Of a DNA stretch of 34,704 bases, positions 1 to 34,704 are shown in pieces. Both the position numbers and the translations under genes were made by a program. Under the pieces are notes generated by a model. That model searched no databases and had not been told where the DNA came from. It worked only from the letters and a program-made list of their open reading frames with translations. The first letter of the stretch is position 1. The number at the start of each line of letters is the position of its first letter. Source of the DNA: an uncultured Oscillospiraceae bacterium (GTDB taxonomy: Bacteria > Bacillota > Clostridia > Oscillospirales > Oscillospiraceae); assembly GCA_949841465.1 (NCBI GenBank), contig CATKZW010000034.1, positions 1 through 34,704 of the forward strand, written 5' to 3'.

Positions 1-162
1 TCTTTTTGGCTGGCTCGACAAATTCCGCAGACTTTGGAAAAATTGTGAACGCAAACTCTTTATTTCTGCTCAGATTCTTACTTTTGCCCTCATTGCCATC
101 CTTATTAGAAGATTTTAAACGGGCTCTGAGACGAACAGCAAATTTACAGAGGAGGTTTTTTG

Positions 163-918
163 ATGGAAAGTCCAACGACATATCATGCCTTGGCAACACA
201 TTTGCACACGCTGCTCGAAGCAGAGTCCTACAGCAAAACTACTATGAAGGACATGGAGTTTATCCTTGATTCATTCACGGCGTATATGATTGAGAATGAT
301 TTGGCTGAATACACTCCTGTTCTTGGAGAACGCCTTGTCGAATATTGCGAGAAGGATCTTCGAGTCTGCCCCTCCAGGGTCACCAGAGCAAAGGTGATCG
401 TGCGTAAACTGAATCGTTTGCATCAAGGGCTGGACGGCAGGGATGCTCTATGGGGAAACAAAGCGTTTGTTATTGATATCCCAAATAATTTTAGAGAATC
501 TCTGGATGCGCATATTTTGAACTGTAAAGAAAACGGGAACAAGCAAACAACGCTTCGCCACAAACAGTGGATTTGTGGCAAGTTTCTGAAAGTTTTGGCA
601 GACCTTGGTTGTGAAGATAGCAGAGATATTAGTGGTGAACTGGTCCAGATGGCATTTTTGCAGTTAGGAGTTCCCCGATATTGGGAGCGGATTGGACCAT
701 TTTTACGGTTCCTTTTCGAAAATGGCTTTATGGAACACAATTATTCGAAGTTGATCCCGTATCGAAAAAGGAATTCCCACCATCCAACGGTATACTCTAC
801 GGCTGAGATTGCCGCAGTAGAAGGTTCCATAGACCGCAATACTCCAGCCGGAATCAGAAACTACGCAAGTGTGCGTTTAGGTTGTTGTTCCAATATCTTG
901 ATGAGGTGGCTGAAATAA
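163..918 (+). pseudogene. Tyrosine recombinase, N-terminal fragment
   Basis: This reading frame encodes the N-terminal SAM-like/core-binding part of a phage-integrase-family recombinase of the kind found in tandem integrase sets of Firmicutes elements. ATG at 163 is chosen over TTG at 160 because GGAGG at 151-155 sits 7 nt before it. The protein runs normally to about residue 230, where an Arg-Asn-Tyr-Ala segment normally opens the catalytic domain. It then ends in a short tail that looks like out-of-frame sequence. The catalytic Arg, His-x-x-Arg and Tyr are all absent. The frame overlaps the next recombinase by 37 nt, and that protein lacks its own N-terminal arm. The simplest reading is a deletion that removed the end of this gene and the start of the next. 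The 162 bases before it hold no gene I can support. Confidence 0.7.
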
Positions 919-1805
919 AGACCAGCCATATCACATTTGAAATGTTGGGATTTGATTTGCTGACAAACTTTTTTGACTGGCTGGTAACAGTTCGGAAAAA
1001 CAGCAGAACCACCGCAAAACAGCGCATGGGAGCGCTGGCCTCTTTTGCGGAGTATGCACAGTGCAGGAACTTAGACGCTGGCTGTGTATTTCGAAGCAGT
1101 TTGGCAAGGATCGCGAAGAAGTCCTTCCGGCACGTAAAAGGAAAACAGCGGAGCTCCTTTACCCGTGCGGAATTAGAGATCCTTTTTTCGCTTCCAGATA
1201 CAGCGGACAAGCTTGGCTGGCGAGACCTTGTCCTTCTGTCCGTGATGTATTCCAGTGGCGCAAGGGCACAGGAAATTTGCGATCTCCATGTGAAAGATGT
1301 TATGCATGATGAAAAAGGGAACGCAATCTTGGTACTTACAGGGAAAGGGGAAAAATCCAGACGAGTAAAAATAACCGCCGACGCGACACAACTGCTGGAC
1401 AAATATATCACATACAGAAAAATTCAAGGCCAGCCGGACAGATACATTTTCCCCAGCCAAAGGAATGAATCTCTATCAGTTCCTGCAATCGAGGAAATCT
1501 TTGCTAAATATATTGCAATGGCAAAAACGGCGCACCCAGATAAGTTCTGCAATGGTCCATATACGCCTCACGTGATGAGGTATACCACGGCAACCCATTT
1601 GATTGAAGCTGGTGTGCCGTTGGCTATCGTGAAAAATATCCTTGGCCATTCTTCTATACAAACGACCCAAATCTATGTGGATATTTCACAGCAAACTGTT
1701 GACCGTTCGATGGAAGAATGGAATGAAAAGTGGTTTTCCAAGAATAATCCAGACACATCCGCGCTACCGCAGGAAAAGAATTTTATCCCTGATTTTCTGC
1801 GATAA
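882..1805 (+). CDS. Tyrosine recombinase with intact catalytic domain, clipped N-terminus
   Basis: This is a site-specific tyrosine recombinase of about 307 residues that cuts and rejoins DNA at element ends. Counting from TTG at 882, the catalytic residues are visible: Arg128 in SSGARAQEI, a Lys-containing hairpin near residue 150 (TGKGEKSRR), His230 and Arg233 in HVMR, His256 in LGHSS and the nucleophile Tyr265. The position after HVMR carries Tyr where His is common. The N-terminal SAM-like domain begins abruptly, and the frame stays open upstream into the preceding integrase fragment without a Shine-Dalgarno site. The native start therefore seems to have been lost in the same deletion that truncated the gene at 163. 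Related elements often carry two or three such recombinases in tandem. Catalytic competence is possible, but expression and arm binding are doubtful. Confidence 0.75.
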   Translation: MLFQYLDEVAEIKTSHITFEMLGFDLLTNFFDWLVTVRKNSRTTAKQRMGALASFAEYAQCRNLDAGCVFRSSLARIAKKSFRHVKGKQRSSFTRAELEILFSLPDTADKLGWRDLVLLSVMYSSGARAQEICDLHVKDVMHDEKGNAILVLTGKGEKSRRVKITADATQLLDKYITYRKIQGQPDRYIFPSQRNESLSVPAIEEIFAKYIAMAKTAHPDKFCNGPYTPHVMRYTTATHLIEAGVPLAIVKNILGHSSIQTTQIYVDISQQTVDRSMEEWNEKWFSKNNPDTSALPQEKNFIPDFLR

Positions 1806-1814
1806 TAACGTTTC

Positions 1815-1878
1815 GTTATTCGAGGAGAACTTCGGCATCCCCCTATTTTTAAGGAGGCCTCCATTCTCCTCGAATAAC
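1815..1878. repeat. Perfect 15-bp inverted repeat after the recombinase
   Basis: The arms are gttattcgaggagaa at 1815-1829 and its exact reverse complement at 1864-1878, separated by 34 nt. The spacer contains a second, 10-bp palindrome, ggaggcctcc, at 1853-1862. The structure begins 10 nt after the recombinase stop codon. It could be a recombinase core or end site or a long-loop terminator. There is no T-tract after the right arm, which argues against an ordinary terminator. Confidence 0.6.
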
Positions 1879-1920
1879 AATAGTTCTTTAATAAACGACC
1901 CCAGGGGATAAGTAAAATCC

Positions 1921-1951
1921 TGTCGAAATACGTCTCAAATTGAGACGCATT
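1921..1951. repeat. Conserved palindromic element, copy 1
   Basis: This is a 31-nt element built round the palindrome cgtctcaaattgagacg (1931-1947), preceded by tgtcgaaat. It matches the element at 4854-4884 at 28 of 31 positions, and both copies keep the palindrome. Each copy is followed within a few nucleotides by a separate strong hairpin. The function is unknown. Confidence 0.7.
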
Positions 1952-1953
1952 GT

Positions 1954-1983
1954 CAGCCCTTCACCGCTGCTGGTGAAGGGCTG
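1954..1983. terminator. Strong hairpin between convergent genes
   Basis: The arms cagcccttcacc (1954-1965) and ggtgaagggctg (1972-1983) pair perfectly over 12 bp with a 6-nt loop. The hairpin lies between the rightward recombinase gene and the stop codon of the leftward gene at 1986, so it could end transcription from both sides. The T-tract is poor on both strands, so termination is inferred mainly from the stem and its position. Confidence 0.6.
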
Positions 1984-1985
1984 AT

Positions 1986-2564
1986 TTATAATTGATCTGC
2001 CAGGTCCCGGTATGCGGCAGTCTCTTGATAGAATTGCTCCGCATAGCCGCAGGCCAGCCGTTCCACTTCGGCGGCCTGTTCCTCTTTTGATAGACGGTTC
2101 ATGTAATACAGCGGCTGGTCTGGATATTCCGACGCAATACGGCTGTCCGCACAGTTGGTCAGAATATGGGCCAGCAGCCCCCGCAGCACGTCCGGCGGGA
2201 GCTTATCGGCAGCGGGATAAAACACATCCTCAAAGGCCGGAATGTCGCCAAAGTCGGAGAGCGCCTTATATGCCGGAATGTCCCCAGGCACCGCTTGCAG
2301 CAGCCACATATAGGCGCTGTTATCCCGCCAGTTCTCATAGATTGAAACCAGCAGGGGCTTGTCCTTGTCCGCACAGCGCAGGCCATAGGGCTCCAAATGT
2401 TCCAGCACGATAAGGCAGAGCGCCCAGACCGGCGCGGCGGTCCTGTCCTGGGCATCCGGGAAATAAGGCTTTACCTGGCCTATGAGCCAGTCAAAGTCCA
2501 TCTGTTTTTCCAACTTGCGGGAAAAGGAATTTTCCGGCACCAGCATTTCAAGCGTAAGGCCCAT
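1986..2564 (-). CDS. Hypothetical protein of the mobile-element region
   Basis: This is a 192-residue acidic, soluble-looking protein that I do not recognise. The start at 2564 is preferred because GGGGTGA lies just upstream; an in-frame ATG 10 codons earlier (2594) has no ribosome site. The first 40 residues (LVPENSF, a Phe-Asp-Trp-Leu segment, then VKPYFPDAQDR) weakly recall the N-terminal region of IS1182-type transposases. The rest does not continue as one: no DDE residues are visible and it is far too short. No membrane segment or signal peptide is apparent. The gene is transcribed away from the conjugation-type gene at 2662, with 97 nt between them that could hold divergent promoters. 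The hairpin at 1954-1983 lies directly after its stop. Confidence 0.6.
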   Translation of the reverse strand: MGLTLEMLVPENSFSRKLEKQMDFDWLIGQVKPYFPDAQDRTAAPVWALCLIVLEHLEPYGLRCADKDKPLLVSIYENWRDNSAYMWLLQAVPGDIPAYKALSDFGDIPAFEDVFYPAADKLPPDVLRGLLAHILTNCADSRIASEYPDQPLYYMNRLSKEEQAAEVERLACGYAEQFYQETAAYRDLADQL

Positions 2565-2661
2565 AGCATCACCCCATTGTCCACATTCTATCATGGCCGC
2601 GCTGTTTTGTATATCTCAAATTTCATGCTGGGAGAGCTATTTTGCAAAAAGGGGGAACATC

Positions 2662-3672
2662 ATGCCATCACCCAAGGAAAAGCCCAAAGGGGCAAAAACG
2701 AAAAAGAGCACCGGGAAAGCTGCCGCCCGGTCACAGCCCGCCATTTCCGCAAAACAGGCGGCAAAACTCCTGAAGGATAAGTATGTCCAGCAGCTTGACC
2801 AACGCCAGCCGGAGAGCGGCAGCGCCGAGACTCAGGCCGTCGATCAGGTGGAGGGGGGCGGGAGCTGGGCCGTGGACGAGCTGTTGGCCCATGAGCGGCC
2901 CCGGTCCGCCCGAAAGCCGGAACAGGGGATCAAGGAGCGGCCCCAGGACGCGCCAAAAGGCGCAGAGCCTTCGGGAACCCCGTCAGCCGCGCCGGAGGCC
3001 GGCGGTCCGCCAAGCCATGAGACCGCCGCCAGTTCCCGCCAGCGGCCGGGGCCTACTCCCAAAGAGAAGGCGGCCCAGGTGAAGGGGACGCGCCCGCAGA
3101 GGGCGGCAGCTCCCGCAGAACCCTCCGCACCGCCCGCCACCGGGCCAGCAGACGCCCCCGCCCGCACCATGCGGATCAGGGAGCGCCCCGCTGTCCGGCT
3201 GAAAGAGCAGCGGGCCGGGGCTGCGGCCCCCAGCATAAAAGAAAAACCTTCTTCTCCCGCTGATCCATCTATCCCATCTATCAAATCAATCCAATCCATC
3301 CCATCATCCAAAGAGCGCCCAGCTCCGCCAGCGGCAGGCCGCTCCACCGCTCCCGCCGCAAGCCAGCCAAGGCTTGGGCCGAGTTCCACCCAGCCCAAGC
3401 GGGAAATCAGACGGCAGATGTTGGAAAAATCCCGGCACAGCTTTCCCCGCCAGCCGGGAGGCGCTGACCCGCGCAAGGCCCCCAGTGCCGCGCCCTCAGC
3501 CCGCAGTACAGGCCGGAATGTACTTCCGCGCAAAGGAACCGGCAGCAAGGGCAGCGCCCCAAAAATCCGGGGAACCGTCTATCGGAAGGGCGTTTCCACA
3601 CCCAAGACGGCCCGTGTCCCTATCAAGTCCGCTGTCTCCCGGCCTGTCCGGGGCATCCGGCCTGTCGCATGA
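2662..3672 (+). CDS. Pro/Ala/Lys-rich low-complexity protein of a conjugation module
   Basis: This is a 336-residue protein of strongly biased composition, rich in Pro, Ala, Ser, Arg and Lys, with recurring short KERP/KEKP/RERP motifs about every 20-40 residues, and very basic in its last third. No enzymatic domain or membrane segment is visible, and it is probably largely disordered. ATG at 2662 is chosen because GGGGGAA sits just before it; the frame is open further upstream but has no ribosome site there. Its stop overlaps the start of the NlpC/P60 gene (ATGA at 3669-3672), so the two are likely translationally coupled. In Firmicutes conjugative elements a variable disordered protein often precedes the cell-wall hydrolase of the transfer apparatus. 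A scaffold or DNA/cell-wall tethering role is inference only. Confidence 0.7.
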   Translation: MPSPKEKPKGAKTKKSTGKAAARSQPAISAKQAAKLLKDKYVQQLDQRQPESGSAETQAVDQVEGGGSWAVDELLAHERPRSARKPEQGIKERPQDAPKGAEPSGTPSAAPEAGGPPSHETAASSRQRPGPTPKEKAAQVKGTRPQRAAAPAEPSAPPATGPADAPARTMRIRERPAVRLKEQRAGAAAPSIKEKPSSPADPSIPSIKSIQSIPSSKERPAPPAAGRSTAPAASQPRLGPSSTQPKREIRRQMLEKSRHSFPRQPGGADPRKAPSAAPSARSTGRNVLPRKGTGSKGSAPKIRGTVYRKGVSTPKTARVPIKSAVSRPVRGIRPVA

Positions 3673-4850
3673 CCCAACAAGCCATGCGACAGGCCGGAAA
3701 AGCCGTTAAAACCTCAGCGGCGGTCCTGAAAAAAACGGCGGTTGTTGTGACAAAGGCCGCGTCCGCCCTTATCAGCGCCCTTGCGGGCCTTGTGGGAGGC
3801 GGTATCCTGCTGCTGGCTATGGTGGTGGTCATTGTGATCGCCGCCATCGCCAACTCCCCCTTTGGGCTTTTCTTCGCCCAGGAGCCGAACGCCCCGGACA
3901 CCGTATCCGTGGCTCAGGCGGTGGGAACGGTCAATATGGCCTACAACAGCCGGTTGGAGCTGCTGCAAGCCGGGGACTATGACGCCATCACCCTGGACGG
4001 GCAGGCCCCGGATTGGGCGGAGGTGCTGGCCGTGTTTGCCGTCAAGACAGCCGGGGCCGATGTGGATGGCCTGGACGTGGCCACGCTGGACCCGGACAGG
4101 GTAAGCAAACTGACTGCTGTGTTTTGGGATATGACCGGGATCGCCGTATTGGAAGAAACCGTTGACCATCCGGCCAGCGGCGCCACGGAAGCCTGGACGG
4201 AGACAATTTTACATATCATGATCACGCCCAAAACCGCGGATGATATGCGCGTCTCCTACGGATTTTCCGAATACCAAAACAGCGCCCTTGACGAGCTGCT
4301 GTCTGACCGGGCCGCTCTGACCTCCCTGGCCGGGAGCCTTGCTATTACCAGCGCCGACGTGCGGGAAGTGCTGGCTGCCCTCCCGGATGATCTGGACCCG
4401 GCCCGCAGGGAGGCCGTACAGACCGCCCTCCAGCTTGTAGGAAAAGTCAACTACTTTTGGGGCGGCAAAAGCTATGTAATCGGCTGGGACCCCCGCTGGG
4501 GCCAGCTTGCAAAAGTGTGGTCAGCGGGCAATTCCACCACCGGCACCTACCGCCCCTTTGGGCTGGACTGCTCCGGCTTTATTGACTGGGCCCTACGGAA
4601 CGCGGGACTCCACAGTGACGGCCACTGGTACATCGGCACGAACCTGACGGCGGTATCACAGGCGGACGCCCTTCCCGGCGACCTCGCCCTGTACCCGGAC
4701 GCATCCCATGTCGGCATGGTGGTGGGCCGGAATGAGACCGGGAAACTGCTGGTCTGTCACTGTTCCAGCGGACAGAATAATATTGTCGTGACCGAGTTTA
4801 CCGCTTCCGGCTTTACTGTTGTTGGCAGGTCCGGCATTTACAGCACTTGA
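3669..4850 (+). CDS. Membrane-anchored NlpC/P60 cell-wall hydrolase (conjugation type)
   Basis: This is a 393-residue protein with a hydrophobic span at about residues 33-62, a long extracellular middle region and a C-terminal NlpC/P60 papain-like domain. The catalytic Cys301 lies in LDCSGFIDW, the His347 in SHVGMVVG, and a further His follows in the CHCSSG segment. Such enzymes cleave peptidoglycan stem peptides. In Gram-positive conjugative elements they open the wall for the type IV secretion channel. The start overlaps the preceding stop by 4 nt. The gene is followed by the palindrome at 4854 and the terminator at 4892, which closes this transcript. The other transfer genes (ATPases, relaxase) are absent from the window, so this is a fragment of an element or its edge. 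Confidence 0.85.
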   Translation: MTQQAMRQAGKAVKTSAAVLKKTAVVVTKAASALISALAGLVGGGILLLAMVVVIVIAAIANSPFGLFFAQEPNAPDTVSVAQAVGTVNMAYNSRLELLQAGDYDAITLDGQAPDWAEVLAVFAVKTAGADVDGLDVATLDPDRVSKLTAVFWDMTGIAVLEETVDHPASGATEAWTETILHIMITPKTADDMRVSYGFSEYQNSALDELLSDRAALTSLAGSLAITSADVREVLAALPDDLDPARREAVQTALQLVGKVNYFWGGKSYVIGWDPRWGQLAKVWSAGNSTTGTYRPFGLDCSGFIDWALRNAGLHSDGHWYIGTNLTAVSQADALPGDLALYPDASHVGMVVGRNETGKLLVCHCSSGQNNIVVTEFTASGFTVVGRSGIYST

Positions 4851-4853
4851 TTT

Positions 4854-4884
4854 TGTCGAAATGCGTCTTAATTTGAGACGCATT
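4854..4884. repeat. Conserved palindromic element, copy 2
   Basis: This is the second copy of the 31-nt element at 1921-1951, with three substitutions. Two of them lie in the palindrome (the pairing cgtct/gagacg arms are kept). It starts 3 nt after the NlpC/P60 stop codon and is followed by a terminator hairpin, the same arrangement as copy 1. Confidence 0.7.
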
Positions 4885-4891
4885 TCTCGTT

Positions 4892-4932
4892 GGCCCTATA
4901 CTGCCCATTGTGGCGGTATAGGGCCGATTTTT
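4892..4932 (+). terminator. Rho-independent terminator after the NlpC/P60 gene
   Basis: The arms ggccctatactgcc (4892-4905) and ggcggtatagggcc (4912-4925) form a 14-bp stem with one G-T pair and a 6-nt loop. A T-run follows (ga then tttttt). This is a textbook intrinsic terminator. Confidence 0.85.
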
Positions 4933-4980
4933 TGTGTTTTCAGGCGAAAAATGTTAGCATTTTGGGGGAGGTATACCGTT

Positions 4981-5611
4981 ATGCTGACATGGAACGAACT
5001 CAACATTTTAAGCTATGGCGCAGGGACTCCCAGCACGTCGCTGGCCCTCATGTCTTGCCAGAACGCCCTACGCGGCCCGCCCTATCTGTTCCCGAAAGTA
5101 CCCGTCTATGACGCCGTGATCTTCTGCGACTTGCACAGTGAACCGGGCTGGGTCTATGAACAGGCCGCCTTTGTCGCCGCCGCCTGCCGGGAGGCGGGCA
5201 TACCGTTTTATCGTCTGGACGCTGACCTGTATGGAGACTTTACCCGTAACTTTGGCCGCGCCCGTACTGCCTGCATCCCATTCTGGACGCTGGGGAACGA
5301 CGGGAAAAAGGGGAAAATGCCCCGTCAATGCACCTATAATTATAAAATCAAGGTCATTGAGAAATTCGTGCGCTATGAGTTGCTGCCTGTTCTGTCCCTA
5401 CCACACCAACTACTTCTATACACTACATCCGAGAGCATGAGCCGGGTTGCTACGCCTGCGCCCTCCAGGTGGACACGCTGGTGGAGACACATCAGGCCCA
5501 GCCCCGCTGAAAAGCAAGCTGTTCCTGTCCAAGTCCAGAAAACGCCTGCGGGATCTGACGGAGGAGGACTGCCAGGATAAGCAGACATTTTTGTTAGTGA
5601 AAACTTACTAA
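4981..5611 (+). pseudogene. PAPS-reductase-like nucleotide-binding protein, frameshifted
   Basis: The gene starts at ATG 4981 with GGGGGAGG upstream. The first ~135 residues match the phage/plasmid family of PAPS-reductase-like proteins (adenine-nucleotide alpha-hydrolase fold). Visible are the P-loop-like LSYGAGTPSTSLALM, a DAVIFCD strand, a FWTLG segment and the RQCTYNYKIKVIE motif. Near 5380 the open frame turns into nonsense, while another frame carries the expected Cys motif (CLFCPYHTNYFY, about 5381-5420). A third frame carries a Cys-containing segment from about 5430 to 5505, and the second frame resumes (SKLFLSKSRKRLRDL) to a stop at 5611. At least two frameshifts are needed to read it through, so it is a decayed gene. 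The native function in such elements is uncertain; nucleotide or DNA modification has been suggested for relatives. Confidence 0.65.
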
Positions 5612-5614
5612 CAA
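5591..5614. repeat. 8-bp perfect inverted repeat at the pseudogene end
   Basis: ttgttagt (5591-5598) and actaacaa (5607-5614) are exact reverse complements round an 8-nt centre. The structure spans the stop codon of the decayed gene. It could be an operator or an element-end site; there is no T-tract for a terminator. Confidence 0.4.
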
Positions 5615-5785
5615 ATCTGATCCCTGTACCCCATATGGCACAATGATTGGTTTGTATCATAGCAGGGACTCGGAGTACGTTACCTATTTTTCAAAGAAGA
5701 GAAGAAGAAAAGGCTCTGATTCTGCAAACCGTTGCGGCACAGCGGTTGTAAGCCTGCATCTTTTTTGTCAACAAAAGACACAGAG

Positions 5786-5840
5786 AATATATCCGAACCT
5801 TTTCCCCATTGGGAACGGGTTCGGGTATATTCTTTATTTG
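5786..5840 (+). terminator. Probable intrinsic terminator
   Basis: aatatatccgaacc (5786-5799) pairs with ggttcgggtatatt (5818-5831) through 14 bp with one G-T pair. The loop itself can fold (ttccc with gggaa). T-rich sequence follows on the plus strand (ctttattt). No intact gene lies directly before it, so it is probably left from a lost or decayed transcript. Confidence 0.6.
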
Positions 5841-5857
5841 GAAAATTTCGGCATATA

Positions 5858-5897
5858 GGAACCAGCCCCTGTCAGTTGACGGGGCTATTCCTTTTAT
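5858..5897. terminator. Hairpin terminator 3' of the XRE gene, possibly bidirectional
   Basis: agcccc-t-gtca pairs with tgacggggct (5864-5886, one bulged base). The outer ggaa/ttcc can extend the stem, and plus-strand Ts (cctttt) follow. It lies about 65 nt past the end of the leftward XRE gene. On that strand the T-tract is weak, so rightward termination is better supported. Confidence 0.5.
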
Positions 5898-5961
5898 GTA
5901 TACGAATTGCTCCTGCTTTCGCTTCCATTCAGAAAACGTTTTACTTTTCGCTGGCCGCCCT

Positions 5962-6330
5962 TCACCGTTTGGATGTTCTCTGCCTGTGCGCGTTAAATCC
6001 CGCTGTGGCCGCCATCATATTCGGCTGAGCTATGCGGTGGATCAGTTCGAGTATAAGCACCGCATCATCATCGCTGAGCTGACGCAGCGCTTGAATTGCC
6101 TCCAGTACAACTGGTGAATCATGTTTTCCGTCGTCAAAAAACTCGGCAACCGTTAGATGAAAGTAGTCTGCAATATTAAAAAGCTGCTTTGTGGATGGCA
6201 GACACTTTCCGGATGTGATTCCCTGAATATATCCCTTACTTTGTCCCAACTCCAGCGACATCTGGTACTCAGAAACATTTCTTGCCAGGCGGAGCTCTGT
6301 GATTCGCTCCGAAATAAAGGTAACATCCAT
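5962..6330 (-). CDS. XRE-family helix-turn-helix transcriptional regulator
   Basis: This is a 122-residue protein with an N-terminal Cro/C1-type helix-turn-helix at about residues 5-62: RITELRLAR, the SEYQMSLELGQSKGYIQGI helix pair, then PSTKQLFNIADYFHLTVAEFFD. A short helical C-terminal part (residues 70-110) probably dimerises. The start is supported by GAGGTGAT upstream. The gene reads away from the eCIS operon, with about 410 AT-rich bases between the two starts. An 11-nt direct repeat lies in front of it (6430-6440 and 6463-6473) and flanks a -10-like TATAAT on its strand, a usual layout for autorepression. Control of the eCIS operon is a fair inference from position but is not shown by a shared operator. 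Confidence 0.85.
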   Translation of the reverse strand: MDVTFISERITELRLARNVSEYQMSLELGQSKGYIQGITSGKCLPSTKQLFNIADYFHLTVAEFFDDGKHDSPVVLEAIQALRQLSDDDAVLILELIHRIAQPNMMAATAGFNAHRQRTSKR

Positions 6331-6655
6331 ATCCCTATCACCTCTAATATGGATGATACTGAAATTTTGGTGTCCATGCTCCGTTATAAACAGTGATATT
6401 TCATATTTCCTTACCGTTGAAAACAGCTATATACTTTTTTGAGAGGTATTATATATTAAAAATATACTTTTTAAAACGCCCAATTTATCCTGTCTTCAGA
6501 ATTTTAATTCCATTTAAACCGACGATTTTTCTGAGTGTTGCAGATTATTTCTAAGATATTTTGTTGGAATAGTTCTAAAAACCAAAAATGGTTCAGATGA
6601 TATTGAAGCGAATCTCAAGCCCTGACTTATTCTATTGATTCATCCTTGAGTATGA
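6331..6655. other. AT-rich intergenic region between XRE gene and eCIS operon
   Basis: This stretch is clearly richer in A+T than either side. It contains the direct repeats described at 6430-6473 and no reading frame with a ribosome site. I see no tRNA or clear small-RNA structure. It is long enough for regulator sites and a 5' leader. Confidence 0.5.
6430..6473 (-). promoter_or_regulatory. Direct repeats and -10 box upstream of the XRE gene
   Basis: atatacttttt occurs at 6430-6440 and again at 6463-6473, so the repeats are 33 bp apart, about three helical turns. Between them on the minus strand lies TATAAT (plus 6449-6454); the matching -35 is poor. The arrangement suggests a repressor or activator site overlapping the regulator's own promoter. 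Confidence 0.45.
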
Positions 6656-6684
6656 TGGACAATTTTATCTGAGTAAAGTATTAT
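6656..6684 (+). promoter_or_regulatory. Sigma-A-type promoter of the eCIS operon
   Basis: TGGACA at 6656-6661 and TATTAT at 6679-6684 are separated by exactly 17 bp; each hexamer has one mismatch to consensus. Transcription would start near 6691, about 54 nt before the first start codon at 6745. All genes from 6745 to 29428 follow with overlaps or short gaps and no terminator that I could see. Confidence 0.6.
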
Positions 6685-6744
6685 TATCCTACAATATACA
6701 ATATTCGACAAAATTTTATTCCTATGCCGGAGGAGGTTTGTTCC

Positions 6745-8517
6745 ATGGCAGGGCAGCAGTATCCCTTTTCCAAAAGCCGCTATTTCCCCCATAAGCGGAT
6801 GCGCTCTGCGGATTTTATCCAGGACCAGGAATACATTGAGGGCAAGCTGGCTTTTTTCAGCCGCCTGGGTTTTGGAAAGGGTGCGGCGCTTGGGCTGGAG
6901 GTCCAGCGCATCGACGGGGACTCCCTGCTGGTGTCTCCGGGTTTTGCCGTGGACGGATGTGGGCGCTGGCTGATTGTAGACGAACCCGCCATCTGCCGCC
7001 TGCGGACCATTCCCGGCTTTGACACCCTGTGCGGCGAAACCGCTCTTCTATGGCTGACCTACTGCGAAGAACTCACAGACGCCATGTTTGTCCCCGGCGA
7101 ACGAGATGAGGTCCAGGAGTACGCATCGGCGCGGGAACGCTTTTCCTTTTGCCTCACGGATATGCGGCGGCTTCCTCGGCCGCTCGGAGACCATGTGCTG
7201 TTTTCCGACGTAATTCTTTTTGAGGATGGCGACCTGCGCATTCGACAGGTGATTCCCAAGGTTTTGCCTGCCGAGGGGATGGTGCAGCTCCGTCTTGTGG
7301 TCGAATCCTTTTGCCTGGAGCCGCTGGAAATCCATCTGTGCTACGCGCCGCGGCTGCCCGGCTTCCTGTTGAAGGATGGACAGCCGCTTTTATTGGAGCG
7401 AACGCTGCGCCTGAGCCAGGGGGAGACCACCCTGGCGCTGACCGGAAGACTTTCCACCACCGCCCAGGCCGTTTTGCTGTCCCTGCCGGAGCACGGCTTC
7501 TTGCTGGAAAAGCGGGGCATCCGGCTGCGGGCCCAGTGTGAGGTCCAGGAGGAGCTTCCCGTAACCCAGGACCCGCTCCCCGCGCTGCGTGACCGCCTGC
7601 TGTCGCAGGGGCCGCAGGAGCTGTGGGCGGACGAACTGGAGGAGGGCGTTCCAATTGCCGGTCTCCGCCTGCTGCGGTATGGAGACCAGACTCTGCTGAG
7701 CGACGCATTTCCCCTTTCAAAGGGCTGCCGAGCGGAGCTGCCCTGTCTGGAAGCGCGTCTGCGTCACTGCCAGGGGTTTTTCCCCAAAGACCAGGCATCG
7801 GCTCAGCCGCCCCCAAAAGCGCCGGGACCGCCGGCGCCGCCGGCTGCCTCAAGCGGCCAAAGGCTGATGAGCACAGGGGTCGTCACCCTGAACACCGGCC
7901 TCCATTTACAGGAGGGAAATATTCTCTGCTCTGACGAGACCGCCCATGAACTGGGGCCGGGTACTGTCTTTGTGGAATTCGGCGTTGAAAACATCTATCC
8001 TGTCCCCGGAGTGGACCGCAATTACACCGACCTTCTGCTGGGTGACGCCTCCCTGTTTGCTCAGGCCAGCGGCACCTATGACTGCGGTTTCGACCAAGGC
8101 GTACGGGTCCATCCGGAGAAAGGGACCTTTGAATTGGCCGTCCGGCTGAAGGGCGAGCTGCGCCAGTCTGCCCTGCGGCTGCGCTGGTTCGCCTGGCGGC
8201 CGGGTGAGGATGCGGGCCCCGGCGTCCAGTCCGGCACACTGCTGCGGCTGGAACCGGACGTAGCGCATATTGCCCCAGGCGGAATGGTCGATTTTGTTCC
8301 CATTTTTGCCCAAGGAACCGGGATGCCCTGCGACTTTATGGTCCTGGACAAGCACTCTGGAACCATCACGCCCAACGGCATCTACACCGCGCCCAAGAAG
8401 GAGGGCCTCTACCAAATCTGCGCTCAGATCAGAGATATGCCGGAAACCAGGGTGAGCGCCTTTGCCATTGTGCGGACGCCTGCGGAGGAACCAGCGGATG
8501 CGGCGGGCACTCTTTGA
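6745..8517 (+). CDS. CIS-associated beta-rich protein, possible fibre or exterior component
   Basis: This is a 590-residue protein. ATG at 6745 is chosen because GGAGGAGG (6729-6736) lies 8 nt before it; the upstream ATG at 6724 has no such site. The N-terminal region (about residues 18-75) has the pattern ...RSADFIQDQEYIEGKL...GLEV...VSPGFAVDGCGRW. It resembles the conserved N-terminal module of proteins encoded in many eCIS clusters, where it usually reads as a 'ADDF..EQ.Y..' segment and a following 'SPG.A.D..GR' strand. A Pro/Ala-rich linker lies near residues 355-370. The C-terminal end (about 505-580, with ITPNGIYTAP and an alternating strand pattern) resembles a bacterial Ig-like domain. 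No signal peptide or membrane span is seen. As the first gene of the operon, its role (surface decoration, receptor binding or membrane-complex partner) is inference. Confidence 0.6.
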   Translation: MAGQQYPFSKSRYFPHKRMRSADFIQDQEYIEGKLAFFSRLGFGKGAALGLEVQRIDGDSLLVSPGFAVDGCGRWLIVDEPAICRLRTIPGFDTLCGETALLWLTYCEELTDAMFVPGERDEVQEYASARERFSFCLTDMRRLPRPLGDHVLFSDVILFEDGDLRIRQVIPKVLPAEGMVQLRLVVESFCLEPLEIHLCYAPRLPGFLLKDGQPLLLERTLRLSQGETTLALTGRLSTTAQAVLLSLPEHGFLLEKRGIRLRAQCEVQEELPVTQDPLPALRDRLLSQGPQELWADELEEGVPIAGLRLLRYGDQTLLSDAFPLSKGCRAELPCLEARLRHCQGFFPKDQASAQPPPKAPGPPAPPAASSGQRLMSTGVVTLNTGLHLQEGNILCSDETAHELGPGTVFVEFGVENIYPVPGVDRNYTDLLLGDASLFAQASGTYDCGFDQGVRVHPEKGTFELAVRLKGELRQSALRLRWFAWRPGEDAGPGVQSGTLLRLEPDVAHIAPGGMVDFVPIFAQGTGMPCDFMVLDKHSGTITPNGIYTAPKKEGLYQICAQIRDMPETRVSAFAIVRTPAEEPADAAGTL

Positions 8518-9343
8518 TTCCCTGCACACCCTCCGGCTGGAGCGGGAGAGCAAAAATGGCTGCGCAGAGCTCTGCCGGGCGCCGGATGGGACCCGCTGGA
8601 CAAAGCTTCGACTAACCGCCCCCGCCTGCCAGCGCGAATGTCTGGCCGAGCTGGGGCAAAACGTTCCGGTCCGGCTGGAAAACGGTGTGCTGGAGCTGCT
8701 GCTGCCCTGGAGAGAGGGCCTGCCCCTGCGCCAATGGCTCTGCGAACAAAACCCCACCCTTGGACAGCGGCGGGACGCCTGTCTAACCCTTCTGGAACAG
8801 CAGCTGGAGCTTCGGGGCAGGCTGCCTTTCTGCCTGACCATACTGGCCGCGTCGCCGGAAAACCTGGTGAACAACGGAACGGGGCTGCTCCTGCAATACA
8901 TTCCAAATCTCCAGGGCTGGGAGCCGGATATGACAGAGGCGCAGGCCGTCCGCGCTCTGGCGGGCGTTATTTACGAGGTGCTGGTGACGGAGGCGGACTG
9001 GACCCGCCGGGGACGAATCCCGGCAGAGGTCCGGCTGCTGCGTTTCCGGCAAAGTGAGCAATGCCGCATCGATTGGGGGCAGCTTCAGCGTGATTTGACC
9101 GCGATTCCGGACCATCCGCCCCGCATAAGTTCCATCCTGTGCGCCCGGGCACAGCGGGCGCGGGACAGCCTGTGCCGAATGTGTCCCCTCCTTCTGCGGG
9201 CGCTGGCGGCTTTGCTGTTTGCCGCCGCGCTGCTCTCCCTGGCCATGGCGTACCGCCGGCAGGGAGCCAAGGAGCCGAGCGCTTGGCCGGGTATGCCCCA
9301 GGTGGGCGATCAGGATCTGCGGAACGGGGAGGACGGCGGATGA
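8498..9343 (+). CDS. Membrane protein with pseudokinase-like cytoplasmic domain
   Basis: This is a 281-residue protein starting at ATG 8498, with GGAGGAA shortly upstream, inside the end of the previous gene. A large N-terminal cytoplasmic part is followed by one membrane span (about 230-252) and a short exterior tail. The soluble part has a kinase-like layout. ELLLPW followed by LRQWL resembles the hinge and alpha-D, then comes a long helix, and SPENLV resembles the catalytic loop. The HRD Asp-containing motif and the DFG motif are missing, so catalysis is unlikely. A cytoplasmic pseudokinase plus one span is the architecture of EssB/YukC in type VII secretion; the likeness is architectural and not proven homology. 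The stop overlaps the next start (ATGA at 9340). It probably forms a membrane complex with the next two gene products. Confidence 0.5.
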   Translation: MRRALFDSLHTLRLERESKNGCAELCRAPDGTRWTKLRLTAPACQRECLAELGQNVPVRLENGVLELLLPWREGLPLRQWLCEQNPTLGQRRDACLTLLEQQLELRGRLPFCLTILAASPENLVNNGTGLLLQYIPNLQGWEPDMTEAQAVRALAGVIYEVLVTEADWTRRGRIPAEVRLLRFRQSEQCRIDWGQLQRDLTAIPDHPPRISSILCARAQRARDSLCRMCPLLLRALAALLFAAALLSLAMAYRRQGAKEPSAWPGMPQVGDQDLRNGEDGG

Positions 9344-11979
9344 GAGCTCAGATATTCACATGGCTGCGCCAAAAGCGCCGTCTGCTGGTCCGGGAACTGA
9401 TCCTTGTGGCCTGCGCGTTGGCGCTGGGCCTGGGCTATAGCCTTTGGCGGTCAGATACCTATCTGCCGTCCATCGACGGCAACATCTATTCCATGCTGGC
9501 CCTGGACGACTCCCTGCTCATGGTGCTCTCCCATGGGAACCGCAACAGCCTGGTCCGCGTCAGCCCCGACGGGGTTTTGCTCAATTACATGGACACCGTT
9601 CAGGGACAGGCTTTTCAGTACCTGGAATCAGACGGCGAAACGGTCTACGCGATTCTGTCCTATGAAAAAAACGGGGCGGCCCGGCAGCGGTTGGTCTCCC
9701 TCTCCCTGAAGCAGACGGCCATGCGGGCCAAGCCTCTAGTTGAGCTGACAGGGCTGCGCGGCGCTCCGGCAGATGTGGTGTGGCGGCAGCTTTATCTGCC
9801 GTCGGAGGGCGAAAGCGCCCCGGCGCTGAAGCTGGCCGGCCTGGACAGCCGGGGGCAGAGCTACCTGGCCCGCTGGGATATGGCGGCCGGTCAAGCGGAG
9901 GTCCAGCGGATATTGCCGGAGGAGCCGGTTTTGTTCATCAAATATGTGTCGGAGGATCACTATGTCTGGGTCAACCAGAGCAAAGAGGTTGGGCAGTACA
10001 TCGGTGGAATCTGGCAGCGGGACATTCTGTCCGGGGCGTCTCATACGCCGCTGCACATCTCCACCTGTGGCACGCGCTGCTTTATTTCCGACAGCGTAAG
10101 CGGAGACATTTTTCAGGTGTTCCCGGATGGAAGCTCCGTCCTTTTTCGCCGGGGTACCGATGGGATCGGCTCCTCCGGCTTCCAATACCGGCAGCTGGAA
10201 ATCTACACCACGTATCTGTCGCCGGAGGGTGAGACCAGGGTAGTGGGGCTGTGCGCCGGCGAACACGGCAGCGTGATCACCGGCGAGGACTGGAACATCC
10301 GCGGGCTGTACCCGGGCGTTCTCCGCCTGTTAATGATTTGGCGGCATGGGTGGCTGGCGGCCGCCGTGTGCTGGGTCATACTCGCTGTGTTTGTGGAGGC
10401 GGTCCATGGGGTCCTGCGCTCTCCCCGACTGTCCGTCCGCCTGCTGCTGTGCGAAGTCATGATTGCCGCGTTCCTGCTCACCGCCGTCACCGCGGTACAG
10501 TATCGCTCCTTTCAGCAGACCCTACGGGAAGAGGCCTATCAAAAGCTCCGGCTGATCGGCGGCAGCCTGGCGGCAGCGCTGACCTCCGGAGAGCCCGGCG
10601 AATCGCTGGACGGCACCGTTGGGAAGCTGGAGCGGCAGGTGGGCGCGGCAGCGGACGCAGGGGAGCGGGAATATGCCGTATGCGTGGTCTGGGACACGGA
10701 GAACGGGCCGGTCATCGCCTCAGACAGCGGGGTGCCGGACGGCTACCTGCTGGAGGATGTAAAGTCCAGAGGCTATTTTTCCGCCGTTTCCCAGGTCCTT
10801 CGCAGCGGCGCCTCCTCCTTGGAGCGTGTTCAGACCGACATCAGCTTTGACTATGTATACGCCCAGCCCTTCTTTCAGGGTGGCCGGTCCGGCTGTGTGG
10901 CGGTGTCGCAGAGCGAGGATTCCATGCTGGCCGGACGGCTCCAGTTTTTCCGGAGCCTGCTGCCCATCCTGGCCGCCTGTCCGCCGCTGTTTCTGCTCCT
11001 GGCCTGGATCACCCGGCGTCTGCTCAGCCCCCTGGACGAAATTCAGCGGGCGCTGGAGGAATTTTATACCTGCGGGAGCGGCGGCCAGATGTGCTTGGAG
11101 GGAATGCCCCGCACCGAGCTCTATGAGGTGGGGCGGGTGTTCAACCAGCTCTCCGTACAGACCAGGGTGCAGCTCAATGAACTGCACACCATCAACGATT
11201 CCTACGTGCGCCTGGTGCCCGACTGCCTGCTGGGTATGCTGCGCAAGCGGGGCGTTACCCAGTTGGAGGCTGGCGACCACACCCCGGTGGACGGCGCACT
11301 GCTGATTTTGATCCCCAGGAATTTTTTCACCGGCTGGGAGAATCTGGACCGTTTGACCCGGCTGGCGGCGGATCACATTGCGGAATCAGGCGGTATGCTG
11401 GTGGATTATGACGAGGGTCTGAACGCTCTGGTCTCCCTATTCCCCCAGACGGAGGGGGCGCACGCCTGCGCGCTGGCCTGTCTGGAGCGGCTGGAACGGC
11501 AGGGTATGCCGGTTATGGCCGCTGTTCTGGAGGAAACCGTGGAGCTTGGCGTATTTGGAAGTGAGAAGCTGCTCTATCCCCTGGCGGTCTCCCAGGATAT
11601 GAGCCGAAAACAGGAAGCGCTGGAGCGGCTTTTGGGCTTCGGCGCGGTGCTGGTGCAGAGCGGCCGCACCCAAGGGACGCATCTGCGGCTGCTGGGCTGG
11701 GATGGTGAGCTGGCGTTCTATGAGGACCCCGCCTGCCGTCCGCCCAGCTGGCAGAGCCAGTGGAAGCTGTCTGCCGGCCCGTGGGAGGAGGCGCTGCGCC
11801 GGTTTCGGGAGCAGGATTTCTCCGCGGCGGGGCGGCTGTTCGCGAAGGTGCTGCGCCTGATGCCGGAGGATATGGCCGCCCGCTGGTATTTGTTCCGCTG
11901 TGAAGCGCTGCGCGGCGGAGTGCCCCAGGCGTCGGACACCGGACTTTTATTCGACTGGGAGGGCCTCGGCCATGGATAA
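9340..11979 (+). CDS. Beta-propeller/HAMP/degenerate cyclase membrane sensor
   Basis: This is an 879-residue protein starting in the ATGA overlap at 9340. Visible in order are a membrane span at about 15-37 and an exterior region of about 290 residues with repeated strand-turn units (LVRVSPDG, LVSLSL, SYLARWD, DIFQVFPDG) suggesting a beta-propeller. Two spans follow (338-356 and 368-388), then a second exterior sensor-like domain (390-535), a fourth span (540-558) and a HAMP-like segment (to about 615). Next is a class III cyclase-like domain (about 620-790), opened by SYVRLVPDCLLGML, and a TPR-like tail. Where active cyclases have the metal-binding Asp (VLFSDIR pattern), this protein reads LLILIPR, so it is probably a pseudo-cyclase. 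The topology is self-consistent, with an odd number of spans before each exterior domain. In this operon it is a good candidate for sensing and relaying an envelope signal to the CIS. Confidence 0.6.
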   Translation: MRAQIFTWLRQKRRLLVRELILVACALALGLGYSLWRSDTYLPSIDGNIYSMLALDDSLLMVLSHGNRNSLVRVSPDGVLLNYMDTVQGQAFQYLESDGETVYAILSYEKNGAARQRLVSLSLKQTAMRAKPLVELTGLRGAPADVVWRQLYLPSEGESAPALKLAGLDSRGQSYLARWDMAAGQAEVQRILPEEPVLFIKYVSEDHYVWVNQSKEVGQYIGGIWQRDILSGASHTPLHISTCGTRCFISDSVSGDIFQVFPDGSSVLFRRGTDGIGSSGFQYRQLEIYTTYLSPEGETRVVGLCAGEHGSVITGEDWNIRGLYPGVLRLLMIWRHGWLAAAVCWVILAVFVEAVHGVLRSPRLSVRLLLCEVMIAAFLLTAVTAVQYRSFQQTLREEAYQKLRLIGGSLAAALTSGEPGESLDGTVGKLERQVGAAADAGEREYAVCVVWDTENGPVIASDSGVPDGYLLEDVKSRGYFSAVSQVLRSGASSLERVQTDISFDYVYAQPFFQGGRSGCVAVSQSEDSMLAGRLQFFRSLLPILAACPPLFLLLAWITRRLLSPLDEIQRALEEFYTCGSGGQMCLEGMPRTELYEVGRVFNQLSVQTRVQLNELHTINDSYVRLVPDCLLGMLRKRGVTQLEAGDHTPVDGALLILIPRNFFTGWENLDRLTRLAADHIAESGGMLVDYDEGLNALVSLFPQTEGAHACALACLERLERQGMPVMAAVLEETVELGVFGSEKLLYPLAVSQDMSRKQEALERLLGFGAVLVQSGRTQGTHLRLLGWDGELAFYEDPACRPPSWQSQWKLSAGPWEEALRRFREQDFSAAGRLFAKVLRLMPEDMAARWYLFRCEALRGGVPQASDTGLLFDWEGLGHG

Positions 11980-13396
11980 GCCGCAGGGAAATCGGACCGG
12001 CTTAGGGCCAAAGGACTACTGGCACATCGGCCCGGTCTATGTGCACAAACAGCTGGCCCTGCTGGCTCTGGCCGGGCTGTCCGCCGCGGTTTTGCTGATT
12101 TTCGGCCTTCCCTCCCCAGCCCCCGTCCCTGAGGCAGGCCTGATTCCAGCCTTCCGCTACGATGACCCTGAGCTGGCTGAGCAGTCCGGCATGGTTCAGG
12201 TTCTGGACGGTCAGGACCGTGTGCGCTATCTTGGAGAGGTGGCGGCGGGAGCCTACACCGGCCGGGGCAAGGTGTTCAATGAGGCCGGAGAGCTGCTGTA
12301 TGACGGCCCCCTGGCGGAAGGGGTGTACGAGGGCGGGGACGCGAACGTCTATCGAGGCGGAACGCTGGTCTACACCGGGGAAATGGCGGCGAATTTATAT
12401 GAGGGCCAGGGCCGCCGGATCGACCCTGCGGCGGGGGTCGTCAGCGAGGGCCAGTTCTCCAAGGGCTGTCTGGAGGGACAGGGCCGGGAGTTCTATGCCG
12501 ACGGCACGCTTCTGAGGGAGGGCAGCTTCTCTCGCGACCTTTTGGAGGGCGAGGGGGCGGAGTACAGTCCGGAGGGCGTTCTGCTTCGGGAAGGGACCTT
12601 TTCCGCCGGCCTGCTTCACGGGGAGGGCCGGGCGTACACCGCCGGCGGCAGGCTGCGCTATGAGGGGCAGTTTTGGCGGGGCATCTACCATGGGCAGGGC
12701 ACGATCTATGATACACTGCTGAACGTCCGCAGTGCCGAAGGGACCTTTGTGTACGGCACGCTGACCGGCCTGGGTACGATCTACCATCCCAGCGGACAGC
12801 TGCTCTACACCGGCCAGGTCTATGAGCAGCGCCCCAGGGCCGATGCCTTTTTGGGCTTGTCTCTGGCCGAGGTGGAGCAGGCCTTCACCACCCACTGGAT
12901 CCTCTACTCTTTTGAAGGGACGACCGCCTTTGTCTATCCCTATTTCAGCTTGATGTTCCTCACCGAAAGCCCAATTCGTCTTGTTTCCCCCGGCGCTCCG
13001 GAGGAGCCGGACCTGGAAGAGCCCGGGCTGTACGAGGACGAGATTCTTGCCCCTGATACCGACAAGGGGGCGGTTCTCATCACGCAGGCGCTGTCCTACG
13101 GGCAGCCGCTTCCCTGCGTTGCCCAGCCGGAGACGGATACAGCATCCGGGCGGCACGCTCCCGGCTGCCGGGAGTGGTTCAGCGCCTTCGCCTTGGGAGA
13201 TTCCCTTGAAGGTGTCGGCGTCCGTCAGTCCGGCCCATTTATTTGGCGCTTTACCCCATGGTCCCAGACGGAGAGCGGCCAGGCCGTCGAGGAGTTCCGG
13301 ACCGAGGGCACCGGATTGGAGACGATGACCGTGTACCAAAATCAAAAGGATATGCCGCTTTGGTATCAGACGGCACAGTGGAAGGAGGCTCCATGA
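11972..13396 (+). CDS. MORN-repeat membrane protein
   Basis: This is a 474-residue protein with a cytoplasmic N-terminus, one span (about 27-46) and a long exterior region. Residues ~85-285 consist of about nine MORN-type units with the pattern YxGxGxxY...G.L.YxG.F..G, for example YEGQGRRID, LEGQGREFYADG, LHGEGRAYTAGG and YHGQGTIYD. MORN repeats form elongated beta sheets and bind proteins or lipids. The C-terminal ~180 residues are not recognised. ATG at 11972 has GGGAGGG upstream and overlaps the previous gene by 8 nt. A MORN protein in a CIS operon next to two other membrane proteins suggests an anchoring or scaffold role at the envelope, which is inference. Confidence 0.7.
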   Translation: MDKPQGNRTGLGPKDYWHIGPVYVHKQLALLALAGLSAAVLLIFGLPSPAPVPEAGLIPAFRYDDPELAEQSGMVQVLDGQDRVRYLGEVAAGAYTGRGKVFNEAGELLYDGPLAEGVYEGGDANVYRGGTLVYTGEMAANLYEGQGRRIDPAAGVVSEGQFSKGCLEGQGREFYADGTLLREGSFSRDLLEGEGAEYSPEGVLLREGTFSAGLLHGEGRAYTAGGRLRYEGQFWRGIYHGQGTIYDTLLNVRSAEGTFVYGTLTGLGTIYHPSGQLLYTGQVYEQRPRADAFLGLSLAEVEQAFTTHWILYSFEGTTAFVYPYFSLMFLTESPIRLVSPGAPEEPDLEEPGLYEDEILAPDTDKGAVLITQALSYGQPLPCVAQPETDTASGRHAPGCREWFSAFALGDSLEGVGVRQSGPFIWRFTPWSQTESGQAVEEFRTEGTGLETMTVYQNQKDMPLWYQTAQWKEAP

Positions 13397-13956
13397 GCCA
13401 GGAACCGATTTTTGAGCGGCTGGCCGCTCTGCTGCTGGAGCGCCTGAGACGGGAGATGGTGCCGGCGGTGCTGAATTCGCCGGACGACATTAAAATGACC
13501 TATCCGGGCTCGGAGACGGACTACCGTTTTGGGGTGTTCCTATACAATATGGAGGAGCTCCGCTCCTGCGGCCCGCCGACATCCATCCGCATGGACGAGG
13601 AGACCCGGCGGCATCCTGACCGTCTGCTGGCGCTCCACTTTCTGCTCTATGCCAACCGGAAGGTGCCCTTTGACAGCCTGAGCGTCCTGGACGAAATGGT
13701 GCTTGTGGAGGCCGCCATGCGGGCCGCGCACAGCATGGGGTCCCTGACGCTGGAGGGACAGGCGGTGCGCTCCGCCCTGCATGACCCGGTGCTGTCAGAA
13801 AAAACCGCGCTGTGGCAGAGCCTGAACAGCCCGCTCCAGCCCGCCGTCTATCTGACGCTGGAGCCGGTGCGGGTCCCCAGCTCCCGCATCCGCCGCACAC
13901 CGGCGGTCCGGGAGTTCCAGCTCAACTCCAAACGGAAGGGTGTGAGCCAGGCATGA
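13393..13956 (+). CDS. DUF4255 (Pvc16-like) tail-terminator protein
   Basis: This is a 187-residue protein of the DUF4255 family, which caps the distal end of the sheath and tube in eCIS particles (Pvc16/Afp16). Supporting features are an early helix with LLLERLRREM, a beta-rich YRFGVFLYNMEEL segment, the LHFLLYAN strand and a VLDEMVLVEAAMRAAHSMGSL helix. ATG at 13393 is preceded by GGAAGGAGG and overlaps the previous stop. It is followed in ATGA overlap by the PAAR-like gene. In the assembled particle it is expected to sit at the end away from the baseplate and fix its length. Confidence 0.75.
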   Translation: MSQEPIFERLAALLLERLRREMVPAVLNSPDDIKMTYPGSETDYRFGVFLYNMEELRSCGPPTSIRMDEETRRHPDRLLALHFLLYANRKVPFDSLSVLDEMVLVEAAMRAAHSMGSLTLEGQAVRSALHDPVLSEKTALWQSLNSPLQPAVYLTLEPVRVPSSRIRRTPAVREFQLNSKRKGVSQA

Positions 13957-14339
13957 GCTTCTGCCTCTGCACCGGCGCGAGCCTCTCATGCTCCTTCGGC
14001 GCCGCTCCGGTCCCCTTCAGCGCCCTGCCCGTCCCCAGGGTGGTCATCAGCGGGCGGCCCGCCGGCGTGATGACGGATATGACCCCCATGCTCAACATCC
14101 CGCCCTTCGGAACGTGCAGCAGCCTGGCCAACCCCACAGTGGCCTCCGCCACAGCGGCGGCGCTGGGGGTGCTCACCCCCATGCCCTGCATCCCCGTCCC
14201 GGCGGGGCCCTGGCTGAACCCGGCCCCCAAGGTGATCATCGGCGGACAGGCGGCCATCTCCGACGGCAGCAAGCTGATGTGCGCGTGGGGCGGTCAGATT
14301 TCCGTACAGTTCGCCGGTCAAACCTGCGTACAACTATAA
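13953..14339 (+). CDS. DUF4280 PAAR-like spike-tip protein
   Basis: This is a 128-residue, Cys-, Pro- and Gly-rich protein of the DUF4280 type: CTGASLSCSFG near the start, PMLNIPPFGTCSSLANP in the middle, a CIPVPAGPW turn and a terminal AISDGSKLMCAWGG. The family forms a PAAR-like cone that sharpens the central spike. ATG at 13953 overlaps the preceding stop (ATGA). A short gap to the sheath gene follows. It would bind the tip of the spike encoded at 19762. Standing alone rather than fused to an effector suggests a structural role here. Confidence 0.8.
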   Translation: MSFCLCTGASLSCSFGAAPVPFSALPVPRVVISGRPAGVMTDMTPMLNIPPFGTCSSLANPTVASATAAALGVLTPMPCIPVPAGPWLNPAPKVIIGGQAAISDGSKLMCAWGGQISVQFAGQTCVQL

Positions 14340-14360
14340 AAAAGAAAGAGGGTATTTTCT

Positions 14361-16079
14361 ATGGCGGAATATTTATCTCCCGGCGTCTATGTGGAGGAAT
14401 TTGACTCCGGCGTCAAGGCCATGGAGGGCGTTGGCACCAGCACAGCAGGGTTTGTCGGCCTGGCGGAAAAGGGGCCGGTGACGGGCCGGCCGGTTCTGCT
14501 GACCAGCTTCGCGGAGTATCAGCGCCGGTTCGGCGGGTATCTCTCCGATCTGGAGTACGGTCCCTACCGCTTCCTGCCCAACGCGGTGGAGCAGTTCTTT
14601 ACCAATGGGGGCAGCACCTGCTATGTGATGCGCACCGCCCCGGAGGATGCCGCCTGCGCCAAGAGCGGGGAAGGGCCCGTCACGGTGCGGGCCAAGGACC
14701 CCGGCGCCTGGGCCAACACCATGCAGGTGTTCTTTACCCGGAGCACCCGGGCCAGGACGCAGGTCCTGAACACCCAGGAGGGCGTGAGCGGGAAGCAGTA
14801 CCTGCTAAAAAACGCCGCCGGTTTCCGGGTGGGCGACCTGGTCATCTACCGGGGGGAGGACGGCTCCGCCGCCTACCACAAGGTCACCGCCCTGAACGGC
14901 CTGCTGATCTCCTTCCAGGAGGCGCTGCCGGAGGACGCGGTGGACACCAGCCTGGTGCCCACCCGCACCCTGGAAGCCTGTGGGGTGGACATGGTGATCC
15001 GCTGCGGCGGGCAGGAGGAGAGCTATCCCGGCTGTTCCCTCAACTCCGCAGCCCCCGATTATCTCCTCGCGGCGCTGGAAAAGTCCAACATGGCGGCTAT
15101 GACGTTGAATATTCCGGACCGGGCGGACGACCTGCTGGTCCTGCTGGGCGGGAGCGCCGGCGCGGAGAGCCTGCGTGTGGAGCTGAGCGGCGGGCTGAAC
15201 GGCACCATGGACAGCGTGAACGCGGGAACCTTCAACGGCGCCGATCTGGGACCGGGCAAGCGCTCCGGCATTGAGGCGTTCCAGGAGATCACCGATGTGT
15301 CCATCATGGCGGTTCCCGGCGTGACGGACGCCAACGTGCAGGCCAAGCTGATCGCCCACTGCGAGGGGCTGACCAGCCGGTTCGCCGTGCTGGACGCTCC
15401 CCTGGACTGCACCGGCGTGGACGAGCTCAACCGCCACCGCAGCGCCTATGACACCACCTACGCCGCCCTGTACGCCCCCTGGGTCCAGGTCTACGACCCC
15501 CTGCTGCGCCGGCCCACCTTCCTGCCCCCCTCCGGCTCCATGTGCGGAATCTATGCCCGCACGGACATACAGCGGGGCGTGTTCAAGGCCCCAGCCAACG
15601 AGGTGGTCCAGGCCTGCACCGGACTGTCGGTGAGCTACAACGCGGCGGAGCAGGGCAAGCTCAACCCCAACGGCGTCAACCTGATCCGGGCCATTCCTGG
15701 TCAGGGCATCCGGGTTTGGGGGGCCCGCACCTGCTCCAGCGATGGGAACTGGAAATATGTAAACGTCCGCCGCCTGTTTATCTTTCTGGAGGAATCCATC
15801 CGGGCCAACACCGGCTGGGTGGTCTTTGAACCCAACGACGAGGGTCTGTGGTCCCGGGTCCGGGGGACCATCTCCCTGTTTCTGGAGACCCAGCGGCGCA
15901 TCGGCGCGCTGGCCGGCTCCACGCCGGAGCAGGCCTACTATGTGGACGTGGGCCCCAACACTATGACCCAAGACGACATCCTCAACGGACGGCTGATCTG
16001 CGAGATCGGCGTGGCCCCGGTGCGTCCGGCGGAGTTTGTCATCTTCCGCATCACCCAGATCACCCAGGCCGCGACCTGA
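14361..16079 (+). CDS. Contractile tail sheath protein
   Basis: This is a 572-residue sheath subunit whose contraction drives the inner tube into the target. The N-terminus, YLSPGVYVEEFDSG, and the following TSTAGFVGLAEKGP are the classical sheath start. The C-terminal third (NLIRAIPGQGIRVWGARTCS, the YVNVRRLFIFLEESI helix and NTGWVVFEPND) is the conserved core that builds the helical mesh. The less conserved middle (about residues 100-250) is the exposed insertion domain. The length is normal for eCIS sheaths. GAGGG lies upstream of the ATG. This is the first gene of the structural core, and only one sheath gene is present, while many eCIS have two or three. Confidence 0.93.
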   Translation: MAEYLSPGVYVEEFDSGVKAMEGVGTSTAGFVGLAEKGPVTGRPVLLTSFAEYQRRFGGYLSDLEYGPYRFLPNAVEQFFTNGGSTCYVMRTAPEDAACAKSGEGPVTVRAKDPGAWANTMQVFFTRSTRARTQVLNTQEGVSGKQYLLKNAAGFRVGDLVIYRGEDGSAAYHKVTALNGLLISFQEALPEDAVDTSLVPTRTLEACGVDMVIRCGGQEESYPGCSLNSAAPDYLLAALEKSNMAAMTLNIPDRADDLLVLLGGSAGAESLRVELSGGLNGTMDSVNAGTFNGADLGPGKRSGIEAFQEITDVSIMAVPGVTDANVQAKLIAHCEGLTSRFAVLDAPLDCTGVDELNRHRSAYDTTYAALYAPWVQVYDPLLRRPTFLPPSGSMCGIYARTDIQRGVFKAPANEVVQACTGLSVSYNAAEQGKLNPNGVNLIRAIPGQGIRVWGARTCSSDGNWKYVNVRRLFIFLEESIRANTGWVVFEPNDEGLWSRVRGTISLFLETQRRIGALAGSTPEQAYYVDVGPNTMTQDDILNGRLICEIGVAPVRPAEFVIFRITQITQAAT

Positions 16080-16115
16080 GCCTGAACCCATCAATGCTGA
16101 GGAGGGAACCATACT

Positions 16116-16550
16116 ATGGCTGACATCATATACCCGTACAAAAAGTATAACTACAAGGTGCTCATTGACCAGTCCGAGGAGGCCGGCTTTTCCGAGGTGT
16201 CCTCCCCCGATATCACGGCGGACCCCATTGAGTACCGGGAGGGCAATATGTCCGGCAAGACCCCCGGCAAGCAGCCCGGCATTTTGAAATACTCCAATGT
16301 GACCCTCAAGCGGGGCACAACGGAATCCAAGGTGTTCTGGGACTGGATTAATGAGATCAAGTCCGGCACCGTCACCCGGAAGACCGTGGTCATCACCCTG
16401 ATGGACGATGAGATGAACGAGGTGGCCTCCTGGCAGCTGGAAAAGGCGTGGCCCACCAAGTACACCGCCCCCGACTTCAACGCCACCAGCAATGAGATCG
16501 CCATTGAGAGCCTGGAGCTGGTGACGGAGGGCATCTCGAGGACCGCTTAA
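16116..16550 (+). CDS. Inner tube protein (T4 gp19-like)
   Basis: This is a 144-residue protein forming the hexameric inner tube through which cargo passes. The pattern is typical: an early YNYKVLIDQ strand, FSEVSSPDITADPIEYREGN, the LKYSNVTLKRGTT strand-turn, FWDWINEI, and a final Ile/Leu-rich strand (IAIESLELVTEG). GAGGAGGG precedes the ATG. It lies directly after the sheath gene as in all contractile systems. A second, diverged tube protein lies at 17132, probably the ring next to the baseplate. Confidence 0.9.
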   Translation: MADIIYPYKKYNYKVLIDQSEEAGFSEVSSPDITADPIEYREGNMSGKTPGKQPGILKYSNVTLKRGTTESKVFWDWINEIKSGTVTRKTVVITLMDDEMNEVASWQLEKAWPTKYTAPDFNATSNEIAIESLELVTEGISRTA

Positions 16551-16565
16551 AAGGAGAGGTGAAGG

Positions 16566-16934
16566 ATGGAGCTGCAAACTGTGTATCCGTTTCGTCTGCC
16601 AAAGGGCTATCTTGACGGAGAGGGGACTCTGCACCGCGAGGGCCGGATGCGGCTGGCGACGGCGGGCGACGAGCTCAGCGCCCTGCGCGACCCCCGGGTG
16701 AAGGCGGACGAGAGCCGCCTGAACGCGCTGATTCTCAGCCGGGTGGTCACCATGCTGGGCACTCTGGAGGAGGTGACGCCGGAGGTCGTCGAGGGCCTGT
16801 TTATCTCCGATATGGAGTTCCTGCAAAATATGTACGACACCATCAACAAGGCGGAGAAGCCCCAGATCCAGGTGACCTGCCCCCACTGCGGGGAGAAGTT
16901 TGTGGACACCATAAATTTTCAGGGGGCGGGATGA
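16566..16934 (+). CDS. Tail assembly/baseplate hub chaperone with CPHCG motif
   Basis: This is a 122-residue protein similar to the small tail-assembly chaperones found between tube genes in eCIS. The segment RMRLATAGDELSALRDPRV, the long SRVVTMLGTLEEVTP helix region and FISDMEFLQNMYDTIN are characteristic. The C-terminus has a single CPHCG pair, which could bind zinc as a dimer. The stop overlaps the next gene (ATGA at 16931). Close to the end lies the heptamer AAATTTT (16913-16919) in the correct phase, followed by a GC hairpin. Ribosomes may therefore slip -1 and make a longer product fused to the next frame, as in the lambda G/GT chaperones (see findings). Confidence 0.75.
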   Translation: MELQTVYPFRLPKGYLDGEGTLHREGRMRLATAGDELSALRDPRVKADESRLNALILSRVVTMLGTLEEVTPEVVEGLFISDMEFLQNMYDTINKAEKPQIQVTCPHCGEKFVDTINFQGAG

Positions 16935-16948
16935 ACCTCCAGCCGCCC
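16913..16948 (+). promoter_or_regulatory. Candidate programmed -1 frameshift site
   Basis: The heptamer AAATTTT at 16913-16919 is read A-AAT-TTT in the chaperone frame, the classical X-XXY-YYZ phase. Four nucleotides later, gggcgg (16924-16929) pairs with ccgccc (16943-16948) round a 13-nt loop. A GGGGAG stretch lies about 18 nt upstream. A -1 slip enters the frame of the DUF6760 gene without meeting a stop. Confidence 0.6.
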
Positions 16949-17110
16949 AAGGAGCTGTACCGCCAGCTCTCGTTCATCTCGTACTATTTCCACTGGGGGT
17001 TGGAGGACGTGCTGGAGCTTCCTCACCTGGAGCGGGAAAAATTCTGCCGTGAGATCAGCCGGATTAACCGGGAGGCCAACAGCCAGGAGAAAAATCTGTT
17101 CGAAGTTTGA
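16931..17110 (+). CDS. DUF6760 small eCIS protein
   Basis: This is a 59-residue protein starting in the ATGA overlap with the chaperone gene. The ISYYFHWGLEDVLELPHLER segment is the hallmark of the tiny DUF6760-type proteins that follow the chaperone in eCIS clusters. It is all helical and has no membrane span. The start codon and its surroundings lie inside the hairpin loop at 16924-16948. The region may be translated by re-initiation, or as the C-terminal extension of the chaperone after a -1 frameshift. The function is unknown; an assembly-chaperone role is inferred from position and from the analogous lambda arrangement. Confidence 0.75.
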   Translation: MNLQPPKELYRQLSFISYYFHWGLEDVLELPHLEREKFCREISRINREANSQEKNLFEV

Positions 17111-17131
17111 CGGCAAAGGAGCGTGCGCTGT

Positions 17132-17545
17132 ATGGACCCACTGGCCGCCTATACCTTCCGCGTCTGGCTCGGGAAGGATGAATACGGCTTTTCCAAGGTA
17201 TCCGGACTGAGCCGGGAGGCGGAGGCCGTCGTCTATCAGGAGGGCGGTCTCAACAATCGGGTCCACGTACTGCCGGGGGTGGTAAAAAATCCAGGGGTCC
17301 TCCGCCTGGAGCGGGGCGCTTACGCGGGCAAAGAGTTCCCCTTCTATCTGGCGGGGGAGCGGCTGAGTGAAACGCTCCGCATCGACATCCGTCCCTCCGG
17401 ATCTTCCAAGGGGAAAGGCAAGGTCTATGCGCTGACAGGCCTTTGGGTAAAAAAATGGGAGGCTGGTGAGCTGGATGCGCTGCAAAATACGCTCCTTATC
17501 GACCGGTTTGAGCTCAATTATGATGATCTCTACATTTCGGAGTGA
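17132..17545 (+). CDS. Second tube protein / tube initiator (gp19-like)
   Basis: This is a 137-residue tube paralogue: a YTFRVWLGKD opening, FSKVSGLSREAEAVVYQEGG, the VKNPGVLRLERGAY strand-turn and a final Leu/Phe strand. ATG at 17132 is chosen because AAAGGAG (17115-17121) is correctly spaced; a GTG at 17123 is too close. In PVC/AFP-type particles a second tube protein (Pvc5-like) forms the first ring on the hub, and that is the likely role here. The gene overlaps the next one by 23 nt. Confidence 0.85.
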   Translation: MDPLAAYTFRVWLGKDEYGFSKVSGLSREAEAVVYQEGGLNNRVHVLPGVVKNPGVLRLERGAYAGKEFPFYLAGERLSETLRIDIRPSGSSKGKGKVYALTGLWVKKWEAGELDALQNTLLIDRFELNYDDLYISE

Positions 17546-18101
17546 CCGGGCCGCCCGGCTGTCCGGCGGCCTGCGCCGGTCCCGCGCCGGCCGGCATGGG
17601 CGCAGCGGTTTTGCTCTGGAGCTGATTTACCGGAGTGTGGCACCGCTGGTGCGGCCCATCCGGCAGCCCGCTGCGCAGATCATTCACAATACGGTCCACC
17701 AGACCGTAGTCCACCTGCACCAGACCACACACCAGCGTGTGTTCAACCGGTTTACCGCCGCCGGCAGCGGAATGACAGAGCTGATTGTCCGTCAGGCTCC
17801 GGCCCCTCCGCCGCCGGAGGATGGCATTGACCCCTCCCGGCCCACCCTGATCGCCGGCAGGCTGCTCCGGGTGCTGTCCACCGACAGCGCGCAGAAGGTT
17901 CTCCAGCCCTTTTTCTACCGCATCGTCCAGGGCTTTCTGGAACAGGAGCGGGAAATCTGGCAGAGCAGGCCGTCTCAAACCCCTCCGGCGGTGAGGTATG
18001 GACTGAGCGGCGCTGAGTTTCAGGCCCTGGTGCGGAGCGTGACGGACGCCGTCAACCGCCAGAGCCGATTGAATCTGCTGCGCCGGGGAGGGAACCCCTG
18101 A
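17523..18101 (+). CDS. Hypothetical eCIS protein
   Basis: This is a protein of about 192 residues that I do not recognise. It lies in the slot between the tube initiator and the tube adaptor that holds a poorly conserved gene in many Gram-positive eCIS clusters. It starts with a very basic stretch (repeated Arg between residues 8 and 25). A His/Gln/Thr-rich helix follows (IIHNTVHQTVVHLHQTTHQ), then a Pro-rich turn (APAPPPPEDG) and a C-terminal helix pair (VLQPFFYRIVQGFLEQEREIW). The start is uncertain: ATGs at 17520 and 17523 are adjacent and the ribosome site is weak, consistent with coupling to the overlapping upstream gene. The stop overlaps the next start by one base (TGATG). It could be a small baseplate or tube-length factor. 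Confidence 0.6.
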   Translation: MISTFRSDRAARLSGGLRRSRAGRHGRSGFALELIYRSVAPLVRPIRQPAAQIIHNTVHQTVVHLHQTTHQRVFNRFTAAGSGMTELIVRQAPAPPPPEDGIDPSRPTLIAGRLLRVLSTDSAQKVLQPFFYRIVQGFLEQEREIWQSRPSQTPPAVRYGLSGAEFQALVRSVTDAVNRQSRLNLLRRGGNP

Positions 18102-18688
18102 TGGCCGACCTGGAAAAAGCGTTTATCTGTGATCCGGCCAAGCCAAACAAGAAATATTACGTCCAGTTCAACCCCAACACGCTGGAATATTCCGTCGGCC
18201 GGAGTCAGGATTCGTATAAAGGCGTATCGGCGCCGGACGGGCAGGGCTTTGCCCGGGAACCGCAGATGCAGTCCCCTCTTCTCTCGTGCCCAGAGGGGTC
18301 GCTGCTGTCCGTCAAGCTGTTCTACCACACCTACACCGGCCCGGAGAACTTTATTGACGTGCGGACAAAAATCTACAATATCCGGGCCTTTCTGCCCTCC
18401 GGCAAGGGAAACAGCGACGTATCCAGCCCCCGAATCCAGTTTTCGTGGGGGACCCTGACCTACGTCGGCACGCTGGAATCCTTTCATGTATCCTATCAGA
18501 TGTTTGCCCACGACGGCACGCCGGTTCAAGCTGAGGTATCCATCGCGATCCGGGGCGAGGACCTGGACGTAAGCGCGCAGTCCAACAACCAGGCCCAAAG
18601 CGGCGGGAAGAAGCTGGAGCTGGAAGCGGCGGAGGAAGCCCCGCCTCCGGACGACATCATCTGGCTGTTCCAGGAAGAGGAGGGGTAA
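18101..18688 (+). CDS. CIS tube-adaptor protein (Pvc7/Afp7-like), LysM not evident
   Basis: This is a 195-residue protein that joins tube and hub in eCIS baseplates. The N-terminal KKYYVQFNPNTLEYSVG, the MQSPLLSCPEGSLLSVKLFY strand region, IYNIRAFLPSGKG and the IQFSWGTLTYVGTLESF segment match the CIS tube-protein domain. Usual family members end in a LysM domain that contacts the wedge or cell wall. Here the end is a short acidic Pro-containing tail (EEAPPPDDIIWLF) and no LysM is visible. The start overlaps the previous stop by one base. Its position just before the hub gene is the expected one. Confidence 0.8.
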   Translation: MADLEKAFICDPAKPNKKYYVQFNPNTLEYSVGRSQDSYKGVSAPDGQGFAREPQMQSPLLSCPEGSLLSVKLFYHTYTGPENFIDVRTKIYNIRAFLPSGKGNSDVSSPRIQFSWGTLTYVGTLESFHVSYQMFAHDGTPVQAEVSIAIRGEDLDVSAQSNNQAQSGGKKLELEAAEEAPPPDDIIWLFQEEEG

Positions 18689-18693
18689 ACGCC

Positions 18694-19761
18694 ATGAAGT
18701 TTTCTTCCCTCTACGAAACCTATGAGGCCATGCGGGAGCCCGGCTTCCGCCTAAAGGCGGACGGGACCGAGCTGGAAACCGGCGAGGACGCCCGCCTGCT
18801 CCGGGTGGAGTGCGAGCTGACCGCCACCGGCCAGGCAGGCATGCTGCGCCTGGAGGCGGCGCTGGACCCCGACGGGGAGCACGGCGCGGCGTGGCTGGAC
18901 GCGGTCCGGCCCGGCGCCCTGTGTTCCCTCGCCCTGGGTTATGGGGACAGCCTTACCGATGTGTTCTGCGGCTTCTTTTATGACGTCCTCTGGAACGACC
19001 CTTTAGATGGCGGGACCACCCTTCTGGAGGCCCTGTGCCTGGACGTGCGGGGGCGGCTGATGCTTACCTCCTGCGCCGACGCGGGGGCGAAGCGCACCCT
19101 GTCTCAGCTGGTGGAGGCAATATTCGGCCAGAGCTGCTGCACCGAGCTGGCCTCCAAGCGGACGGTAAGCCGGCCGCCTGAGGACTGGGATCTGCCCGTT
19201 CAGCGGCCGGGAGCCTCCGACTACAGCGTGGTCTGCGGGGCGGCGGATTTTCTCTGCTATGAATTCTGCGCCTTCGCGGATGAGCTGTACTTTGGCCCGC
19301 CCAGGCCGGAGAGCGATCCTGCCGTCACCTTCGACGGCCCCAACGGCCTGCTGCGCCTTGCCCGCCGCCGCACCTTAGCGGGACAGTGCGCCGCTGTAGC
19401 GGTCAGCGGCGCGGATGACACCGGGGAGCGCATTTACGCCCGCCAGGCGCGGACAGGCGACAGCGGCTTTGGGACGGACAAAATGAGCGGGGTGCTCACT
19501 GGGGATTTCCATCAGCCGGAGTCCCTTGTGCGGACGATGGCGCAGGCCCAGTACCTGTCCCGGGGCAGAATGGAGCGGCGCCAGCGCCGGGCGGGCGGGC
19601 TGTCCGGACAATGTGTGGGCCTGCCTGAGCTTCGCCCTGGGCGTTTTATCCAGGCGTCGGATTTGAGCCGGCCTGTCAACGGGACTTATTACGTGCACAC
19701 CGTCCGTCATGTCCTGGACGAGACGGGTTTTCAGACCTGGTTTGAGGCGGAGGATGAATGA
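18694..19761 (+). CDS. Baseplate hub protein (gp27/gpD-like, N-terminal half of VgrG)
   Basis: This is a 355-residue hub protein. It contains the two beta-barrel halves of the VgrG/gp27 fold: LLRVECELTATGQAGMLRLEA with a following LCSLALGYGD, and later VRTMAQAQYLSRGRMERRQR with PGRFIQASDLSRPVNGTYYV, the usual end of hub proteins. GAGGAGGG precedes the ATG. The protein stops before the OB-fold. The spike part is a separate gene starting at 19762, directly after the stop, so the classical single-chain VgrG/Pvc8 is split in two here. Confidence 0.82.
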   Translation: MKFSSLYETYEAMREPGFRLKADGTELETGEDARLLRVECELTATGQAGMLRLEAALDPDGEHGAAWLDAVRPGALCSLALGYGDSLTDVFCGFFYDVLWNDPLDGGTTLLEALCLDVRGRLMLTSCADAGAKRTLSQLVEAIFGQSCCTELASKRTVSRPPEDWDLPVQRPGASDYSVVCGAADFLCYEFCAFADELYFGPPRPESDPAVTFDGPNGLLRLARRRTLAGQCAAVAVSGADDTGERIYARQARTGDSGFGTDKMSGVLTGDFHQPESLVRTMAQAQYLSRGRMERRQRRAGGLSGQCVGLPELRPGRFIQASDLSRPVNGTYYVHTVRHVLDETGFQTWFEAEDE

Positions 19762-20499
19762 ATGGCGGAGCGTGAAATCCTGCGGGGCAAGGTGACGTCC
19801 TATCCCGCGGACAGCGGCAAGGGGCTTGTGGAGGTGTCCATCAGCGCCTATGACGGGGAGAACGACACGGTATACGCGCGGATGGGACAGAGCATGTCCG
19901 GGGTCTACTGGCTGCCGGAGATCGGGGACGTGGTAGAGGTGGAGCTGTCCGGCGCCCCTGGCTGTAAACCCCGGATTCTCCACATCCACCGCCCAGAGGG
20001 AGATGAGCAGACCGGGACATGCTGGACGGAGGAAAACAATATCAAGCAGCTTCTCACCCGCTCCGGCCACTGCGTCACCCTGGACGACACCCAGGACGCG
20101 GCCGCCGTTACCGTCCGCACCGCGGGCGGCCTGGAGCTGAGGCTGGAGGACAAGCCTCAGACTATTACACTGCAAGCCGAGGGAAAAGACGAGCCGGTCC
20201 TGCTGGTGGATATGAAACATGATGAGGTCAAGCTGGCCGCCGGCAAAAAGCTGACCATCACCTGCGGCGGGGCTTCCATCACCTTTGACAGCAGCGGGAA
20301 TCTCTCCGTCCAGGCCAAGGGAAAGCTGGCGCTGAGCGGACAGGAGATCGCCTTAGAGGCCAAGGGCAGGCTGACCGCCAAGGGACAGCAGGCTGAAATG
20401 ACCGGCTCCATGGCCGCGAAGGTGTCCGGCCAGAGCCAGCTGGAGCTGAGCTCCAACGGCGTCACCCAGGTCAAAGGCGGTATGGTGAAGCTCAACTGA
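19762..20499 (+). CDS. Spike protein (gp5-like, OB-fold plus beta-helix)
   Basis: This is a 245-residue spike: an OB-fold of about 95 residues (RGKVTSYPADSGKGLVEVSI, YWLPEIGDVVEVELSG) followed by a repetitive beta-helix with many Gly/Leu/Lys strands (VKLAAGKKLTITCGGASI, KLALSGQEIALEAKGRL, QLELSSNGVTQVKGG). The family forms the trimeric needle that carries the PAAR-like tip. The ATG directly follows the hub stop codon (TGAATG), so the two are coupled. No effector domain is attached to its C-terminus. Confidence 0.85.
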   Translation: MAEREILRGKVTSYPADSGKGLVEVSISAYDGENDTVYARMGQSMSGVYWLPEIGDVVEVELSGAPGCKPRILHIHRPEGDEQTGTCWTEENNIKQLLTRSGHCVTLDDTQDAAAVTVRTAGGLELRLEDKPQTITLQAEGKDEPVLLVDMKHDEVKLAAGKKLTITCGGASITFDSSGNLSVQAKGKLALSGQEIALEAKGRLTAKGQQAEMTGSMAAKVSGQSQLELSSNGVTQVKGGMVKLN

Positions 20500-20516
20500 C
20501 AAAAGGAGGCGTGTGT

Positions 20517-20885
20517 ATGGCGGCAATGGCATTCCCCTGCCGGCTGGAATCCGGTCTGGGCAGGTTTCGGCCGCTGACTGAGCTGGAGGAGATCGCCCAG
20601 TCGGTCCATCTGATTTTATTCACCCGGAAGGGGGAGCGCCGGTTCCGGCCCCAATTCGGCGCCCGGCTGGACCAGTATGCCTTTGAGACGATGGATACCA
20701 CCACCTGCAGCCTGATCCGTCAGGAGGTGGTGGCCGCTCTCCAGGCCTGGGAGCCGCGCATCGGGAACATCCAGGTGGAATTTGACCCCAGGCCGGAGGA
20801 GGGGCGGCTGGTGGCGCTGGTCTCCTATCAGGTGCGGCGCACCGGGGCCGCCGCCAGCCAGCCGGTCAGCCTGCCCACAAATTGA
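20517..20885 (+). CDS. Baseplate wedge protein gp25-like
   Basis: This is a 122-residue lysozyme-like wedge protein that helps start sheath assembly. The motif FTRKGERRFRPQFGARL is the family signature (T..GER...P.FG), followed by a helix containing IRQEVVAALQAWEPRI and a beta pair (LVALVSYQVR). AAGGAGG at 20502-20508 fixes the start as ATG 20517; the in-frame GTG at 20511 is too close. It follows the spike gene and precedes the two large wedge genes, as usual. Confidence 0.9.
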   Translation: MAAMAFPCRLESGLGRFRPLTELEEIAQSVHLILFTRKGERRFRPQFGARLDQYAFETMDTTTCSLIRQEVVAALQAWEPRIGNIQVEFDPRPEEGRLVALVSYQVRRTGAAASQPVSLPTN

Positions 20886-20913
20886 CCGGTGCAAAGGTAT
20901 GAGGTGACGCGCT

Positions 20914-23364
20914 TTGGATCTATTTTGGGACACATACCGGGCCTATCTCCGCTCCTATTTGCCCCAGTGGCGGTGTGCTCAGGACGGCGGGGAGCCGGAG
21001 AGCGCCGTTCTGCGGGCGGCTGTGGAGCTGATCGAGGCGTCCTGGGTCCTCATGGGCGGTCTGCCTCAAAAGCACGAGCTGGCGTTTCTCAGCGGCTGGG
21101 AGCTGGAGCCGCTGGAGGCGGAGCCGGCCTGTGCTTGGGCGGCGCTGACCGCTCCGGAGGGGGGGCCCGTCCCCGCGGGGACGGAGCTCTACATGTCCGG
21201 CGACGGCGCCCGGCTGTGGCGGACCGTGGAGGACGCCCAGGCGGAGCCGGCCCGGCTGAGCGAACAGTTCCTGACCGGGAGAGGGAAGCGGATCCCGCTC
21301 CCTCTGCCCGCGCCGGAACAGCCTGTCCGCCTCTTTGATTTCCACGGGGAGGGGCTGCCGGGGCCGGAGCTCCAATTTGCTCACCCGGACGCCTTTTCCT
21401 CCCAAGGGGGCTGCCAAGTCGAGCTGACGCTGACCCATTCGCTTTCCAAGCTGCTGGAGCCGCCCGCCGGGGAGGCGGTGTGCTGGTGGCTGGTGCGCGC
21501 ATCTGGAGGCGACGTCCCGTTGGCTCCTCCGGAAAGGGCGGAGAAGGCCCTGCGCTTTCAGCTGCCCGCCGTGCCGGACGGGTGCGCTCTGCGGGTCCGC
21601 CTGCCCGCCGCGCCGGCGATTGACCCTGCCGGCGGAGCTGCCATCCATACAAAGCGGCGGCCTCAGACTCCCGTCCTGGCCTGGGATGGGGACGCCCCCC
21701 TGGGCGGGGCAAGCTGGCTGCCCTTCGGCCAAACCCCGGAGCCGTGGAGGGCCTGTTACCTCTCCTGCCCGGATGCGCTTGCGCTTCGGAGCGCGTGGCT
21801 CACCGTCTCCTTCGCGCTGTCCTTCCAGGTGTGTGAGCAGCTGCTGCCCGGGATGGACAGAGGTCCGGAATACCGGCCGATTATGCGCCGTCTGCCCCTG
21901 CCGCCGCCTGTCCACGAGGTGCGGGCGGACCAGGTGCTGTGGGAGTACTGGAACGGCCGGATGTGGCTGCTTATACCGGGCACAGAGGGCCTGACCGGCA
22001 GCTTTGCCGCTGTGGAGCAGGGGACAGTCCAGGTTGAGGCCCGGTTTTTATGGCCGGCGGACGCGGCCCCCTGCGAGGTGGGCGGACAGACCGGGCTGTG
22101 GCTGCGGTGGCGGGTTGGCCGGGCCGGCAGCGGCGGCTGGCTGCCCCGGCGCTGTTATGCGCCTGAAATCACTGACCTCCGATTTTTGGCCCTGCTGGAG
22201 GATTCCCCCGTATCCGTATCCCTCCACGTCTGGCCCGAGGAGCGGTTTTGTCCCCTGTCCGATCCCCGCTTCCGCCTGCTTCAAGCGGCGGTCCCCGAGG
22301 GGGACTGCTGGTGGCTGGGCTTTGACCGCCCGCCCTCCGGGCCCCTTCTGCGGCTATATCTCTCCCTTCAGGACCGCCACCCGGGCGGCACCCTCACCGC
22401 CTGGGAGGCGGTGGAGGGAGGGACCCGTCCACTTCCGCTGGAGGATGGCACGCAGGGGCTGTCTCACAGCGGCGTGATTATGGTCAGCGGCGTTCAGGGC
22501 GGCATGGACGCCCGGTTTGGCCTGCGGCGCTGGTGGCTGTGCCTGCGGGATGACAGCGGACAGCTGGCCCAAGGGCGGCGGTTTCCCTGCCTGGAAGCGC
22601 TGTCCTGCGGCGCCGTCCGCCTCCGGGGAACAAACGGCGGGCGCTGCCGGGAGGGCGAGCCGCTGGCTCCCCTCCGGGGCGGGACCCTCCGGGCCGTCAC
22701 ACTGACCGAGGGATTTGGCGGGGCGCCCCAGGAAGACCGCGCCGCCTTTCTGCGGCGGGCCCGGGGCCTCCGGCACCACCAGGGCCGGTGCCTGTCCGCC
22801 CTGGACGCGGAGCAGTTGATCTGCGGACAGCTGAGGGACGTGCTGCGCACCCGCTGCCTGCGAAAGGCGAATGCGCTGTACATCGCCGTCCTGATGCGGG
22901 ACATCCGGCACCATGAGGCGGCCTTTGCCGGCAGGCGGGAGGAAATCCGCCGGTTGTTGGAGCGGGACAGCGTCCTGCCCACGCTTGGATTGGAGATTGT
23001 GGTGCAGGAGCCGGTGTTTTATCCCATCAACGCCATGGTGTGGCTGCGTGCCATGGCGGACGTTCCCTCGGAGACCATCCGCCGCCGGGTCTGCGAGGCC
23101 CTGGACCGCTTTTTTGATCCGGCCGCGGGCCGCTTTCAGGGGGAGGGCTGGCCAATCGGCCGGCTCCCAACCGAGATGGAGGCGCGCAATTTTCTCCAGG
23201 ACAAGCTGCCGGGCCTTGTGGTGGTCAGGAGTCCCTTGACCGCCGTCACCCCCGACGGCAGGGAGCTGGACTGCGCCCATATGGGCGACCCCTTCTCCCT
23301 GCCGGTTCCCGGCGGCTATACCGTCCACATACTGCGAGGGGAGGACTTGTCTTGTACTCCTTGA
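20914..23364 (+). CDS. Large baseplate wedge protein (Pvc11-like, baseplate J-like)
   Basis: This is an 816-residue protein. The start is a TTG at 20914 with GAGGTG (20901-20906) at good spacing, and no ATG lies nearby. The N-terminus (AYLRSYLPQW, LLEL-type helix) and the C-terminal region, with DRFFDPAAGRFQGEGWPIGRL and VVVRSPLTAVTP, match the baseplate J/gp6-like C-terminal module of eCIS wedge proteins. A long beta-rich middle lies between them. It forms the wedges round the hub together with the next gene product. The end overlaps the next start by 13 nt. Confidence 0.8.
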   Translation: MDLFWDTYRAYLRSYLPQWRCAQDGGEPESAVLRAAVELIEASWVLMGGLPQKHELAFLSGWELEPLEAEPACAWAALTAPEGGPVPAGTELYMSGDGARLWRTVEDAQAEPARLSEQFLTGRGKRIPLPLPAPEQPVRLFDFHGEGLPGPELQFAHPDAFSSQGGCQVELTLTHSLSKLLEPPAGEAVCWWLVRASGGDVPLAPPERAEKALRFQLPAVPDGCALRVRLPAAPAIDPAGGAAIHTKRRPQTPVLAWDGDAPLGGASWLPFGQTPEPWRACYLSCPDALALRSAWLTVSFALSFQVCEQLLPGMDRGPEYRPIMRRLPLPPPVHEVRADQVLWEYWNGRMWLLIPGTEGLTGSFAAVEQGTVQVEARFLWPADAAPCEVGGQTGLWLRWRVGRAGSGGWLPRRCYAPEITDLRFLALLEDSPVSVSLHVWPEERFCPLSDPRFRLLQAAVPEGDCWWLGFDRPPSGPLLRLYLSLQDRHPGGTLTAWEAVEGGTRPLPLEDGTQGLSHSGVIMVSGVQGGMDARFGLRRWWLCLRDDSGQLAQGRRFPCLEALSCGAVRLRGTNGGRCREGEPLAPLRGGTLRAVTLTEGFGGAPQEDRAAFLRRARGLRHHQGRCLSALDAEQLICGQLRDVLRTRCLRKANALYIAVLMRDIRHHEAAFAGRREEIRRLLERDSVLPTLGLEIVVQEPVFYPINAMVWLRAMADVPSETIRRRVCEALDRFFDPAAGRFQGEGWPIGRLPTEMEARNFLQDKLPGLVVVRSPLTAVTPDGRELDCAHMGDPFSLPVPGGYTVHILRGEDLSCTP

Positions 23365-25310
23365 ATTTGAATACCACCGGGCAGGAGGAGCTCTATGAGC
23401 GGGCCTGCGGCCGTATGGCCCAGCTGCTGCCCGGCTGGAGTGACGCCATCCCCAGCGACCCGGCCGTGGCGCTGCTGGAGCTGGCCTCCTACCTCTCGCA
23501 TGTGCAGGATCGGGAGATCAACACCCTTCGGGCGCGGCACTATCTCGCCTATCTGAAGCTTCTGGGACAGATGCCCGAAAAGCTTGCTCCGGCCCGTATG
23601 CTGGCAGTTCCCGGCGGCTGCGTCAGCCCTTGGCCGGGTATGCGTTTTGAAATGGACGGCGTTCCCTTTGAAGCGGCCAGTGTTCCATATACCGGACCCT
23701 GCCGGGTAAAGGATGTGTCGCTGGCGCAGGGCGGATGCCGGCGCGTTCTGCGGGCGGACGCCCCGCTGATATTCACCCATGAGACCCCCGCCGCGCTGGA
23801 AATTACCTTTTCCGTCCCGTTCCCCCCGGGCGTGCCCGTACAGCTCTGGCTGGAGCTGCAGCCGGAGCCGGGCCGGATGGAGCCGGAGGAGTGGACGGCC
23901 CCTCCTGTCCAGCTGCTTGCCCAAATCGAAACCGGCGGCCCGCAGGGAGGCATTCCCTGCCGGGACGGCACCTGCGGTCTGCTGCGAAGCGGGTATGTGA
24001 TGTTCACACCCCCTGTACCTTTTGATACGCTCTGCCTGGAGGTGGAGGGCGAGATCGAGGGAGAACCCCGTATTTCCGCCGTGGCGCTGTATCCCGTTGT
24101 GCTGGAGCAGCGGCGCACACGAAGCCAATGCCTGGACTTGAAGGCTCCGTTCCGCCTGCCGCCGGGCTGGGGGAAAAATTGGATCCTTCGCTTTTTTTCA
24201 CCCCAGAATGGCGGCTGGAGGGAGGAAAAGCACCTTTTCGTCCGGGAGGGCCTGGTCAAGGGGCTGTCCGGCCAGACTCCGGAGGTCGTCCGGGTCGCAG
24301 CGTGGGAGCCGGATTTTCCGGCCCTCTACCCCCTGAGGGAACTGCCCATGGAGACGGTCCGCCTGGAGGAGTGCGGAATACTGCCCGCCTCCCTTCGCCT
24401 GATGGTGGAAGAGGACGGGCTGTGGTACGACTGTCCGGTCTGTCAGCCTGAGAAGGGCCTCACTCTGCTCCGAGGCTGCCGGTGGGACGAAACGCGACAA
24501 GCGCTCCGGTTTGGAGACGGTCGGGATTTTTGCGTCCCACGCGAGGGGCGGCTTCTGGTGGCCGGGTGCGCCTGTACATTGGGGACGGGGGGGAACGGCG
24601 CCGGCGGCCTGCTGGTACGGGACGGTGTGATTCTGCGTCCCCTGGCCCCCGCTTCGGGGGGACAGGACAGTGAGGATGGGAAAACCGCCTTTTTCCGGGC
24701 GGCCAAGGAGCTGGAGCGGCCCGCGCGGGCGGTTTCGCTGGCCGACTATGAGGCGCTGGCCCTGCGTACGCCCGGCCTGGCCCTAGCCCGGGTACGGGCG
24801 GCGCCCGCCGTCCGGCTGGGCGGAGCGGGCCCCGGTGTGGTGGTTTTGGCAAAGCCGCGCTCGGCCGACCCCCTGCCGCCGCTGACCCGGTGGCAGTCGG
24901 AGCAGCTGTCCGCCTGGCTGGACCGGTTCCGGATGATCGGCGTGCCGGTGGAAGTGCGGGGCCCCCGCTACTGCCCGGTGGAGGTGAAGCTGCGGATTCA
25001 GTCCGCCGGCCCGGTTTCAGAGCCCGCCCTGCGCGCCGCGGCCTTCCGGCACACGGACGGGGTGACCGGTCCGCTGGACTTTGGCGCGGAGCTGCCCTAT
25101 ACCACGCTCTTTTCCGCGCTGAGCGCCGTTTCCGGTGTGGGCACTGTGCGCGCGCTGGAGCTGCGGGCCCTGTCCGGCTGCGGACACCGCACCCAGGAGG
25201 GCGGCATCCGGCTGGAAGCGGACGCATTGCCCTATCTGGCCCGGTTTCAGGTGACGGAGGACTGGGAGGTATATGAAAATGGAAGGGACGATCCGCCGGT
25301 ATCGGTCTGA
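23352..25310 (+). CDS. Second baseplate wedge protein (Pvc12-like, baseplate J-like)
   Basis: This is a 652-residue protein starting with TTG at 23352, preceded by GAGGGGAGG. The opening is typical of the family: LPGWSDAIPSDPAVALLELASYLSHVQDREIN. The C-terminal third holds the J-like core (RAVSLADYEALALRTPGLALARV, DRFRMIGVPVEV, PVEVKLRI and FGAELPYTTLFSALSAVSGVGTV). It pairs with the preceding large protein to build the baseplate periphery. The end overlaps the tail protein I gene by 38 nt. Confidence 0.85.
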   Translation: MYSLNLNTTGQEELYERACGRMAQLLPGWSDAIPSDPAVALLELASYLSHVQDREINTLRARHYLAYLKLLGQMPEKLAPARMLAVPGGCVSPWPGMRFEMDGVPFEAASVPYTGPCRVKDVSLAQGGCRRVLRADAPLIFTHETPAALEITFSVPFPPGVPVQLWLELQPEPGRMEPEEWTAPPVQLLAQIETGGPQGGIPCRDGTCGLLRSGYVMFTPPVPFDTLCLEVEGEIEGEPRISAVALYPVVLEQRRTRSQCLDLKAPFRLPPGWGKNWILRFFSPQNGGWREEKHLFVREGLVKGLSGQTPEVVRVAAWEPDFPALYPLRELPMETVRLEECGILPASLRLMVEEDGLWYDCPVCQPEKGLTLLRGCRWDETRQALRFGDGRDFCVPREGRLLVAGCACTLGTGGNGAGGLLVRDGVILRPLAPASGGQDSEDGKTAFFRAAKELERPARAVSLADYEALALRTPGLALARVRAAPAVRLGGAGPGVVVLAKPRSADPLPPLTRWQSEQLSAWLDRFRMIGVPVEVRGPRYCPVEVKLRIQSAGPVSEPALRAAAFRHTDGVTGPLDFGAELPYTTLFSALSAVSGVGTVRALELRALSGCGHRTQEGGIRLEADALPYLARFQVTEDWEVYENGRDDPPVSV

Positions 25311-26220
25311 TTGGGAGCTGTCCCGGTGCGGACGGTTTGAATACGGCCGCTACTGTTCCCGCTGGTATCGCGGCCTGGGCGCTGGTATGGAGTGGCTGCG
25401 GCTGTCGCTGACGGTATCCGGGCCGGTTTTGGTCAAGGTGTACGCCGCGGACGGGGAGCCGGACGATTCCATTGACGGGATGGAGCCGGTTTTGGAGCGC
25501 CAGGCGGAGGACCTGCTGCTCTACGGCGTAAAAGGGCGCTTTCTCCGCTTCACTGCGGAGCCGGGGGAGCGTCTGCGCAGCTATGAGCTGACTTTTCCCG
25601 GGTTGTCCATCGACAGCCTGCTCCCCTCCGTCATGCAGGGAGACGACGCCCTGCGGAAGCTGCTGGGGGTCTATCAGTCCCTTTATATGGACCTAAACCG
25701 GGAACTGGCCGGCTTTTCCGCCCGGTTGGACCCGCTGGGCGCCGCGCCCCTGCCGGAGCTGGCCCGCTGGCTGGGCGCCTCCGCCTGGATGGAACGGGGG
25801 CTTCCGGAGCCGGCGCTGCTGGCTGCCGCCGCGGAGCTGAACCGGCTGCGGGGGACGAAACAGGGTCTGCGCCGCCTGGCAGAGCTTGCGACCGGGCAGG
25901 AATGTGAAATCGTGGAACAATTTCAATGGGAGGCTCAGACGTGTTCTCTCCAGGAGCGGGAGAACTGCGCCCGGCTGTATGGGCCGGACCGCTCCGACAT
26001 CACGCTCCTGTTCCCGGTGGAGACCTCTGAGGAAAAGCTGTTCCGGCTCAAAGGGATTTTAGAGGACTTTATCCCCCTGGGCATATCCTATGCCGTTGTG
26101 CGCTTGGAGCCGCATATGACGCTGGACGGACACAGCTATCTGGACAGCGGCGTTCAAATCATAGAGCCTCCCCCTGCGGAGCTGGACGGTTTGGAGCGGG
26201 ACGAGCTGATTTTGGAGTGA
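25273..26220 (+). CDS. Phage tail protein I-like baseplate protein
   Basis: This is a 315-residue protein with a beta-rich N-terminal part (about 1-115) and a P2 gpI-like centre: LLPSVMQGDDALRKLLGVYQS, then PLPELARWLGASAWMERGLPE and LNRLRGTKQGLRRLAELATGQ. These signatures mark the tail protein I domain at the outer edge of baseplates. GGGAGGT precedes ATG 25273. In other eCIS and phages the next gene is usually a tail fibre. Here it is the AAA+ ATPase, and no fibre gene is recognisable. Confidence 0.78.
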   Translation: MKMEGTIRRYRSDWELSRCGRFEYGRYCSRWYRGLGAGMEWLRLSLTVSGPVLVKVYAADGEPDDSIDGMEPVLERQAEDLLLYGVKGRFLRFTAEPGERLRSYELTFPGLSIDSLLPSVMQGDDALRKLLGVYQSLYMDLNRELAGFSARLDPLGAAPLPELARWLGASAWMERGLPEPALLAAAAELNRLRGTKQGLRRLAELATGQECEIVEQFQWEAQTCSLQERENCARLYGPDRSDITLLFPVETSEEKLFRLKGILEDFIPLGISYAVVRLEPHMTLDGHSYLDSGVQIIEPPPAELDGLERDELILE

Positions 26221-26226
26221 CGGAAT

Positions 26227-28128
26227 ATGGCTGGCTATCAGGATAACGCCCAGTGCATTCTGGATTATTTGGCGCTGTTTCAGGCCTTGTCCGCCAAGGA
26301 GGCGGACGCCGGACCATGCCGGAAGCAGTGGGAGGCCATTCTCGCCCAGGAGCGGAGTTCTCACAGCGTCCAGCTGGCCCCGCCGCTCCTTCGGCAGCGG
26401 TTCCGGCTGAACGAGCGGGATTTTCTGCTGGTCATGGCCGCGCTGGCGCTGGAAATGGACGGCGGGCTGAGAAATTCCTTTCGCCGCAGCTATGGGCTGA
26501 GCCTGCCCACCATCGAATACGGCTTGCAGCTGATCTCCCCGATCTGCCCAAGCGGCTGCCAAACCCTGGCGGAGCTGGCGGGAAAAAACACCCTGTGCGG
26601 GCTGCTGCTCACCACCGCTGAGCCTGCCGCCTACCCGCTGGAGCGGCCGTTGATCCTGTGCCGGACAGCGCTGGCCTTTCTCACGGATTTGTCTCTGGCG
26701 GAGGTTCCCGCCTGTACGCCCCAGCTTGAGGACGGGACGCGGTGGCTCCCCCTTCACCAGGAGGCGCTGGAGCAGGTCAGGGCGTGGTACGGCCAAGGGG
26801 CGGAGAACGCGCTGTACCTGTGCGCCCCCGCCGGGTCCGGGCGGCGGACCCTTCTGCGCCGTGCCTGTGGCAGCGTGGTGGAACTGTCTTTAATTGAGCT
26901 TGCGGAGTTCTCTCCGCCGGACCAGGACCATGGGCTGCGGGAGGCGGCGGCGCTGGCCGTCCTGCTGAACGCCCCCATCTGTGCGCTTCCAGATTCCGGC
27001 CGGAAGGTCTTGCGCACACTGGAGCGGCTATGCCGCAAATACGCCGTCCCTCTTGCCATATTGGCGGAGGATGACGGCGCGCTGGAGGGGGCAAAAGAGG
27101 TCGTCCGCCTGCCCCAGGCGCTTCCGGCCGGCCGCCGCCGGGAGGTGTGGGCGCTCCTCGTCCCCCAGGCCGAACCCGGAGCGGTCCCCCAGGGCGCCAT
27201 GACGGTGGGCGCGGTGCGGGAGACGGCCCGTCTGGCCCTTCGGAGCGCCTCCGAATCGGGACGGGAGGCGGTCACGGCGGAGGATATCCGCCGGGCTATG
27301 CTCCAGCGGGGCGGCGCCCTGGAATTTGGCATCCGGTATCAGACCGATGTGACGCTGAGCGACATGGTTCTGCCGGACAGCCTGCGAGAGCAGCTGGAGC
27401 TGATCTGCCAGGCGGCCCTCTGCGGAGACCGGCTGGCGGACTGGGGCCTTCCGCGGCAGCGGGAAGGGGTCACGGCGGTCTTCCACGGCCCCTCCGGCAC
27501 AGGAAAGACCATGGCGGCCTCAGCCATTGCCTACCGGCTGGGGATGCCGCTGCTCCGGGCGGACCTGTCCCAGCTCATGGACAAGTATGTGGGTGAGACG
27601 GAAAAGCATCTGGGACGGCTTCTGCGCGGCGCCAGGGAAAACCACTGCGTCCTGCTGTTCGACGAGGCGGACGCCCTTTTCGGAAAGCGGGCGGCGGTGT
27701 CTTCGGGACACGACAAATACGCCAACCTGTCCACCTCTTACCTCTTGCAGGAGATCGAGCAGTATGACGGCGTGGCCATCCTCTCCACCAACCTGCTGGG
27801 CAATTTTGACGACGCTTTTTTGCGGCGGCTGCAATATATCGTCCGGTTCAGCCTGCCGGATGCGGCCCTGCGGGAGACGCTGTGGCGGCAGGTCCTTCCA
27901 GCGGAGCGGTGCGGGGAGGTCCTCCCCTACGCCGCGCTGGCCCAGGCGGAGCTGAGCCCGGCCCGGATTCTGGCCGCGGCCCGGGGGACGGCGGTGGCGG
28001 CTATGGCGGCGGGGAGTGAAACGGCGGATTTGGGGGATGTGGTGAAAGCCCTGCGGATGGAGCTGGAAAAGGACAGCAAGGCCCTGCCCAGGGAACTGGC
28101 CGGGTGGGCAAAAAAGGAGGCGACCTGA
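26227..28128 (+). CDS. AAA+ ATPase of the CIS (Pvc15-like)
   Basis: This is a 633-residue ATPase found in nearly all eCIS clusters, thought to unfold or load cargo or assist assembly. The C-terminal AAA+ module is complete: Walker A HGPSGTGKT near residue 421, Walker B VLLFDEADALFGKR near residue 475, sensor 1 ILSTNLLGN and the FLRRLQYIVRF arginine-finger region. An N-terminal AAA-like module has a degenerate P-loop (APAGSGRRTLL, near residue 201), with Arg in place of the Lys. There are therefore two modules, one probably inactive. The stop lies one base before the cargo gene, consistent with joint action on that protein. Confidence 0.88.
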   Translation: MAGYQDNAQCILDYLALFQALSAKEADAGPCRKQWEAILAQERSSHSVQLAPPLLRQRFRLNERDFLLVMAALALEMDGGLRNSFRRSYGLSLPTIEYGLQLISPICPSGCQTLAELAGKNTLCGLLLTTAEPAAYPLERPLILCRTALAFLTDLSLAEVPACTPQLEDGTRWLPLHQEALEQVRAWYGQGAENALYLCAPAGSGRRTLLRRACGSVVELSLIELAEFSPPDQDHGLREAAALAVLLNAPICALPDSGRKVLRTLERLCRKYAVPLAILAEDDGALEGAKEVVRLPQALPAGRRREVWALLVPQAEPGAVPQGAMTVGAVRETARLALRSASESGREAVTAEDIRRAMLQRGGALEFGIRYQTDVTLSDMVLPDSLREQLELICQAALCGDRLADWGLPRQREGVTAVFHGPSGTGKTMAASAIAYRLGMPLLRADLSQLMDKYVGETEKHLGRLLRGARENHCVLLFDEADALFGKRAAVSSGHDKYANLSTSYLLQEIEQYDGVAILSTNLLGNFDDAFLRRLQYIVRFSLPDAALRETLWRQVLPAERCGEVLPYAALAQAELSPARILAAARGTAVAAMAAGSETADLGDVVKALRMELEKDSKALPRELAGWAKKEAT

Positions 28129-28129
28129 G

Positions 28130-29428
28130 ATGGAAGCACGATTGCTGAAGCAAAAAATGGAGGGGCCGGAGGTCAAAAAGCCAAACCTGACCGGTATCCC
28201 CACCCAGATGAAGCTGAATTTTGAGCAGCGCAGCGGCCTGTCCTTCGACGATGTGCGGGTGCATTACAGCTCGGACAAACCCGCGCGGCTGGGGGCGTTG
28301 GCCTACACCCAGGGCAATGAGGTCTACATGGGCCCTGGGCAGGAACGGCACCTGTCCCATGAGCTGGGCCATGTGGTCCAGCAGAAGGCCGGACGGGTCC
28401 GCCCCACGGGGTGGATCGGCGGGCTGCCCCTCAACGACCAGCCGGAGCTGGAGCGGGAGGCCGACCGTGCGCCGGTGCAGTGCATGCCGGCGCCAGGCGG
28501 GCAGGATGTGGTCCAGCGGCAGCCTGACCCTGAGGAAGAGGAGGAGGAAGATGTGGGGCAGGCCGTCCTGCCTTTTGGCGACAGCTCCGCATGGTATGGT
28601 TCTATACACGATGGATATGTAGGAAGTATGTATCTTGAACACGGACGGCTGCGATTGATACATGACTTTGGGCCGGAGGCAGAGCAAACAAAAGATGAGG
28701 CCAAGCATACTGATGTCGTTCGCTATCTCATCCTATCGGATAATGATGATCTAGTTAATCTTGTGGCCAATCAATTAATAAAACTTTATGATACGGGCGC
28801 AGCGCCGGCAATAGACTCTATGCAGACGATCCTGGGCTGCTCCGTCTATCCATTGTCCGACAGCGCTTCTCTGGCGCGGTTGGGGCTGTCGCCAGAGGAA
28901 ATGGCGGCCGCAAGGCTGTTTGAGATATACCTATCGGACGGAGAATGCCGTGCTGACCATATGTCCAGAGGCGGTATTGCCCAATTACCTCCCAAGTGGA
29001 CAGACCCCACACAGGGTTCGAAGGAAAACCTCAGCGCCCTTACCTATGCGGTATCGATTGCAGAGCTGGTTTCCAAGCAAATGGCTCAATGCTATAAAAA
29101 TATCATTCCAAATATTTTAATAAATTCCCCAGAGGCGGCTTCCAATCTTTCTCAAACCGGTATATTGGTCGCAACGAGGATAATCAATTCCGCCTACTCC
29201 GACCAGCAAAGTGAGATCGCTGACAAACTGCTAGGCGAAATAAATCAGGTCATGTCGGAAGAGACAATGAGGAACGCTATAGAGGTATCCATTTATGAAG
29301 ATTATGAAGAATATGACTATCGGCCACTTAGATTTGGCGGTTTCCTGGGAAACAAAATACTAAGGGCGTCAAACCTGCTCACTCTAGAAAATTTAGGGTT
29401 CGCTGTAGACCCGGAAGAATCTGATTGA
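28130..29428 (+). CDS. DUF4157 metalloprotease-like eCIS cargo with unknown C-terminal domain
   Basis: This is a 432-residue protein. Residues ~20-115 form a DUF4157 domain, the eCIS-associated zincin-like module: LSFDDVRVHYSSDKPARLGALAYTQG in part, then the zinc motif His77-Glu-Leu-Gly-His81, with Glu110 (in LEREAD) as a likely third ligand. A Pro/Gln and Glu-rich linker follows (about 115-143, six Glu in a row). The C-terminal ~290 residues are mostly helical with a Gly/Arg-containing end, and I do not recognise them. From about 28,600 the DNA turns visibly AT-richer than the rest of the operon, a sign that this part was acquired separately. DUF4157 proteins are common CIS cargo or toxins, with the N-terminus serving loading or self-processing. 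The gene follows the AAA+ gene by one base, and no immunity gene is obvious. Confidence 0.75.
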   Translation: MEARLLKQKMEGPEVKKPNLTGIPTQMKLNFEQRSGLSFDDVRVHYSSDKPARLGALAYTQGNEVYMGPGQERHLSHELGHVVQQKAGRVRPTGWIGGLPLNDQPELEREADRAPVQCMPAPGGQDVVQRQPDPEEEEEEDVGQAVLPFGDSSAWYGSIHDGYVGSMYLEHGRLRLIHDFGPEAEQTKDEAKHTDVVRYLILSDNDDLVNLVANQLIKLYDTGAAPAIDSMQTILGCSVYPLSDSASLARLGLSPEEMAAARLFEIYLSDGECRADHMSRGGIAQLPPKWTDPTQGSKENLSALTYAVSIAELVSKQMAQCYKNIIPNILINSPEAASNLSQTGILVATRIINSAYSDQQSEIADKLLGEINQVMSEETMRNAIEVSIYEDYEEYDYRPLRFGGFLGNKILRASNLLTLENLGFAVDPEESD

Positions 29429-29479
29429 TCCCTTCCGGCTATCAAATCATAGTTTACATACAAGGGATGGGATCAGCAT

Positions 29480-31825
29480 ATGTTGGCGCCGTTGATCGTA
29501 ATTTCCCATACGCTTCGGGATGCCTTCCAGCGGGGACTGGCCCAAAGCAAGCTCCTGTTCCTCTCCGCCGGGCCCGGCTGGGGCAAAACCACCGTGGTGA
29601 CCGAGCTGCTGGAAAAGCAGAATCCCGCTTACCTCTCTCTGCGCAAACGGTCTCTGCCCCGTCGCTTCTCCAGGGAGCGGCTGATTATCTTGGACGACTT
29701 TCAGGCGCTGCCCGCCCAGGCAGAGGGGCTTTTTCAGGACATTCTGCGGCGGTCGCCCCCAGGACAGCGCTTTATCCTGCTCTCCCGGGGGCCCGTGCCG
29801 GAATATCTCTTCCCCTGCGAGGCCGCCGGAGCGCTGCTCCGTCTGGGTGAGGCGGAGCTGGCGCTGGATATGGACTGCCTGTGCCAACTGGCTCAAGCGC
29901 ACGGACTTGACCTCTCCGTCTACGAGCTTCAGCGGCTTCTGGATGAGACGGGGGGCTGTCCCCCGGCGGTCAGCCTTCTTCTGGCAGCCCTTTCCGCCGG
30001 ACAGCCGTTTCAACAGCGGACGGTCGATGCCGTGCGGGCCAAGATGGGCGCGTATATGGAGGAGGCCACTCTGCGGCCCCTGCCGCCGGCGGAGCAGAAG
30101 CTGCTGCTGGAGCTGGCCCTGTTTGACCGGTTCGACCAGGTCCTGGCAGACACGCTCGCGGAGCCCGGAACCGCCCCCGCCGAGCTGGAGCGGATCTGGC
30201 GGACCAGCGGGCTGGTCCAGCCGGACGGCCCCCTTTGGACCGTCTGTGACCGGCGCTTTCTTCTGCCCTATTTGCGGCAGAAGCTTCGGATGGGCCCGCC
30301 CGAATGGCTCCAGACCCTCCACCTCGCCGGCGGACGCTGGTGTGCCGCCAGGCAGGATCTTTCAGGGGCGCTGCATCACTACCAACAGGGGGGCAGCCGG
30401 GAAAAGCTTCTTGATCTGCTGGTCCAAACCGCCCGGCTGCGTCCAGGCGCCGAGGCATGCCGGGGGCTGTGGGACTGCGCCGGTTTTCTGAGGGAGGAGG
30501 ATATTCTGCAATTTCCCGACCTGATCTGCGCCATGAGCCTGCTTCGGTCCATGACCCTTGAACCGGAGGAATCTGAACAATGGTATGAAGCGCTGAACAG
30601 GTATCTTCAGCACATGGACCGTGGGGACGAGGACTACAAACGTGTGCGGGGTCTGCGGTCCTATCTGGATCTCTGCCTGCCTCACCGGGGAACGGCGGGA
30701 CTGCCCGAAATAATCCTCCGTGTGGATGAGCTCCTGCGCTCCAAGGCGCTGGTTTTGCCGGGAATAGATGTGACCGGTGGCCTGCCCAGCCTGATCCGGG
30801 GCGGGAGGGACTTTTCCCAATGGATTCACAGAGCGCAGGAACTTTATGACACCATCCGCGGCCCAGTGGAGCGGGTATTGGGCCGGGCGGGCGTGGGAGT
30901 GGGTGAGCTTGCTCTGACGGAAGGCCTTCTGGAACAGGGCGAGGACATATCGGGCCGTTTCCCCGCTCTGGCGGCCCTGCAGGAGATACTGCGGGCCGGG
31001 GGTGCGTTGGAACTTGAATTTGTGTGCACCGCTCTGCTGGTGAGGGCGCTGTGCGCAGCAGGAAGCCCGTCCGGCGCGGAGACACTGCTGCTTCGGTTTC
31101 GCGCGGAAGCGGCACAGGCCAACGCGCCGCGCATCCTGTCCAACCTCGACGCTATGCGCTGCCGGCTGAGCCTGCTGGTGGACGGGCCTTATGTCACGGT
31201 TTGGGCCGCCGAACAGCCCCCTGGAGAAGATATTTTCCTCTGGGCGGACAGCTACCGATGTCTTACCATGGTACGCTGCTTGCTGCGGGATCAAGAGCAC
31301 CATGCCGCATTGCTCCTGCTGAGCCGTATGCTGGATTACTTTCAGCGCTGTGACCGTCCCCTGGACAGGCTGGAGGCGTTGATCTTGACTGCGATTTGCC
31401 GGTTTCGCATGAGCCGTGAGGACTGGAGAGAGTACCTTGCCCAAGCCCTGGAGTTTGGAGCACGCTACGGCTATGTGTCGGTATTTGCCCGGGAGGGCGC
31501 TGCGCTGCTGCCTCTGCTGGAATGCGGCGGGCACAAAAATCTAAACCCTGCCTACTGGGAGCGTATCCTGTCTGAAACTGTGACGCAGGCCGGGTACTAT
31601 GGCCAGTATCTCAGGCCCTTCCGTGCCCCAATCAGCCCATTGACGCAAAAAGAGCGCATGGTTTTGCGCCTGATCAGCCAGAACAAGAACAATGAGGAGA
31701 TTTGTGCCCTTATGAATATCAAGCTTCCCACGGTGAAGACCCATGTCCACAATCTGCTGAGGAAGCTGAACGTATCAAACCGGAACCAGATCCAGAGGGC
31801 GGCTGAGTGGCTGAGGCTTTTCTGA
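29480..31825 (+). CDS. Large ATP-binding LuxR-family (MalT-like) regulator
   Basis: This is a 781-residue STAND-type regulator. The N-terminal P-loop (SAGPGWGKTTVV, about residues 29-40) and an ILDDFQALP Walker B-like strand indicate ATP binding. A long helical repeat region follows (about 300-690). The C-terminal LuxR helix-turn-helix is at about 719-777: PLTQKERMVLRLISQNKNN, EEICALMNIKLPTVKTHVHN and LLRKLNVSNRNQI. ATG at 29480 has GGGATGGGA upstream. It lies 51 nt after the cargo gene in the same direction and may be the last gene of the operon or have its own promoter. Such proteins act as signal-dependent activators; control of the eCIS is inference from position. Confidence 0.88.
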   Translation: MLAPLIVISHTLRDAFQRGLAQSKLLFLSAGPGWGKTTVVTELLEKQNPAYLSLRKRSLPRRFSRERLIILDDFQALPAQAEGLFQDILRRSPPGQRFILLSRGPVPEYLFPCEAAGALLRLGEAELALDMDCLCQLAQAHGLDLSVYELQRLLDETGGCPPAVSLLLAALSAGQPFQQRTVDAVRAKMGAYMEEATLRPLPPAEQKLLLELALFDRFDQVLADTLAEPGTAPAELERIWRTSGLVQPDGPLWTVCDRRFLLPYLRQKLRMGPPEWLQTLHLAGGRWCAARQDLSGALHHYQQGGSREKLLDLLVQTARLRPGAEACRGLWDCAGFLREEDILQFPDLICAMSLLRSMTLEPEESEQWYEALNRYLQHMDRGDEDYKRVRGLRSYLDLCLPHRGTAGLPEIILRVDELLRSKALVLPGIDVTGGLPSLIRGGRDFSQWIHRAQELYDTIRGPVERVLGRAGVGVGELALTEGLLEQGEDISGRFPALAALQEILRAGGALELEFVCTALLVRALCAAGSPSGAETLLLRFRAEAAQANAPRILSNLDAMRCRLSLLVDGPYVTVWAAEQPPGEDIFLWADSYRCLTMVRCLLRDQEHHAALLLLSRMLDYFQRCDRPLDRLEALILTAICRFRMSREDWREYLAQALEFGARYGYVSVFAREGAALLPLLECGGHKNLNPAYWERILSETVTQAGYYGQYLRPFRAPISPLTQKERMVLRLISQNKNNEEICALMNIKLPTVKTHVHNLLRKLNVSNRNQIQRAAEWLRLF

Positions 31826-31864
31826 TTTTCCAGGAACGCATCTGAAGCACAATACTTGGGTGGG

Positions 31865-32038
31865 ATGGAAACAGGGCAACATATCAAAAAACGGATCGCG
31901 GCGGTCCTCTGCGCCGCCGCGATGCTGGGGACGCTCGCCTTTTATATTCACTCTTTGCCCCTTACGTCCTTGCGGTATCAGCGAGGATGTAGGGGGCAAA
32001 ATCAAAAAACGGGCCGTAGAACTTCCTGTGGCTCTTGA
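31865..32038 (+). pseudogene. Possible remnant of a signal-peptide or membrane protein
   Basis: This is a short frame of 57 codons from ATG 31865, with GGGTGGGA upstream. It begins like an exported protein: basic residues (HIKKR) and then a hydrophobic stretch of about 20 residues, AAVLCAAAMLGTLAFYIH. After residue ~38 it becomes an unconvincing Arg/Gly-rich tail. It overlaps a promoter for the ABC genes at its end. It is either a truncated gene or chance; the rest of the 31826-32185 interval holds only the control sites listed next. Confidence 0.25.
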
Positions 32039-32068
32039 CAAATTGAATTGGAGTTAGCATACTCTAAC
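32035..32068 (+). promoter_or_regulatory. Promoter with palindromic operator on the -10 box
   Basis: TTGACA at 32035-32040 is a perfect -35, and 17 bp later CATACT (32058-32063) is an acceptable -10. GTTAG (32053-32057) and CTAAC (32064-32068) flank the -10 hexamer exactly, forming a 5-6-5 palindrome ideally placed for repression. The shape recalls DtxR/IdeR-type metal-regulator sites, which is inference. Confidence 0.55.
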
Positions 32069-32140
32069 AGGGGGTTAGCGATGCCTAGTCGCCGTTTTAT
32101 TGGTGTGCCCACTGCAGGGGTGCTTTTTTTAATGGGTGAG

Positions 32141-32156
32141 GTTAGTGGTTGCTAAT
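32141..32156 (+). promoter_or_regulatory. Second copy of the GTTAG-N6-CTAA operator
   Basis: GTTAG-TGGTTG-CTAAT repeats the 5-6-5 layout of the site at 32053-32068 with one mismatch in the outer base. It lies 88 bp downstream of the first and 29 nt before the ABC start codon. Two matching sites make a real operator more likely than chance. Confidence 0.45.
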
Positions 32157-32185
32157 ATCATTGGATATGAAGGGAAGAACGGCCT

Positions 32186-32983
32186 ATGATGATCAACAAA
32201 CGGCTGATTGGCATGGTCAGTGAGAGCAAAAAGTATGTAGCGGGGAACGTGGCCCTTCAATGGTGCTCCCTGGCGGCCAACATCGCCATGATGACGGCAA
32301 TTACCGGCCTGCTGGCGGCGCTGTATGAGGGCTCGGCAGGTTTTAAGCGGCTGTGGGGAACGGCGGCTGTGGCGCTTGCCGCTGTGGTGATCCGCTTTGC
32401 CTGTACTGTCGGCGCGTCCCGGATGGATCTCATCTCCTACGGCGGCGCGGCCCTGGGCGTGGTGATGGCCGCCACCCAGTTTCGGGCTGGACACGTTTCG
32501 CTGGCGGGCTGCCTGCTCATCATCCTGCTGTCGGCAGACTTTTTCATCCCCATGCGGCAGCTGGGCTCCTTCTTCCACATCGCTATGAACGGCATGGCGG
32601 CCAGCGATAAAATTTTCCGGCTCCTTGACCTGTCCGAGCCCGTCCAGGGAACGCAGGCTGTCCCCGCAGACCGCTCCATCCAGTGCAGCGGTCTCCACTT
32701 CTCCTATGAGGAAAACCGGGAGGTGCTCCACGGGATCGATCTGGAGTTCCCCATGGGCGGGTTCACCGCTATTGTGGGCGAGTCCGGCTGCGGCAAAAGC
32801 ACTGTGGCCGGTATCCTCATGGGGCACAACAAGGGATACGGCGGCTCGGTGACCATCGGTGGTGTGGAGCTGTCTGCTGTCTCTGAGGCCGGTTTGATGG
32901 AGGATATCACCTATATCAGCCAGGGTGTTCCGGGCCCTGCGGCGGCTGTGCCCAGCCAAGCTGGAGGGCCGGGACCGGGGTGA
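32186..32983 (+). pseudogene. ABC exporter subunit A, internally deleted
   Basis: This is the remains of a CydD/MsbA-type half transporter, which normally has about 575 residues. Residues 1-79 are the first membrane spans. The protein then jumps at about 32,422 from ...CTVGASRM to DLISYGGAALG, which belongs to the last spans, so the central membrane part and coupling loops are gone although the frame is kept. The nucleotide-binding domain follows with its Walker A (GESGCGKST), but breaks off at DITYISQ (about 32,922), where Q-loop, signature and Walker B should follow. After that the frame reads into nonsense while subunit B begins in another frame. AGGGAAG precedes the ATG. It cannot transport as encoded. 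Confidence 0.8.
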
Positions 32984-33926
32984 CCTCATCTCCATCATCA
33001 CCTCCGACATCGAACTGCTGGAGGTGTTCTACGCCCACACCATCTCCCCCATTGCCATTGCGGCACTGTTTACCATCATCCTGTGCCTGTTCATCGGTTC
33101 CTTCCACTGGGCGCTGGGCCTGCTGGCGCTGTCGGCTTACATCACGGTGGGCGTTATCGTCCCGCTGGTCACGTTCCGGCTCAGCGGGGATGACGGGCTG
33201 AGATTCCGCACCAAGTCCAGCGAGCTCAGCGCCTTTGTGCTGGACAGCCTGCGGGGCCTGCCCGAAGCCGTCCAGTACGGGCGGGGGGCGGCGCGGCTGG
33301 CTGAGATGGACGCCCGTACCGATGCGCTGTCCCAGGACGAGGCCCGGATGAAGCGCACCGCGGGGGTGAGTCTCGCATCCGCCAACACGGTGATTCTGGC
33401 CTTTGACCTGGCCATGCTGTTCGCCTCCGCCCTGCTGTACCAGGCTGGCGCGGTGAAGCTGTCCGGCGTGGACGTGGGCCGGATCAACACGGTCAACCTC
33501 CGGGATATGGAGAGCTTTGTCACCCAGGACACCCACCTGTTCCACGACAGCATCAAAAACAATCTGCGCATCGCCAAGCTGAACGCCGCCGATGAGGAAA
33601 TCATAGCCGCCTGCAAAAAGGCATCCGTCCACGACTTTATCATGACCCTGCCCCAGGGCTATGACACCCCGGTGGGTGAGCTGGGGGACACCCTCTCCGG
33701 CGGCGAACGCCAGCGGCTGGGGCTGGCCCGTACGTTCCGCCACGGCGCGCCGCTGATGCTGCTGGACGAACCCACCAGCAACTTGGACAGTCTGAATGAA
33801 GCGGCCATCCTCCGCGCCCTGGGCGAGGAGCGGGGGGATAAAACGGTGATCCTGGTGTCTCACCGGCAATCCACCATGCGCATTGCCGACAAGATCTGCT
33901 CGGTAGAGAACGGGAGGATGAGCTGA
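32925..33926 (+). pseudogene. ABC exporter subunit B, truncated and internally deleted
   Basis: This is the companion half transporter. It begins in the middle of its membrane domain (FRALRRLCPAKLEGRDRGDLI, the intracellular loop region; start, spans 1-2 and ribosome site missing). It continues through four spans to ALLYQAGAV. At about 33,450 it jumps to KLSGVDVGRINTVNL, inside the nucleotide-binding domain, so the Walker A is absent. The rest is intact: the Q-loop region (VTQDTHLFHDSI), signature LSGGERQRL, Walker B LMLLDEPTSNLD and the H-loop VILVSHR. Together with subunit A, three deletions have collapsed about 3.4 kb to 1.7 kb. The coding look is otherwise good, so the losses are recent or a sequence-assembly collapse. 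Confidence 0.8.
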
Positions 33927-34108
33927 TGAAACAGGATACTTCCAGCAAGCGAGAGCGGGAAAAGACCATGGTGTCGGAGATGAGGGAGAAGATCCGGGCC
34001 ATCATGCGCTTTTCCGGGCCGAGGATGATGTTTCATCACCCGGTGGCGGCGGTACGGCACCTCATTGAGACAAAAAAGGAAAAGAAAAGATTGAAGTGTC
34101 AAGTATGA
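33926..34108 (+). CDS. Small basic protein after the ABC genes
   Basis: This is a 60-residue, very Lys/Arg-rich protein whose ATG overlaps the ABC stop codon (TGATG); GGGAGG lies about 10 nt upstream. It contains a helix with EMREKIRAIMRFSGPRMMF and ends in a Lys-rich tail. I do not recognise it. The coupling to the transporter gene argues that it is real. It could also be the remnant of a longer protein. Confidence 0.45.
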   Translation: MKQDTSSKREREKTMVSEMREKIRAIMRFSGPRMMFHHPVAAVRHLIETKKEKKRLKCQV

Positions 34109-34275
34109 TTTATAATATCAGCAGCTAAAATTGCCAGTTGTGTTGCACAGCAGGGGAGTATCTTTGTGACAGGGCGGTCTGGATACGAGCTGCCCATCAC
34201 TTATGAAGAGGCCACAGCCATTGAGTACTGCGGGGCGCTGGACTACTCTGCTTTTTCTGCCTCGGTCAAATCAGA
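34109..34275. other. Spacer before the CRISPR array with a possible gene remnant
   Basis: This short stretch lies between the small ORF and the first repeat. A GTG-started frame from 34166 reads GYELPITYEEATAIEYCGALDYS and then runs straight into the CRISPR repeats, so at best it is the remnant of a truncated gene. This is the trailer end of the array, as the leader should be on the far right. Confidence 0.3.
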
Positions 34276-34704
34276 ATTACAATCCACGCTCCCGCGTGGG
34301 GGGCGACAGGTTATAGCGGATGTAGACCCGGTGGAAATCCGATTTCAACCCACGCCCCCGCGTGGGGGGCGACGGGACGCTTTGGCTCCGTCGGGCGAGC
34401 TGATCGACATTTCAACCCACGCCCCCGCGTGGGGGGCGACTATTTTTTTCTTAGATATTCCGGCTTGCACGTGTGATTTCAATCCACGCCCCCGCGTGGG
34501 GGGCGACGGCCACATCGACCAATAACCATACGCCAATTGCGATTTCAATCCACGCCCCCGCGTGGGGGGCGACGGAAATCCAGAGGGGGGCCAGGAAAAA
34601 GGATAAATTTCAATCCACGCCCTCGCGTGGGGGGCGACCGCGCCAGGGCTGGTCCGGGCCCGGATTCAGCACAATTTCAATCCACGCCCCCGCGTGGGGG
34701 GCGA
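34276..34704 (-). CRISPR. CRISPR array, type I-C-like repeats, running off the right edge
   Basis: Seven repeats of 32 nt lie at 34276, 34342, 34409, 34476, 34542, 34607 and 34674 (the last cut one base short by the window end), with six unique spacers of 33-35 nt. Read on the minus strand, the repeat starts GTCGCCCCCCACGCGG and ends GTGGATTGAAAT, the classical type I-C pattern, so transcription runs leftward. The left-most repeat is degenerate (atta- start and cgctcc), as expected for the oldest, trailer-side repeat. Repeats 2 and 3 share a caaccc variant and repeat 6 has cctcgcg. No cas genes are in the window; leader and cas genes should lie to the right. Confidence 0.95.

Follow-up and report, generated by a model that had tools for sequence, protein, structure and literature searches.

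A conserved three-protein membrane module in a contractile injection system operon of Clostridia and its putative role in docking and firing

In the 34,704-nucleotide stretch of DNA analysed here (the window), which comes from an uncultured Oscillospiraceae bacterium, three coupled genes are embedded in the operon of a contractile injection system (CIS). They encode a pseudokinase-like protein (A), a polytopic receptor with a cyclase-like domain (B) and a MORN-repeat protein (C), and the set is found under ten family labels of Clostridia, including gut Oscillospiraceae. From sequence comparisons and structure models, we think it probable that the module holds the CIS at the membrane of the cell that makes it and lets a signal from outside set off firing.

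Position of the module in the operon and its foot-protein neighbour

All the genes considered below lie on the forward strand. The chain of coupled genes starts with that of a 597-residue foot protein (6724..8517), which overlaps A (8498..9343, 281 residues) by 20 nucleotides. B (9340..11979, 879 residues) and C (11972..13396, 474 residues) follow. C shares 4 nucleotides with the gene for a Pvc16-type cap protein (13393..13956; Pvc16_N, E 4.6e-12), which in turn overlaps by 4 nucleotides that of a DUF4280 PAAR-like tip protein (13953..14339; E 7.8e-27). The CIS sheath, which served as the marker in the survey described below, is encoded at 14361..16079 (Phage_sheath_1, E 3.5e-20). The host operon belongs to the eCIS lineage: Pfam places sheath, tube, CIS_tube, gp25, J-like, Tail_I, AAA, Pvc16 and eCIS core genes in one cluster, the J-like, Tail_I, spike and GPD matches being under the Pfam cut-offs, yet co-located in the cluster of the window. 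The gene coordinates, overlaps and Pfam neighbours thus confirm a preliminary description of this DNA, which had placed three coupled genes inside a CIS operon. A MalT/LuxR-type regulator is found at the end of the operon. A defence system was also considered and rejected, since PADLOC recognized neither A, B and C nor two further proteins of the operon.

Residues 15-145 of the foot protein match the NCBIfam family CIS13_fam (E 3.4e-14). Because this score, 52.9 bits against a curated cut-off of 370 for NF053767, is below membership and concerns these residues only, we speak of a Cis13-type N-terminus and not of a member of the family. A weak profile match (E 0.17) links the protein to All3314, the crown of the thylakoid-anchored CIS (tCIS). 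It has an Ig-like C-terminal region, and tail-fibre PHROGs match some of its relatives. No membrane span is predicted in 24 of 26 cluster homologues, the exceptions being those of G479 and G609, where a span is predicted at residue 46. Identification of the gene at 6724 as TssK was rejected, since a Pfam scan gave no match.

Predicted make-up of the three proteins

A consists of a kinase-fold domain (residues 1-207; 8498..9118), a single membrane span identified by hydropathy (residues 231-249; 9188..9244) and a short outer tail, its predicted cytoplasmic part being an ordered kinase fold. Neither an HRD nor a DFG string is present in any of the 19 A sequences compared. The aligned catalytic places are devoid of Asp, although an Asp occurs one residue away from the HRD place in G119 and G105, and next to the DFG place in G336, G119 and G105. 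The kinase fold, the one span and the missing strings agree with the earlier view of A as a single-span pseudokinase-like protein. In 7 of 24 clusters no span is predicted for A, and in two relatives the protein ends with a LysM-like domain that scores under the Pfam cut-off. In a scan of viral contigs, 35 stretches matched A, none of which encodes a relative.

B has the architecture of a receptor. A beta-propeller, predicted to be extracellular (residues 43-317; 9466..10290), is followed by a Cache/PAS-like ectodomain that separates the third and fourth spans (residues 445-525; 10672..10914), which is proposed on the secondary structure of an AF2 model only. A HAMP-like linker with approximate boundaries (residues 559-610; 11014..11169) then leads to a class III cyclase-like domain (residues 647-795; 11278..11724), and the protein ends with TPR-like helices (residues 802-858; 11743..11913), seen in the AF2 model and by a sub-cut-off Pfam match (TPR_19, E 0.005). 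Four to five spans are predicted in 22 of the 23 sequences measured; the remaining one, that of G589, is short (564 residues), has two spans and lacks the propeller. Pfam recognizes HAMP in 14 of 22 family members, the B of the window itself giving no match, and the B family profile matches HtrII (E 3.4e-6). The assignment to the class III nucleotide cyclases rests on both fold and sequence profile: Foldseek finds cyclases, and the family profile matches Cya2 (E 9.1e-6) and CyaB (E 1.2e-4). Profile matches to nanobodies in the PDB were taken as due to chance.

Class III cyclases depend on two metal-binding Asp residues and on a transition-state Asn and Arg. A stricter alignment model, which aligns 22 of the 25 B copies from CIS loci (all but those of the window, G079 and G609), shows that the first metal Asp is absent in 21 of these 22, G251 alone keeping it, and that the second is kept in six. 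None of the 22 has both Asp, and none has all four catalytic residues, against 3 of 10 relatives from outside CIS loci. Among these 10, the first Asp is present in nine and both Asp in seven; a Lys replaces the usual Arg in seven, so that they may not be ordinary cyclases either. For the three copies left out by the stricter model, a MAFFT alignment of 30 sequences (25 from CIS loci and five database homologues), in which gaps misplaced G251, has Ile in the first metal-Asp column for the window, Thr for G079 and Gln for G609. B thus appears, from these comparisons, to be by descent a receptor cyclase that has lost catalysis, a loss that would not be uniform residue by residue since G251 retains the first Asp and six copies the second. 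The preliminary description of B as a four-span beta-propeller/HAMP/degenerate cyclase protein is upheld by the spans, the fold, the profiles and the missing Asp. Comparable in make-up are HAMP receptor cyclases of the Clostridia G587, G477 and G450, which at 929-939 residues are similar to B in size and, like the B family, have a HAMP, a cyclase domain and C-terminal helices. Unlike the B proteins of CIS loci, they possess both Asp, the Asn and the Arg, and no CIS genes were found near them within the 20-40 kb examined. B looks like a receptor cyclase turned into a structural switch once catalysis was lost. A phage or plasmid origin of B was rejected, as tblastn against 50,697 phage records and 72,556 plasmid records gave no match.

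C is built from a short, presumably cytoplasmic tail carrying a DYW..GP motif, a span (residues 28-46; 12053..12109), MORN repeats predicted to lie outside and a C-terminal domain. Hydropathy finds this one span, and the MORN matches agree, as anticipated, with a single-span MORN-repeat protein. All 26 cluster homologues measured are predicted to have a span close to their N-terminus.

Co-occurrence, gene order and co-divergence with the sheath

Strong matches to A (E below 1e-45, a threshold set after the gap was visible) were obtained in 19 of 394 genomes of the order, and all 19 are among the 24 genomes with a sheath match (Fisher 4e-28). Of 14 genomes of the order matched by a close B profile, 13 have the match in a CIS locus. 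Among 27 evaluable clusters with the sheath type of the window, C is present in 27, B in 25 and A in 24, and 22 have all three. The preliminary description had staked its proposal on the homologues not lying mostly away from CIS genes and on comparable eCIS operons not regularly lacking them. With A in sheath-bearing genomes in 19 of 19 cases, B at CIS loci in 13 of 14 and the complete set in 22 of 27 clusters, neither is the case, and the link between module and CIS is therefore strong. With exceptions, the genes mostly retain the order foot-(A)-B-C-..-Pvc16-DUF4280 whether the block lies upstream of the sheath or downstream of Tail_I. A and B are not strictly required, since G336 has an otherwise complete cluster with B nowhere in the genome and A is missing from G716, G418 and G124, the last of which keeps a remnant of it.

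Clusters with another sheath type behave differently. None of eight carries A, B or C within the DNA examined, and they encode long, mostly repeated fibre proteins. A and B were absent genome-wide in the seven such genomes tested; for B, this absence was established with a wide profile and scoring of all candidates, since the close profile misses distant B. G418 carries both cluster types.

The distances between A, B and C sequences correlate with those between the sheaths (0.920 for A over 20 clusters, 0.895 for B over 23 and 0.905 for C over 22), and none of 2000 permutations reached the observed values, a co-divergence that plain vertical descent would also produce.

The 28 strong sheath loci do not include the lone sheath of G194, and the cluster counts do not include the sheath matches of G625, G674, G708 and G736. 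Neither cluster type includes G189 and G198 (weak sheath), the lone sheaths of G725, G606, G515, G465 and G753, or G555. The clusters of G105, G193, G114, G260 and G378 are split over at least two contigs and count as one each. G700, a 9.9 kb contig with B, C, Pvc16 and DUF4280, stands outside the 27 because it has no sheath.

Over the class, the wide B profile matched in 353 of 391 genomes, with at most two candidates scored per genome, and most of the matches listed cover the HAMP region only; for both reasons, matches were followed only if E was below 1e-36. Ten of the 18 non-window matches under this limit lie outside CIS loci, the surroundings being examined for five of the 10. An iterated B model drifted to HAMP proteins, so no match with E above 1e-100 was retained, apart from a B piece of G341, the second half of which was later located. 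A contig search with B yielded two further loci: L154 (Oscillibacter sp.), where A and B accompany a foot gene, and L155, which has a 90-residue B fragment and an AAA piece.

Proposed role, known membrane adaptors and alternative explanations

In the type VI secretion system (T6SS), the membrane complex TssJLM holds the contractile tail via the baseplate adaptor TssK. In the T7SSb, EssB/YukC combines a pseudokinase with a single span. The preliminary description had likened the module to the membrane complexes of both. The second likeness extends to the pseudokinase and span of A, which has other partners in another type of secretion; no EssB/YukC Pfam family matched any of 19 A sequences at E<=0.05, and EssB was not among the 50 matches listed in fold searches with A (Foldseek, VIA). 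The T6SS is the better analogy because the coupled foot protein has an N-terminus of the kind that published work likens to TssK, even though no TssJ, TssL, TssM or TssK Pfam family was found among the 30 window ORFs scanned (E<=0.1). That comparison was made for the eBAP3 fibres (PMC12923769, as far as covered here).

Membrane adaptors of CIS are already known, namely CisA, Hbor_38620, the Cis13 of the tCIS and TssJLM, so that to call the module an undescribed system, as was first done, is too strong. Hbor_38620, a putative membrane anchor of a haloarchaeal T6SS-like CIS, is always present in one CIS clade, and the closest Cis11 relatives reported for that system are from Bacillota; in the parts of the paper covered, it is given six spans and a cytoplasmic domain of about 150 residues, with no receptor domains described (PMC11566945). 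B, with four to five spans in 22 of 23 sequences, does not match this make-up. The thylakoid-anchored CIS (Cis13/Cis12/Cis19) resembles the present one through the Cis13-type N-terminus (an NCBIfam name) of the foot protein, and is anchored to a membrane of its producer, as would be the particle of the window. According to the sections covered, however, its membrane helix is on Cis13 itself (PMC8894136), whereas 24 of the 26 foot proteins measured here have no predicted span, and separate membrane proteins are present. A C-terminal helix like that of the tCIS Cis13 is absent from all 26 foot proteins measured. No title or abstract opening describing the A-B-C module, and no paper pairing a contractile injection system with a pseudokinase, was found in a literature search whose scope excluded preprints and most subscription journals.

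In the proposed mechanism, the foot protein, with its Cis13-type N-terminus, would bind A, a pseudokinase acting as an adaptor. B would take up an outside ligand through its propeller and second ectodomain, and the HAMP linker would relay the ligand-induced change; the cyclase-like and TPR-like domains would in turn push A and the foot protein, and hence the baseplate. C would link the assembly to the envelope via its outer MORN domain, while showing a short tail to the cytoplasm. A broader reading, which we put forward tentatively, is that Clostridia possess a T6SS-like syringe in which a receptor-gated membrane complex, made of a dead pseudokinase and an exapted cyclase, replaces target-binding fibres, such that an outside ligand, and not fibre contact, fires it through the cell's own membrane. 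The module suggests that a docking complex like that of the T6SS arose a second time. In the literature covered, CisA of Streptomyces is the only described case of CIS membrane contact and firing in Gram-positive bacteria; a module of three conserved parts, clearly built like a receptor, makes the CIS trigger testable.

CisA also provides the model for an alternative that we consider unlikely, a checkpoint in which particles are cytoplasmic, the module recruits them to the membrane under stress and firing kills the producer. The parts of the module suit recruitment as well as permanent docking. CisA of Streptomyces coelicolor resembles the module in being membrane-borne, in coming from the CIS cluster of a Gram-positive bacterium and in having both a cytoplasmic part and an outer part that may sense a signal; it is required for contraction of the cytoplasmic CIS, and its authors speculate on signal sensing (PMC12237407, in the parts covered). 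As described there, however, CisA is one bitopic protein with one span, a disordered N-terminus and a solute-binding-like outer domain, which sets apart the three other families of the module (pseudokinase, propeller/HAMP/cyclase-like receptor, MORN). None of them has this make-up, A having an ordered kinase fold, C an outer MORN domain and B several spans. Moreover, three conserved parts beside a fibre/foot protein resemble a standing dock more.

Another explanation, which appears improbable, is that the particle is an ordinary released one and that the module serves its assembly or release by gathering or exporting particles. Given its fibre-type N-terminus and Ig-like C-terminal region, target binding by the foot protein is possible, and it could be the true receptor-binding fibre of such a particle. 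Yet none of the eight Clostridia clusters that encode long repeated fibres showed the module in the DNA examined, and assembly has no need of a HAMP receptor architecture. It is less probable still that B is a sensor controlling CIS expression or loading via a second messenger or partner kinase without touching the particle. Its descent from receptor cyclases and the regulator at the operon end would fit this, but messenger production or phosphotransfer is unlikely because none of the 22 alignable B has both metal Asp and none of the 19 A sequences has HRD or DFG; the position between the foot and cap genes, too, suggests a structural role. Finally, that A, B and C are unrelated envelope genes riding in the operon, as the B relatives away from CIS (10 of 18 matches with E below 1e-36) might suggest, is very improbable, being disfavoured by the genome survey through tight co-occurrence, gene order and co-divergence.

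The module in its operon

The window is the whole of contig G000:C34, one of 136 in a source genome of 3.09 Mb, and the named homologues of its proteins come from Oscillibacter and Oscillospiraceae. Its contractile injection system (CIS) operon is supported above the Pfam cut-off by Pvc16_N, DUF4280, the sheath, two gp19-type tube proteins, CIS_tube, gp25, AAA and the eCIS core; GPD, spike, J-like and Tail_I score under the cut-off and lie where expected. The module of three genes for predicted membrane proteins, noted in this operon in the preliminary description, is confirmed as an observation. It encodes a pseudokinase-like protein with one membrane span (A, 8498-9343), a four-span propeller/HAMP/cyclase-like receptor (B, 9340-11979) and a one-span MORN protein (C, 11972-13396). 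The overlaps of 4-8 nt ahead of the cap and tip genes are also found as described: A overlaps B by 4 nt, B overlaps C by 8 nt, and C overlaps by 4 nt the cap gene Pvc16 (13393-13956), which in turn overlaps the tip gene DUF4280 (13953-14339) by 4 nt, 21 nt before the sheath. Since the preceding gene, encoding the foot protein (6724-8517), overlaps A by 20 nt, so that every junction from foot protein to DUF4280 is an overlap, the module lies inside a coupled chain headed by the foot protein.

The N-terminus of the foot protein resembles NCBIfam CIS13_fam (E 3.4e-14, well under the family cut-off), and it matches the tCIS crown protein weakly (E 0.17). Such N-terminal domains are named eBAP in the accessible text of a 2026 catalogue of eCIS fibres, which excluded loci without fibre candidates; there, eBAP3 is assigned to Bacillota and Actinobacteriota and its fibres are likened to TssK (PMC12923769).

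Upstream of the operon are a phage-type integrase (882-1805) and an NlpC/P60 protein (3669-4850), and the CIS may be located in or beside a mobile region. At 28130-29850, the eCIS core protein and, after it, a frame of 141 aa that matches no family are a candidate cargo or cargo-related pair. The operon is closed by a MalT/LuxR-type regulator (29480-31825), a linked regulator that in two surveyed genomes (G119:C133:21595-24048 and G105:C124:7-2382) adjoins the sheath gene and is encoded on the other strand. Two more sheath-domain loci of the source genome, G000:C3:103661 and G000:C26:26102, have J-like neighbours and are probably prophage tails.

Association with one sheath type

The window sheath matches 24 of 394 genomes of the order and 24 of 391 of the class. 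A wide profile of A matched 23 order genomes, 19 of them strongly (E below 1e-45), and all 19 have the sheath (Fisher 4e-28 over the 394 genomes); the other four matches (E 1e-6 to 6e-4) concern the later, span-containing part, in genomes without a sheath match. With a close profile, B was found in 14 of the 394 order genomes, inside a CIS cluster in 13, the match in the 14th (G018) being confined to the HAMP part. Strong sheath loci (E 1.1e-115 or lower) number 28, 22 from the order and 6 further ones from the class. Leaving out G194, where an intact sheath gene (C13:6387-8129, 63% identity to the window's) stands with no other CIS gene match within 40 kb, 27 clusters are evaluable: C is present in all, B in 25, A in 24 and all three in 22. 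The co-occurrence with sheath genes that the preliminary description named as a check is borne out: strong matches to A and close matches to B lie mostly with CIS genes, and most clusters of this sheath type carry the whole module. The association is strong.

B is missing from G336, with no match in the whole genome (wide profile), and from one cluster of G139, which has its sheath split in two and in which no later CIS genes were found; this locus (C17:20269-27930) is remnant-like, and the second, fuller cluster of G139 has B. A was found nowhere in the genomes of G124, G716 and G418; an empty result is no proof in itself, and the same profile matched 19 order genomes strongly. At G124:C4:46459-51025, the apparent first residues of A open the B frame, as after a deletion.

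In eight other clusters of the same class the sheath differs, being shorter or divergent (G588, G526, G744, G627, G676, G586, G058 and a second copy in G418, where both cluster types coexist). A, B, C and DUF4280 have no match in the DNA around any of them, which for C is the scope of the absence. This DNA spans 60 kb for G588, G526, G744 and G418, 46 kb for G676 and all of the contig for G627, and is cut short by contig ends in G586 (15 kb) and G058. Genome-wide searches of all but G418 gave no A and, when every candidate was scored, no B at E 1e-20. The two types also differ in the foot protein: module-type clusters have a single one, of 427-646 aa, in 26 of 27 cases (none lies in the DNA covered for G716), whereas five of the eight others have three proteins each with its N-terminal domain, of 851-1975 aa. 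The second copy of G418 has the domain in a single 964-aa protein and a fragment of 85 aa, G058 has it in a single 416-aa protein, and in G586 none is seen before the contig end. Three tandem fibre-like genes follow Tail_I in G588:C1, G526:C1, G744:C1, G676:C4 and G627:C35, the last being of 1864-1975 aa.

The block foot-(A)-B-C-..-Pvc16-DUF4280 lies upstream of the sheath in the window, G218, G295, G318, G079 and others, and downstream of Tail_I in G251, G330, G067, G274 and others. Exceptions are B after DUF4280 (G119, G105, G589), C on the strand opposite to B (G716), a B-C-DUF4280 group on the strand opposite to the foot gene (G418), and an inverted A (G251 and G378), which sits, still open, between the foot gene and B (G251:C21:28239-29492, G378:C62:12308-13399). 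Pairwise distances correlate with those of the sheath for A (r 0.920, 20 clusters), B (0.895, 23) and C (0.905, 22), each value being reached in 0 of 2000 permutations. Such correlations between sequence distances show shared descent; they do not by themselves imply contact.

The cyclase-like domain of B

Cyclase-like domains of B were aligned to a model built from ten relatives outside CIS loci, five of which have no CIS gene match in the surrounding 20-40 kb, the other five coming from genomes without a sheath match. Among 25 B proteins from CIS loci, 22 could be aligned at the first metal Asp, and 21 of these lack it; the exception, G251, keeps it and lacks the second Asp, Asn and Arg. The second Asp is found in 6 of the 22, never alongside the first. 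The window's B is too divergent for this model and has Ile at the first-Asp column of the family alignment. In contrast, the ten relatives retain the first Asp in nine cases, both Asp in seven, Asn in eight and Arg in three, the other seven having Lys instead. B therefore looks like a receptor cyclase that has lost catalysis and been co-opted by the CIS. All four residues are present in three of the ten, receptors of 929-939 aa in G587 (C16:10893-13682), G477 (C24) and G450 (C7), with no CIS gene match nearby; these are possible relatives of the ancestor of B.

A possible membrane dock

The genes, their order and association, the folds by prediction and the missing residues are shown; the function proposed here is plausible, with every contact, the topology, sensing and firing being part of the proposal. 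Most likely, the foot protein would link the baseplate to A; A and the cytoplasmic half of B would form a dock, tied to the envelope by C; the ectodomains of B would sense, and firing would be outward, across the producer's own membrane. Membrane attachment of a CIS is already known for CisA (PMC12237407), haloarchaeal Hbor_38620 (PMC11566945) and tCIS (PMC8894136), as given in the accessible parts of these reports. For the membrane-bound haloarchaeal system, the closest Cis11 relatives are reported to come from Bacillota, in keeping with docking at a membrane in this group, though that study, in its accessible part, concerned other genes (PMC11566945). No description of the A/B/C module was found among the listed matches of the literature searched.

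Some predicted features point to contact with the envelope. A span is predicted near the N-terminus of C in all 26 proteins measured, and in A in 17 of 24 clusters, with none in the other seven; the outer end of A is LysM-like in G097 and G251 (best E 0.0025, under cut-off). Some clusters have additional proteins after C that begin with a hydrophobic stretch, with an OEP-like match and a copper amine oxidase N1 domain among them. Two large proteins stand between C and Pvc16 in the clade of G218, G295, G318, G079 and G193, with such a stretch in 9 of 10 copies and, in the first protein, an OEP-like match in both clusters scanned; they are a possible wall-spanning extension. G139:C56, G330:C2, G260:C110 and G274:C3 each have, between B and C, a small ORF of 133-192 aa with a hydrophobic segment close to the C-terminal end, possibly a fourth membrane part.
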